Shown piece after piece: positions 1-64,000 of a DNA stretch of 64,000 nucleotides (within the stretch, counting starts at the first letter, position 1; every line of letters begins with the position of its first letter). The DNA lies in the NCBI RefSeq assembly GCF_963675165.1, contig NC_087392.1, positions 389,001-453,000 on the forward strand, read 5' to 3'. This stretch comes from Halichondria panicea. Its lineage: Eukaryota; Porifera; Demospongiae; Suberitida; Halichondriidae. Below the pieces are notes generated by a model. That model made no database searches. It saw nothing but the letters and a program-made list of their open reading frames with translations, and was not told where the DNA came from. A program made the position numbers and the translations under genes.

Positions 1-56
1 TGGAGGAATCAGAGCATGACATGAACTAAATCAAGTACATGCTTCTGTATATAATT

Positions 57-164
57 ACCGTATCCTCGCGAAAATACGCCCACCTTTTTCTTCAAGCAGT
101 TTAGGCTATTAGGGGGCGGGCGCTTAATCGCGAACGGCGGCTTTCACTCGAATATACGGTACTT
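57..164. mobile_element. small foldback element, TACCGTAT termini
   Basis: The segment opens with TACCGTAT and closes with ATACGGTA, and its interior is rich in CGCG-containing strings. It is too short to encode a protein and is probably a MITE-like element or the remnant of one. It abuts another repeat at 164-268 whose sequence (an aaatagcag/tactcgcag string) resembles 22.95-23.03 kb, so the first 540 bases are a nest of repeats without a gene. Confidence 0.45.
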
Positions 165-267
165 AAGCGGATATATTTTCGTGAGTTTCTGCTATTTCTG
201 CAAATGAGAGTGAAATTGTGTACTCGCAGATAATAGGAAAATGCAAAGAATCTCACTTTGTGAGTAC

Positions 268-454
268 CATATAGCGCGAAATTTTCGAGGCACTTATATT
301 TCGTGGATTGGCCTCTAAAAGCTATTTCGTTGCACAATGTTCGCGGAATGACTGCTTACCGGAAGCCACGCCTTTAAAATATTTGCATGTTATAGCAGGT
401 AATTCTAATTAAAGAAAATTGTTCGTGGATTTAATTTTCGCGCTATACGGTAAT
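268..454. mobile_element. MITE family A, copy 1 (nested)
   Basis: Begins ATATAGCGCGAAATTTTCG and ends TTTTCGCGCTATACGGTA, an imperfect terminal inverted repeat. The interior contains the family hallmarks GGAAGCCACGCC and TTCGTTGCACAATGTTCGCG, also seen in the copies near 1.3, 8.1, 27.1 and 47.2 kb. No coding capacity. From here to about 980 I see no exon. Confidence 0.7.
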
Positions 455-983
455 TAGAAATGCTATGAAAACATTAATTTCACAACTTAGAAAACAGTGA
501 AAACGCAAACAAATCTACTTGTGAAAATGCCTGCCACCTTAAGGTATAACAATGTAGGCAGCCCTCAAGTCTGCATACATTCATTAGGATGCTAGCTTTA
601 TTTCTGTGTCTCACTCTGTTAATTGGTACACTTAGCAGTATTCTTGGGAGGCAAAACTTTACGAAACTGTTGCTTAATTACTTTCGCAAATGCAGGGCTG
701 CATCCAGGATTTTGGATCAGGGGGAAAATTGGGCAATTTAAAAATGTAGGAGGGGCAAAGTCATCAGAATTATAGCAGTACAAATGAATCTGCCAGATCC
801 TAGGGGGGGTGGAACTGTGTACCTCCCTCGCCCCCCCCCCCTTAATGCAGCCGTGAAATGCACAGGAAAATCCAAGTAATTATAGATCGCCAGAGAACAA
901 TAAAATCCAGTGTATATAATTATATGACAACTCATGAGCTAGTGGGATCAGCACTGTACACACACTTACAACACTGAGTGAGT

Positions 984-1133
984 TAACTATAACAACATGG
1001 ATAGAGACTAACTTGGTTGGAGCATCTTGTGCTTGCAATTGTGGCAGGGAGGCAATTCGTGCAGTCTAGCCTCCCTGGGCACACACACACATGCTGCAGC
1101 TCCCAGTTGAGCACCTGCAGCAGTTTATTGATG
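984..1133 (-). pseudogene. decayed Cys-rich first exon of the Cys-rich/RRM family
   Basis: On the reverse strand this aligns with the family's first exon (reading ASINCCRCSTGSCS). The start codon reads ACG instead of ATG. There is an in-frame TAG after the CVCAQGG-like part, one base is missing just after it, and the splice donor expected after the Asn-Gln codons has lost its GT. It has the context of an exon 1 but cannot encode the domain. Nothing else between 600 and 980 looks like an exon. Confidence 0.7.
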
Positions 1134-1304
1134 CCGTGTCGGAGAGCTAGAGAAGATGAGGCAGTGGAGATGAGATGGTTGGTAGTGGCTGCACGACTCA
1201 GTTTTGCATGATTGGTAGAGCTGGAGAGAGGATAAAGCTGGAGAGAGATGAATTTATATGAGTCGAATTATCGATGTATCTTGCATGTAGTGTTACGTAT
1301 TATA

Positions 1305-1536
1305 TGTATAGCGCGAAATTTTCGAGGGGCTTAATTTTTGCAGATTTTGTGGGTTAGAATTCTACACAAAATTAAAGTCCCCGAAAATTGTTCTTTAATT
1401 AGAATTACCTGCTATAACATGCAAAGATTTAAAGGCGTGACTTCCGGTAAGCAGTCATTCCGTGAACATTGTGCAACGAAATAGCTTTTGGAGGCCAATC
1501 CACGAAATATAAGTGCCTCGAAAATTTCACGCTATT
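1305..1536. mobile_element. MITE family A, copy 2
   Basis: Termini TATAGCGCGAAATTTTCG and CGAAAATTTCACGCTAT form an imperfect inverted repeat of about 20 bp. The interior contains the shared GGAAGCCACGCC-type segment in inverse orientation to copy 1. Non-coding; lies between two family modules. Confidence 0.75.
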
Positions 1537-1659
1537 AATTATGGTAGTTGCATTCAATTTAAGCCAATGTGTGTTGCAAATGTTTTGTGGTTTCTGTCAA
1601 TAGTGCCAGCACATCACATAACACTCACAAAACAGGAACATACACATTCATTTACATTT

Positions 1660-3267
1660 TTCCTTTATTTATGGCTTTGTCCGCCGATCCTTTGTTCCAA
1701 GAATGTGGCGAACGCAAATCCTATAGAGACAGTAAGTAATGGCTACATTATTGTGAGTGGATGGTACACGTACTGAACTAATCCCTTGGTCCACTCCACC
1801 CAGCAGGGATGATGACACACTTTATACAAGGCAGAGCAGTATAGCACAAGTTATAATCGATCGAACCACTATACCCTTAATAATGACTTACACTAATTTC
1901 CCCAAACTGGCGGAGGGCCTGGCTTTTGTCCCCTTTAGTGCAACCTGCAGGCAGGCCACCTAGGTAAACCTTCTTCGATTTACTCTGTGAGGGAGTAGAG
2001 GAACCAGTGACATGAACTCAAGTTGAGTCAATGATATTCAGCTCATAATTATTAGCCTATAATTATACATTATATAACATGCATGCAGATGCAACAACAA
2101 TACACATGCACATGGTCACTCACTGAGCATTCCTTAGGAGGAGAGGAGGAGCGGACAATCACACTAGCTGGTACCTGTGGAGGAGTGCAGGGGTCAATGA
2201 CATGAACTCAGATAAATTTACATCATGTGTAACGAATGGCAAGCTAAAGAATTTTTATGCTGCAACTGTGGATGTGAAACAAGAGTTAAAACGCAGCTGT
2301 TATTAATTTATCATTATAGGGGCAAATCCAACATAGCACACTCTATGATAATATGGGACACTCACGCTGCATTTTTTAAGCCTCAGGGCCCAGCGTGGTA
2401 GCTAGGGCTGGAGGTGGGGCTGGTGGGTTAGGGAGTGGAGAGCCTGTTCAGTATACGAGGCAGTGGATGGAGCTGGTGAGATTGGGGGTGGGGCAGAGCC
2501 TGCTGGTGGGTTACGTCCTGTGGGTGAGGGGGCCCTACTTGCCACCAGGGTGATCACCTTCTTGTGAGAGGTTCTATATAATATATTATTGTGCTCAGTA
2601 CATGCAATGCAATAATAATGTAGACAGCATTTTGAGTGATTTGGCTAAATCAATTCACAATTATGGCATACAGTCGTCTAATCATTTTTTATTTATTTCA
2701 ACCTGTGGACAGAGTGCGTGCACGGTGCCAGCTAGCACATTCATGAAAACCTGTAGGTAAAAACTTACCCATGTTCTTTTTCTTTATAGCCTTTTCGGCC
2801 ACGTTTTCTTTAGCATGGCAAAGGCGAACCCTAGAGACAGCAAGTAATGGTTCAGCTACTACAATATTGTGAGTGGCTGGTACTAACCCTCTTCCTTCCT
2901 TCCTTTTCTCCCTCCTGGTACGACCAGACTCTGTACAAGAGAGAAGTATAGCATAAGTTAATTTGTCAAACCACCACCCTTAATAATGACTCACGCTGGT
3001 GCCGCCAAAACAACGGAGGGCTCCCTGATATCCCCTTCGGTGGTACGTGCAGGGAGGCCTCCCAAATAAATTTCTATGGATGCCGTCTGTGAGGGGGTGA
3101 TCCCATGAAAATTACCCGCTATACGGTATAACAATATGGATAGAGAGACTAACCTGGTTTGTACAGCTGCTTCCAGGGTGGCATTTGGTACAAGGTGTGC
3201 CCCTCTGGGCACACACACAACTTTGGCAGGAGCCTTTTGTGCACCTGCAACAGCATGATATGGACAT
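1660..3267 (-). pseudogene. Cys-rich/RRM family member, partly decayed
   Basis: Reading leftwards, the Cys-rich exon 3154-3267 is intact (38 codons, MSISCCCRCTKGSC..., ending Asn-Gln before a GTTAGT donor). It is followed by two interleaved RRM sets. Set one: an RRM-N exon near 2996-3090 with one base missing after GDIRE, an RNP1-type exon near 2780-2840 with a frame break, and a final VEINKK-stop exon near 2680-2705. Set two: a decayed linker near 2361-2449, an intact linker 2124-2174 (VPASVIV...), an intact RRM-N exon 1892-1984 (KKVYLGGLPAG), a short exon near 1769-1805 with a damaged donor, and a frameshifted RNP1 exon near 1663-1713. So one good first exon faces two imperfect RRM halves. 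A core promoter lies upstream at 3391-3450. Which exons are joined in RNA cannot be told from sequence. Confidence 0.7.
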
Positions 3268-3390
3268 TGTCACGGAATAGAGCCTAGGTAGGTCAAGGTA
3301 TAGAGGGATGATCGATGCACTGAAGAAGCCTTACAGAGGGATGATCAATGACTGAAGAAGCCTTGTTGCTGATTGTTCAGCACTGCAAAA

Positions 3391-3450
3391 GTCCGCTCTT
3401 TTATAACAATTATGAGGAGAGGAAGTGGGCGTGGGGCCACAGCTACGTAC
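3391..3450 (-). promoter_or_regulatory. family core promoter (TATA, ETS-like, CACGCCC)
   Basis: Read on the reverse strand: GTACGTAGCTGTGGCCCC, then CACGCCCACTTCC, then TTATAAAAGAGCGGAC. The order CACGCCC box, ETS-like core (CTTCC), TATA box recurs about 125-150 bp upstream of the Cys-rich start codons at 29.3 and 47.9 kb, and upstream of the truncated exon at 10.7 kb. The Cys-rich ATG here (3267) is about 125 bp downstream. TATA and box identities are inferred from sequence only. Confidence 0.7.
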
Positions 3451-3530
3451 ATGGGAAAATGCAATTTTTATAGACCACCTAACCCTCTATTAGATAGTGG
3501 GACTGCATGCACACACACAACACCGAGTCC

Positions 3531-3722
3531 GTATAACGGGTAAGTTTCGCGGGGTAAAAATTTGTAACTCCAAAAACGGTGGTTTTCGTGAGTAAATATT
3601 TAGTTTAGTCTCGTTACATGCACTGCATTCCATTCCAGTAAGCCACGCCTACGTTAAAATTTTGTGGAGGTCAGCTTGCCCATGAATATTTACCCCACGA
3701 AAATTACCCGCTATACGGTATA
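3531..3722. mobile_element. MITE family B, copy 1
   Basis: Starts GTATAACGGGTAAGTTTCG and ends CGAAAATTACCCGCTATACG, an imperfect terminal inverted repeat that includes a GGGGTAAA/TTTACCCC motif. The interior shares AAGCCACGCCTACG with a second complete copy at 43.99-44.18 kb. Truncated 3' ends of the same family occur at about 3098-3130, 4170-4183 and 7676-7769. Non-coding. Confidence 0.75.
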
Positions 3723-3736
3723 ACAATATGGATAGA

Positions 3737-3847
3737 GACTAACCTTATTTGTGCACCTGCCTCCAGTTGCTGCAAGGTGTGCCTCCCTGGGCACACACAC
3801 AGCTGTGGGTGGTATGAGGCCGTCATGCATCAGCAGCGTTTAGATGC
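3737..3847 (-). pseudogene. decayed Cys-rich first exon
   Basis: Reverse strand starts ATG GCA TCT AAA CGC TGC, then meets TGA at codon 7. The downstream half (GTGTGTGTGCCCAGGGAGGC and a tail ending in AAG before GTTAGT) still matches the family exon, and the donor survives. It abuts the end of MITE family B. The short open frames overlapping it are not genes. Confidence 0.65.
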
Positions 3848-4200
3848 CATTATGGTACAGATAGAGAGAGATGATGCCGGGAACTGGAGTACTGCAGAGA
3901 GATGAACATGTAGTGGCTGCTGGCAGACACTGAGATTGCAGATATGAGTTGATTGTGCACTCCAAGTGGGCGTGGGGACAAAGCTGAATAGAGAGAATGT
4001 AGGGATACTGTGTATCAATGTGGATACCTAATTTAATTACCATGACATGCATTGCATAACAATTTACGAAACTGATTAATTTTGCAAATGGCACATGGGA
4101 AAATGCAATTTTTATAGACCACCTAACCCTCTATGACAACTCATGAGCTAGTGGGACCAGCACTGCATGCCCGCTATACGGCATATAACAACATGGATAG

Positions 4201-4308
4201 AGACTAACCTTGTTTGTGCACCTGTAGCTCGTGCCAGGGATGCAGTTGCTGCCGGTCAGCTGTTGCACGTTCCAGACGTGTATTTGCAGCATATAGATAG
4301 AAGCCATG
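4201..4308 (-). pseudogene. Cys-rich first exon with internal deletion
   Basis: Reverse strand keeps the ATG (ATGGCTTCT), the CNCIPGTS-like tail and the AAG/GTTAGT donor. About 25 bp covering the central CVCA part, still present in the copy at 7790-7903, is gone, so the cysteine ladder is destroyed. The surrounding 4310-4540 is intron-like sequence duplicated at 7.9-8.35 kb. Confidence 0.6.
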
Positions 4309-4539
4309 GGCCTGGTGTGTTGCGGCAGAGCTAGACGACGTTGAGGAGGTGAGATTTGGGGGGAAATCGATGTGGCAGATGCTGAGAGCTGGCAGACTTA
4401 ATTATTTTTGCAAATGCATGCACCAGAAAACAATAAAATCCAGTATATATATGACAACTCATGAGTTAGTGGGCCCAGCACTGCATGCATGTTATATAGT
4501 ATAATTATCAGGACAAGTTGATGGGAATATAGAACTAAC

Positions 4540-5480
4540 TGCGTTTATAGTATAAGCTTATATGCCACAATAAACTACGTCCTTACCTGACACCCGAGGT
4601 CCTGGTGTGGAGAGAGAGGGACTCCTCTAGCAATGGTGTGGACACTAGGACTGGAGTTTCCACCTCCAGGAGGTCCAAAGAAGCGTCTGGAGAACAAGAC
4701 AGTGATCTTTACTTGTGTCAGGCCGAGTCCCCTCAGGGGTGTAGTATATCGAGGCCACTATAGAGAGAGAGTTAAAGCTCATGCCACAATAAACTATAGG
4801 TCCTTACTTGGTATCCGAGGTCCACCAGACGAGTCTGCCAGGGGGTTGTGGGGAGGGGTCAGCTATAGAGAGAAGATATAGATAGAGTGTCAAAACAGTT
4901 AATAGTTTAATGCCGAGTAAGGGCACCAAACAAGATAACTAACTGTCTGTGAACTTCAGTACAATGCACTCACCCAACACAGGTGTCCCCCCCAGAGCTT
5001 CCTCTGCACTCCCCCAACACAGGTGTCCCCCCCCAGAGCTTCCTCTGCACTCCCCCAACACAGGTGTCCCCCCCAGAGCTTCCTCTGCACTCACCCAACA
5101 CAAGTGTCCCCCCCAGAGCTTCCTCTGCCTACGAGATGTGTACAGTAATAATGACAACATGATAGCCTCTCCAATCACCCGTCGCCTCTCTTTCCTCAGC
5201 AGATCACACACCTACAGGGGAGGATAAGAACATTAACAATCTGTTCATTGTCAAACAATTAATGTGGCCTTCCAGTTGTCACGGTGCGATTTGGGTATCC
5301 CATGCATTCGCAATTGTTCTAGCCATAATTATATACATGCAATGATTCCAGGCATGGGGAACCCACCACTTTCAACCCCACCAGCTGCCACAGGCCCGAG
5401 GCTTAGGGTCAAAAGATGTGTCCCGTATTACGTATCATTGAGTGTGGTATATAATGATATAAGTTAGTACATGCAGCATA
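4540..5480. repeat. direct repeat unit, copy 1, with GGTGTCCCCCCCAGAG minisatellite
   Basis: This segment recurs at about 8390-9130. It contains a minisatellite at 4970-5128 of roughly 44-bp units (CCAACACAGGTGTCCCC... AGAGCTTCCTCTGC). Reverse-strand segments ending just before GTAAGGA donors (near 4563, 4683 and 4800) look like small repeated exons. A further possible exon near 5110-5213 (VCDLLRKERRR after an acceptor-like CCTGTAG) might belong to an unrecognised gene. A Pro-rich linker-like stretch ending KRC lies near 5350-5420. I cannot assign a protein. Confidence 0.6.
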
Positions 5481-5736
5481 ACAAATTATTAGCATATTAG
5501 CATGCTATATAGTCAGTACCAAAATGGGTTATGTATGTTAATTCAGTTCTTTCAATCTACTTGCCATCATGGTGATCATGCACCTTCTTGTGAGAGGTTC
5601 TATATATTGTGTACAGTGCATGCAACACAATGTAGACAGCATTTGAGTGATTTGGCTAAAATCAATTCACACACATATACGTACACACAAACACTCTAAT
5701 TAAAAATACAATTAACCAACACAAGTACATACACCA

Positions 5737-7611
5737 CTACTCTTTTTTTTTATTTCCACTTGCAGACAAAGTGCATGCATGGTGCCAGCACATCACACAA
5801 AATTCGAAAAACAGGAACAAATTAAAAACTTACACTTTTTCCTTTGATCAATATTTTTTTTCTTTTCTACTGCCATTCTTGCCGATTCTTCTGAAAAAAA
5901 TCTAGCGAAGGCAAACCCTGGAGACAGAAAGTATAATGGTTTACTTATACAATATTGTGAGTGGATGGTACTAACCCCTCCCTTCCCTTCGCCCAGGGAT
6001 GTCCACCGACTGCAGAACAGAGAAGTAAAGCACATGTTAATTTGTCGAACCACCATGCACTTAAAAATGACTCACGCTGGTTCCTCCAAAGCAATGGAGG
6101 GCACTTCGTATTTCCCCCTTTGTTGTCTTGGGAGGGAGGCCTCCCATGTAAATTTCTTTAGATGCTGTCTGTGAGGGGTAGAGGAACCAGTTATATATGT
6201 ATATTTAGCTCATTATTAAATATTATCTTTCAAAATAGTAACATGCATATAATTATATATATACGTTTCCTCGAGCATGAATATCATTGTGAATGCGTAT
6301 ATATATATAGTGGTTAGCTCTCTACAGATTTCTGTGTTAGAGTAGTATAGTGTCGTTGTTGGCTTTGTTCATGCGAGACAGTGACTGAAGAGTTATACAC
6401 AACTCCAATGCATCTTGTCGACCTATTGATAGGCATACTTTTTCCATTTAAAAAACTCGAGCCCCCCCCCCCCCCCCCTATTGTGAAATTGCTTCATACA
6501 CCACTGATACAGATATAGATATAGAACACGCACACATGCATGCCGATACAACATAAAACAAATCGTTTGCGCGGCTTGAATTTATACAAATAGGCAATCT
6601 TGTACTATATATAATTCAGGAATTCGAGCATAACTACATATAATACATGTATGCGCGCACATGCATGGTCACTCACTGAACATTTCCTCTTAGGTGGAGG
6701 GGGAACTAGCTGACTAGCGGGAACCTGTGGAGGGGTCAATGACATGAACTCAAGCTTAATAGTGCAGAGCACATGCATGCATGCCACGTGATAACTACAA
6801 TCAGACATGCATAACGAATGGCGTGCTAATGGTTGTTTTTATTTTGCTAACTGCATGTGGATATGAAACAATAGTATGTTATAGCCAATAATATACTTCT
6901 ATCATATAGGGGCGATTGCCAAGCGATTCCAATATATCACACTCTATATGATACTACTGGACACTCACGCATCTCTTGAGCCTCAGGGCCATTGGGCCCA
7001 GCGTTAGAGGTGGGGCTGGTGGGTTTGGGAGTGGAGTGGCCTGTGAGGGAATTGGAGGAATCACATGAACTAAATCAAGTACATGCTTCCGTACTATTGT
7101 ACTACAAACACCTAGTGATAACTGGTTCAGTCTTGTATACGATGCGAGTGCATAAAAACAGCTGCCATAATTATATACTAAACAGGGCTTCACCTATATA
7201 GCCTTACATGCACAGCTCAGTATAATCATACAGAATGATATAGGTCTGCATACATGAAGTAGTGGTAGCTTAATCCTGTACACTTGTATGGTTTTATTAT
7301 TTATTCTGAGCAGTATTCTCAGGAGGCAAACATTTACGAAACGAAGCCAATGCACACGAGAAAAAATAATAGACCACTAGTAATTTTATAGACCACTATC
7401 GACCATGCACCAGAGAACAAGTGTATAATTTTGAGTTATGACAACCCTAGTGGGACCAGCACTGCTTGCACACACACAACACTGAGTATTAACATGGATA
7501 GAGACTAACCTGGTTGGAGCATCTTTGGCTGTTGCAAGTTGTACACGGTGTGCTCCCCTGGGCACACACACACCCGCTACATACTCCCGTTGTACATCTG
7601 CAGCATGACAT
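5737..7611 (-). CDS. Cys-rich/RRM family gene, near-complete, 3' end damaged
   Basis: Exons on the reverse strand: Cys-rich 7510-7611 (34 codons, MSCCRCTTGVCSGCVCAQ...), linker 6969-7040 (PNPPAPP... RLKRC), linker 6677-6724 (VPASQLVPPPPKRKCS), RRM-N 6076-6168 (EIYMGGLPPKTTKGEI), short exon 5976-6009 (SVDIPGRREGR), RNP1 exon 5834-5917 (GFAFARF, an exact RNP1 consensus with the preceding Arg), last exon near 5737-5758. All but the last two are intact. The RNP1 exon carries one extra A in an A-run before the beta-4 segment, and the last acceptor has changed from CAG/G to AAG/T, so the C-terminus is altered. The whole unit is an inverted copy of 29.3-31.5 kb. The RRM implies RNA binding; the Cys-rich part may bind metal, which is inference. 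Either a recently damaged gene or a homopolymer sequencing error. Confidence 0.65.
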
Positions 7612-7678
7612 GTTGATGTGAGGTAGGTGGCCGGTGGATGAGCAGTTGAAGAGCAGTTGAAGATAATATATAGTAGAG

Positions 7679-7769
7679 CCACGCCTACGTTAAAATTTCG
7701 TGGAGGTCAGCCTGCCCACGAAAATAATGAATATTTTACCCCATGAAAATTACCTGCTATACGGTATAA
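7679..7769. mobile_element. MITE family B, truncated
   Basis: Only the 3' part of family B is present (GCCACGCCTACG ... CCATGAAAATTACCTGCTATACG). It ends 12 bp before the AACATGGATAGAGACTAACC string that marks the reverse-strand intron 1 donor region, a position also used by the remnants near 3.1 and 3.7 kb. Confidence 0.65.
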
Positions 7770-7789
7770 CAACATGGATAGAGACTAAC

Positions 7790-7903
7790 CTTATTGGTGC
7801 ACCTGTAGCTCGTGCCAGGGATGCAGTTGCTGCCGGTTCTACCTTCTTGGGCACACACACACAGCTGTTGCACAATCCAGTCGTGTACTTGCAGCTGCAT
7901 TTA
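7790..7903 (-). pseudogene. Cys-rich first exon frameshifted in its TG run
   Basis: Reverse strand reads ATGGCATCTAAATGCAGC (MASKCSCKYTTGLCNSCVC). The codons for Cys-Val-Cys-Ala form a TG dinucleotide run. This copy has six TG units where intact copies have five, so the frame shifts and the distal cysteines are lost. With five units the tail would read as a normal CIPGTS... ending before the GTTAGT donor. The start and donor are otherwise intact. Confidence 0.7.
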
Positions 7904-8076
7904 GATGCCATGGGCCTGGTGTGTTGCGGCAGAGCTAGACAATGTTGAGGAGGTGAGATTTGGGGGGAAATCGATGTGGCAGATGCTGAGAGCTGGGATG
8001 GAGATGGCAGACTTAATTATTTTTGCAAATGCACCAGAAAACAATAAAATCCAGTATATATAAAAATCCAAGTATA

Positions 8077-8299
8077 TACCGTATAGCGCGAATTTTTCGA
8101 GGCACTTATATTTCGTGGATTGGCCTCTAAAATCCATTTCGTTGCACAATGTTCGCGGAAAATGACTGCTTACCGGAAGCCACGCCTTTAAATATTTGCA
8201 TGATAGCAGGTAATTCTAATTAAAGAACAATTTTGTAGACTTAATTTTCGTGTAGAATTCTAACCCACGAAATCTGCGAAAATTTCGCGCTATACGGTA
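8077..8299. mobile_element. MITE family A, copy 3
   Basis: TACCGTATAGCGCGAATTTTTCG at the left and AAATTTCGCGCTATACGGTA at the right make a clear terminal inverted repeat. The interior matches copies 1, 2 and 5. It interrupts sequence otherwise continuous with the duplicate at 4.4-4.5 kb, so the insertion, or its loss from the other copy, post-dates the duplication. Confidence 0.8.
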
Positions 8300-8389
8300 T
8301 ATGACAACTCATGAGCTAGTGGGCCCAGCACTGCATGCATGTTATATAGTATAATTATCAGGACAAGTTGATGGGAATATAGAACTAAC

Positions 8390-9130
8390 TGCGTTTATAG
8401 TATAAGCTTATATGCCACAATAAACTATAGATCCTTACTTGGTATCCGAGGTCCACCAGACGAGTCTGCCAGGGGGTTGTGGGGAGGGGTCAGCTATAGA
8501 GAGAAGATATAGATAGAGTGTCAAAACAATTAATAGTTTATAATGCCGAGTAAGGGCACCAAACAAGATAACTTGTCTATGAACTTCAGTACAATGCACT
8601 CACCCAACACAGGTGTCCCCCCAGCACTCCCCCAACACAGGTGTCCCCCCCAGAGCTTCCTCTGCACTCCCCCAACACAGGTGTCCCCCCTAGAGCTTCC
8701 TCTGCACTCACCCAACACAGGTGTCCCCCCAGAGCTTCCTCTGCACTCACCCAACACTGTCCCCCCAGAGCTTCCTCTGCCTACGAGATGTGTACAGTAA
8801 TAATGACAACATGATATCCTAGCAACATACCTCCATCACCCGTCGCCTCTCTTCCCTCAGCAGTTCACACACCTACAGGGGAGGATAAGAACATTATAAT
8901 AATCTGTTCATTGTCAAATAATTAATGTGGGCTTCGGTGCGATTTGAGTATCCCATGCATTTGCAATTGTTCTAGTCATAATTATATACAATAATACGAA
9001 TGATTCCAGGCATGGGGAACCCACCACTTTCAACCCCACCAGCTGCTGCCACAGGCCCGAGGCTTAGGGTCAAAAGATGTGTCCCGTATTACGTATCATT
9101 GAGTGTGGTATATAATGATATAAGTTAGCA
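8390..9130. repeat. direct repeat unit, copy 2, with minisatellite
   Basis: Second copy of the 4540-5480 segment. The minisatellite (8593-8775) has a different number and spelling of units than copy 1. The KRC-ending linker-like stretch recurs near 9005-9085 with its donor shortened (TGTGTCCCGTATT), consistent with loss of the GTGA seen in good linkers. Confidence 0.6.
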
Positions 9131-9229
9131 CATGCAGCATAAAAGCATATTAGCATGCTATTCGTTACAGCATGACCATTGGCCAATGGGTATGTATGTT
9201 AATTCTGTACCAATTTGAGTTCACGTCGT

Positions 9230-9640
9230 CGGTATACCTGCTAGTGCATCTGCCCCTCCTCTTAAGAGAAAGTGCCCAGATAATTGCAGCGCAGCATGGC
9301 ACGACCTCCAGCAATATCCCCACCAGCTATATCTGCATGGTTCCTCTATGCAACACTACCTCGAAGAAGGTACACTTGGGCGGAAGTTGTACCAAAGCCA
9401 ACATCACAGAGGCCCTTCGCCAGTTTGGGCCAATTAGTGTAATTCATATATTATTAAGGGTATATAGTTTGCAATTAACCAAGACACACAAAACTATAGT
9501 GATAGTATAATTATAATTCAAGATGAAACAATTATCGACAAAACAATGTACGATTAGGAAAATTTAGACACATTGGCCTTCCGGTGCCACCAGTGAGGCC
9601 CTCCGCCAGTTTGGCCCCACCAGCGTGAGTCATTATTAAG
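9230..9640 (+). pseudogene. linker and RRM-N fragments fused without introns
   Basis: Linker-like codons (GIPASASAPPLKRKC) near 9228-9272 run directly into spacer, then into an RRM-N segment near 9358-9440 (KKVHLGGSCTKANITEAL). A second short RRM-N end (SEALRQFGPTS before GTGAGTCATT) lies near 9588-9630. Acceptors are missing or displaced. Remnants of two copies; no intact gene. Confidence 0.55.
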
Positions 9641-9699
9641 GGTATAGTCCTTCTATAGATGTCGTATGTATGTATGTATGCACTGCACTGAGTTCATGT

Positions 9700-10360
9700 C
9701 ATTGACCTCCTGCACTCCCTCCACAGCTACCCGGTAGTGTATAGTTCAAAAGAGGAGGTGTGCTGTGAGTGACCGTGCCATACATGTGCATGTGTATATG
9801 TGTTAATTTACATGCAGTATAATTATGCTGCTATTTGTAGTTTATAGCATTTGCATGCTATACTAAATTCAAAGGTTTCTAGTCGTGCATTGCCAAACGC
9901 TACAGTAAGATATTATATCATTGACTCAACTTGACTTCATGTCAATGGTTCCTAACTCCCTCACAGACAGCATCCAAAAAAATTTATTTGGGTGGCCTAT
10001 CAGGCCTCACTGTAAGAGACGTAAAGGAGGCCCTCCTTCCCCTCTACGGGGAAAGCGTGAGTCATTATTAATGGTATAGTAGTTTAGTCGATTAACTTGT
10101 GCTATACTTCTCTGTTGCATATAGATGGTGATCATGCCAACACAGGGCTTCGGGTTTGCAACCCTACAAACATGTGCATGCCGGGGGGAGTGGACCGCGG
10201 GGTTAGTACAGTATACCATCCGCTCAAAATAATGTAGCCATTATATACTAATCTTGCTGTCTCCAGGTTTCGCCTTCGCTACATTTAAAAATAAAACATC
10301 TGCTCAAGAGGCAATAAAAAAAATTTCGTTGCAATTAACGGAAAAAAAGGAAGTTAATGT
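9700..10360 (+). pseudogene. RRM half-gene with a chimeric middle exon
   Basis: A decayed linker near 9727-9758 is followed by an intact RRM-N exon 9967-10056 (KKIYLGGLSGLTVRDVKEAL, 30 codons, CACAG acceptor, GTGAGT donor). The next exon, starting near 10126 (MVIMPTQGFGFATLQT), belongs to the subtype whose RNP1 follows without an intron. It switches after about 16 codons to the GGGGGAGTGGACCGCGG end of the other subtype. A separate RNP1 exon then follows at about 10267 (GFAFATFKNKTSAQEAIK) whose donor has decayed. The transcript would therefore hold two RNP1 segments: a recombinant of two exon subtypes. Confidence 0.65.
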
Positions 10361-10572
10361 GCATGCATGCATGTTCCTGTTATGTGATGTGCTGGCACCA
10401 CATGCACATTATATTACTTTGTCTACGAAGCCATCAACTACATGTATTACAATGTACTGTGTATATACCGTATCTAGCGGGTTATTTTATCATCGAAAAT
10501 TACCGCAATCAATACTCATGTATTTGTACTGTGTGGGTGTTGGCTCATGTAAATTACTAGCAATAGTGGGGG

Positions 10573-10749
10573 TGTACGTAGCCCCACGCCCACTTCCGCT
10601 CATAATCGCTATAAAACCGAGTCTACTATATACTTCAAATGTTCAACTGCTCATCCACCGGCCACCTACCTCACATCAACATGTCGTGCTGCTGCAGATG
10701 TAAAACTGGAGTTTGCAGCGGGTGTGTGTGTGCCCAGGGAGGCTTTTAA
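10573..10749 (+). pseudogene. family promoter plus truncated Cys-rich exon
   Basis: The promoter block CCCCACGCCCACTTCCGCTC then CGCTATAAAAC (10580-10617) precedes ATG at 10681. The frame MSCCCRCKTGVCSGCVCAQG is correct for half the domain. It then runs into a foreign TTTTAA stop at 10749, with no NC-x-P half and no donor. Truncated by rearrangement within the exon. The region 10750-10860 has no recognisable exon. Confidence 0.7.
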
Positions 10750-10876
10750 TTGTTTATTATCCTCCATAATTAGCAGCCGAGGAGGCTATACATCAGTAAA
10801 TCATTATTAGTAGTACGTTACATTATGCTATACACGAATTCATGTCAATAAGAATGTTATCATCTCTTTTCTTCCC

Positions 10877-11149
10877 ATGTCCACAGAAGAACTATATGAA
10901 CCCCCTTTTTCCGACCCCTATGCAAGAAGGAACACACAAGGCAGTGCTCGAGATCTGATTGAAGTATTGCTGATGGGTAGGGGGAAGATGGTCTTAAAGC
11001 CATGCACAAAGGCGATTGATAAAAAAAAAGTCAGGTTTTGTGTGCGAGGACAAAACAATGGTACCTGCAGTTGTGAAGCCACAATGAGAATCCAGAGGTT
11101 TTGTACAGTATATGCCTTGGTGATCTCCAAATTAATGATAAATAATTAA
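10877..11149 (+). CDS. hypothetical 90-aa open frame
   Basis: An ATG-to-TAA frame (MSTEELYEPPFSDPYARR...) with a basic KAIDKKKVRF stretch and three cysteines near the C-terminus. An acceptor-like TGTCCACAG sits at its start, as before the family's last exons. I recognise no domain. It may be a chance frame in decayed family sequence. From 11150 to 11330 I see only intron-like sequence. Confidence 0.2.
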   Translation: MSTEELYEPPFSDPYARRNTQGSARDLIEVLLMGRGKMVLKPCTKAIDKKKVRFCVRGQNNGTCSCEATMRIQRFCTVYALVISKLMINN

Positions 11150-11339
11150 GATAGTGTTTAAAACCGAGTGGACTCGACTATCTTCAACTGCCTCACATCA
11201 GAAAACTGCAACTATACACCTCACATCATGTGCTGGCACCACATGCATACACTTTATCCTCAGGTTGAAATTCAAGAAGTAACAGTACTGTATTAATGTT
11301 ATTATGATGCCAAGCCAAATCACTCAAAATGCTTGTGCT

Positions 11340-11425
11340 GTCTCCAGGGTTCGCCTTCGCCACTAAGAATCGCCCAATGAGGCAGTGAAGAAAAAATTTG
11401 TTTCATGCAGTTAAAGGAAAAAATG
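11340..11425 (+). pseudogene. decayed RNP1 exon
   Basis: CTGTCTCCAG acceptor then GGTTCGCCTTCGCCAC, the usual RNP1 opening, but the frame breaks at once and the AATGAGGCAGTGAAG alpha-2 part is out of phase. The AAAAAATGTAAGTTAATG donor region survives. Confidence 0.55.
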
Positions 11426-11467
11426 TAAGTTAATGTGCATGTCACTGCATCATCTCAGCTCGCATGG

Positions 11468-11585
11468 TATCTGCTATTAAATGCTGTAGATGTAGCACAG
11501 GAGCATGCCACAGATGTGTGTGCCCATGCATGGCAGACCTTGCAGCAATTGCATCCCTGGAACAAGCTCGAGGTGCACCAACAAG
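11468..11585 (+). pseudogene. Cys-rich first exon frameshifted (short TG run)
   Basis: ATG GTA TCT GCT ATT AAA TGC TGT begins a good domain (MVSAIKCCRCSTGACHRCVC). The TG run has four units instead of five, which shifts the frame before the second half. The shifted frame would encode CSNCIPGTSSRCTNK up to a normal GTTAGT donor at 11586. It is the opposite slippage to that at 7790-7903. Confidence 0.65.
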
Positions 11586-11729
11586 GTTAGTCTCTATATA
11601 TATATGTATATATATATTCATGTTGTTATAGCTATGGCAGCATCCAAACAATCTATTTACGAGGCCTCCCTACTGACAATAAAGAATTGAGACTCTCAGC
11701 TCCACTGCTCTGGTCCGACTAGCGTGACC

Positions 11730-11902
11730 ATGTCGGCATGCTGCTGCAGATGCACAAAAGGATCTTGCAAAAGTTGTGTGTGTGCCCAGTTCCGTGACCA
11801 TGTCGGCATCATGCTGCAAATGCACGAAAGGATCCTGTCAGAGTTGTGTGTGTGCCCAGGCCGTGTACAAATTGCTTCAGCACCATGCAGCTGTACTAAC
11901 CA
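11730..11902 (+). pseudogene. two Cys-rich exons fused head to tail
   Basis: ATG TCG GCA TGC TGC ... VCAQF runs into a second GACCATGTCGGCATCATGC, itself a second copy of the exon start, within about 85 bp. The second copy continues CKCTKGSCQSCVCAQ and then loses frame before its AACCAG/GTTAGT donor. This is an intra-exon tandem duplication. A short remnant GTTTTAATCG... AAATGTAAGTT follows. Confidence 0.6.
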
Positions 11903-12149
11903 GGTTAGTCTCTATGATATCGGTTTTAATCGAAGGAAAAAATGTAAGTTAATGCATGTGCATGTTCCTGTTATGTGATGTGCTGGCACCATATATGCAC
12001 TTTGTCCACACGTGGAAATTCATGTTATTATGATGCTGTTTTTTTGGCTGATTTGCTACAAACAAATCTAGCAAACGCAAATACGCCTGTAGACAGTAAG
12101 TAAAGGCTTATATATAATAATGTGAGTGGGATGGTACTAACCTCTAGGC

Positions 12150-12211
12150 CCTCTCCCGGTTTTAAATGTGGCCACTGATCAAAAATGTATCCAAATTTGT
12201 GGAAAAACTGT
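12150..12211 (+). pseudogene. tail of RRM second half (QICGKT type)
   Basis: ATCAAAAATGTATCCAAATTTGTGGAAAAACT before GTAAGTTTG matches the beta-4 end of the intact exon at 59651-59747 on the other strand. The 5' part, including RNP1, is missing here. Confidence 0.5.
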
Positions 12212-12213
12212 AA

Positions 12214-12508
12214 GTTTGTTGTTCCTGTCTTGAATGATGGTGGATCCCAACAGATCGAAGTTAGTGTCACAAGAGAACGTGGCTACTACGCCAGCACCAT
12301 ACCCGCCATTGCTAAGAACAGCGAGGTCATACGATATGCTACCATCAGCAGGGGCAGTCAACAGGGGACAGGTTGCTTGGCAGGTGGGTTCGTTATTGTC
12401 CCATGTGTGGTCACCCTGGCACGTGCTGGTGGTGGATCCCAACAGATCGAAGTTAGTGTCACAAGAGAATGTGGCTACTACGCCAACACCATACCCGCCA
12501 TTATTATC
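12214..12508 (-). pseudogene. sushi (CCP) domain fragment
   Basis: Reverse-strand translation gives a classic complement-control-protein module: GGYGVGVVATFSCDTNF, then STCQGDHTWDNNEPTC, then CPLLTAPADGSISYDLAV, then a second GGYGAGVVATFSCDTNF that breaks into unrelated sequence after LLGST. About one and a half modules, no splice context recognised, both edges inside RRM-family intron sequence. The C-W-C arrangement is diagnostic of the fold; adhesion or complement-like function of the source gene is family knowledge. An exon fragment captured by rearrangement. Confidence 0.75.
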
Positions 12509-12512
12509 TTGT

Positions 12513-12740
12513 GAAAAGTATTATAATTAAAGGGAAAAGAGTAAGTTTTAATAGTTGTGTGAATGTTTATATAATGGCACTACCTGCACACTTTGTCCAC
12601 AGGTGGTAATCCAGAAAATAAAGAATAAATTCTATATACACAACCATGCAGTGAACATGTACCAAGGCAGAGGTTCTCATGACGTCCGCTTTAGAGCATA
12701 TGATTTCTACAAGCCGACATTTATCGGTCTGCAATTATAA
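12513..12740 (+). pseudogene. RRM 3' end with extended last exon
   Basis: A remnant of the beta-4 exon (KSIIIKGKR-like, before GTAAGT at 12541) is followed by a CCACAG acceptor and a last exon 12603-12740. That exon reads VVIQKIKNKF and then, unlike other copies, stays open for about 36 more codons (...GSHDVRFRAYDFYK...) to TAA. The extension recurs, mutated, near 56050-56120. RNP1 is missing, so the gene is incomplete. Confidence 0.45.
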
Positions 12741-13409
12741 GATCATTACAACCTTTTATAATTATAACACTAGAGCATTTTGGCTTGGAAAATCGATTCA
12801 TACTAATAATAATACGCATTAATTAATTTCAATCTGTGATTTTCAAAAGACGATGGTGTAGAAATATACTATTATAATTACTCTCGCAACCGAGAAGAAG
12901 TGTTTTTGGTTGAAACCCACCAGCCCTAGCTAGCTGGCGTGACCCTAGGCCTACGGCTTAAGCGTTGCGTGAGTGTCCCGTACAATCATATATATAGAGT
13001 GTGCTATGTTAGAATCGCTTGGCAATTGCCCCTATATAATGATAATAATTGTTAAATTATTGGCTATCAGTGGCATAGGAAAGGGGGGGCCCCCCCATAT
13101 AATTATTTGTAGGCTATTTTAAGTAGAGATGAATTTTCAAGCTGCACCATGAACTTTTTCCTATAAAAATTAGAGCCCCCCCCCCCATTGAGAAATTGCT
13201 TCCTACGCCATGCACTGGCTATATATAACAGCTGCGTTTTAACTCTTGTTTCTTAGCAGCCTAAAAACAATTATTAGCATGCCATTCGTTACTATATATA
13301 CGCATGATTGTATCAGTTATGAGGTTTTATTGGCCATGCATCAATGGGTATATGTATGTATGTATGCACTGCACTGAGTTCATGTCATTGACCTCCTGCA
13401 CTCCCTCCA

Positions 13410-13896
13410 CAGCTACCCGCTAGTGTACCAAAGGTAAATTGTGCTGTGAGTGACCATACATGTGCATGTGTATATTACATGCAGTATAATTATGCTGCTA
13501 TGTGTAGTTTGTAGCATTTGCATGCTATACTAAATTCAAAGGTTAGTCGTGCATTGCCAAACGCTACAGTAAGATATTATATCATTGACTCAACTTGACT
13601 TCATGTCAATGGTTCCTAACTCCCTCACAGACATTGTCCAGGAAAATTTACCTGGGGGGCCTAACAGGCTTGACTGTTGGAGACGTGAAGAAGGCCCTCC
13701 TTCCCCTCTATGGGGAAAGTGTGAGTCATTATTAAGGGTATAGTAGTAGTTCAGTCGATTAACTTGTGCTATACTTCTCCGTTGCATATAGATGGTGATC
13801 ATGCCAACGAATGGCTTCGGTTTTGCAACCCTTAAAACCGCATCAGCAGCCGAGAAGGCTATAAAATCCGTCAGCATCATAATAAAAGGAAAAAGA
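13410..13896 (+). pseudogene. RRM half-gene, good exons, last exon lost
   Basis: Linker near 13413-13447 (LPASVPKVNCA), RRM-N 13631-13720 (KIYLGGLTGLTVGDVKKAL, 30 codons) and a long second-half exon 13792-13896 (MVIMPTNGFGFATLKTASAAEKAIK...). All are in phase 0 with good GT-AG borders. Together they make an almost complete RRM: RNP2 IYLGGL, RNP1 GFGFATL. The acceptor expected before the final VEIxK exon reads CCACAT rather than CCACAG near 13965. No Cys-rich exon lies directly upstream on this strand. Region 12741-13400 holds only decayed linker-like and intron-like sequence. Confidence 0.6.
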
Positions 13897-14234
13897 GTAA
13901 GTTTTAATAGTTGTGTGAATGCATGTTATATGATGTGCTGGCACCACGCACACACTTTGTCCACATGCATTGACTCGACTGAGTGGTGATGTTACTGGTT
14001 CCTTTACTCACAAAAAAGTACATTTGGGCTGCAGGGACAATCAAAAATGACATCAGTGCTTTGGCCCCACTAGCGTGAGTCATTATAAGCTAGGGTATAG
14101 ATTTAAAAAATGATGTAAGTTAATGTGCATGTTCCTGTTTTGTGCTGGCACACACTTTGTCACAGGTGAAACTCCAGAAAAGAGTAGTATGTTATATAGA
14201 AACAGAGCATAATATTATATGCATATATCATCCC

Positions 14235-14706
14235 ATCGCCTGGGTTCGGGTTCGCTACCCTGAAATCAGCTGCAGAAGCAGAGAAGGCTATAGCGGCCAA
14301 ACATGTTGTAATAAAAGAAAAAAGAGTAAGTTTTAATAGTTGGCACCACATTCGCAAAAGTGTCAGCTGACAATGACATCGTATACAGGGGAAAAATGAT
14401 TAAAAAAATGATGTAAATTAATGTGCATGTTCCTGTTTTGTGCTGGCACACACTTTGTCACAGGTGAAACTCCAGTATGTTATATAGAAACAGAGCAATA
14501 TTATATGCATATATGTATATAGATTGTGCTCATCCCAGCCCAGGGGTTTGCCTTTGCCACCCTAAAAAGCAAAGCCGCGGCTGAGAAGGCTATTGAAGCC
14601 AAAACTATTTTAATTAGTTTAGTTTTGGATTCGTTACTTTACAAACAAAAGCAGCAGCAGAGAAGGCTATTGAGGCTAAAAGCATTATAATTAAAGAAAA
14701 AAGAGT
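14235..14706 (+). pseudogene. three tandem RNP1/alpha-2 exons
   Basis: Three copies of the RRM second-half segment lie in a row: near 14243-14325 (GFGFATLKSAAEAEKAI), near 14540-14610 (GFAFATLKSKAAAEKAI) and near 14622-14706 (FGFVTLQTKAAAEKAI-like). The first and third end in AAAAGA/GTAAGTTT donors. Only one RRM-N-like donor (CCCCACTAGCGTGAGTCATT near 14075) precedes them. An exon-level triplication; no transcript model is safe. Confidence 0.6.
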
Positions 14707-14849
14707 AAGTTTTAATATAGTTGTGTGATGTGCTGGCATGTACGCACTTTGTTCACAGATTGAAATCAGAGTAACAACTTCACGTGTAGTATTATTATTA
14801 GTTAATCATTATAAAAAGGGCCTCATCTTCTCTAGTGCTCTCTCCGGCA

Positions 14850-14913
14850 TGGCATCAGTAAACTGCTGCAGGTGCACGACTGGGAGCTGCAGCGGATGTG
14901 TGCCTACCAAATG
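14850..14913 (+). pseudogene. truncated Cys-rich exon
   Basis: ATG GCA TCA GTA AAC TGC TGC gives MASVNCCRCTTGSCSGCVP and then stops (TGA) after eight cysteine-domain positions. It is the inverted relative of the open frame at 58584-58784 on the other strand. Confidence 0.6.
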
Positions 14914-14994
14914 AGTTGTGTATAACTGCCAACAATGACACAATCTGAAGACAGCACCGGCCTCTAGATCTATCCTCTATCAGCTAGCTCCTAG

Positions 14995-15123
14995 ATGGTT
15001 TCCAATTCCAAGGGAACAACAAAGTTTTGCAGATGCACAACTGGCACATGCCTCAACTGTGTATGTGCCCGGGGAGGCAGGCCATGCAACAATTGCCTTC
15101 CTGGAGGCAATTGCTCCAACCAG
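14995..15123 (+). CDS. intact Cys-rich first exon (43 codons)
   Basis: MVSNSKGTTKFCRCTTGTC... continues through CVCARGGRPCNNCLPGG and ends at Asn-Gln directly before GTTAGTC. The full ladder is present except that the first Cys of the CC pair is Phe. Downstream exons on this strand are decayed: a spacer exon near 15330-15370 ending GAAACC before GTGAGGG, an RNP1-like piece near 15599-15682, and a last exon near 15754-15783. So this is a good exon 1 in a probably broken gene. Function of the domain is not known to me; the cysteine spacing suggests metal coordination. Confidence 0.6.
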
Positions 15124-15199
15124 GTTAGTCTATCCATAATGATAGTTATAGCTGCATTATACCCACCAGTGCGAGTCAAAAATCTGGCAAAAAAGCAAC

Positions 15200-16490
15200 A
15201 AATAAAAAAAATATGTTTTCACTGACGGAAGTTATGATGTGCTGACCGTGCACACTTGTCCACAGGTACGTGGAAATTAAAGCATAAGAATTAATTATGT
15301 ATGATCCAGACAGTCTCGATCCCAGAAGTGTCGTCGATATCCTCTAACCCAGCCACAGAAACCGTGAGGGCCATGATGTTCCGTATTGTTATAATTAGTT
15401 GCATTCAAATGTTTAAGAAAGTGAAACCCTAGACAGCAGGTTACATTATTGTGAGTGTACGGTACACTGTATACTAACCCCACGGTACACTGTATACTAA
15501 CCCCGCGATCCTCTCCCATCAGGGATGACGACACACTAGTAGACGAAGAGCCTCACTGATATCGCCTTTATCAATAACATGTATTATATATGGTGGCACC
15601 CGCGTTCGTAACATTCAAACAAAAATCATCAGCTGAAAAAGCTATATCCAATAAAAATATTTAATATTAATGGAAAAAATGTAAGTTAATGCATGTTCCT
15701 GTTTTGTTCCTGTTATGTGATGTGCTGGCACCATGCATGCACTTTGTCCACAGGTTGCAATTCATAAAATAAAAAAGCAACAGTATACTGTATTAATATA
15801 TTCAGTATAATTATTATGATGGCAAGCCAAATCACTCAAAATGCTTGTGCATGATTGTATTCTTGACTTGCATCAGCGGATGTGGCCTGGAGGCAGACCG
15901 TTTGATTTCGTTGCCAAAGTGTAATTATAAGAAGAGAAAGTTCGACCAATTAACTTAATTGTGTTGTACAAAATAAAATTATAAAGTTATGTTGTACAGA
16001 GTGTGGTCGTACCAGGAGGGGGAAAAGGTTAAGAGCCTGGTATCCAAGAAAGTGTTTTTGGGAGGTCTACCCCCTGTGTGTACAGTGAACGCTGTGAAGG
16101 TGGCCCTCCACTGCACTGCTTTGGAGCAGTAGGGGATATTAAGGAGGCCCTCCTTCGTTGTTTTGGGGCAACTAGCGTTTGGGTATCTAAATTTCATTGC
16201 CAAGTGCGAGTCATTATAATTGTTATAAGAAAAAGAAGTTCGACCAATTAATTATTTTTATAATTTGTATAAATTAAGTTATCGGCTGACAAAGCTATGC
16301 AATAAAATTAAAGGCAAAAATGTCAAGAGGAGAAGAGGAACGAAGGACTATACAACTATCAACTAACTATCAGTAATTCTCCTTTGCCACTTGAAAGGGC
16401 CGCCGAAAAGGCTATTAAGAAAAACACGCACTTTTTTCATCAAAAAAGAGTAATGACTGTGTTGTATTGTTAGTAGAATAATAATTATGA
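15200..16490. repeat. direct repeat, copy 1 (partner 17.5-19.0 kb)
   Basis: Near-identical to 17505-19045 apart from an insertion of RRM exon sequence in the second copy (about 17935-18300). It contains decayed family pieces: an RRM-N fragment near 16046-16140 (KKVFLGGLPPVCTVNAVK, then frame lost) and a second partial one ending GCGTTTGG, where the donor GT is mutated. No intact gene. Confidence 0.7.
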
Positions 16491-16739
16491 ATGAGCCAAA
16501 TCACTTAACATACTTCTACATTATGTTGCACGACATCTGCTCCGTCACAACCGCCTCGATACCTCCACAGCCACATCTTCAACAACACCAGTCACAACAA
16601 CCAACACAGCCACATCGTCCTCAACCAAGTCTACTATAATATACTCTACCATTGCACTGACTCTACCAGCTCTACCACCGTCTCAACCAGCTCTCAACTG
16701 CTCTTCAACTCATCCACCGGCCACCTACCTCACATGAAC

Positions 16740-16841
16740 ATGTCGTGCTGCAGATGCACAACGGGAGTTTGTAGCGGGTGTGTGTGTGCCCAGGGGGGCA
16801 CACCCTGTACAAATTGCAACAGCCAAAGATGCTCCAACCAG
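16740..16841 (+). CDS. intact Cys-rich first exon (34 codons)
   Basis: MSCCRCTTGVCSGCVCAQ... ends SQRCSNQ before GTTAGTC; nearly identical to the reverse-strand exon at 7510-7611. Upstream 16560-16735 is a Thr/Ser/Pro-coding low-complexity stretch (CAACACC, CTCTACC repeats) that resembles a spacer exon rather than the usual promoter; no TATAAAAG module precedes it. Downstream partners before the next Cys-rich exon at 17196 are not recognisable, so this exon may be orphaned. Confidence 0.55.
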
Positions 16842-17195
16842 GTTAGTCTCTATCCATGTTGCATGTTATAGCTATAGCTTAGTGTTGAACAATCAACTAT
16901 CTGAATAATATTATGGATGGACAAATTGCAACCAACAGTCCATGGCCAGCTGCATCTAGTGCAAGCAACATCAAGAGTTGGACACAGTAATATCTACAAG
17001 AATTTGTTGAAGGGCAGCGCAAAACTTAAGGGGAAAATAAGAAAAGTGTATGTTACGTGAATATGCTCGAAGAACACTTGGGTGGTCTTATAGCTAATAC
17101 ATTATTACCGGCTTATTGTTGAATAACAATATTGCCTTGCAGATCTAACAATGTACACAACAACCAACACAGCCACATCGATCATCTAAGCTCTT

Positions 17196-17330
17196 ATGGC
17201 CTCCAATTCCAAGGGATCAACAAAGTGCTGCAGATGCACAAGTGGCACCTGCCTAAGCTGTGTCTGTGCCCGGGGAGGAGGGCCCTGCAAAAACTTCCTC
17301 CCTGGAGCCCGTGGCAATTGTTCCAATAAG
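17196..17330 (+). CDS. intact Cys-rich first exon (45 codons)
   Basis: MASNSKGSTKCCRCTSGTC... LSCVCARGGGPCKN, then FLPGARGNCSNK before GTTAGT. The cysteine that normally precedes LPG is Phe here. The next family pieces on the strand are a spacer exon ending GAAACC/GTGAGGG near 17627, then the intact RRM-N exon at 18125-18217, then a last exon near 18313. The RNP1 exon between them is deleted, so a complete RRM cannot be made. Confidence 0.55.
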
Positions 17331-17504
17331 GTTAGTCTATCCATAATGATAGTTAGCTGCATTTAAAAATAATACAAATGTACATAGGAGGCCTCCCTAT
17401 TGGTACCACAACAGGGATATCAGGAATGTTTTGCACCCACCAGTGCGAGTCAAAAATCTGGCAAAAAACCAACAAATAAAAAAAAAAGTGTTTTCACTGA
17501 CGGA

Positions 17505-19045
17505 AGTTATGATGTGCTGACTGTGCACACTTGTCCACAGGTACGTGGAAATTAAAGTATAAGAATCAATTATGTATGATCCAGACAGTCTCGATTCCAG
17601 AAGTGTCGTCGATATCCGCCACAGAAACCGTGAGGGCCATGATGTTTCGTATTGTTATAATTAGTTGCATTCAAATGTTTAAGAAAGTGAAACCCTAGAC
17701 AGCAGGTTACATTATTGTGAGTGTACGGTACACTGTATACTAACCCCGCGATCCTCTCCCATCAGGGATGACGACACACTAGTAGACGAAGAGCCTCACT
17801 GATATCGCCTTTATCAATAACATGTATTATATATGGTGGCACCCGCATTCGTAACATTCAAACAAAAATCATCAGCTGAAAAAGCTATATCCAATAAAAA
17901 TATTTAATATTAATGGAAAAAATGTAAGTTAATGGATGCATGCATGCACTTTGTCCACAGGTATCCATCCAGAAAATAAAAAAGTAAAAAACTGCTCGGA
18001 CGATTTAATTTACAATGTGTGATGTGTGATGTTAATACTATACCTATGCTACTATACAATGTCTGCACGATTGTTGCTCTCAAGCTGAATATACATATAT
18101 AACTGGTTCCTCTACCCCTCACAGATAGCATCTAAAGAAATATACTTAAGAGGCCTCCTTTCCCACACAACGAAGGGGGAAATAAGAATTGCCCTCCATT
18201 GCTTTGGAGGAACCAGCGTGAGTCATTTTGGAAAAAATGTAAGTTAATGCATGTGCATGTTTTGTTCCTGTTATGTGATGTGCTGGCACCATGCATGCAC
18301 TTTGTCCACAGGTTGCAATTCATAAAATAAAAAAGCAACAGTATAATGTATTAATATATTCAGTATAATTATTATGATGGCAAGCCAAATCACTCAAAAT
18401 GCTTGTGCATGATTGTATTCTTGACTTGCATCAGCGGATGTGGCCTGGAGGCAGACCGTTTGATTTCATTGCCAAAGTGTAATTATAAGAAGAGAAAGTT
18501 CGACTAATTAACTTAATTGTGTTGTACAAAATAAAATTATAAAGTTATGTTGTACAGAGTGTGGTCGTACCAGGAGGGGGAAAAGGGAGGGGTTAAGAGC
18601 CTGGTATCCAAGAAAGTGTTTTTGGGAGGTCTACCCCCTGTGTGTACAGTGAACGCTGTGAAGGTGGCCCTCCACTGCACTGCTTTGGAGCAGTAGGGGA
18701 TATTAAGGAGGCCCTCCTTCGTTGTTTTGGGGCAACTAGCGTTTGGATATCTAAATTTCATTGCCAAGTGCGAGTCATTATAATTGTTATAAGAAAAAAA
18801 AGTTCGACCAATTAATTATTTTTATAATTTGTATAAATTAAGTTATCGGCTGACAAAGCTATGCAAAAAAATTAAAGGCAAAAATGTCAAGAGGAGAAGA
18901 GGAACGAAGGACTATACAACTATCAACTAACTATCAGTAATTCTCCTTTGCCACTTGAAAGGGCCGCCGAAAGGCTATTAATAAAAACACGCACTTTTTT
19001 CATCAAAAAAGAGTAATGACTGTGTTGTATTGTTAGTAGAATAAT
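17505..19045. repeat. direct repeat, copy 2 (partner 15.2-16.5 kb)
   Basis: Second copy of the 15.2-16.5 kb unit, including the same decayed KKVFLGGLPP fragment at about 18605-18700. The AAAGGGCCGCCGAAAGG segment near 18957 recurs, inverted, at 55.11 and 56.31 kb. Confidence 0.7.
18125..18330 (+). pseudogene. RRM-N exon with deleted RNP1 exon
   Basis: RRM-N 18125-18217 is intact (EIYLRGLLSHTTKGEIRIAL, 31 codons, CACAG acceptor, GTGAGTC donor). The following intron and RNP1 exon have collapsed: TCATTTTGG joins directly to AAAAAATGTAAGTT, the donor region of the next exon. The final exon (VAIHKIKK...) remains after CCACAG at 18313. Confidence 0.65.
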
Positions 19046-19470
19046 AAGACACTGTACTCTAACACAGAAATCTATAGAGAATTAACCACTCTATATACAC
19101 ATTCACAATTGTATCCATGGCGATTATAATTCATGAACAAGCACACTTATGCAATTGCCACGAGCTCAAAATGCACCAACAAGGTTAGTCTCTATATATA
19201 TTCATGTTGTTATAGCTATGCAGTGCTGGTCCCACTATATAGGCCCTATAGCTCATGAGTCATTGTTCTCTGGTATAAAATGCTCTAATTAACAGAGTGA
19301 GACACATAATTAAAAAAGTATGCTAGCATCTTAATGCATTATGTATGCAGACCGTTGAGGACTATATATAGCCTTTATATACTTGCTCTCTCCAGGGTTT
19401 GGATATGTGACATTTAAGTATGATGATGCGGCGAAGAAAGGCATAGAGAAAAATTAAATTTTTAAATGAA
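19030..19470 (+). pseudogene. duplicated Cys-tail plus GFGYVTF exon
   Basis: A remnant of a Cys-rich tail (AATTGCCACGAGCTCAAAATGCACCAACAAG before GTTAGTCTC near 19156-19186) recurs at about 20190-20231, with 19030-19350 duplicated at 20083-20370. Near 19397 a CTCTCTCCAG acceptor opens GFGYVTFKYDDAAKKGIEKN, then stop: the third RNP1 subtype, related to the exons at 55.73 and 56.94 kb. Confidence 0.5.
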
Positions 19471-19512
19471 AACTGTAATCATCTCATCTCGATCGCAGCT
19501 AGACTCTACTAG

Positions 19513-19569
19513 ATGGCCTCCAAAATTACAAAGTGCTGCAAATGCACAAGTGGCACCTGCCTCACCTGT
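19513..19569 (+). pseudogene. truncated Cys-rich exon
   Basis: ATG GCC TCC AAA ATT ACA AAG TGC gives MASKITKCCKCTSGTCLTC directly before GTAAGTTAATA. The second half of the domain has been replaced by a donor belonging to another exon type. Confidence 0.55.
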
Positions 19570-19863
19570 GTAAGTTAATATTAATGTTTAGCTAATACTT
19601 ACTATAATATGTTGCACATTATAATTCCAAATACAGCACGAGGATACCGGGGATAGTATAGCATCTTCACCACTCATAGATGTCATCTTCATTATTGTTG
19701 TTTGCAATTGTTGATCAGCCACATCCTCGGGAACAGTGGGCGGTTCCATATTAGGGTTGAAGAAATTGACAGCCAAGGCTCCATTAATTTGACGAATCGT
19801 GCGTATACTAGGCTAATAATTATGAGCTGATATGTTATCACTGGTTCTTCCACCCCCTCACAG

Positions 19864-20066
19864 GCAGCATCCAAGAAAATTTATCTTGGGGGCCTATCAG
19901 GCTTAACTGTAGGAGACGTGAAGGATGCCCTCCTTCCCCTCTACGGGGAAAGCGTGAGTCATTATCCCATCCCATTGGGTTCGGGTTTGCTACTCTACAA
20001 AGCAAAGCCGCAGCAGAAAAGGCCATTGAAGCTAAAAGTATTCTAATTAAAGGAAAAAGAGTATGA
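19864..20066 (+). pseudogene. RRM halves joined with intron lost
   Basis: RRM-N 19864-19953 (KKIYLGGLSGLTVGDVKDAL, intact, 30 codons) is followed within 25 bp by GGGTTCGGGTTTGCTACTC, the second half (GFGFATLQSKAAAEKAIEAK ... IKGKRV-stop, ending about 20066). The usual intron and most of the short exon are deleted, and the two halves are out of frame through the leftover GTGAGTCATTATCCC. A near-complete RRM destroyed by one deletion. Confidence 0.65.
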
Positions 20067-20591
20067 TATGATGTGCTGTCTCCAATAAGACACTGTACTC
20101 TAACACAGAAATCTATATAGAGAACTAATCAATTTAGATCTATATACGCATTCACAATTGTATCCATGGCGATTAATTCATGAACAAGCACACTTATGCA
20201 ATTGCCACGAGCTCAAAATGCACCCAACAAGGTTAGTCTCTATATATATTCATGTTGTTATAGCTATGCAGTGCTGGTCCCACTATATAGGCCGTATAGC
20301 TCACGAGTCATTGTTCTCTGGTATAAAATGCTCTAATTAACAGAGTGAGACACAGAATTAAAAAAGTATCCTATCTATCCAGACCGTTGAGGACTACATA
20401 CATTCTGGTATGATTATATCAGCTGCGTAAGGGAGACTCCATAGGTGAAGCCATGTTTATGTGTATCAGTATATATATATAGGGGGAAGGTTTTGCAGGT
20501 GCTATATGTATTTGGCATGCGTTTAATATGTAGACGCAATTTTTCTAGCCATGCATATACAATGACTTGCTTATTCACTGATTCCTCACAG

Positions 20592-20654
20592 CCTAACGTA
20601 ACTCTACCAGCAACCACGGGCCCCACGCTGGCGCTTAATGTTCAAATATGCGGG
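20592..20654 (+). CDS. isolated linker exon
   Basis: CCTCACAG acceptor, PNVTLPATTGPTLALNVQIC + G, GTGAGTG donor; 21 codons, phase 0 at both ends. It matches the position-2 linker of the family (compare 26955-27018). No intact first exon lies immediately upstream; likely an orphan in the decayed array. Confidence 0.45.
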
Positions 20655-20780
20655 GTGAGTGTGCAGCAGTGCTGGTCCCACTAGCTCATGATTCATTGTT
20701 CTCTTGTGGTATATATAATTACTTGATGTGTATTTGCGTATGTCTAATACGAGGGTATCCATATAAGTGTACCAATTAAG

Positions 20781-22800
20781 AATGAGGCAAAAGTATATGC
20801 TAGCATCCTAACGCACTACTTCAATGTATGCAGACTTGAGGGCTGCCTATATATATAATACAACACAACATTCTGTATTAGTATGATTGGGTATCATTAT
20901 AAGGAAATACTCTATATATAGGTGAAGCCATGTTTGCGTATCGATAAGCAAACACAATGCAAACTCACAATTATAAATCACAAACCTCTTTGAACTAAGA
21001 ACAAGGATATTCGATTAGTTAATGTCAAAACTAAATACTGCCTTCTATAATATATTTGAATACAGAGGGCAGTATATAGATTAATTGTACCTCAAGTGCA
21101 GCTCAGCCACTGCACAAGTGAGAAGTGTCCTCCCTCAGTGCTGCATGCCGTTGATTCTTGCTTGGTCCTCCATGAATGGCATCAGAGAACTTGAGCCTGT
21201 ACCTGTGAGAAGAGAATAAAGTGAAAGTGGAGTATACTTGCATGTATACTAGTCTAGACTAATTTCATGCAAGCACAAACAATTCAGTGTTCACTCAAGC
21301 ATGCAAAGAGCTAATGGGACCACAAGCTTACTACTCTAGCAAACCCACAGACCATAAGACACTACCTACTTGTCTGTTTGGAAGATAACAAGTGTAAGGG
21401 GTGCTGTTTATGCTCATACAGAGCCTGGATTTACACTGTTGTAGTTCGTATATGCATGCATGCATGCAGGCTATATTTAGTTTGTTATATAATGATATAT
21501 AGTTAGACTTAACTGCAATTAATTATACGTCCTCGACTATAACACAGTATGCACACGATACACGCAGACAGAGAAAAAGAGAACTAAAATGTTATAGCTT
21601 GTATAATGTTATAGCTTGTATACATGCACGTATAAGGTCCCTCACTTGAGTGCTGTCAAAGTTGTCTGGCACAGCACAATGAGTGTACAGTCATCATAGA
21701 TCCCTCTGTGCAGCGAGTCTGTCCTTTGGGTTGAATCATGAACTCTGTAAGAATAACAACAATGTTTACATTGCAGAATGCAGAATACAATGTAATAATA
21801 AAGGGCATAAATATAATTATCAGCACATGCACAATATTTTATAGGACAAAAAGTTGGATCTATGTGCCAAATATATACATACAGTACTTACAGTGGGTGA
21901 GCTTTGGAGGCACCGCAGCGCCAGAGAGATACGCCGGCTTCATGGTGAGGCCTGTAAGCCATGAGGTAGAAATCAGATGTACGCATGCGCATTTAGACCT
22001 CATGTGCCACAGAGCTCGAATTAGTTGACGTCATGTGCATGGATAGCCTCGAACCCAGCCCCAGGCCACACTTAGTGCTCTAGGCCAGCCCCACCCCTTA
22101 TTTTCGCAGTAGTACGTACGTACCTGTACCTGGTCGATCAAAGCATAGATAGTAAAGGGAATACATTCCCTTTACTATCTATGATCAAAGACTCCAGCTT
22201 ACTTTGGAATATTGGTGAGACCCAATGCTGGATTTCTGTGTGTGTGTTTTCCTCTTCTGTACTGTAGCCCATGACACAGCAACATAGGAGAGACATTTGT
22301 ACCGTTATCATTTAGTTTTATGTTCCCCGACCCCTCCCATTCCCTCACAAACCACTGGTCCCTATAGCTGTTCCCCCAGCCCCTCCTTCCTCACCTACAC
22401 AGCCTAGCAGAGAGCACGGGACGTACGTCACATGTGAGTGACCATGTTGTTATGTAAATGCTGAGAATGCTAGTCTAGGGTGAGACTTAAGTTGGGCAGA
22501 GCCCGACCGTCCCTGAGGTCGGGTTTCAAGCCTATGTAAGGATTTGTCTTTGCTGCAACTATATTTGCAGCCCAATCAGATTGCAGCATTTCTACTGTGG
22601 TCGGTGTCACGTCCGGTTGCGCAACCTCAAGCAAGGTAAAATTGGTTAACACCCGTACCCACTTCAGAATAATAATATTCATAGAATAAAATGATTATTC
22701 ATAGCTGCTTACAGCGTGTTACATAATTCAGCAAGACAAATCCTGACATAGGCTTGAAACCCGACCTCCCGTCAGAGACGGTCGGGCTCCGCCCAACTAG
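20781..22800. repeat. inverted repeat arm, partner 52.0-53.9 kb
   Basis: The whole segment recurs in inverted orientation at about 52030-53860, including an identical-looking 100-codon chance frame at 21738-22028. Its first 440 bp also recur in direct orientation at 39736-40220. Internal hairpin at 22144-22183. Near 22340-22440 a linker-like stretch ends at GTGAGTGACC. No gene I can support. Confidence 0.8.
22144..22183. repeat. near-perfect hairpin, 19-bp arms
   Basis: CATAGATAGTAAAGGGAAT is followed after 2 bases by its exact reverse complement. It is absent from the inverted partner arm near 52.64 kb, where ACGTACGTACGT stands instead. A recent small insertion or a foldback stub. Confidence 0.6.
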
Positions 22801-22899
22801 GTGAGACTGGCTATATAGTAGCAATTTGCAGCATTGGAGTCCCTAGAATTGGCTTAAGTGACAGGTAGATTTGTCTGCGATTTCACTGTTTAGCTCATT

Positions 22900-24010
22900 T
22901 TGCTAAATTCAATCGTAGCGTTTCTAAGTACTCGCAGTGGTTTTAATTATATTCATTGCATTTTCTAATTTTCTGCGAGTATAGATTTGCAATTTTACTT
23001 TCATTCGCAGAAATAGCAGAAAATAGCAGTAAACATGGTCGAATATCAACAATGAAAAAGACTGTGGTATACATTTTAGCACATCATCTGAAAGGCCTAA
23101 GCTTAATGTTATTGACACAACGGATAGAGGTCCCCTTCAAGTACTAACGTTATGGCCGTTCAATTTAATACTACTATCCACTCTTTCTAGGGGTTGGTAG
23201 ATTATGTTCGAGATAAACATTGCTATTCTTTTATGCTCAAGTTAACAGCTCAAGTTATCAAGAGTATAATAGAGAAGAGAGCATCGAACGTAGGAATACT
23301 GTACATCAGATGTATGCAGAGAGTAACGTGACTTCCTGTATCTGTCATGGGCTTGCACACTGAGCAATCAAGTGTGTGGGTGATGTAATCTACTTTCTGC
23401 CATCACTCACGCCAGTGTGCACATTCCATACTTGTATGACCTGTATCCAAAACCTGCCTATTATTCTCATAAAGGTGCCTACTATATATGCCAGCATAAT
23501 TCTCACTAAGAATGTGCTATTATGCTCAAAATAGTGCCAGCATAATCTACCAACCCTAAATCTTCCCCTTTTCTGTAATTTTAGTCGTCAATAATTGTAT
23601 AGCACACTACGTCTCAGACTCTGTTTCATCTGTAGGAGATTCTCAACTGTTTCCATCCACTTCCCCTCCTTCTCCACCCGAGACATCCATTGTAACTACG
23701 TGGACTGTATGCGATGGTTTGGGTTCCTGAGACCCTCTCCAAGTCGTGTGAGGATTGTGGTCATGTGAGGATTGTGTCGTACTGTGGAAGCCTCCAGAGA
23801 AAGAGACAGACATTCAGGTGGGTGAGTGAACAATTGTGTTCCTGATCAGTGAGATTGAGGTTTTTTTCGTTACAAGCATCACATCTTGTAGCCTCGGTCC
23901 TAGGCCGATTAAAAAAAAAACGAAGTTGAAAAATACGGCCTGGTATTGATTGTATCTGGGCATATTGATTGTATGTTACATTGCCAGCTATGGACACTCA
24001 GTCATACAAC
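22900..24010. other. no gene seen; repeat-derived sequence
   Basis: 22920-23030 (tcgcagaaatagcag family) recurs inverted at 51820-51960. 23880-23960 carries the TAGCCTCGnTnCnAGGCCG motif also found at 25.9, 34.55, 41.8, 42.8 and 44.6 kb. 23990-24070 recurs inverted around the hAT-like insertion at 40.3 kb and near 50.28 kb. No exon recognised. Confidence 0.5.
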
Positions 24011-24140
24011 TAGTATCTGAATGCAAATTTTAGGGGGGATATCCCCTCCCCCCCCGTATGACACCATGTGTACCCTCCCATTGTACTAATATTTGATTTT
24101 TGATTTTTTTAAGTAAAGAACCCAGCTGTTTCATGCAATA

Positions 24141-24470
<330 letters not shown>

Positions 24471-24479
24471 TTCAAAGCT

Positions 24480-25150
24480 AAAAAGTTATGTTTGATGGTG
24501 TTCTTAGATCAGTGATTTGTTTCGGGCTATTTTATTTCATAGCTAAATTTGAGGTTGTACTACGAACTTCCGAGTTGGGATACGAATAATATAAATAGTC
24601 AGCTGCACAGAGAGATCAGTTCTCTGAGTAGTCTTTTGCTCTGAACATGTGAAGCAAGAAATCATCAACTATTAGTCTTGTTGTGTACTATACCATGCAT
24701 GTTGCTTAAGAAGGGGGTGGGGCTAGCTGGTCTGCCTGCAGCCCTTGTGACAAATTGACATCTAATGTGCATGCGTAGATCTGACCATGTGCTGCTCAAC
24801 AGGGCCAGAAAGAAGAGTACTAATGCCGGCGAATCCAACTCACCACGAACAACATTGAAGTCAACTGGTAAGTAGATTTGTTGTGTACATATATGCATAT
24901 ATGTAAAATAATTATGTGTGCTGATTAAAATTTAATTACGCCGTTTGTTACATTGTATTCTGCATTCTGCAATTGCAATGGATAACCAATTGTTGTTCTT
25001 GTTGTACAGATGTCTTCATGATTTAACCCAAATGACACCAAGATAACAGACCACTTGCTGCACATGCAGAGGGAGTTATAATGACTGTACACCCACTGTG
25101 CCAGACAACGTTGAAAGCACTCAAGTGAGGGAAATAAGGTACCGTATTAC
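24480..25150. repeat. inverted repeat arm, partner 42.5-43.3 kb
   Basis: Matches 42545-43330 in inverted orientation, e.g. the TTTCGGGCTATTTTATTTCATAGC string. Its 3' third also resembles the 52-53 kb arm. No gene supported. Confidence 0.65.
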
Positions 25151-25409
25151 TAGAATAATTATGTTGCAGTTATTTATGTAGGATTATATATAGACACCTC
25201 CAATATTATTTCTGTCTGTGTTGCATGCATCTTTATATAATTATGTTGTGGCCCACTGATTGACTGTACCTGCACATCAGACATGCTTTATTGGCCTCTT
25301 TACTGCAACTCTACTGCAAGTATCAGTACCTGTGCATTTGGATTCTCAGCCACGTATAGACTACATCATCCATATGGCAGCTGTATCAGTAGATGCAGCT
25401 CTGGCTTTT

Positions 25410-25463
25410 GCCCGCAACTCCACCCCAATGGCCCTAAGAATTAGGGTAAAAAGATGTGAGGTG
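25410..25463 (+). CDS. linker exon end (ALRIRVKRCE)
   Basis: ATGGCCCTAAGAATTAGGGTAAAAAGATGTGAG directly before GTGAGTGTCC is a good family linker end. The acceptor side is unclear (25260-25400 may be part of it), so the start is approximate. It precedes the linker at 26145 and lies upstream of the Cys-rich exon at 26562, hence belongs to a different, broken copy. Confidence 0.4.
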
Positions 25464-25950
25464 AGTGTCCTTCGTTATTCGCTCAATCATCATTAGTGGG
25501 TGGGGATGGAGGCCTTGTCCCCACCCCTACTTCTGATACTTCCTCTAGCTCTAGATTGTCATCTGCAAGCGTTAATAGTCTTATTCGTTTAAGAGCCTGG
25601 AATTTTGATTGCTTTTTGAACGCCCACTAACTACTTCCTGTATAGCTTCCGCTGTAAAATTGTGCTGAGCTGGCACGCCCTTTTACATTGAAGTCATTGT
25701 AAAATCAATGCGTTTTTGCAGCCTCTGCATTCTGCAATGCATGCGCTATTATTCTAAATAAAGGAAGTTCTTGCTTTCACTCACTGCCCTTTGTGATGGA
25801 CTACATGTAGGACCAACACTGCCGGCCCTTGTCGACAGGTGTGTTGTTCTTGCAAATCTCTCTGCTTCTTGTTTTTTGGTTCCTAACCACGCCCAGATAC
25901 AATCAACACCAGGCCTAGCTAGAAACAACTCGGCCTGGAATCGAGGCTAG

Positions 25951-26091
25951 CTTATCGGAAGCCACGCCTTTAAATCTTTGCACGTTACAGCAGATAATTC
26001 TAACAATTTTTGTGGGCTTAATTTTCGTGTAGGATTGCACCCACGAAATCCGCGAAAATTAAGCCCCTCGAACATTTCACGCTATACGGTA
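25951..26091. mobile_element. MITE family A, 5'-truncated
   Basis: GGAAGCCACGCC through CGAACATTTCACGCTATACGGT, i.e. the 3' half of family A. Its left edge is fused to a TCGAGGCTAG end of another dispersed repeat. Confidence 0.65.
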
Positions 26092-26144
26092 TATGCATGT
26101 ATGCTCTGCACTTATGTCATTGACCCCTGAACCCCCCTCCACAG

Positions 26145-26192
26145 CTACCCGATGGTGTGATTGTCCTTCCTCCACCTAAGAGGAAATGCTCA
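26145..26192 (+). CDS. orphan linker exon (LPPPKRKCS)
   Basis: CCACAG acceptor, LPDGVIVLPPPKRKCS (16 codons), GTGAGTG donor; phase 0. 26100-26510 recurs inverted at 46430-46830, where it is part of the intact gene at 45.1-47.8 kb. Confidence 0.5.
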
Positions 26193-26561
26193 GTGAGTGA
26201 CCATACATGTGTGTGTATATAATTATAATTATGCGTGAGTGTTCTGTATTACAGTTATACACGCTCAAATTCCCGAACAGATAGAGGCTTTTATTTGTAG
26301 TTTGTAGCTTTTGCAAGCTATCATATAAATTCAAAGATGTTCTAGTCCCACAAACGTTATCAATAATTATAACATTTGTTTTATGTTTTTGTTTCTGCGT
26401 TATATAGATGTTTACCATGTATAATATATGTAATTGCCGAGCGTCTTAGCGCGCAGTAGTTATAGTGTATGCATGTATATCACGCTCAGGATGCGGAATT
26501 AGGTGTGGCTATACATTCGGTAATTACCTCTAAACTGATCTATACACGAAAAGAAAAGCCC

Positions 26562-28685
26562 ATGGCATCTAAATGCAGCTGCAAGTGCAGCACTGGCTCT
26601 TGCCACACCTGCGTGTGTGCCCAGGGAGGCAGGCACTGCACAAATTGCCTCCCTGCTACAAGAAGTAGCTGTACTAACCAGGTTAGTCTCTATCCATGTT
26701 ATTATATATAATATAGCTAAGTCACTCAGTGTTGTAAGTGTGTGTGCAGTGCTTGGCCGACTAGCTCATGAGTTAGTTGTCATAGAGTCTCTGGTGGTCT
26801 ATAATTTTCCCATGTGCATTTTCAAAAAATTAATTTGTTGGATGCGAGGAGTTTTCATGGTGCGTTCAATATAGACACAATTTTTCTAGCCATGCATATA
26901 AGCATACTGCTTGATTTAGTTAATTATTCATATCATGCACTGATTCCTCACAGCCTAATGCATCAACTCTACCAGCTACCACAGACCCCACGCTGAGGCT
27001 GGGGGTTAAAAGATGTGAGGTGAGTTTTCACGGTGCGTTCAATATAGACGCAATTTTTCTAACCATGTACCGTATAGCGCGACATTTTGTGGGTTAGAAA
27101 TCTACACGAAAATTGTTCTTTAATTAGAATTACCTGCTATCATGCAAAGATTTAAAGGCATGGCTTCCGGTAAGCAGTCATTCCGCGAACATTGTGCAAC
27201 GAAATGGCTTTTAGAGGCCAATGCACGAAATATAAGTGCCTCGGAAATTTCGCGCTATACGGTATATAAAATAATATTGAAGCATGTACTTGATGTCATG
27301 CACTGATTCTCTCACAGGCTGGTCCTAACCCACCAGCTACTATCCCACCATCCAGCCCTAGCTGCTATCGGCCCAATTACACTAAGGCTGAAACGATGTA
27401 ACGTGAGTGTCAGCGCTGGTCCATGCCCCAACTCCCTAACCCACCAGCCCCACCTCCAACCCTAGCTACCGCGCGGGCGGGGCCCAATTACCCTGAGGCT
27501 AAAGAGATGCAGCTTGAGTGTCCAGTAGTATCATATAGAGTGTGCTATGTTGGAACTCCAACCACTACCCCAACTCCAATCCTGAAAGAGTAAGGAAATG
27601 TGTGGTGAGTGAACATGCAAGCATGCGTATTTGTGTCCTGTATATTATACATTCGTAAGAATGCAGGCTATGTTGAAATTGCCCCTATAATGAATTATTG
27701 GCTATAACACACAGCAGTATTTTAACATTTAACATTTTAACATGCAGCATAAAACGATTATTTAGCTTGCCATTCGTTACACATGCATGATGTACATTTA
27801 ATTATATATAGTGAGTGCTATAGCTATAGTATCATTAATTCAGATTCCAAGTATACACTTCTCGTAAATGTCACTGACATCTGCTTCCTTATACAGACGA
27901 CCTTGACTACCCATGGAACATCAGTAGAAACCGTGAGGGTCATGTATAATCATTAATTCATACATGCAGATTCCAAGTATACACTTCTCGTAAATACACA
28001 TAATTATGAGTGTACAGAGTCAATTCCACCACCAGCACCATGCAGCTATATCCCCACCAGCTATAATTACAGTCTCCCCTCAGAAACCGTGACCCCACCT
28101 CCTCGACTAACCCAGCCACATCCTCCTCGACCAACCCAGCCACAGCGAACCCAGCCACAGTAATCTCCCTCCCCCCCCAGAAACCGTGAGGGCATGTATA
28201 TTGTATATGAATGCATGTAGTTCCGTATTATGTCGAATGCTTGTTAGCCATGTGTGTTGCAAGCGTTTTGTGGTCAGGTCAATATATATATATATAGGGC
28301 TGAAGGAGTTGACTTGGGGAATCTATTCTGCTACATGATTTTCTAAGTGTATAATTATACGATTTTCTAAGTAAGTGTACAAGTTGGATAGAACACTTTC
28401 TTTAGCCAATCAGATTGCAGTATTTGTGGCAAACATGATCTCTTCAACAAATCTGTATAATAAAATTTCAAGACAAAAATGTTACCTTACCACCCTTACA
28501 AGCAAAGCTGAGACTGAGGTTCCTCCACCCCCTCACAGGCAGTGCCCTTACCTACGTGCGTGTACAACAGCAGGGGATATCAGGGAGGCTCTCCACTGCT
28601 TTGGAACCACCAGTGCATGTGAGCCATTATTAAGAGTGGTGGTTTGGCCAATTAAGTTATGTTATACTTCTCTGTTGTGCAGGTT
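26562..28685 (+). pseudogene. Cys-rich/RRM member, good 5' exons, broken RRM
   Basis: The Cys-rich exon 26562-26681 (MASKCSCKCSTGSCHTCVC..., 40 codons, GTTAGT donor) and a first linker near 26955-27018 (PNASTLPATTDPTLRLGVKR CE) are intact. Later linkers are damaged: 27319-27402 has a frame slip, and near 27513 the donor reads TTGAGT. A small spacer exon near 27897-27932 (TTLTTHGTSVET) remains. The RRM-N exon near 28540-28620 keeps only TAGDIREALHCFGTTS and has lost RNP2. No RNP1 exon follows. MITE family A copy 4 sits inside the intron at 27.07 kb. Could still express a short Cys-rich protein. Confidence 0.6.
27068..27264. mobile_element. MITE family A, copy 4 (inside an intron)
   Basis: TACCGTATAGCGCGACATTTTG at the left and GAAATTTCGCGCTATACGGTA at the right. 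The left end has lost the GAGGCACTTATA segment. Located between linker exons of the family member that starts at 26562. Confidence 0.75.
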
Positions 28686-28940
28686 AGTCACATGACCACC
28701 TCCAACAAGACCTTCTTTGAAGAGGTCCAATTAATGCTTTACTTGAGGAGGGTAACTGAACTAAAATAATATTTGTTGTTGCTTGTTTGTTCTTATCTTA
28801 TTGTTATTGTTGATTATCTTACTGTGGTTAAATTTTCCATTCTCCCCAACATTAATCTGACTTGTGTGATTATTGATCTTTACCAAGACTTGGTCCAAGT
28901 AGACCAATGTGACGGCCTATATACGGTGAGGCCATGCGCC

Positions 28941-29029
28941 AGAGGAGGTACGACATCCGTGGACACACATTCCTTAGGTCAAAGTTCAGGAATGTGTGTT
29001 TAAGACACGCGGATGTCGTACCTCCTCTG
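28941..29029. repeat. large hairpin, arms of about 32-40 bp
   Basis: AGAGGAGGTACGACATCCG ... ACACACATTCC pairs with GGAATGTGTGT ... CGGATGTCGTACCTCCTCT with small interruptions and about 16 bp of loop. It may be a foldback element. It lies just upstream of the promoter of the intact gene at 29.4 kb. Confidence 0.7.
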
Positions 29030-29244
29030 CGGTGAGGCAGTTTAACGGAGTTGAATGGACTTGTTTTCCAATATTTACACACATTTTAGCTGTGAACATT
29101 TGGATCTGGCAACAAAGCCATCAACTACATGTATTACAATGTACTGTGTATATACCGTATCTAGCGGAATCATCGAAAATTCAATACTCATAATTATTTG
29201 TACTGTGTGGGTGTTGACTCATGTAAATTACTAGAAATAGTGGG

Positions 29245-29302
29245 TGTACGTAGCTGTGGCCCCACGCCCACTTCCGCTCATAATCGCTATAAAAGAGCGG
29301 GC
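29245..29302 (+). promoter_or_regulatory. core promoter of the intact Cys-rich/RRM gene
   Basis: GTACGTAGCTGTGGCCCC, CACGCCCACTTCCGC and GCTATAAAAGAGCGG in that order, ending about 85 bp before the start codon at 29385. Conserved with 3391-3450 (-), 10573-10617 (+) and 47975-48034 (-), while the flanking DNA differs more. CTTCCG is an ETS-type core and CACGCCC a KLF/Sp-type core by consensus; factor identity is inference. Confidence 0.75.
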
Positions 29303-29384
29303 AGTGCTGGTGCAGAACAATCAGCAATTAACTAAAACCGACTCGTCGAACTGCTTCATTGTGAACTGCTCATCTAACCACAGC

Positions 29385-31280
29385 ATGTCTGCCCTATGCT
29401 GCCGATGCAAGACCGGGCTCTGTAGCGGGTGTGTGTGTGCCCAGGGGGGCACACCGTGTACAAATTGCAATAGCCAAAGATGCGAAAACCAGGTTAGTCT
29501 CTATCCATGTTATTATAGTTAATACTCAGTGTTGTGTGTGTGCATGCAGTGCTGGTCCCACTAGGGTTGTCATAACTCAAAATTATACACTTGTTCTCTG
29601 GTGCATGGTCTATATAGTGGTCTATAAAATTACTAGTGGTCTATTATTTTTTCTCGTGTGCATTGGCTTCGTTTCGTAAATGTTTGCCTCCTGAGAATAC
29701 TGCTCAGAATAAATAATAAAACTATATACAAGTGTGCAGGATTAAGCTACCACTATACTACTTCAATGTATGCAGACCTATATCATTCAGTATGATTATA
29801 TTGAGCTGTGTAAGGCTATATAGGTGAAGCCCTGTTTAGTATATAATTATGGCAGCTGTTTTTATGCACTCGCATCGTATACAAGACTGAACCAGTTATC
29901 ACTAGGTGTTTGTAGTACAATAGTACGGAAGCATGTACTTGATTTAGTTCATGTGATTCCTCCAATTCCCTCACAGGCCACTCCTAACCCACCAGCCCCA
30001 CCTCTAATGCTGGGCCCAATGGCCCTGACTCTTAATATATGCGTGAGTGTCCAGTAGTATCATATAGAGTGATATATTGGAATCGCTTGGCAATCGCCCC
30101 TATAATGAAGTATATTATTGGCTATAACATACTATTGTTCATATCCACATGCAGTTAGCAACATAAAAACAACCATTAGCACGCCATTCGTTATGTATGT
30201 CTGATTGTAGTTATTACGTGGCATGCATGCATGTGCTCTGCACTATTACTTGAGTTCATGTCATTGACCCCTGCACTCCCTCCGGTCCACAGGTTCCCGC
30301 TAGTCTGTCCACAATACCCCCTCCACCTAAGAGGAAACGTTCAGTGAGTGACCATGTGCACGCATACATGTATTATATGCAGTTATGCTCGAATTCCCGA
30401 ATTATATATAGTACAAGATTGGCTATTTGTATAAATTCAAGCCGCGCAAACGATTTGTTTTATGTTGTATCGGCATGCATGTGTGCGTGTTCTATATCTA
30501 TATCTGTATCAGTGGTGTATGAAGCAATTTCACAATAGGAGGGGGGGGCTCGAGTTTTTTAAATGGAAAAAGTACGCCTATCAATAGGTCGACAAGATGC
30601 ATTGGAGTTGTGTATAACTTTTGAGTCACTGTCTCACATGAACAAAGCCAACAACAACACTATACTACTCTAACACAGAAATCTATAGAGAGCTAACCAC
30701 TATATATATATACGCATTCACAATGATATTCATGCTCGAGGAATCGTATATATATAATTATATGCATGTTACTATTTTGGAGGATAATATTTAATAATGA
30801 GTTGAATATACATCATGTATAACTGGTTCCTCCACCCCCTCACAGACGGCATCCAGCTCAGAAATATACTTGGGAGGCCTCCCTCCCCGAACCACGAAGG
30901 GGGAAATAAGAATTGCCCTCCAATCCTTTGGAAAAACCAGCGTGAGTCATTTTTAAGTGCATGGTGGTTTGACAAATTAACATGTGCTTTACTTCTCTGT
31001 TGTGCAGTCGGTGGACATCCCTGGGCGAAGGGAAGGGAGGGGTTAGTACCATCCACTCACAATATTGTATAAGTAAACCATTATACTTTCTGTCTCCAGG
31101 GTTTGCCTTCGCTAGGTTTTATAAAAAAAGCTCTGCAAAAATGGCGATAGAAAAAAAATGTATATTAATTAAAGGACAAAGTGTAAGTTTTTAATTTGTT
31201 CCTGTTTTTCGAATTTTGTGTGATGTGCTGGCACCATGCATGCACTTTGTCTGCAGGTGGAAATAAAAAAAAAAGAGTAG
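29385..31280 (+). CDS. intact Cys-rich/RRM protein gene, 153 aa
   Basis: Seven exons with consensus borders: 29385-29492 (MSALCCRCKTGLCSGCVC..., 36 codons), 29977-30042 (PNPPAPPLMLG...), 30293-30343 (STIPPPPKRKRS), 30846-30941 (SEIYLGGLPPRTTKGEIRIA), 31008-31041 (SVDIPGRREGR), 31100-31182 (GFAFARFYKKSSAKMAIEK), 31257-31280 (VEIKKKE-stop). They sum to 462 nt with no stop. Residues 1-36 form a Cys ladder (CC-x-C, C-x-x-C-x-C, C-x-x-C). Residues 37-75 are a Pro/basic linker. Residues 76-153 are an RRM with RNP2 IYLGGL, RNP1 RGFAFARF (exact consensus) and an EIKKK beta-4 end. The alpha-1 to RNP1 distance is shorter than in typical 80-residue RRMs. Introns are phase 0 except the one before RNP1 (phase 1). 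Family role unknown to me; RNA binding follows from the RRM, metal binding by the Cys part is inference. Confidence 0.85.
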
Positions 31281-31859
31281 TGACTGTAGTGTATGTACTT
31301 GTGTAGAGTAATTGTATTTCTAATTAGAGTCTTTGTGTGTAGTATGTGTGTGAATTGATTTTAGCCAAATCACTCAAATGCTGTCTACATTGTGTTGCAT
31401 GCACTGTACACAATATATAGAACCTCTCACAAGAAGGTGCATGATCACCATGATGGCAAGTAGATCCCCTCCAACCAGCTGGTTCAATTGTGAACACCCA
31501 CTCACTGACATACACCACACTTGCCAGTAGCCACCTTTGACCCAATAACGAACAACCCCTCCGAACTGGATGATGACTAAGCATCATGTCAGCTTTGGGA
31601 GTTCGGTTCTGCAAATCGATTCACTCTTCTTAACCTGAAGGCATTGAGGTGCATGTGTGCTGTCCTGCCGATATTTCAGGTATAGTCAATGGATGTATAG
31701 TTATTGGTATTTCGGAGCCAGTCATGCACGCTCATTGCAGGGACGACTCAGTCCCTAGTAGTACCGAGCATATTCAGTGAGGCCTTGTTAGATTTGTATA
31801 TCAGTATTTATTATGACTATATCATCACTTTATCACTTGAAGCCACTATATATACACCG

Positions 31860-32522
31860 TGTACGTGAACTGGTACAATAGTAGCCAGTTCAACCCCTGG
31901 CCTCCACCTCCGGGAGCTGAGCATGACCTCCACTTCTGGATGAGGACCGCCTCACTGACTTCCATTCTCATCTCTTGTTTAATGATGAAAAAAGAATCAT
32001 CTTCTGTTTTGTACCTAAAGTGAGTGTGTGTGTGGAGGGAGTGCTTTAGTAGCTATCTTAATTATTGTGATTGTCGATAACTCGAGTAGGTATCTAACAT
32101 ATGTATTATATAGTAATAGTATCATTTATCCAATGTCAAAATGTTTATGATTTTTTAGAAATAGGCCTTTCAAATGATGTGTTTTAATCCAAAATTTAGT
32201 CGAGACCATAATTTGTCATTAATTTTTTGCCCTTGGATCAATTTTCCATGGTATTGGGAAAATTGGCGAATCTCTTTCTAAGCTTTCCGAAAATCAGAAA
32301 ATGGTTGAAATTGGATTCAAGTTATGGCAGCTGAAAGAGTCCTTTAATCATTGAAGGGTTGACCATAATTATTTCAACATCCATAACCATTGATCCAATG
32401 TCAGCAATTTCCCCCGGCCCTCTCCCCTAGGTTGGTTGCAGGAACATGAAGCGTCTCATGCTATACATGAGTGACAGTCTACCAATGTACACTCTGGACT
32501 GTCCCTGGGTAGACTACAACAA
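31860..32522 (+). pseudogene. carbohydrate sulfotransferase fragment (CHST8-14 type)
   Basis: An open segment 31927-32019 ends LLFNDEKRIIFCFVPK at a GTGAGT donor. An exon 32431-32522 begins VGCRNMKRLMLYMSD after a CCCCTAG acceptor and ends at GTAAGC. Joined, they read CFVPKVGCRNMKR, the 5'-phosphosulfate-binding signature of Golgi HNK-1-type sulfotransferases (V-P-K-x-x-C-x-N-x-K-R). These enzymes transfer sulfate from PAPS to glycans. A stop lies just upstream in the first segment. No transmembrane exon and no 3'-phosphate-binding or C-terminal exons follow before TPRKB-like exons start at 32796, so only a core piece survives. Confidence 0.7.
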
Positions 32523-32795
32523 GTAAGCTATCATAGGCTATAATTATTAGCTGCAGCATTGGAAGATGTAATTATATGTCATGCACAACATGCAGGTACA
32601 TGTAATAAAATATGCCTAAAATATTCCCAAGTTTTAATATTCAATTTCCTGACAAATTTGCTTTTAATATCCTAACGTGCGATTCTAGATGGTTATTTAT
32701 GTCTAGAGGTGGTTAGTACCAACCACCACCACCAACCACCATCACCCACACATGCACACACTCCACACCCACACACACCCTCACACTTCCCACAG

Positions 32796-33668
32796 GTTGC
32801 TAGTACGTTCCACGTTCTGTGTGCAGTGTACAAAGCTGTAGTGGCCAGAGAACCAGCTGAAAACTAGAAGCGTCTACTCTGAAATAATTTTCTCTCTCTC
32901 TCCTTCAACAAACGTAAGCAGTGATGGTGTATGACATCATAATTATTATGTACAGATCAGCGAATCTTTCAAGAAATTGGGAATTAAAGACACTTCACAA
33001 AATATTCTACTTGTTGCACTGCATTCAAATGAGGCTGATGCAAAGGTATCTCTTATTCAGTGCAGATCACTTATCAGGATAAGATCTTATCCTCACTCTC
33101 TTCTTCTGAAATTTATAAAGTGTACCAACGGAACAAAAGTTATGGCCGTTCAAAGATGTGGTATTAACCCACTCTCTTAATTCTATACAATAATAATGAT
33201 TAGTGATAATGATTGTTTTCTCATTCAGGCGTCTGATTTATTGGGCATGATTGAGGGTGACCTAACACCATTGCAAGGCATCCACTCGTGTAATAATACA
33301 CAGAGTATAATCAAGGTAACCATCTCAAAGCACACACCACAAAAATGTTTCGTAAGAGTTTTTGCCCAGTTTCTAAGTATTTTAATGTATATAGTTATAC
33401 GCAACACAAGGCGTTATAAAGACCTACACTTTTACTAGAACTTCTGCATGTCTTCATCAGATATCAACCAAATTAAGCTAGTAACGCGAACAGTGGAATT
33501 TATAGTCACTCACACCTTCACACACCTTCACACCCACACACCCACACACACACACACACACACACCCACACACACACACAGGAGTACAAGATTCCTCCTG
33601 AAGAGCTGGTGATATGCTCACTAGAGAACTGTGTAGTTACTAGGCTAGTCATCAAACACGTTACCTAG
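32796..33668 (+). pseudogene. TPRKB: TPRKB (Cgi121) homolog, 5'-truncated and frameshifted
   Basis: Four exons: 32796-32913 (FHVLCAVYKAV ... SVYSEIIFSLSPSTN), 32956-33045 (ISESFKKLGIKDTSQNILLV), 33229-33315 (ASDLLGMIEGDLTPL...), 33582-33668 (EYKIPPEELVICSLEN... to TAG). They align with residues of about 50 to the end of animal TPRKB/Cgi121, a regulatory subunit of the KEOPS complex that supports tRNA t6A synthesis. The STEIIFNLSP-like and ISEAxKKFG-like blocks are the diagnostic parts. The first exon carries an extra C near 32855, which splits the frame between AVYKAVVARE and LKTRSVYSE. I find no exon for the N-terminal 50 residues between the sulfotransferase piece and 32796. Probably a pseudogene; an assembly error could explain the one-base slip but not the missing 5' end. 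Confidence 0.75.
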
Positions 33669-34158
33669 GTCACCACCATTAATGTGTTATTGTTTTATTG
33701 TGTGGTGGCTATAATTATAATCATTATCATGAACTCTTGTCATTATCAACACCCACACGTTCTTTTCTTCCACTTCTCTAGATCTAATGGAACTCTATAA
33801 ACTTGCATATAGATGCCTTTTGAGTGGGCCAATAATAATGATGTCTCTATAATTATATAATCAAGGCATATAACTTTTTCAGTGCAGTTGGCAAACAATG
33901 AACGATTATAATTATATGGAATGGGCCTTGAATGGACTTGTTTTGCGACGGCATGTACTTGTAGCTACTTGTGCAATTTTATGTTGTGTGACGTTCACTC
34001 TTTTACCTATGCTAATATTTATATAGCAAGAATCACAATACGTACATGTACACGATTGTTTCTCTTATAAATTATTAGCAAAGCAATACTGCCTAATGAA
34101 AGACAAGTAGTACTCGCTTCCTAATCAAAGACAGTATAAGAAGTAGGACCCACCAATG

Positions 34159-34219
34159 CTGATAGTGCACTAGATTTTAATAAGTATTTAATACTTATTA
34201 AAATCTAGCACTATCAGCA
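34159..34219. repeat. hairpin, about 29-bp arms
   Basis: GCTGATAGTGC(AC)TAGATTTTAATAAGTATT pairs with AATACTTATTAAAATCTAGCACTATCAGC with a one-base loop and a two-base bulge. It lies just before a minisatellite. Confidence 0.75.
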
Positions 34220-34259
34220 TTTATACTAAGTATAAAAAAAAACTACTGGCCAGTAGCAA

Positions 34260-34432
34260 CTAAGGAACTACTACCACTGTAGTAGGGCTGCTGACTTTCA
34301 AATGAAAGACAGTAGGGCTGCCACCTAATGAAAGGTAGGAGGGCTACCACCTAATGAAAGGCAGTACGGCTACCACCTAATGAAAGGCAGTACGATCTCC
34401 TGCTGACTATCACAATGAAAGACAGTAGGAAG
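34260..34432. repeat. minisatellite, about 29-bp unit
   Basis: CTACCACCTAATGAAAGGCAGTA-type units repeat about five times with drift. No coding frame. The region 34440-35330 that follows holds a TAGCCTCGATCTCAGGCCG repeat end (34551) and a block with tandem GCAGAGGGGGTCA; no gene seen. Confidence 0.7.
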
Positions 34433-35593
34433 TGGATGACCAGTTTCCCGACCATGCACTACAGCTCCGGAGCCCCGGTTTATAACCCACACGCTACATG
34501 GGTGAACTGCAACAAGTCAATAACGTAGGAGGAAGGGAATCTTTGAGCCTCGATCTCAGGCCGCACTGAAGATGAGGCCTAGTATAATAGCCTAGATATA
34601 TCTAGCTAGCTGAGCACAGAAAAAACGTACTGATTATAAAGTATCAGGTACAGTGCTACGATCGAAAGAGTGGAATAATACAGCAAACAGAGAAGAGGCC
34701 TAAAGATTCTAAGGTACTGAACTGTATTAGGCTGGTATTTTATATAGAGTACAATGTATATAGTTACCTGTACTCACTCTATTGTGTGTGTGGCTGACTG
34801 GTGTCAGTTCTCAGTGAGCGCCCCCTCAAGGTTCAAGGTCTGGGGGGTTAAGGTTCATGGTTCCCTGCTAGGGGTCAACGGAGGTTATCAGAAATCAGCA
34901 GAAAGTGAGTTAACGTTGATTTTTAATGTTGCGTCTCGGATCCCACAAGAGGCTAGGTTACTTGACCTTAGTTATTTTGCAGAGGGGGTCATTTTGCAGA
35001 GGGGGTCAAATTTTCTTTCGCCAATTTTGCGCAGAGATACAGCGCTTTTGTGTTAGCCTCGATACCATCAAGCGGCTTGTTCTCGAGGTCAACCCACGGC
35101 TGGCCTCAATACTTGTATCTCTGCTTCTGAAAAAAAATTTTTTTTGACCCCCCCTTGAATAATAATTAAGCTTATAGTAGTGTGCTGGAGAAGTTCGGAG
35201 AAATCCAATTAGTGACCTTAATTATCTACAGTGGTTCAGCCTTGATCCTCTGGTCGCGTCCTAAATGGAGGTAAATTTAGCCACACCCTAGCCTTCATTC
35301 TATGGCTACTGGAAAGCTAAGTTTTGAAATCGAGGCAGTTAGACTAGGTGGAGGAGCTACCTCCATGTTTCAACGTTCAAAAGAAATTAACATTGTGGCA
35401 ATACAGTAGTATAATTATACATACCTCCAATTGTATCGATCCTTCACAGTGGTCTCTCCAATACGTTTCACTTTCAACATCATCCTGCAATAATTATTTC
35501 TTTTCACATCAATTCTTTATAGTACCTACAAAGACTTACGACCACCATTTTGAGGTCATTCCAAGAGCTCTCTCACTATCTGCAGTCCAAGTC

Positions 35594-36961
35594 ATGCCAA
35601 AAGAGAAAGGGGCAAGGAAAACAAAACGAACTGGGATGGTATCAAGTGGAATGAATTAGGACAAACTAAAGACTGGAGGTATACATTCCAACTGTGTTAT
35701 CAACTGATACTGATCACATGTACTCAGATTATGGACCAATAAATTTAGCTCGTGGAATGTGAATGGAATCAGAGCATGGATAAAGGTATCGTTTCCTCCA
35801 TGAATTACAATTATTAACCACCGCATTTTATACACTGTGTACAGAATGGTGGTCTGGAGTACATTGCAAGGGAAGACCCAGACATATTCTGTGTACAAGA
35901 AACCAAGTGTATTGAGAAAGAGCTTCCTATGGTAGGACAGCCACTGTACACACACACTCACCCCCCCCCACACACACACACACTCACCCCCCCCACACAC
36001 ACACACTCACCCCCCCCACACACACACACTCACCCCCCACACACACACACACTCTCACACAATCCCCCTCCCCCCACACACTCACCCCCCTCCCCAAACA
36101 CTCTCACACAATCCCCCCTCACCACACACACACTCACCCACACCCACACACACACACTCTCACACAACCCCCCTCCCCACACACACACATTCTCACACAA
36201 CCCCCCTCCCCACACACACACTCTCACACAACCCCCCCCACACACATACACACAGAACCAGCTCGGTATTCCTGGCTACCACGTCTACTGGCACTCTGCT
36301 GAGAAGAAAGGCTACAGCGGTGTGTAAAAGAAGATAGGTGCCTTTTGAACCCACTAACGTTAACGTTTTCTATATGCATGTTTTATTTTACATTTTGTCT
36401 CTGAACAAACAATCTGAGTTTGCGTTCCCTTTGTGTACAAGCATGTGTGTATTCTACGTGCAGATTTGAAGAACCCCAAGACAAACGCAAAGACAGCTGG
36501 TTTCACGCCTGAGGAGAGACAGGACTTCACAGAGCTACTGGAGGAGGGTTTTGTGGACACCTTCCGTCACCTGTATCCCGACCTCGCTGGAGCATACACT
36601 TACTGGTCATACAGGTTCAACGCCAGAGCCAAGAACACTGGCTGGTGAGTGCTCCCGCATTACTCTAGAAATAGAGTGTAATTTCAGTGTGTGTGAGCAA
36701 ACTGTACAGCTACAGCGGAACCATTATTTTTTATATAACAAAACATTTGCCATTATAATTATGTAGGAGGTGGGCTTTTTATATCGTAGATGGTTAGGAG
36801 TGGCCGTTAAGGTACATTACTGTTTAATATAAAATCATATTTATTTTTCTTCAGGAGACTGGATTATTTCGTGGTGTCTGAGCGGCTCCTCCCTCATGTG
36901 ACTGATTCGTAAGGAGGTGTTTGGGAGTGATTATTGCCCATTGGTGATTGGACTGACTGAC
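35594..36961 (+). pseudogene. APEX1: AP endonuclease pseudogene (APEX1-like)
   Basis: Inverted paralog of the intact gene at 60587-62487. Surviving exons: 35594-35678 (start MPKEK fused directly to the NWDGIKW region, out of frame), 35728-35785 ([13 protein letters not shown]), 35845-35931 ([20 protein letters not shown]), 36256 to about 36336, 36464-36644 ([19 protein letters not shown]) and 36855 onward ([17 protein letters not shown]). Lesions: deletion joining exons 1 and 3 with a frame slip; loss of two exons and parts of their neighbours after KGYSGV, removing the Tyr and Asp-x-Asn active-site segments; a 7-bp deletion after VTD creating a stop; and the final catalytic His codon CAT changed to TAT in GSDHCP. 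The intron after QETKC has expanded into a 300-bp CA/C-rich tract. Confidence 0.93.
35949..36253. repeat. CA/C-rich simple repeat in pseudogene intron
   Basis: ACACACTCACCCCCC-type units fill the intron that in the intact gene (61691-61802) is a GT tract of about 50 bp plus a short tail. The Thr/His/Pro-rich frames here are not genes. Confidence 0.9.
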
Positions 36962-37116
36962 CACGCCCACAAGAGAATGACGAACACTGAATTGATTGAC
37001 TATCACTAGCATTTAGCCATTATACAACCCAATGTTTGCATCAGATTTAATAACATAATAACAACAGTAATTAAGATAATACAAAGTCATGAATAATACG
37101 TGCAAACAAAATTTAA

Positions 37117-37435
37117 TTACAGTGTACAAGTATGCTTCTGTTTATCATAATTCAGACATATTGCCACTGCCTTCCTGACACATCTATTGGCATCCTCCTC
37201 GTCCTCACCATGCACCACCACCAAGCAGCTGCTGGCCACCTCTTCCAGCAACCCTGGTCTGCTACTTGTGATGCTGCAAGCACAATATTAGACACACAGC
37301 ATAAATTAATTATGATTACAAAGAGAGCATGCACAGCTCTCACCCGTAGTGTCTTGGCATGTTCTACTAGCCCCAGTATCATTTGGGGTCTGCCCTCACG
37401 GTCAATGGAGTAGATAGAGGCCGCATCAGGTAGTA
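37117..37435 (-). CDS. possible exons of an unrecognised gene
   Basis: Reverse strand: a segment 37344-37435 between acceptor-like and donor-like sites reads LPDAASIYSIDREGRPQMIL... to KTLR before GTGAGA. A second segment, 37117-37273, has a frame GLLEEVASSCLVVVHGEDEE... CVRKAVAICLNY to a stop. The phases of the two do not match with the acceptor I can see. Composition looks coding, not repeat-like, but I do not recognise the protein. A further candidate reads VDLDLNGWRTYGVNLGCSLR near 37695-37750. Between 37760 and 38690 I see nothing I can support. Confidence 0.3.
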
Positions 37436-38699
37436 CTATACAGCTACATGTAGTCGTCGCAGCTTGTCATTGGTATGAGTCCTGCATGAGAGGGGGACCC
37501 GTGAATATGATAGCATGCTACCATTAATAGGCAGTACCTATATAATTATTATAAAGAATGCACAAACACACGAGAGTTGTTGTTATAGTTGTGCTTTATC
37601 ATGTAGCTCTAATATCTGTCGTACCATACTCCTGTACTTGCATGTCCAACAACTCCTGGCTCTCTAATCCGCTGCCTGATCTCCACCCACCTTAGGGAAC
37701 AACCTAGATTCACACCGTATGTCCGCCACCCGTTCAAATCTAAATCAACCTGGGAGACCCCCCATAATTATAAGTTATCAAAAAAACACCTCAGACTACG
37801 GAAGATGGCTTCTTCCACCTTGACAATAAAGATCTCTATATACTAGACTGACAAACGACCCCACATTAGAAGCTAGCAGCCACATAAATTAGTGTGTATA
37901 TTATCATCATCCTCTGTCCAGTAAACACAAGTACTCACGGACCCTCACCCCCAAATCCCTCCAACCAGAGATAAAGTAAGGAAAGGGATTGGCAATGGTC
38001 GAAAAAATGTGACTATCCGTGATGCGCTACGTCATCGACTTTTTTTCATCTTTTGTAGCCTCCATTTATAGCTAAAAGTAAAAAAAACATGCTTAATAAG
38101 GAAATCAAAATCAAGAATTTATGCAGCCTAGTTGATCAACAGAGACGCAACAAAACTAATATAACACTTTCTCGTCCTTTACAGCCTCCATTTTAGCATT
38201 TTGGTTAAAACCATACAAAAGAAATTATAACCAAGCAGGCCAGTTCGATCGTCAACATAGACACAAATAAGCAGGATCTGTAGGCAAAACATCATTAATT
38301 TTGGCTACAGCAGTGCTTCTTAAAAAGGGGCACAGACCAATAATAACTAGTTTTCAAGCTCTAGAGCACCACAGTCAATTCTTCCACGCTTGGACTTCAC
38401 TTTAAATAAAGCACAGGACACGTGTAGCCTTACTATATGCAATTCTAAAGTCTCATGAGACTAATAACAAACTAAAAGTAATATTACTTCATTTCGCGGG
38501 CGTTGTGCCAGGAAATAGATGGTTGAGAGGAAATCAACATGAAATCAATGTGAAATGATCACGTGAGTTACTCCCGTTGCCAATCCCTCTATTACTCTAT
38601 CAGTCTGCTCCAACCCACCACTACGTGAGTATTACGTTCCAGCGTTAGCTATACACAGTTCTTGCTATCTATGATAGACGCGACTCTATATATGGGTAG

Positions 38700-39177
38700 A
38701 GGCTGACCGTGCACACTTGTCCACAGGTACGTGGAAATTAAAGTATAAGAATCAATTATGTATTATCCAGACAGTCTCGATCTCAGAAGTGTCGTCGATA
38801 TCCTCTAACCCAGCCACAGAAACCGTGAGGGCCATGATGTAGTGTTTCGTATTGTTATAATTATCAAACGGCGGTTCTAGTGTGTCATCATCTGATGGGA
38901 GTGGATCGCGGGGTTAGTACAGTGTACCATCCACTCACAATAATGTGGCCATGTCTCCAGGGTTCGCGTTCGTAAAGTTCAAAACAAATCATCAGCAGAC
39001 AAAGCTATTTCCCATCCCTCAGCACCGGCCATATTCATGGCATCAGGATCTGCTAGTTGCTACAGATGCAAAACTGGGTCCTGCAGCGGGTGTGTGTGTG
39101 TGTGTGTGTGTGTGCCCATGCAGGCAGGCACTGCACAAAGTGCATCCCTAGCACAAACTCAAAAAGCACCAACAAGG
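38700..39177 (+). pseudogene. scrambled family fragment with expanded TG run
   Basis: A spacer piece ending GAAACC/GTGAGGG (38820), a short exon with GGAGTGGATCGCGG (38897) and an RNP1 exon near 38962 (GFAFVKFKTNHQQ, frame then lost) are followed by a Cys-rich exon starting at 39037 (MASGSASCYRCKTGSCSG). In this last exon the TG run encoding Cys-Val-Cys has grown to twelve units from five, shifting the frame; the tail and GTTGGTC donor are still recognisable. The order is reversed relative to a functional gene. Confidence 0.65.
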
Positions 39178-39735
39178 TTGGTCTCTATAATTATATATAT
39201 GTATATATTATTATTCATGTTGTTATATAGCTATAGCTGATTGTGAGTGCATGTGTGCTGGTCCCACTAGCTCATGATTCATTGTTCTCTTGTGGTCTAC
39301 TTGATGTGTATTTGCGTACACCTAATATGAGGGAATCCATATAAGTGTACCAATTACAGGGCCGTACATAGCTTAGGTTTGTAGGGGTGGAAAAATAACA
39401 GCTGAAAATTTTTCCTAAAAAAAAGGTCAACTGTTATTTCATATCCTCTGAGTATGGCAACTTCCAACTTGCTATGGCACTACTTATTAGACAAGGTAGC
39501 TTGAGCTAGAAAGGTACTCCTACTTCCAGAGGCGCAGTGGAGCTCAGATTTTACCTAAAAAAAAGGTCATCACTCGTTCTCAACAGTCAGCATGTGCATC
39601 AGATAGCCCTGCCCACATCTCAATTTCATGACATCATTCAATCGATAAAAGCATTGGGCATGTTTAGATCAGTAATTTTGGCAGATCTAGAATGCCAGGG
39701 GGGAAACTGCCCCCCCCCGTCTATATGGCCCTGGA

Positions 39736-40220
39736 TTAAGAGTGAGGCAAAAGTATATGCTAGCATCCTAACGCACTACTTCAATGTATGCAGACTTGAG
39801 GGCTGCCTATATATATAATACAACACAACATTCTGTATTAGTATGATTGCGTATCATTATAAGGAAATACTCTATATATAGGTGAAGCCCTGTTTGCGTA
39901 TCGATAAGCAAACACAATGCAAACTCACAATTATAAATCACAAACCTCTTTGAACTAAGAACAAGGATATTCGATTAGTTAATGTCAAAACTAAATACTG
40001 CCTTCTATATATTTGAATACAGAGGGCAGTATATAGATTAATTGTACCTCAAGTGCAGCTCAGCCACTGCACAAGTGAGAAGAGCCCTCCCTCAGTGCTG
40101 CATGCCGTTGATTTTTGCTTGGTCCTCCATGAATGGCATCAGAGAACTTGAGTCTAAAAATACTGTACCTGTGAGAAGAGAATAAAGTGAAAGTGGAGTA
40201 CTTGCATGTATACTAGTCAG
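39736..40220. repeat. direct copy of 20.78-21.25 kb
   Basis: Almost identical to 20781-21250, starting at AGAGTGAGGCAAAAG. The homology resumes after insertions at about 41695-41790 and 42395-42740, so this is a third copy of the 20.8-22.8 / 52-53.9 kb unit, split by the hAT-like and other insertions. Confidence 0.75.
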
Positions 40221-40309
40221 GGTGTCATACAGGGGCGGAAAGGGGGGATACCCCCCCCATAGCTCCAATTTCCCGCCCTTTTTTGCATTCAGGTACTAGG
40301 TTGTATGAC

Positions 40310-41178
40310 CAGGGGCGGATCCAGGATTTAGGGAAGGGGGGTTCTTACTTCTTGGCCGCGCAAAGCGAGTGTCACTCGGCGCATAGCGCCAAAATTTTTG
40401 GCTGACCACGCCCATTAATCAACCACATTTCCCTATATCTGAAAGAACACAAGGCAAAGCCATTCTCATGCTCTGGGGATAGTGATTGCACTTTCTTCTC
40501 TTTCAGGAGAGCACCAATGTCCATTGGCTGATCCTCAGCGGAAGATCTCGTTGCTTGCTTCGATGAACACGGAGGGGTGATGGAGGTGGCTGGTGGTTCC
40601 AGTGGAGAGATAGTTGTGACTGGAGGAGAGATGGTTGTGACTGGAGGAGAGACGGTGGTGGCTGGAGGAGAGACGTTGATGACTGGAGGAGAGACGGTGG
40701 TGGCTGCATGGAGGAGAGACGTTGATGACTGGAGGAGAGACGATGGTGGCTGGTGGTTCTCTTGAAGAGGAGACTGCATGGCTGTAGACTTGACGCATCA
40801 TCTAGATTATTATATTAGTCAATATAATTATTATAGAATTATAATTATCTATACAGTGTCTATCATTCAGTATGCAGTGCCATGAACTCTCCCTTACCTG
40901 AAACTTTACTCTTCTTAAACCAGGAGTCAATGGAGGATTGCAATCTAGACCTTTTGTTAGGATTCATGGCCAGGCTCAATTATCACTGCGACCATGTGGC
41001 TGGATGAGTCAATATAGCCAGCCCCACCCTCACATTATGCAGAGAGAACTTTGTACCCTATTGTCATGACAGTAAGCTAGCTAGCTAGCCAGGTCCTAGG
41101 TGTATTAAATATAAAGTATCAACTTAGTGGAAGGGTAGTTCGTACGAACCCAACGAACTACCTCTGGATCCGCCACTG
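40310..41178 (-). mobile_element. truncated hAT-like transposon, 869 bp
   Basis: Termini CAGGGGCGGATCCAG and CTGGATCCGCCACTG form a terminal inverted repeat with one mismatch. Flanks share ATGAC on both sides. The uninterrupted sequence is present, inverted, near 23.99-24.03 kb (GTTGTATGAC joined to TGAGTGTCC), which proves insertion. On the reverse strand exon 40898-40967 (MNPNKRSRLQSSIDSWFKKS) resembles the N-terminus of TTF/hAT transposases. The second exon, 40372-40799, is a Pro/Ser-rich minisatellite (Ser-Pro-Pro-Val-Thr units). No zinc finger or hATC dimerisation domain is present, so it cannot encode an active transposase. Confidence 0.8.
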
Positions 41179-41794
41179 ATGACTGAGTGTCCATATAGCT
41201 GGCAATTTTACACAGGGTATTAAAATAACAGTTTACCTTTTTTTTTAGCAAAATGTTCTGGTTACTTTTCTTATTTTTGCCCTCTACTTCAAAATCCTGT
41301 ATGAAACCCTGCTAGTCTTACTAGTCTACAGGGTTTTGCAGAAATAGAGGGTGTAGAGCGTTCCTTATATGGATATCTAATGTTTACACATTGTGGTGTC
41401 ATAATATACACATTGTGGTGAAATGCTAAGTCTGATTGGGAAGCAACACAAAATGGCTTTTTTCTTGTGAAAAAATATCAAGGCATTATTTGGGATATAA
41501 GATGGAGAATTGCATCAGACAGAGCTGCTTGGACTATCTTATCAAAGTGTTGCTGAGAATCTTCCATCAACTGTTGTAGAATAGTGCCATGCTGACTTAG
41601 TCTACAACTTTATGGTTGACCACAGATAACCATATAAGGAACGCTCAACGCAAAACGCTTTTTTGTGGATATTGCAAAGATTCTGCAAAACCCTGTATAA
41701 TTTCATGCAAGCACAAAGAATTCGGTGTTCACTCAAGCATGCAAAGAGCTAATGGGACCACAAGCTTACTACTCTATAGCAAACCCACATACCA

Positions 41795-42395
41795 TGCATT
41801 AGCCTCGATTCCAGGCCGCTAAGAGAGGGCCTGGTATCGACTGTTTGCGCATGCGCCACCTATTACCCAGAAAGTGGGTAATTCGGATACCATTGTATTT
41901 TGCTCAGTAAAACAATGACGTCACAACGAACGGAAGTGGATTGAAGAAAGTGGATAGAAGTGTGATTGTAGCCCGTGTGATAGCATTCTAATAGCTACCC
42001 TTAGCCTACTATGTTAACAAAGGACTCACAGCCTGCAACAGTGTGGATAACAATCCTCTGAACGGAGGGGAAGGCTGACATGGACAATAGCCTATATGGA
42101 TAGGCCACGCCCATCTGACACTAACCTTGGTGAAAGTCGACTCTATCAGAAAGAAATTGCTGCTGTAACCAATACAGCTCTGTCTCTAGCTATATAGCTA
42201 GCTATATAGCTCTGTGTCTGACTTTATGAAGAGTATTCTTTGTCTGTATATGTTATTCAGGATATAATTCGGGTAAAAATTCAGTTTAATGGGAAACATC
42301 ACGGGAATATTATCCAATAATTTTGCGCATGCGCAAGCAGTCAGTAGCAGGCCTAATTGTTTAGGCCTTGTGAAGGAGGCTAACCATGCATAAGA
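41795..42395. mobile_element. possible foldback element with TAGCCTCGATTCC end
   Basis: This block interrupts the homology to 21.3 kb. It starts TTAGCCTCGATTCCAGGCCG and ends AGGAGGCTAACC. The starting motif recurs at 23.88, 25.94 (inverted), 34.55, 42.81 and 44.63 (inverted) kb. No coding region recognised. Confidence 0.45.
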
Positions 42396-43175
42396 CACTA
42401 CCTATACTTGTCTGTTTGGGGTGATATAGTGTAAGGGGTGCTGTTCATGCACATACAGAGGTAAGGCCTGGGACGAAAAGGATATATACACCATAGTTGC
42501 ATGCACATTGGCAAAGCTTTTTAACCACAACATATTCTAGTAACACGTATACCTCATTTCCCTGATTTAAGTGCTTTCAACATTGTCTGAGTGTACAGTC
42601 ATCATAAAACTCCCTCTGCATGTGCAGCAAGTGGTCTGTGATCTTGGTTGTCATTTGGGTTGAATCATCTGTAACAACAATAACAACAATTGGTTATCCA
42701 ATTGCTGCATGCATTACAGAATGCAGAATACAATGTAACAAACGGCATAATTCAGCACACATAATTATTTTATGCATAATTAGATATAATTATGTACACT
42801 ATTTACTAGCCTCGATTCCAGGCCGATTAAAATACGTATTTTAATCGGTTGCTTTGTTTGGGTTGGCTTCCATGTTGTTTGTGAGTTGGAAGTACTTCTT
42901 TCTTGAGTAGCACATGGTCAGATCTACGCCTGCGCATTAGAGATGTCACAAAAAAAGATGTCACAAGGGCCGGCCTGCAGCCCAGCCCCACCCCTTCTTT
43001 TTTTCTGCAACATGCATGGTACACAGCAAGACTAATATAGTTGATGGTTTCTTGCTTCAAATGTTTAGAGCAAAAGAATACTCAGAGAACTGATCTCTCC
43101 ATGCAGCTGGCTATTTATACTATTCAGGGGACGGTATCTCATCGGATGTTTGTAATATATACAACCTCAAATCAT

Positions 43176-43211
43176 AGATTATACTGTACACTCTGGAGTG
43201 TACAGTATCTA
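43176..43211. repeat. hairpin near AGTGTACAGT
   Basis: ATAGAT(TAT)ACTGTACACTC, loop TGG, AGTGTACAGTATCTAT. It lies within the 42.5-43.3 kb repeat arm and is not present in the 24.5 kb partner. Confidence 0.55.
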
Positions 43212-43990
43212 TGCTCAAATTTAGCTATGAAATAAAATAGCCCGAAACAAAAATCACTGATCTAAGAACACCATCAAACATAACTTTTTAGCTTTGAAAG
43301 ATTGGACGTACAGCCACTCCTATATATCTTACTGGTTACAGCATTATTTTTTGTTTTAAAAATTTATTGCTTTTGCTGATTGGAAAATGGGGTTCTGAAA
43401 TCATCATTAATTTTGAGAGCAACAATCGTGCAGACATTGTATAATAGCATAGGTATAGTATTAAAAAAATCAACATCACACATTATAAATTATTGTTCTC
43501 TTTGTACCAAGTGTGTAAATGCAAAACAAGTCTATTCGAGGCCCATTCCATAATTGTTCTGTTTGCCAACTGCATTGTTGTACAATATCTTGTCAGTAGT
43601 ATAGCTCAGAGAAGTCATTTCTTATACCCTCGTCCGAGCAGTTGGCTATCTTGTTGAGACCACCCCTCTTTAGTTCACCTGGAGAGAGAAGAGGTAAACA
43701 ATATATGCATGCATGGGAGGACGGTGTAATGCATGTGGGAAGGTAATGAAGGTGTTGTGTGAAAACCTATAGTATTAAGTATTATGTACTTATAAGAAAA
43801 GTGAGATTTATGACTAAGATTGAGCCTTGTGGGGAACAACTGGGGTTAGAAATTGGATAGTTGCAGCAATCATATATAATTATGAAGACATACTGTGCTA
43901 TAAAATTGGCCGCTGCATGTTTCCTATACGAATCTGTTAGGTATATATATATATATATAATTATACATGTTATATAATTATTATAATTAT

Positions 43991-44176
43991 TGTATAGCGG
44001 GTAATTTTCGTGGGGGTAAAAAATTCGTTATCAAGCTGACCTACATGAAAATTTCCCCATGAAACGTAGGCATGGCTTACCATAACGCATGCAATGCAAA
44101 CAGTATTTATAGTCAGGAAAATCACCGTTTTCCATAAACGAATTTTACCCCATGAAAATTACCCGCTATACGGTAT
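43991..44176. mobile_element. MITE family B, copy 2
   Basis: TGTATAGCGGGTAATTTTCG ... GAAAATTACCCGCTATACGG, with GGGGTAAA and TTTACCCC just inside. Complete second copy of the element at 3531-3722, interior in opposite orientation (GTAGGCATGGCTTACC). Confidence 0.8.
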
Positions 44177-44302
44177 ATAGTGCATATACATGGCTTCAAA
44201 TTATGTCGTAAATATATATTAAAGGTCTCAGGCACACTTCAACTAATTATAAGTGTATATACTATAGTACATAATAAATAGTATGTCAGAAATACCGATT
44301 TA

Positions 44303-44620
44303 CTACCTCCTGGACCATGCAGTCAAGCATGATAGTGCAGTATATACACACGTTTCCCACGGTATACCCCTCAGAGTAGGACATGGTACAGCTTTAAAGT
44401 ACCTGAGAAAGCACAAAAAGGTGAACACTTACCAAACACATCATTATTGACAGTCTTATGTATATATAATAATATACCTTCAAGTTGAGAAGAGTGAATG
44501 GATTTGCAGACCTCCCAGAGCTGATAGGCATGTCAACCAGAAACTTTCTCTTATTATGTTCTCCTTTATAAGTACCAGGCCTATATAGTTGTTCGCCTAT
44601 ATAACCATATATAAAAGCGA
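44303..44620 (-). CDS. possible exons of an unrecognised gene
   Basis: Reverse strand: KRKFLVDMPISSGRSANPF continues to LLNLK before GTATAT near 44478. A second segment near 44314-44400, between a CTCAG acceptor and a GTAGTA donor, is open in two frames, so its reading is uncertain. No domain recognised, no start or stop exon found. Could equally be chance frames in non-family intergenic DNA. Confidence 0.2.
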
Positions 44621-45087
44621 ACATGCACTCGGCATGGGATCGAGGCTAGTTGCATATATATAGGCCGTCGCCCGATATAGCGATATTTTGTTTCGACAAT
44701 TAAGTGAATCTCCTTAGTACATGCATGCCGCTGGTGTGTAATCTATCCCCCTCATCACATTTGGAGGGGGTGTGCATGAGTCGCTATTGCGTGCATTTGT
44801 CCAAGGTATACCTATATATATACACGCATATATAATAATTATAGGCCTATAAAACAATAATTGTGTGGATGCAAAATATAACGGCTGGATGTACTGGAGG
44901 GCCGGGGAGTATCAACCACTATCTGCCACATAGGGGGTGATTGTCTTCTTGTAAAAGGTTCTGTATATGCATATAATTATTACATACAACATGCATGCAT
45001 GCATTTTGAGTGATTTAGCTTGGCATCATAATAATTATATATAGTATTATAGGCAACATATGCACAGACAAACATTAATAAATTGAG

Positions 45088-47847
45088 TTACTTTTTTATT
45101 TTCCGAATTGAAACCTGTGGACAAAGTGCATGCATGGTGCCAGCACATCACATAACATTCACAAAACAGGAACATGCACATTAACTTACATTTTTTCCTT
45201 TAATTAAAACAAAATTTCTTTTTATTGCCTCTTCATAAGATTTTAAATTTTCAAATGTAGCGAAGGCGAAACCTGGAGACAGCAAGTATATAATGGCTAC
45301 ATTATTTTGAGTGGATGGTATACTGTACTAACCCCTTGGTCCACTCCCCCCAGCAGGGATGACGACACACTATATACAACAGAGAAGTATAGCACAAGTT
45401 AATCGATAGAACCACTATACCCTTAATAATGACTCACGCTAATGGGACCAAACTGGCGGAGGGCCTGGTTGATGTCCTCTTTCGTTGAACCTGCAGGCAG
45501 GCCACCTACGTGCACCTTCTTAGATTTACTCTGTGAGGGAGTAGAGGAACCAGTGACATGAACTCTATATAGTTGAGTCAATGATATATATTCAGCTCAT
45601 AATTATTAGCCTATAATTATAGTATACACACGATTCCCCAAATTAATGGAGCCTCGGCTGTCAATTCCTTCAGCCCTATATATATATATATATATTGACC
45701 TGACCACAAAACGCTTGCAACACACATTGCATGGCTGTATAACTAACATAATACGGAACACTACATGCAATTCTATATACATGGCCCTCACTGGGACTGT
45801 GGTGGCTGGGACCGTGACTGGGACTGTGTTAGCTGGGACTGTGGTGGCTGTGACTGGGACTGGGACTAAGACTGGGACTGTCTGTAAGGGAGCAAATGTC
45901 AATGACAACAGTCATATAAAATTATGTGTATTTACGAGAAGTGTATAGACTTGGTGTGCATGAATTAATAATACTATATAGCACTCACTATGGTAACCAC
46001 AACCACTTCAAGTATACAAGGCGCTAACAATAACAATGCTGAAAGGACATGCATGACTCAGGGATAATAAAATCACTTATTCATGTAAATTTCTGGATTT
46101 CACAGTTTGCAGTTTGTGACGTAGGTTGGACAAGAAGGCCTACTACGGTTTTTAAGTGGAGTTGCAGACTCTTCCTTGCTATACAGCCTATATAAAGCTA
46201 TAGCTCTTTCAGCTAGTGCGAAACTTTATTTTATTTTTGTGTATAAATATAGTAGATCAGTTTATAGAGGTAATAAAGATTACCGAATGTATACACTGTA
46301 AATAAGGATGTGTGGTTTTGACGCAGAGTGCGTGGCTATTGTGGCAAACGTGCGTTTTTTCTTGCATTTTTTCCTGATAGTTGCCACAATAGTCACGCAC
46401 TTGCGTCAAAACCACACACCATTTTTTACAGTGTAGCCACACCTAATTCCGCATCCTGAGCGTGATATACATGCATACACTATAACTACTGCGCGCTAAG
46501 ACGCTCGGCAATTACATATACATGGTAAACATCTATATAACGCAGAAACAAAAACATAAAACAAATGTTATAATTATTGATAATGTTTGTGGGACTAGAA
46601 CATCTTTGAATCCATACAATCTGGTATATAATTATTATAACAATTCGGGAATTCGAGCGTGCATAACTGTAATACAGAACACTCATGCATGCATATATAA
46701 TTATATATATACACATGCACATGCGCATGGTCACTCACAGCACACCTCCTCTTAGGAGGAGGGACAATCACTGATGGTACCTGTGGAGGGGGTGCAGGGG
46801 TCAATGACATGTGGACTCAAGTTAGTGCAGAGCATATACATGCATGTGTGTACCTAATTGGCCAATAAAACTGCATGAAGTAACAATCATGTGTAACGAA
46901 TGGCATGCATGCTAATAAATTATTTTATGCTGCTAACTGTGAATGTGAAACAATAGTTATAAATGCTGGTATTATAGCCAATAATTATACATAACACTAA
47001 TTAATTATTATAGGGGCAATTGCCAAGCTATTCCACACATGCATATATATAGCTAGCACATGCATGCACTCTAAGATAATATATTGACGTGACACTCACC
47101 GCACATCTTTTTACTCGGAGTGCCATTGTGGCAGGTACGACGCTTGTGGTGGTGAGGGCAGTGGCTGGAGTAGGCTGAGAGGAATAAGTGCATGACATGA
47201 ACTAATCAAGTATAATAATTATACCGTATAGCGCGAAATTTTCGAGGCACTTATATTTCGTGGATTGGCCTCTAAAAGCCATTTCGTTGCACAATGTTCG
47301 CGGAATCAGACTGCTAACCGGAAGCCACGCCTTAAATCTTTGCACGTTATAACAGGTAATTTAACAATTTTCGTGGACTTATTTTTGTGTAGAATTCTAA
47401 CCCACGAAATCCGTGAAAATTAAGCCCCTCGAAAATTTCGCGCTATATACGGTATACCATGACGCTTCTGTATTATATATTATAGTATATGCATGGCTAG
47501 TAATCCAATTTTATTAGCCAAACCACAATACATGCTACTTTTTAATTCTGTGCCTCACTCTGTTACTTATATGGAATTTTAATATGAGCAGTATTCTCAG
47601 GAGGCAAAAATTTACGAAACTGTTGTGCTTACTGCAAATGCACATGGGAAAATGCAAGTAATCAGTTATAGCTAGACCACCAGAGACTCTACACTGATCG
47701 AGTGAATTAGCTATATATATAATAACATGGATAGAGACTAACCTGGTTGGTGCACCTGCTTCCAGGGTGGCAGTTAGTACAAGGTGTGCCCCTCTGGGCA
47801 CACACACAACTCTGGCACGAGCCTTTTGTGCATCTGCAACAAGGCAT
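45088..47847 (-). CDS. intact Cys-rich/RRM protein gene, 153 aa (183 with spacer exon)
   Basis: Reverse-strand exons: 47743-47847 (MPCCRCTKGSCQSCVCAQRG..., 35 codons), 47100-47174 (ATALTTTSVVPATMALRVKR CA), 46739-46780 (VPSVIVPPPKRRCA), 45438-45530 (KKVHVGGLPAGSTKEDINQA), 45333-45369 (CVVIPAGGSGPR), 45190-45272 (GFAFATFENLKSYEEAIKR), 45088-45114 (VSIRKIKK-stop). The total is 462 nt without stops. An optional phase-0 exon 45792-45881 of Thr-Val-Pro repeats may be included, adding 30 residues. RNP2 is VHVGGL (the usual aromatic is replaced by His); RNP1 is GFAFATF. The long intron after 46739 hosts a 142-bp MITE. MITE family A copy 5 sits in intron 1. The promoter at 47975-48034 matches the family module and the ATG is the first after it. 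Confidence 0.82.
46293..46434. mobile_element. foldback MITE with ACACTGTA termini, intronic
   Basis: ACACTGTAAATAAGG(A)TGTGTGGTTTTGACGC... pairs with ...GCGTCAAAACCACACACC... TTTACAGTGT. The arms are over 50 bp with short gaps, around a small centre. It is inserted in an intron of the gene at 45.1-47.8 kb. ACACTGTA ends resemble other non-autonomous DNA elements; family not assigned. Confidence 0.8.
47222..47454. mobile_element. MITE family A, copy 5 (intron 1 of intact gene)
   Basis: TACCGTATAGCGCGAAATTTTCG and CGAAAATTTCGCGCTATATACGG, about 22-bp terminal inverted repeat, nearly complete interior. It lies between the Cys-rich exon and the first linker exon of the intact reverse-strand gene. 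Confidence 0.85.
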
Positions 47848-47974
47848 AATACAGCCTGGGTCCGGGTGTGTAGGACGTCGAGAGCTAGAGGTGCTATGAT
47901 TGCCGGATGAACAGAAGCCTTGTTGCTGATTAATTGCTGATGAACTGAAGAAGCCTTGTTGCTGCACTGCAAAA

Positions 47975-48034
47975 GTCCGCTCTTTTATAACAATTATGAG
48001 GAGCGGAAGTGGGTGTGGGGCCACAGCTACGTAC
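47975..48034 (-). promoter_or_regulatory. core promoter of the intact reverse-strand gene
   Basis: Reverse strand reads GTACGTAGCTGTGGCCCC, CACACCCACTTCCGCTCC, TTATAAAAGAGCGGAC. The CACGCCC box is CACACCC here. The ATG at 47847 is about 130 bp downstream of the TATA motif. Confidence 0.75.
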
Positions 48035-48339
48035 ACCCCCATTGCAAATTTACATGGGTTAACACCCACACAGTACAAATACATGAGTCAACACCCACAT
48101 GCATGCACACAGTACAAATACTGTATATTTTCGTATGACTGCCTAACAATATTCGTACATGCAATTCAGGATAGGATAGTGACGTTGAACCTATTGCAAT
48201 AATTTTCGATGATACTCTGTAACACAAAAATTTCTACCATACCTGCTAGATACGGTACACAGCACAATGTAATACATATAGTTGATGGCTTCGTTGCCAG
48301 ATTCAAATGTTCACAGCTAAAGTGGGTGCAAGTATTGGA

Positions 48340-48735
<396 letters not shown>

Positions 48736-48879
48736 GGAGATAGAGGGACACTCTATTAAAGCAGCTGACCACGTTTCTTTGTCTTCTTTCAGAAGTTCTT
48801 TACTTATACAAGGGGGAGGGGTATGCACAGAGATACCATGTATAGTACATACACGCATACTTTCATCAAGTTTAGTGAT

Positions 48880-51800
48880 AATCATAAGCTAAATTTAGTT
48901 CTTCAAATCAGACTTGAGGCCATTTCTGTGTAATGTATTTGGGCCTGAAACCAATGAATGAAAAACCCAAATAACAACAGCCCCGTCTTTATGGTTCAAT
49001 AGTCACAAAGACACCAAAGTCACAGGAAAATAATACTTATAGTATACGTCTCACCCCACTCTTGCTTGAGACATGCACATCAACCAGTTCTGCTGTCTTC
49101 TTGACTCTGAGAGCAGTCAGTCCACATCCACAGCAACCAGCCTTCACTTGAAACCCTCGAGTTTGAGGCCACTGTATGGATATGTCCCAGTTGTAAGTGA
49201 ATTGTATGTATGTGTAAATAATGTTTGTGTGCAACTGATTCAGAAGCATGACGTTGTACATGTCCATGTATAAAGTATGACCATAAACCGTGGTACCTTA
49301 CACCATTATTTTCTTGTCGCCTCTTTTTTCATTGCAACCCCTGAGTGGATAATAATAGCAGTCAACAGCTTATACACATGTTAGCCGAGATAGGCAGCAC
49401 TGACCTAAGCAACTTCATACTTTGATTGAAATGCTTGGAGACAAGATGCGAAAACAATTATTATTAGCAGCTCAGCAGAGTTTAAATTACTTACATCATT
49501 AGGCTTTCTTAGCTCAATCAATATAGAGCCCTCACACCTAGCTTATCATGCTACTATTAACACATTAGTAAGATTATACCAAGAGAATAGTTCATTAAAA
49601 AGAATACACAACTCTAAAACTGTACGTGCTATGTCTAACCTACGTCAAAACTACATGTGTTGTATGCAATGAATACCATTAGTGATGATTATCACTGATC
49701 ATGCCTTTCGTAGTGTTATAAGAATGAAATGGTTGGGGGTTACAATAGTGACCTAGGTCAGAATGCCTCCTGTGTACATAAACTTTTGCTCACAATTGTG
49801 TGATTGAAAAACATAGAGTGAAAGCCCAGCCAAAAAACTGATCCTAAACAGAGCTACAATGCAGCCCCTGGATGGATTATAGTCAATAGCTTACACAAGC
49901 TAGCCACAAGATTATTAGCAGTGCAGCAGAGTTTAAATTATACTTACATCATTGCCAGTCCAGAGGCTTACATCATTGCCAAAGTCCAGAGGCTTTCTTA
50001 GCTCAATCAATATAGAGCCCTCACACCTAGCTGTATCAGAGAGAAGAATTGAACACATTAGTAAGAGTACACCAAGAGAAGAGTTTATTAGGAAGAGTAC
50101 GAAACTCCGCTTAAAACAGTAGTAATTAATTAAGTGTTCATGTCTAATTATAACCTGCTACATGCTGTTGTCTGCAATGAATACCAGGTGTGATAATCAT
50201 TGCCTTCGTAGTATTATAAGTGATTGGGGGTTACAATAGTGACCTAGGTCAGAATGCCTCCTTGTGTACACATGGTGTCATACGGGGGAGGGGATATCCC
50301 CTCTGGCTTCAACCCCCCCTAAAATTTCAATTCAATCAAAAATCAAATATTAGTACAATGGGAGGGATATAGCATATAACGATACCATGTATAGTGCATC
50401 TACAACTTGAGTGATAATAATCTAGTTCTTCAAATCAATTGAGGCCGTTTCTGTGTACAAGTATTTGGGCCTGAAACCAATCATTAATATACTTTTTGAA
50501 TGAAGAACGCCCTTATTGAAATAACAACAGCCTCGTTTTTATGGTTCAAAGACACCAAATCATCTCACCCCATTCCAGTTTTGCTGTCTTCCTGACTCTG
50601 AGAGCAGTCAGTCCACATCCAAGCCTTCACTTGAAACCCATTTCGTGCCATTATTTTCTTGTCACCTCTTTTATCATTGCAACCCCTGAGTGGATAATAA
50701 TTACATAATAGCAGTCAACAGCTTAAACACATGTTAGCCGAGATAAGCAGCACTGCCCTAAGCAAACTTCATACAGCTTGATTTAAATGCTTGGAGACAA
50801 GATGCGAAAACAGCTCTTTAACATCATTGCCAGTCCAGAGGCTGCCTTAGCTCAATCAATATAGAGCCGTCACACCTAGCTGTATCAGAGAGAGAGTTGT
50901 AAGAGTGTACCAAGAGAAGAGTTTATTAGGAAAGAATAGTTCATGTCCAACCTACTACATGCTCTTGAATACCATTCGTGATGATTATCACTAATATTGC
51001 CTTTGGTCGTGTTATTTGAACCTAAAGTGAATGGGGTTAGTATTTGTGACGTAGGTCAGATCGATGCCTCCATCTGTACAGTATTGGAGTTGTGTACTCT
51101 TCCTTAACTCAAGTCTAGCCAAAACTGATCCTAAACAGAGCTACAATGCAGCCCCTGGGTGGATAATAATTATAGTCAACAGCTTACACAAGTTAGCCAT
51201 TGTGGTTGAGATAGGCAGCACTGCCCTAAGCAAACTTGATACAGTAGACTGCTCAGCTGAAATGCTTGAAGACAAGATGCAAAATAATTATTTAGCAGCT
51301 CAGCAGAGTTTAAATTACTAGCTTAGATCATTGCCAGAGGCTTTCTTAGCTCAATCAATATAGAGCCCTCACACCAGAGAGAAGAGTTGAAACATGCTAC
51401 TAACACATCAGTAAGATTATACCAAGAGAAAAAAGAGTACACAACTCCACTTAATTAAAACTGTACAGGTGGTAGGTGCTATGTCTAACCTACGTCAAAA
51501 CTACATGTGTTGTAATACCATTAGTGATGATTATCACTGATCATGCCTTTCGTAGTGTTAAATGGTTGGGGGTTACAATAGTGACCTAGGTCAGAATGCC
51601 TCCTGTGTACAATATCTAATAAACTTTTGCTCACAATTAATTGTGCGATTGAAAAGCATAGAGTGAATGCCCAGCCCAAACTGATCCTAAACAGAGCTAC
51701 AATGCAGCCCCTGGATGGTCAACAGCTTACACAAGTTATCCCACAAACAATGATTATTAGCAGCAGCAAAGTAAATTACTTACATCTTGTTTTTCTGTTT
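48880..51800. repeat. degenerate tandem array, about 1.4-kb and 0.6-kb units
   Basis: AACAGAGCTACAATGCAGCCC and CTCAATCAATATAGAGCC recur at about 49.5, 49.85-50.02, 50.85, 51.14-51.37 and 51.69 kb. AAATCAnnTTGAGGCC...GGGCCTGAAACCAAT recurs at 48.91 and 50.43 kb. A reverse-strand segment GLTALRVKKTAELVDVHVSS near 49085-49145, damaged in the copy near 50.6 kb, might be an exon remnant; I do not recognise it. No intact gene. Confidence 0.65.
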
Positions 51801-52029
51801 TTTAGGTTGACATTACCATTAGCTATAATTTTCTGCTATTTCTGCGAATGAAAGTAAAATTGCAAATCTATACTCGCAGAAAATTAGAAAATGCAATGAA
51901 TATAATTAAAACCACTGCGAGCACTTAGAAACGCTACGATTGAATTTAGCAAAATGAGCTGAACAGTGAAATCGCAGACAAATCTACATGTCACTTAAGC
52001 CAATTCTAGGGACTCCAATGCTGCAAATT

Positions 52030-53860
52030 GCTACTATAGCCAGTCTCACCTAGTTGGGCGGAGCCTTCAAGCCTATGTCAGGATTTGTCTTGCTGAATTA
52101 TGTAACACGCTGATAAGCAGCTATGAATAATCATTTTATTCTATGAATATTATTATTCTGAAGTGGGCCAATTTTACCCTGCTTGAGGTTACGCAACCGG
52201 ACGTGACACCGACCACAGTAGAAATGCTGCAATCTGATTGGGCTGCAAAGACAAATCCTGACATAGGCTTGAAACCCGACCTCAGGGACGGTCGGGCTCT
52301 CCCCAACTTAAGTCTCACCCGGACCCTAGACTAGCATTCTCAGCATTTACATAACAACATGGTCACTCACATGTGACGTACGTCCGTGCTCTCTGCTAGG
52401 CTGTGTAGGTGAGGAAGGAGGGGCTGGGGGAGTGGCACTGGGCCCAGTCTGGGGGCACAGATATAGGGGCCAGTGGTCTGTGAGGGAATGGGAGGGGTCG
52501 GGGAACATAAAACTAAATGATAACAGTACAAATGTCTCTCCTATGTTGCTGTGTCATGGGCTACAGTGCAGAAGAGGAAAACACACACACAGAAATTCAG
52601 CATTGGGTCTCACCAATATTCCAAAGTAAGCTGGAGTCTTTGATCGACCAGGTACAGTACAGGTATGTACGTACGTACGTATGTCCAAAATAAGGGGTGG
52701 GGCTGGCCTAGAGCACTAAAGTGTGGCCCGGGGCTGGGTTGAGGCTATCCATGCACATGACGTCAACTCATTCGAGCTCTGTGGCACATGAGGTCTAAAT
52801 GCGCATGCGTACATCTGATTTCTACCTCATGGCTTACAGGCCTCACCATGAAGCCGGCATATCTCTCTGGCGCTGCGGTGCCTCCAAAGCTCACCCACTG
52901 TAAGTACTGTATGTATATATTTGGCACATAGATCCAACTTTTTGTCCTATAAAATATTGTGCATATGCTGATAATTATATTTATGCCCTTTATTTGTATT
53001 CTGCATTCTGCAATGTAAACATTGTTGTTATTCTTACAGAGTTCATGATTCAACCCAAAGGACAGACTCGCTGCACAGAGGGATCTATGATGACTGTACA
53101 CTCATTGTGCCGTGCCAGACAACTTTGACAGCACTCAAGTGAGGGACCTTATACGTACATGTATACAAGCTTGCTATAACATTATACAAGCTATAACATT
53201 TAAGTTCTCTTTTTCTCTGTCTGCGTGTATCATGTGCATACTGTGTTATAGTCGAGGACGTATAATTAATTGTAGTTAAGTCTAACTATATAACGAACTA
53301 ACTATATAAATATAGCCTGCATGCATGCATGCATATACGAACTACAACAATGTAAATCCAGGCTCTGTATGAGCATGAACAGCATCCCTTATACACTTGT
53401 TATCTTCCAAACAGACGAGTAGGTAGTGTCTTATGGTCTGTGGGTTTGCTAGAGTAGTAAGCTTTTAGCTCTAATTTGCATGCATGCTTGGGTGAACACA
53501 AACTAATACAGACTAGTAGGTAGTGTCTGTGGGTTTGCTAGAGTAGTAAGCTTGTGGGGCCATTAGCTCTAATTTGCATGCATGCTTGGGTGAACACAAA
53601 TTATTAATTTCGTGCTTCCATGTAGTATACAAGTACTCCACTTTCACTTTCACTTTATTCTCTTCTCACATGTACAGTATTCAAGTTCTCTGATGCCATT
53701 CATGGAGGACCAAGCAAGAGAATCAACGGCATGCAGCACTGAGGGAGGGATCTTCTCACTTGTGCAGTGCACTTGAGGTACAATTAATCTATATACTGCC
53801 CTCTGTGTTTCATTATATAGAAGGCAGTATTTAGTTTTGACATTATATGTGGCCATTTTC
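52030..53860. repeat. inverted repeat arm, partner 20.8-22.8 kb
   Basis: Inverted copy of 20781-22800, recognisable throughout. Differences include loss of the 22144 hairpin, and a partial internal duplication at 53440-53600 (TGGGTTTGCTAGAGTAGTAAGC occurs twice). No gene supported; 53860-54390 likewise shows nothing. Confidence 0.8.
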
Positions 53861-54729
53861 TAAAAATGTATTTCGTGAGGAACTATAATCAAATATTACT
53901 ATAATCAAATATGCGCAATAGCTAAGAGGTTTGGATGTTTGGTTTATAATTATGAGTTTCATGCGCATGCATCTCTTTTAGCAGGCCAGCATTCTTTGTG
54001 TTCATGGCCTGATACATAATTTTCGTCAAGTCAATGTCAATAATCGTGTAAGGTTTCTTCCCACAAAGATATTACTTGCATGTAATCGTAATTGTATTAT
54101 TAAATTAGTGGGCGGGAACAAAGCATATAATTATAGATATAATATAGGACGTGTAGTTTGTTAACTATCTATATATATCATTCAAGTTCTGTGAAGTGAT
54201 GCATGTGCATCACTTCATAGCTCTAATTACTATATAAATATATAATTATGAGTATTGTGGCCTTCAGGCGTTTAATTTGTGTATAGAAACATACCTTCGC
54301 AATTTTTCGACAGAAACCACAGCAGAGCGAGGGTATATAAATAGAATAGTGGACTACAACTTCTGAAATGATTAGGGGCTGTGTGGTGTGGGGGCGCATG
54401 GTTTAGGTTAGTCTCTGTTATAGTTAATTCACTCAGTGTTATGACAGTGCATACAGTGCTGGTCCCACTAGCTCATGAGTTGTCATATATTTAGAGCGTC
54501 CACCGTGTGCTTGACGAGGTCTGTGATTCACTTCTGAGAAATTTGGCTAGGTCTTCACCATCTTGAATGTTCTTGATATCTCCAGCTCACCAGCTAAAGG
54601 GAGTGTACATTTTGTGGCACCTATAATATAGATTTCTTTTCATAACTAACCACCTCATTCCAGGGAGGTAGTTGCTAAATATACATACTTTTTCCTTTAA
54701 TTATTCTTAATAGCCTTCTCAGCCGCGGT

Positions 54730-54990
54730 CACACTTCACACACACTCGCTGCTGCAGGACCCAGTTTTGCATCTGCAGCAACTAGCAGATCTAGATGCCA
54801 TGGATAATTATGGCCGGCCGGTGCTGAGGGATGAGCTTGGATAGAGACTAACCTGGTTAGTACACCTGCTTCTTGTAGCAGGGAGGCAATTTGTGCAGTG
54901 CCTGCCTCCCTGCTTTAATTATAATGCTTTTAGCCTCATGCAATAGCCTTCTCTGCTGCTGCTTTTGTTTGTAAAGTAGCAAACCCGATC
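54730..54990 (-). pseudogene. Cys-rich exon pieces fused to RNP1 piece
   Basis: Near 54740-54800 the reverse strand holds a Cys-rich 5' end (ATGGCATCTAGATCTGCTAG, CAAAACTGGGTCCTG). Near 54850-54910 it holds a 3' end with a GTTAGTC donor. Directly against the latter lies an RNP1/alpha-2 piece (TTTGCTACTTTACAAAC, AGCAGCAGCAGAGAAGG). The order is scrambled; nothing translatable across it. Confidence 0.55.
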
Positions 54991-55105
54991 CCAGCCCTAT
55001 GCATAGCTGTGACCTGACACATGATCACCTCTTCTATAACGCCATGATCTCATTTATATACTTATTATTGCAAACCCATGGGATGGGATAATTCGATCCC
55101 AGCCC

Positions 55106-55905
55106 TTTTTGGCGGCCCTTTCAAGTGGCAAAGGAGAATTACTGATAGTTAGTTGATAGTTGTATAGTCCTTCGTTCCTCTTAACATTTTGCCTTTAATT
55201 TTTTTGCATAGCTTTGTCAGCCGATAATTTAATTGTGTTGTACGAATTATAAAGTTGTTGCGCGGAGTGTGATCATGCCATTATACTTTCTGTCTCCAAC
55301 ATTTGCCTTCGCCACATTAAAACATAATTAATTGGTCGAACTTCTTTTTCTTTTATAATGACTCGCACTTGGCAACGAAATTTAGATATCCAAACGCTAG
55401 TTGCAATGAAGGAGGGCCTCCTTACTGATACGCCCGGAGAGAGCCCACCCAAATGAACACCAGTTAGTGCATTCATGCCTGTGAATGATAAGAGCATAAT
55501 TATGCCTATACCGTATTACTAGAATGTTCTGCAAGCATCAAGCAATTGCTGCAGGGTCTGCCTCCCCGGGCACAGATACACTTTAGGCATATTCCCGTCT
55601 TGCATCTGCAGCAGGCCATGTTGTGAGGGATGAGCTTGCAGGGGAGATCTAGACGCTGAGTGGAGGAGAGGAGTCGTGTCAGCTATACAGACATGCACGT
55701 CTTGTTGAGATTACAGTTTTCATTTAAAAAATTTTTTTTCTCTATACCTTTCTTTGCCGCACCATCATCCTTGAAGGTCACATATCCAAACCCTGGAGAG
55801 AGCAAAGGCTTATATATAATAATGTGAGTGGGATGGTACTAACCTCGTTGCCCTCCTGCCATGTTTTATGGTATGATTACGCTCTCGATGGCTCCAAAGG
55901 AGTGG
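55106..55905. repeat. tandem duplication copy 1 (period 1208 bp)
   Basis: 55106-55905 is nearly identical to 56309-57110, offset 1208 bp. It includes an inverted match to the AAAGGGCCGCC segment of 16.4 and 18.96 kb and an RRM-N remnant. The two copies differ by only a few bases, e.g. TGCAAGCATC versus TGCGAGCATC, so the duplication is recent. Confidence 0.85.
55506..55619 (-). CDS. stand-alone Cys-rich ORF, 37 aa, no splice donor
   Basis: Reverse strand ATG to TAG: MACCRCKTGICLKCICARGG, then RPCSNCLMLAEHS and four more residues. The first two thirds is a perfect Cys-rich exon. After NCL the sequence departs and the usual SNQ/GTTAGT donor is missing, giving a short complete frame instead of an exon. 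It could encode a metallothionein-sized peptide, or be debris. Confidence 0.4.
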   Translation of the reverse strand: MACCRCKTGICLKCICARGGRPCSNCLMLAEHSSNTV

Positions 55906-55976
55906 AGGGCCGCCTTCACATCTTTAATAAGACACCCCGGGGGTAAACCCCCTAAAAACACTTTCTTGAATGCTTT
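55722..55976 (-). pseudogene. RRM pieces, GFGYVTF subtype
   Basis: RRM-N exon 55881-55976 is intact (KKVFLGGLPPGCLIKDVKAA, 32 codons, CATGCAG acceptor, GTAATC donor). The RNP1 exon near 55722-55796 reads GFGYVTFKDDGAAKKGIEKK, then a stop, with no final exon. The short exon between them is unclear. This is the third RNP1 subtype (compare 19397 and 56935-57003). Confidence 0.55.
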
Positions 55977-56308
55977 CTGCATGTGAGAGAGTGGAGAGGC
56001 TAGGACATGAACTCAAGTAATTATACTCATAATTATAAGTATATACCGTTCTCATGACGTCCGCTTTAGTCCGTCTAGAGCATATGGATTTCTACAAGCC
56101 GATGTTTGTTGGACTGCAATTATAACATCATTTTATAACCTTTTAATTATAACACTAGAGCAAATTGACTTGGAAAATCGATTAATAATACGCACTCAAT
56201 CTGTGGAAAACCCCATGAAAACATGCGGGTAAAACTTACATTTTGTCCTTTAATTAATATATGCTATACTTCTCTATTGTGCAGTGCGTGTTTTTATTAA
56301 TAGCCTTT

Positions 56309-57110
56309 TCGGCGGCCCTTTCAAGTGGCAAAGGAGAATTACTGATAGTTAATTGATAGTTGTATAGTCCTTCGTTCCTCTTCTCCTCTTAACATTTTGC
56401 CTTTAATTTTTTTGCATAGCTTTGTCAGCCGATAATTTAATTGTGTTGTACGAATTATAAAGTTGTTGCGCGGAGTGTGATCATGCCATTATACTTTCTG
56501 TCTCCAACATTTGCCTTCGCCACATTAAAACATAATTAATTGGTCGAACTTCTTTTTCTTTTGTAATGACTCGCACTTGGCAACGAAATTTAGATATCCA
56601 AATGCTAGTTGCAACGAAGGAGGGCCTCCTTACTGATACGCCCGGAGAGAGCCCACCCAAATGAACACCAGTTAGTGCATTCATGCCTGTGAATGATAAG
56701 AGCATAATTATGCCTATACCGTATTACTAGAATGTTCTGCGAGCATCAAGCAATTGCTGCAGGGTCTGCCTCCCCGGGCACAGATACACTTCAGGCATAT
56801 TCCCGTCTTGCATCTGCAGCAGGCCATGTTGTGAGGGATGAGCTTGCAGGGGAGATCTAGACGCTGAGTGGAGGAGAGGAGTCGTGTCAGCTATACAGAC
56901 ATGCACGTCTTGTTGAGATTACAGTTTTCATTTAAAAAAATTTTTTTCTCTATACCTTTCTTTGCCGCACCATCATCCTTGAAGGTCACATATCCAAACC
57001 CTGGAGAGAGCAAGTATATATAAAGGCTTATATATAATAATGTGAGTGGGATGGTACTAACCTCATTGCCCTCCTGCCATGTTTTTTGGTATGATTACGC
57101 TCTGCAACAT
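56309..57110. repeat. tandem duplication copy 2 (period 1208 bp)
   Basis: Second copy of 55106-55905. Its RRM-N exon is replaced at 57107 by a CGGCCTCACCATGAAGCCGG segment related to 52.85 kb. The insert between the copies (56050-56120) carries the GTTCTCATGACGTCCGC tail also found at 12.68 kb. Confidence 0.85.
56714..56827 (-). CDS. stand-alone Cys-rich ORF, second copy
   Basis: Same frame as 55506-55619 with only a few substitutions and no frame break; again no donor. Conservation here reflects the recent duplication and says little about selection. Confidence 0.4.
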   Translation of the reverse strand: MACCRCKTGICLKCICARGGRPCSNCLMLAEHSSNTV

Positions 57111-57655
57111 ATTACGGCCTCACCATGAAGCCGGTGTATCTCTCTGGCGCTGCGGTGCCTCTAGAGCTAAGCAGCTGTAAGTACTGTATGGAACCCTCTT
57201 CCTTCCTTTCTACCAGAGAGGGTCACATTAACTGTGATGGCCCCTGGAGCTGCCGGTGTTCCTGGAGGTGATCCACTGCCAGTTGTCTGTGACTGAGGGA
57301 GTGGGGGGTCAGAGAACAGAGAACACCAGTTAGTGCATTCATGCCTGTGAATGATGAGCACATATACCCACTGGCATAACTTTGTTATTATTAGACATCT
57401 TCAGTTCAATTATAACATAATACGGAACACTACATGGTGGAGACTGTGGCTGGATTGGTCGAAGAATGTGCTGATGATGGAATTGACTCTGGGGACAACA
57501 CTGATAGGAAAGGCCATGAATAACATCAGTTTATAATCATCAAAATTATTCGGAGTGAGATGTGAAACAAGACTGCTGTTACACAGTATAATATACTAAC
57601 AATAATTATAGGGGCAATTGCCAAGCGAATAACGTATGTAATACGTGACACTCAC

Positions 57656-57739
57656 CGCACATCTCTTTATTCTGAGTGCCATTGTGGCGGTACTTGCCGG
57701 TACGAGGCCTGTGGTGGTAGTTTCAGTGGTTGGAGTAGG
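57656..57739 (-). CDS. orphan linker exon (28 codons)
   Basis: Reverse strand CTCACAG acceptor, PTPTTETTTTGLVPASTATM... RIKRCA, GTGAGTG donor. Intact and closely related to the linker at 47100-47174. No first exon for it on this strand within about 800 bp (the next Cys-rich exon on this strand is 58584-58784). Confidence 0.5.
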
Positions 57740-58047
57740 CTGTGAGGAATTAATCAGTTCATGACATGAATAATTAACTAAATCAAGCATACTTCCATAT
57801 CATTTTGTATACATGGCTAGAAAAATTGCGTATCTATAATTATATTGAACGCACCAATAATTTGTACTAACACAGTATACATATATACTATAACAATAAA
57901 TAACAATAATTATAGCAAGTGAATAACGTATGTAATACATGACACTCACCGAACTACTGTGTCTGTGCCCAGGGAGGCAGGCCATGCATAATTTTAATCT
58001 GAGACACCGGCCACTGCTTCTCTATATCCTTTCATCTCAGCTCCAAG

Positions 58048-58263
58048 ATGGCCTCCAGCTCCAAGGACATAATGAAGTGCTGCATATGCACAAGTGGCAC
58101 CTGCCTCAGCTGTGTCAGTGCCCGGGGAGGAGGGCCCTGCAACAATTGCCTTCCTGGAGCCGCTTTTGCCACATTTTGTAAAGAAAACTCCAGCTCCAAG
58201 GACATAACAAAGTGCTGCAGATGCTATGCACAAGTGGCACATGCCTCAGCTGGTACTGTATAG
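58048..58263 (+). pseudogene. chimera: Cys-rich exon, RNP1 piece, second Cys-rich start
   Basis: A continuous 71-codon frame: MASSSKDIMKCCICTSGTC..., CNNCLPG, then AAFATFCKENS, which is the RNP1/alpha-2 sequence of the family, then SSKDITKCCRC and a frame-shifted tail to TAG. One ladder cysteine is Ser (SCVSA) and one Arg is Ile. Three exon pieces fused without introns, yet open. Another short Cys-rich start follows at 58315 (MACCRCRTTGTC). Confidence 0.6.
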
Positions 58264-58583
58264 CTGATCTCGACTCTTCTCCTCGATCCACTCGGTGTCC
58301 GTCTAGATCTTCTATGGCCTGCTGTAGATGCCGAACAACTGGCACATGCCTAGAAAAATTGCGTCTATATTGAACGCACCATGAAGCATCTTTTAACCCT
58401 AAACCTCATGTTTGCCTTTAATGCAGTAACGCAGTACTAAAGTTACTTCTTTTTTAAATACTTTAATTTCCATGATTCAGCTCATAACAATAGTAACATA
58501 TACACACGATTCCCCAAAGTAATGGAGCCTCGGCAATCCCTTCAACCTTATTGACCCACACATTGGCTAACAAGCGTCATGGA

Positions 58584-58784
58584 TTATAGCTGCTGTGACT
58601 GGTGCTGTGAGGACGATGTGGCTGTGTTGGTTGCTGTGACTGGTGTTGTTGAAGATGTGGCTATGGAGGTGGAGGTAGATATCGAGGCGGTTGTAAGGGA
58701 GCGGATGTCGTACAACACGCATTTGGTAGGCGCACATCCGCTGCAGCTCCCAGTCGTGCACCTGCAGCAGTTTACTGATGCCAT
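58584..58784 (-). pseudogene. Cys-rich start fused to Ser/Thr spacer
   Basis: Reverse-strand 66-codon frame: MASVNCCRCTTGSCSGC, then APTKCVLYDIRS, then a Ser/Thr/Ala-rich tail with internal repeats (TATSSTTPVTATNTATSSS) to a stop. The tail resembles the family's spacer exons. The second half of the cysteine ladder is missing. It pairs, inverted, with the truncated exon at 14850. Confidence 0.5.
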
Positions 58785-58979
58785 GCGGAGAGTGCGCTAG
58801 AGATGAGATATGGTCGGAGAGTAGCAGTGGCGGAGAACTTTGCCAGGCAACGTACTTGAACTGTGCACTGCAAAGTCGCCCTTTTTAACTGAAATCAAAA
58901 AAAAGTAATGACTGTGTTGTATTATTATTCTTGCATGGTGCCAGCTGACATCATATGAATTTCGAAAACATAAAAATTT

Positions 58980-59840
58980 CCTTTAATTAAAATTTATAGC
59001 CTTCTCGGCTGCTTTTTCTTTACAAAAGGTCGCAAACGCAAACCTAAATTTATTAATTTCCACCTGTGGACAAGTGTGCATGGTCAGCACATCGCATAAC
59101 ATTCAAGACAGGAACAACAATCTTACATGTAGGCCACCTAGGTGCACCTTCTTCGATTTACTCTGTGAGGGAGTAGAGGAACCAGTGACATGAACTCTAT
59201 ATAGTTGAGTCAATGATATATATTCAGCTCATAATGATTAGCCTATAATTATAGTATACACACGATTCCCAAAATTAATGGAGCCTCGGCTGTCAATTCC
59301 TTCAGCCCTATATATATATATTGACCTGACCACAAAACACTTGCAACACACATTGCATGGCTAACAAACATTTGAATGGAACTAACATAATACGGAACAC
59401 TACATGCAAACATTTTATGCATGTGTAAAACTTGTTAGTGGGTGTGGTTTCTTGGCATCTTCTGAGGGCTCTCAGTGTGCATGCACCCGCGAAAATGTCC
59501 ATAATTATATATAATTATACACAATCAATTCATTCATTATACACGCACGCATATATAATATAATTATAAACTTTTTTTAATTTCTACCTGTGGACAAGTG
59601 TATCCATGGTCAGCATATCACCTAACATTCAAGACAGGAACAACAAACTTACAGTTTTTCCACAAATTTGGACTGTTTTTTGAGCAGTGGCCTTTTGAGC
59701 CGATTTGCTGCATGTAAAGTTTGCGAATCCAAACCCGCCTGGAGACAGTATAAGTAAAGAATGTGTGCTTTCCACAATTTTTGTCAGCCCGGTAGTTTTC
59801 TGGGTCTTTAAAGATTGTAGGGACATTCATATACCATATA
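58980..59840 (-). pseudogene. two RRM second-half remnants
   Basis: Near 58980-59048 the reverse strand reads GFAFATFCKEKAAEKAI and then loses frame. Near 59651-59747 an intact exon reads GGFGFANFTCSKSAQKATAQ... ICGKT between a TCTCCAG acceptor and GTAAGTTT. A final VEIKK-type exon after CCACAG lies near 59585-59599. No RRM-N exon is found for the second; a fragment SKSKKVHLGGL sits at 59125-59162. Confidence 0.55.
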
Positions 59841-60019
59841 TATATATATATATATAGTGTATATGAATGTACACCCTGGAAGGGTACATGATGACGAGTT
59901 TCAATGGATATTCTTTGGTGTCAGAGCACATGCATCCTGGTACAAAATTAATATTAATCTCATATAATCACACGCTTCTCCTACATTGTCCGTGATGATA
60001 ACCTATAATATATTCTCTC

Positions 60020-60160
60020 TCTCTCAGGTGAACTAAAGAGGGGTCTCAACAAGATAGCCAGCTGCTCAGACGAGGAGGCGAAAGATCAGTTTTCTGAGCC
60101 ACTATTACTATATACAAGAGATCGCATGGCGGAACGTAACTATGTGCATACCTTCAATTT
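60020..60160 (+). other. exon-like dispersed sequence (GELKRGLNKIASCSDEE)
   Basis: After a CTCTCTCAG acceptor-like site the frame GELKRGLNKIASCSDEEAKD continues QFSEPLLLYTRDRMAE. Diverged copies lacking the frame lie at 43.6 and 48.4 kb (inverted) and, in part, at 24.3 kb, always beside a CT/GA tract. I do not recognise it; this is the only copy with a long frame. From 60180 to 60580 nothing is seen. Confidence 0.35.
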
Positions 60161-60586
60161 CCACACTATAGCTCTGGTAATTGGTATTTGCTAGACTACC
60201 TGCATGTAGCTTATCATACCGAGTCTTAAAAGATTTGCTTTGAACATTAACTAGCTTAGTTATAGATTGTGTATATTATGATGTTAACTTTTACTGCTTG
60301 CTGTATAGTATTACATATGCGTATGCTTTATTAATATTCAGTACAATACCATACACATTAATCTTTGCTACTCTCAATTATATGAGCCGAAACAACAGCA
60401 TGCAGATCATAAAAGCCTACATATATAGTGAGCCAGCTAGCCAACGCTGACACACGTTAAAAAAACTAGATACACATGTACTATAATTATGTTGTTCTTA
60501 TACTACTTCACCAGAGAACAATTATTTTTCATTCATTATTATATTGATGATGCAAACAGTGGGTTGTATAAATGGCTACAATCAAT

Positions 60587-61688
60587 TCAGGGTTCGTCAT
60601 TCTCTTGTGGGTGTGGTAAGTGGGCGTGGTCAGTCAGTCCAATCACCAATGGGCAATGATCGCTCCCAAACACCTCCTTACGAATCACCACATCAGTCAC
60701 ATGAGGGAGGAGCCTCTCAGACACCACGAAATAATCCAGTCTCCTAAACAAAAAGAAATGTTAATTTATATTAAACAGTAATGTACCTTAATGGCCACTC
60801 CTAACTATCTACGGTATAAAAAGCCCACCTCCTACATAATTATAATGGCAAATGTTTTGTTATATAAAAATAATGGTTCCGCTGTAGTTATACGGCTTTG
60901 CTCACACCCACACTGAAATTACACTCTATTTCTAGAGTAATGCGGGAGCACACACCAGCCAGTGTTCTTGGCTCTGGCGTTGAACCTGTATGACCAGTAT
61001 GTGTACGCTCCAGTGAGGTCGGGATACAGGTGACGGAAGGTGTCCACGAAACCCTCCTCCAGTAGCTCTGTGAAGTCCTGTCTCTCCTCGGGCGTGAAAC
61101 CAGCTGTCTTTGTGTTTGTCTTGGGGTTCTTTAAATCTGCACGTAGAATACACACATGCTTGTACACAAAGGGAACGCAAACTCAGATTGTTTGTTCAGA
61201 GACAAAAAACGTGCATATAGAAAACGTAACATTAGTGAGTTCAAAGGTACCTATCTCTTTATGGGCCACATTGAGGTCCCCAGAGAGAATGACAGGTTTC
61301 TTGAGATCTAGTTTCTTCATGTACTCTCTGAGGTCCCTATCCCAGTCTAGCTTGTATGAGAGCCTCTTGAGGCCATCACCAGCATTAGGCACATCTATAT
61401 ATGTACACAGGGCACAAAATAACAGTAGGAATCTAAAATGAGAACCAACTTACAAGATGTAAGGAAGTAGAAGTGTTCATATTCAGCAGTGATGATCCTA
61501 CCCTCACAATCAAACTTCTCAATACCCAAACCATTGGTCACTGAAATTGGCTTCTCTTTGGAGTACAGCCTGCACAATACTTGTAACTAACCACACAACA
61601 GTTGGTGAATATGCCTCACCCCACACCGCTGTAGCCTTTCTTCTCAGCAGAGTGCCAGTAGACGTGGTAGCCAGGAATACCGAGCTGG

Positions 61689-61745
<57 letters not shown>

Positions 61746-62487
61746 GAGGGGGGTTGTGTGTGGGGGGGGGGTGAGTGTGTGTGTGTACAGTGGCTATCTT
61801 ACCATAGGAAGGTCTTTCTCAATACACTTGGTTTCTTGTACACAGAATATGTCTGGGTCTTCCCTTGCAATGTACTCCAGACCACCATTCTGTACACAGT
61901 GTATAAAATGCGGTTGGTTAATAATTGTAATTATTGAGGACAGAGAAAACGATACCTTTATCCACGCTCTGATTCCATTCACATTCCACGAGCTAAATTT
62001 CTTGGTCCATGGTCTGAGTACATGTGATCAGTATCAGTTGATAACACAGTTGGAATGTATACCTCCAGTCTTTAGTTTGTCCTAATTCATTCCACTTGAT
62101 ACCATCCCAGTTCGTCTTGTTTTCCTTGCCCCCATCAGCCTTGCCCCCATCAGCCTTGCCCTTCCCTTTGCTCACAGCCCCTCCATCAGTAGCTTCTGTC
62201 GTCTTGATTTTCTTCACAGGAGGAGGTGCCTGGGGCTATACGTACGTACGTGACTGTGTGAGGTGTGTGTGTCAGTGACGTACCTCCTCACTAGTGGAGC
62301 CAGAGCCTCCTTCTAAAGCAGCAGGAGCCTCCTGGTTTTGTGGGTGTTGGTATGAGGTAAAATAGCAGAGTATTCAGTAGCTAATAACAATCTCTAGGTT
62401 CTAGTGCAAAAGGCTGGATTTATTATCAAAGTAAGTTTTACACAGGATTCTATTAGGTAGAACCTTTCTCTTCCTTCCTTTTGGCAT
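60587..62487 (-). CDS. APEX1: AP endonuclease (APEX1-like), 350 aa, intact
   Basis: Cleaves DNA 5' to abasic sites in nuclear base-excision repair. Ten exons on the reverse strand: 62464-62487 (MPKGRKRK), 62284-62331, 62063-62229 (Lys/Gly-rich, KGKGKADGG), 61956-62013 ([13 protein letters not shown]), 61803-61889 ([11 protein letters not shown]), 61620-61690 ([17 protein letters not shown]), 61454-61569, 61251-61394 ([15 protein letters not shown]), 60956-61136 ([11 protein letters not shown]), 60743 to the stop ([16 protein letters not shown]). They sum to 1053 nt, phases all agree. Active-site Glu (QETK), Tyr (YVPNAG), Asp/Asn (GDLNV), Asp (RLDYF) and Asp-His (SDHC) are all present. The mammalian redox Cys before WNVDG is Ser here, as expected outside vertebrates. 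The basic N-terminus is a likely nuclear signal; the tail extends about 20 residues past the usual end. Start chosen because MPKGRKRK joins in phase and the pseudogene keeps the same ATG context. Confidence 0.95.
61692..61786. repeat. (GT)n tract in APEX1 intron
   Basis: About 25 GT units followed by GGGGAGGGGGG and more GT, inside the intron between the QETKC and GYHVYW exons. The reverse-strand acceptor (CACACACAG) is made by the tract itself. Confidence 0.95.
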
Positions 62488-62673
62488 GACTTGGACTGTA
62501 GATAGTGAGAGAGCTCTTGGAAACAGACGTAGACAGCGGCACAGCAAATACACAGGAGGAACGATCAATGGCCACATTGCATAGGGAAAATCCCTACCTG
62601 TAAGTCAACAGTGTGGAACTCTGTTAGGGAATATCCCTTCATCATTTTCTGCTGACAGTGGGCATTTCTGGCC
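62488..62673. promoter_or_regulatory. 186-bp divergent intergenic region, APEX1 / GET1
   Basis: The two start codons point away from each other with 186 bp between. I see no TATA box; CATTTCTGGCC lies next to the GET1 ATG and TCTTGGAAACAGACG on the APEX1 side. About 30 bp next to the APEX1 ATG (CCAAGAGCTCTCTCAC ...) is retained at the pseudogene, the rest is not, so that copy lost its promoter. Shared regulation is an inference from geometry. Confidence 0.6.
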
Positions 62674-63505
62674 ATGGATCTCCTGGAGAGTGTTGTGATC
62701 AACTGGAACCTCCTGTGTCTTGTCTTAGGAACAGTGCTGCTCACCAAGCTGCTCAGATTATGGAGTCCCAAGCTATGTAACAAAGTAAGTTTACTTGTCT
62801 ACTGGTTTAGATGCTGGAATACATTAATACATATGACATCTAGTTGGCGTATTGGTACACCTCTGAGCCTCCTGACTTGGTTAGCCTGAAGAGAGAAGTA
62901 TCAGATATAAAGCAACAGTTGCAGCATGTTAATATGATGGTGAGATGAAACTCGCTCTTTTTTGTCAGATTGTGTATGTACACTACTATCTGACAGGACA
63001 ATTTTGCAGATCATGCCAGACTTCAGAGGAGAATCAATCAGAAGGACAGAGAGCTTCAGGTGAAAGGTCTGTGCTATTGTAACTATAGATAGTTACCATT
63101 AACAAACCATATTCCTCAGAGAAGGGTCACAAGTCACGGTTGACGAAGCTGAGTGCCGTGTTGAGTGGAGGGAGTTCAGTGTTAATAGTGAGAGCACATA
63201 CATCCCTCTCTACCATTGCTAATTGTTGTCATGCCGTTTCGTAGTTTATAATGCGTATTGGTGTCGTCATGTTGAATCGTCGGAGACCAGTTGCCATTTT
63301 CCCCACTGAACTGTTCCATCCAGTGTCTCCACTCCTGGCCTTCCCCACTGGACAACCAGGTGAGGTGTATATATCCATACCTCCAAGTGCGTGGTCCCTT
63401 ATTGAGTGTTTCTCTTTCTCTGCAGGTGGTATCGGCTGTCCTCTGTGGGCTGTAGCCTGCTCTCAGTTTATAGATACTGTCATGCAATGTCTGAACGTTG
63501 TCTAG
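62674..63505 (+). CDS. GET1: GET1/WRB, tail-anchored protein insertion receptor, 160 aa
   Basis: Six exons: 62674-62784 (MDLLESVVINWNLLCLVLGT... first membrane segment), 62892-62939 (REVSDIKQQLQHVNMM), 62997-63059 (DNFADHARLQRRINQKDREL), 63122-63187 (GHKSRLTKLSAVL...), 63245-63359 (second membrane region; PVAIFPTELFHPVSPLLAFP), 63426-63505 (GIGCPLWAVACSQFID..., third segment, to TAG). Phases agree and give 160 aa against 174 in human. The NMMDxFAxxARLxRxINK block in the cytosolic coiled coil and the LxAFPT...GGxG segment before the last helix are the family marks. GET1 with CAMLG/GET2 forms the ER receptor for GET3, which delivers tail-anchored proteins. The exon 2 acceptor is chosen to keep phase (CTGAAG); a CTTGGTTAG site 9 bp upstream would break the frame. 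Confidence 0.92.
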
Positions 63506-63718
63506 TTTTATTGTTGTACTTTTATAATACCATTAATTGTTTTTTGGTTTCAGTACTTTAATATTCTGGCGTAGTCTACAATGTATAATTTATTATGAAA
63601 GTAGTAACAGAAAACATTGCGATCTAACAGTTCCACTGTACATTTGCATGAGTATAGAACAGAAAATTTGAATAATTGTATCTATATAATTATATGAAAA
63701 TGGCTATAATGTTATTGT

Positions 63719-64000
63719 TCAGTCTTCTTCGTCCGATGATTCTACAAATCTATCATCCAGTAGGGGAGAATCTTTCCTGGGCATTTTCTGGATTCTAGCT
63801 GTGGTGTAGGGAACAGTCGCAAAATCGGCAGTCTCAGAATCGCTGGGGCATGAGAGCATCTGTTGGAAAACCTCATTACTAGGTTTGCCTGTACCGCTAC
63901 TAGTATTCAAATTTGTCGGGTCTGCACCAAATAACGGGTATGAGGATGATATGGAGACTGCAGGAAAGGAGGGTAGAGATATATCAAGTGGCTCCGAGCT
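63719..64000 (-). CDS. 3' exon of an unrecognised gene, runs off the window
   Basis: The reverse strand is open from the window edge to TGA at 63719: SLPSFPAVSISSSYPLFGAD, then NTSSGTGKPSNEVFQQML, then PLLDDRFVESSDEED-stop. Ser/Pro-rich then acidic, typical of a disordered C-terminus. An AATAAA-like signal (reverse strand) lies near 63589-63596. It converges on GET1, with 213 bp between the two stop codons. No domain recognised in the visible 93 codons. Confidence 0.6.
   Translation of the reverse strand, partial: SSEPLDISLPSFPAVSISSSYPLFGADPTNLNTSSGTGKPSNEVFQQMLSCPSDSETADFATVPYTTARIQKMPRKDSPLLDDRFVESSDEED

Follow-up and report, generated by a model that had tools for sequence, protein, structure and literature searches.

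What is the gene family that occupies this stretch of sponge DNA, and why have its coding exons diverged several times more than the intervening introns? The window, by which we mean the whole 64,000 nucleotides of Halichondria panicea DNA analysed, holds two intact genes among many broken relatives; the family is uncharacterised and largely decayed. A preliminary description of the locus proved accurate in what it observed and was partly supported in how it interpreted this.

Gene 1 occupies 29385-31280 of the + strand and comprises seven exons encoding 153 amino acids. Its splicing is clean, with GT at every donor, AG at every acceptor and phase 0 in five of six introns, and the public 153-aa protein P0003 (LOC135349625) is identical to it, letter for letter. 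Exon boundaries follow the splice model unless another basis is given:

29195..29300, + strand: promoter block with TATAAAAG at 29288, recognised by its likeness to the one preceding gene 2
29385..29492, + strand: exon 1 (E1), the Cys domain with nine Cys, equal to P0003 residues 1-36
29977..30042, + strand: exon 2, the Pro-rich linker L1
30293..30343, + strand: exon 3, linker L2, containing PPPPKRKR
30846..30941, + strand: exon 4 (R1), the first RRM exon (splice model, RRM_1 match, predicted structure)
31008..31041, + strand: exon 5 (R2), followed by a phase 1 intron
31100..31182, + strand: exon 6 (R3), with RNP1 and RRM helix 2
31257..31280, + strand: exon 7 (R4) and stop

Gene 2 runs from 47847 to 45088 on the - strand and encodes 183 amino acids. 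All its introns are GT-AG and six of seven are phase 0, so that the claim of nearly uniform phase 0 holds for both genes; the seven exons proposed for each suit gene 1 and not gene 2, which has eight:

47977..48081, - strand: promoter block with TATAAAAG at 47989, recognised by its likeness to the block upstream of gene 1
47743..47847, - strand: exon 1 (E1), the Cys domain
47100..47174, - strand: exon 2, linker L1
46739..46780, - strand: exon 3, linker L2, containing PPPKRRC
45792..45881, - strand: exon 4, linker L3, rich in Val/Pro/Thr
45438..45530, - strand: exon 5 (R1; splice model, RRM_1 match)
45333..45369, - strand: exon 6 (R2)
45190..45272, - strand: exon 7 (R3; splice model, RRM_1 match)
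45088..45114, - strand: exon 8 (R4) and stop

The entire gene 2 protein lies within public protein P0001 (LOC135349619), preceded there by 65 extra residues; the predicted structure of P0001 has a mean pLDDT of 44 and was set aside. L3 has scant homologous coverage elsewhere in the window (mean depth 0.6). The two promoter blocks are 86% identical over 109 aligned columns, and similar blocks occur at 10526-10616 and 3451-3366.

Both proteins combine an exon with nine Cys, Pro/Thr linkers that carry a basic motif and a single RRM divided over four exons, as originally proposed. PPPPKRKR in gene 1 is an NLS-like motif. Pfam RRM_1 (PF00076) is matched by gene 1 (E 7.8e-9, 35.7 bits) and gene 2 (E 2.2e-10, 40.7 bits) above the curated cut-off of 20.7 bits. 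In the predicted structure of gene 1, 67 residues have a pLDDT of at least 90; these lie in the RRM part, where the modelled order of strands and helices matches that of an RRM. The nearest PDB matches to this predicted fold are DAZAP1 RRM2, Musashi-2 and hnRNP A1. Although hnRNP A1/A2B1 and DAZAP1 are the best neighbours in sequence and fold, the family has a Cys domain followed by a single RRM that four exons encode, whereas in hnRNP A1 the matching runs through two. Membership of hnRNP A/B or DAZAP1, which requires two tandem RRMs, was rejected: each protein has one RRM_1 stretch. Nor was a named family with this combination found. The whole proteins match only RRMs in Pfam and NCBIfam, the public Cys-linker-RRM gene models are called 'uncharacterized protein' and nothing more, our sequence searches found no relative with both Cys part and RRM outside H. 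panicea, and title listings of the literature yielded no title on a Cys-RRM family or its exon pattern.

The Cys exon encodes 36 residues in gene 1 and 35 in gene 2, with nine Cys in each, and 40-45 residues in other copies when translated from the first ATG; the range of 34-45 given earlier was fair. We take its spacing to resemble the Tesmin/TSO1-type CXC (TCR) domain, a candidate rejected on finding that eight Cys exons matched 0 Pfam families at E<=10 and that the Cys-exon profile matched 0 PDB sequences. By comparison of profiles, the Cys part is a homologue of the N-terminal region of ORFs in this genome that encode reverse transcriptase (hhalign 97.6%, E 3.9e-12). These ORFs (L061, L062, L050; P0002 = LOC135348337), e.g. 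of 1086 and 1054 aa, have RVT_1 as their only Pfam match. They share with the family the Cys domain and the Pro/Thr-rich stretch after it, and differ in being one open frame with reverse transcriptase and without an RRM; genes 1 and 2, conversely, lack reverse transcriptase, their Pfam matches being RRM families only. R2-like retrotransposons, which carry a restriction-like endonuclease at the C-terminus, are what we presume the element to resemble, from its motifs. Kinship with a retroelement domain is a better lead to the Cys part than the metal or redox sensing suggested earlier. The gene might have taken this domain from the element as a brake that interferes with it, each then driving the evolution of the other. 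The homology is clear, and in gene and element alike the Cys domain precedes a Pro-rich linker, but the element may instead have captured a host exon, and a contest between proteins cannot by itself account for the change at fourfold sites described below; we consider such a brake quite improbable.

Besides the intact genes, the window contains a third copy, arrays of fragments, and scattered exons:

about 7911-5832, - strand: gene A (LOC135349621), the third copy, from public annotation
1007..4291, - strand: partial copies with Cys and RRM exons, several frame-broken (exon-model matches)
9356..20237, mostly + strand: exon-fragment array, parts of which recur on contig C1 with order kept (exon-model matches)
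54687..59745, mostly - strand: second exon-fragment array (exon-model matches)

Gene A, the closest full-length relative of gene 1 within the window, has an extra Cys exon, a second Cys exon, linkers and R1-R3; its protein (P0004) is taken from annotation. One extra base in R3 shifts the frame of the final part of the RRM relative to gene 1. Genes 1, 2 and A were modelled, and the remaining copies in part. With nhmmer at E<0.01, the window contains 29 matches to E1, 23 to R1, 8 to R2, 27 to R3 and 13 to R4; the reversed window contains 0 for all five models, and 4 R1 matches at E<=1. The partial copies are therefore real, though faint matches are less certain because this window also served to refine the models. 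Open Cys exons include those at 3252, 15028, 16746 and 26578; many of the other fragments have been cut short or have lost their reading frame. No tRNA or Rfam match was found in the window. Further copies occur on contigs C1 and C7. The C1 copies have a broken R3. Those resembling gene 2 lack intron 6, cut at about the splice points, and have one A fewer than gene 2; processed retrocopies were considered and rejected, R2 and its introns being gone and the break falling inside R1, so that these copies are not proof of cDNA. Exon swapping, proposed as the main source of diversity, is partly supported by annotation models, in which gene A joins two Cys exons and LOC135332060 (C1) has four isoforms differing in RRM exons. 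Many apparent swaps, however, are fragments broken within exons and copied onward in unchanged order, and point change confined to exons is the stronger signal.

This change is limited to the exons, occurs in three lineages, and affects silent and replacement sites alike. Between gene 1 and gene A, the pair to which the all-exon test and fourfold count apply, introns differ at 33/1397 sites (2.4%), exons at 64/444 (14.4%; p=2.5e-19), and fourfold sites at 10/59 (p=3.7e-6). The exon excess is specific to each lineage: 5.2, 4.7 and 3.1 times (p 2.7e-7, 6.3e-6 and 7.7e-4). Divergence begins and ends near splice sites. Short introns of 58-74 bp are nearly identical, and the exons flanking them differ by 17-23%. 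R3 differs between the two genes at 19 of 83 sites and R2 at 0 of 34; across gene 1, gene A and the C1 copies, R2 is nearly constant (0-1/34). Indels between the pair amount to 6 bases in E1, 6 in L1, 3 in L2 and 3 in R1, and to one base each in gene A R3 and R4; in introns, 9/14 are not multiples of three. With C1 rows excluded for R1, pS is 0.253 and pN 0.125 over the exons (0.411 and 0.080 for E1 alone). Since exons outpace their own introns at silent sites, protein selection alone is insufficient, and the fourfold sites rule it out as sole cause.

Controls behave differently. Three RRM stretches at two other duplicated loci show no exon excess, and neither do three recent pairs within the window (exon vs intron 0/103 vs 9/400, 1/199 vs 8/614 and 3/193 vs 7/589). 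Pairs within C1 give 31/1836 vs 79/6271 (L052/L053) and 25/1266 vs 76/6185 (L054-L056). An intrinsic mutation hot-spot in exons thus has little support, the within-window pairs showing no excess and the C1 pairs being low; one L054/L055 stretch (p=0.02) and the pair L056/L055 (exons 15/313 vs introns 14/1152, p=2.6e-4, linker L2 contributing 8 of those 15) speak the other way. Constraint on the introns is unlikely, as C1 copies with a broken R3 still have introns close to those of gene 1. Ordinary decay, the exon excess reflecting relaxed constraint and chance, would suit the many broken copies and the C1 pairs, whose summed ratios are just 1.3- to 1.6-fold. But relaxed constraint lifts exons to the intron rate, not 3-6 times beyond it; given the significance of the gene 1/gene A difference and the quiet control loci, we regard such decay as very improbable.

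The exons might alternatively be old and the introns young. MHC genes have old exons with introns made alike by conversion, and an ancient split here, with selection holding exons apart while repeated gene conversion homogenised the introns, would make high pS with lower pN look like age under constraint. Clustered, repeated and rearranged copies make conversion plausible. Against this, near-identical 58-74 bp introns require conversion tracts that are very short and stop at the splice sites, and the similar rates across introns 1-4 (1.3-3.6%) fit one duplication age. We judge this unlikely, while giving it appreciable weight.

Exons could also have been rewritten in patches, from the fragment arrays or from error-prone cDNA; donors with little or no intron sequence would confine change to exon edges. 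The variable exons have the most fragments (E1, R3 and R1, against R4 and R2), and homologous pieces are 3-4 times deeper at exons and their edges than in deep introns, a depth biased by alignability. Derived bases in R3 match fragments above chance (0.410 vs 0.205, 0/2000 shuffles), as do neighbouring pairs (10/13 vs 5.6, p=0.016), and E1 matches weakly (p=0.043). R1, however, lacks such a match (p=0.24), and neither E1 (p=0.12) nor R1 (p=0.21) passes the pair test. At R3 sites, fragments carry the presumed ancestral base no more often than the derived one, which makes polarity doubtful. Moreover, nothing in the genome matches R3 of gene 1 more closely than gene A does, at 77%, and R2 is unchanged although it lies between R1 and R3 in cDNA. 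Patchy rewriting is in our estimation quite improbable, and a conflict that works by rewriting exons, silent sites included, through fragment-array patches, error-prone cDNA or small-RNA escape, with introns and R2 spared, is doubtful too, if slightly less so.

The explanation we favour, tentatively, is a young birth-and-death family engaged in an intragenomic conflict that targets mature RNA or protein. Its footing is the gene structure, the RRM match and predicted fold, the Cys homology, and the decay of many copies. Copies of a young family would be born and lost, those staying open sharing a TATA promoter block. Each would encode a small protein with a Cys-rich, probably metal-binding N-terminal domain, which shares ancestry with that of the retroelements, then Pro/Thr linkers that include the NLS-like basic motif, and lastly a single RRM of hnRNP A/DAZAP1-like type. 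The protein would be nuclear and bind RNA, and conflict would repeatedly favour exon change as introns drift. Candidate opponents, both conjectural, are the retroelement and small RNAs that the fragment arrays of the family would produce. The lineage-wise exon excess, its limits at splice sites, the exon indels in multiples of three and the controls support this conflict. On the other side stand the one-base indels in gene A R3/R4 and the broken C1 R3, some divergence perhaps postdating loss of function; the near-constancy of R2, unexpected under equal pressure on all mature RNA; and the exon excess of L056 vs L055, within C1.

The family offers a short, clean test case for the diversification of coding sequence in an early-branching animal, and the Cys domain common to it and the retroelement provides a concrete suspect. 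Among known systems, venom PLA2 genes are ones whose introns reportedly change less than their silent sites. Snake venom families resemble the sponge family in their clustered paralogs and highly similar introns: according to PMC4963849, two such genes have introns 88-99% identical and 413/414-aa stretches 85% identical. They differ in that fast-evolving venom coding sequences, according to PMC6062510, show a KA/KS excess at replacement sites, whereas in the sponge family silent sites are raised too. In Drosophila simulans, according to PMC10292708, the Dox genes are silenced by hairpin-RNA loci that themselves arose from copies of the genes they target. Small RNA, drive and silencing are features of that system, whereas the sponge family is known from sequence alone; what the two would share are young, multiplying genes for a nuclear protein, a selfish one in the case of Dox.

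The window (C16:389001-453000, in an assembly of 131 Mb and 39 contigs) contains full-length copies of the Cys-RRM family, each built from a Cys exon (E1), Pro/Thr linkers (L1 to L3) and four exons (R1 to R4) that together encode one RRM. The preliminary description had read this architecture correctly from raw sequence, along with the bias towards phase-0 introns; in genes 1 and 2 the sole exception is the R2/R3 intron, which is phase 1 in each.

29385-31280, + strand: gene 1, seven exons, every junction GT-AG
47847-45088, - strand: gene 2, eight exons, every junction GT-AG
about 7911-5832, - strand: gene A, annotated as LOC135349621 X2, with an additional Cys exon at the front

Gene 1 is identical to the annotated LOC135349625 protein of the demosponge Halichondria panicea at 153/153 residues. 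All 183 residues of gene 2 are included in LOC135349619, whose residues 1-65 are the translation of 48042-47848 (- strand), upstream of the gene 2 start. These 65 residues cover a TATA block, with TATAAAAG at 47989, that is common to gene 1 (86% identity), and so the annotated start of LOC135349619 is probably wrong, lying too far upstream. Relative to gene 1, gene A has one base more late in R3 and one base fewer in R4. On contig C1 of the same genome, LOC135342483 and LOC135332060 (X1-X4), as we read them, appear to retain the Cys and linker parts, with the RRM mostly skipped or in another frame.

Pfam RRM_1 matches the proteins of genes 1 and 2, and the top PDB sequence neighbours of the RRM are hnRNP A1, A2/B1 and DAZAP1. 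A structure predicted for the gene 1 protein from a 22-sequence alignment has 67 residues with pLDDT of at least 90, located in the RRM part; the Cys and linker parts are of low confidence. Foldseek placed DAZAP1 RRM2, Musashi-2 RRM1 and hnRNP A1 among the first matches to this model.

The many copies reported earlier were recovered: at E<0.01, the window matches E1 29 times, R1 23, R2 8, R3 27 and R4 13, and the same five profiles found nothing at that threshold in the reversed window. Fragments retain pieces of intron, some are fused within exons, and the fragment arrays reappear on C1 in unchanged order. A broken R3 is common to all three gene-1-like C1 copies read (L054-L056), and several C1 copies as well as the window contain a frame-broken R1 that reads IREPSVVLAAP; this recurrence indicates that copies already broken were duplicated further. 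In gene-2-like C1 copies (L053:3557-3750, L052:2819-3001 and L043:1457-1638), R1, R3 and R4 are joined; R2 and its introns are missing, with the break within R1, and intron 6 is missing at about its splice points. A third family site (L069, C7:455000-463500) has R1, R2 and R3 in order, plus degraded Cys pieces.

The window also holds other repeats. Those of ~170-230 bp (265-452, 1307-1535, 8073-8303, 27064-27314 and 47176-47447; 83-93% identity) are perhaps a small non-autonomous DNA transposon, since the copy at 47227-47447 has inverted arms of 40 nt. Two arrays of a 40-bp tandem unit (4965-5128 and 8624-8780) adjoin family copies. Longer non-family repeats, at ~80-96% identity and some inverted, pair 20775-23024 with 39735-40218 and 51828-53845, and 35609-37053 with 60536-62132.

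The best statement of the finding is that a Cys-RRM family, itself related to a retroelement, shows divergence limited to exons. Genes 1 and A differ far more in exons than in introns (64/444 versus 33/1397, p=2.5e-19); an independent alignment with other limits gave 47/313 versus 50/1707 (p=3.7e-15).

Differences between gene 1 and gene A
E1 15/102; L1 7/66; L2 6/48; R1 16/93
R2 0/34; R3 19/83; R4 1/18
Introns 1 to 6: 6/465; 6/236; 18/498; 2/66; 0/58; 1/74
3' flank: 11/119

Fourfold sites are also raised (10/59 versus 33/1397 in introns, p=3.7e-6), which selection at the protein level would not do. The Nei-Gojobori values, which cover 133 codons and stop at the R3 frameshift, are pS 0.253 and pN 0.125; for E1 alone they are 0.411 and 0.080.

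The contrast recurs against C1, whose copies carry a deletion in L1 and intron 2; here E1, L2, R1 and R3 were compared with introns 1 and 3-6 (L1, R2 and R4 were left out). Exon and intron differences are 50/325 and 35/1153 for gene 1 versus L056, 47/325 and 71/1112 versus L054, 54/313 and 37/1175 versus L055, and 48/325 and 34/1136 for gene A versus L056 (each p<=1e-5). Each of three lineages has its own exon excess (5.2, 4.7 and 3.1 times the intron value). Gene 2 R1 versus L053 (12/76 versus 6/260, p=4.8e-5) and one R1 fragment pair (16/87 versus 19/398, p=7.1e-5) behave alike.

Between C1 copies, L056 versus L055 has an exon excess (15/313 versus 14/1152, p=2.6e-4), with 8 of the 15 in L2; L056 versus L054 runs in the opposite direction (8/325 versus 56/1094). 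Summed C1-C1 pairs give exon/other ratios of 1.3- and 1.6-fold, one stretch at p=0.02. C1 and window arrays disagree between parts: one has the excess (36/502 versus 28/816, p=0.003; 27/408 versus 18/725, p=0.001), another does not (9/397 versus 17/380; 12/382 versus 15/382). Recent duplicate pairs within the window have no exon excess. A general exon hot-spot fits neither R2 nor the majority of recent duplicates. Nor is there an excess in RRM stretches from two further duplicated loci, C12:5728091-5815594 and C4:6314762-6418057, each a cluster of RRM matches that are nearly identical (7/144 versus 52/1038, 4/87 versus 43/360 and 2/117 versus 5/112), 'other' here taking in any DNA beyond the RRM match rather than modelled introns.

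Divergence begins and ends near splice sites. Gene conversion could have made the introns alike, but would require ~60 bp tracts stopping at splice sites. Conversion could instead have rewritten exons in patches from fragments, for which R3 gives support and E1 weak support, but R1 none. Gene A R3 is 76-77% identical to gene 1 R3 and to six C1 copies; gene 1 R3 matches nothing else in the genome, whereas gene 1 intron 1 has six full-length counterparts on C1 that are 90-96% identical to it. A candidate driver that would fit both the silent changes and their confinement to mature RNA is conflict at the level of RNA, such as evasion of small RNAs. With moderate confidence, we rank conflict acting on mature RNA or protein first among the causes.

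Pfam (E<=10) yielded nothing for eight Cys exons, and a profile built from them matched nothing in the PDB. The earlier statement that no named family combines Cys and RRM parts stands within the protein and domain searches made, the protein searches using short shared words, which distant relatives may escape, and covering, in one case, the best 120 of 418 matches. Among 121 proteins compared, the Cys-ladder pattern occurs in three, all from H. panicea (LOC135349619, LOC135349625 and the reverse transcriptase protein LOC135348337); a looser form also fits the annotated gene A protein of this sponge. One Cys exon also matched open frames of 614 aa (E 0.0019) and 486 aa (E 0.0035) in the genome. 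The N-terminus of a Cys-matching frame had 38 genomic matches at E<=0.01, spread across many contigs, of which ~10 are the family's own exons; the open frames behind such N-termini reach 1088 aa. Reverse transcriptase frames with an N-terminal Cys domain (L061:736-3996, L062:4039-875 and L050:2515-674) recur across many contigs, several of them long and open. Profiles of the family and retroelement Cys sets, compared with each other, gave 97.6% (E 3.9e-12). In the two retroelements examined, the 1086-aa frame and the 1054-aa frame, which begins at TTG, contain RVT_1 above cut-off (E 2.3e-12 and 1.5e-12), and their C-terminal motifs appear to resemble those of R2-like elements.
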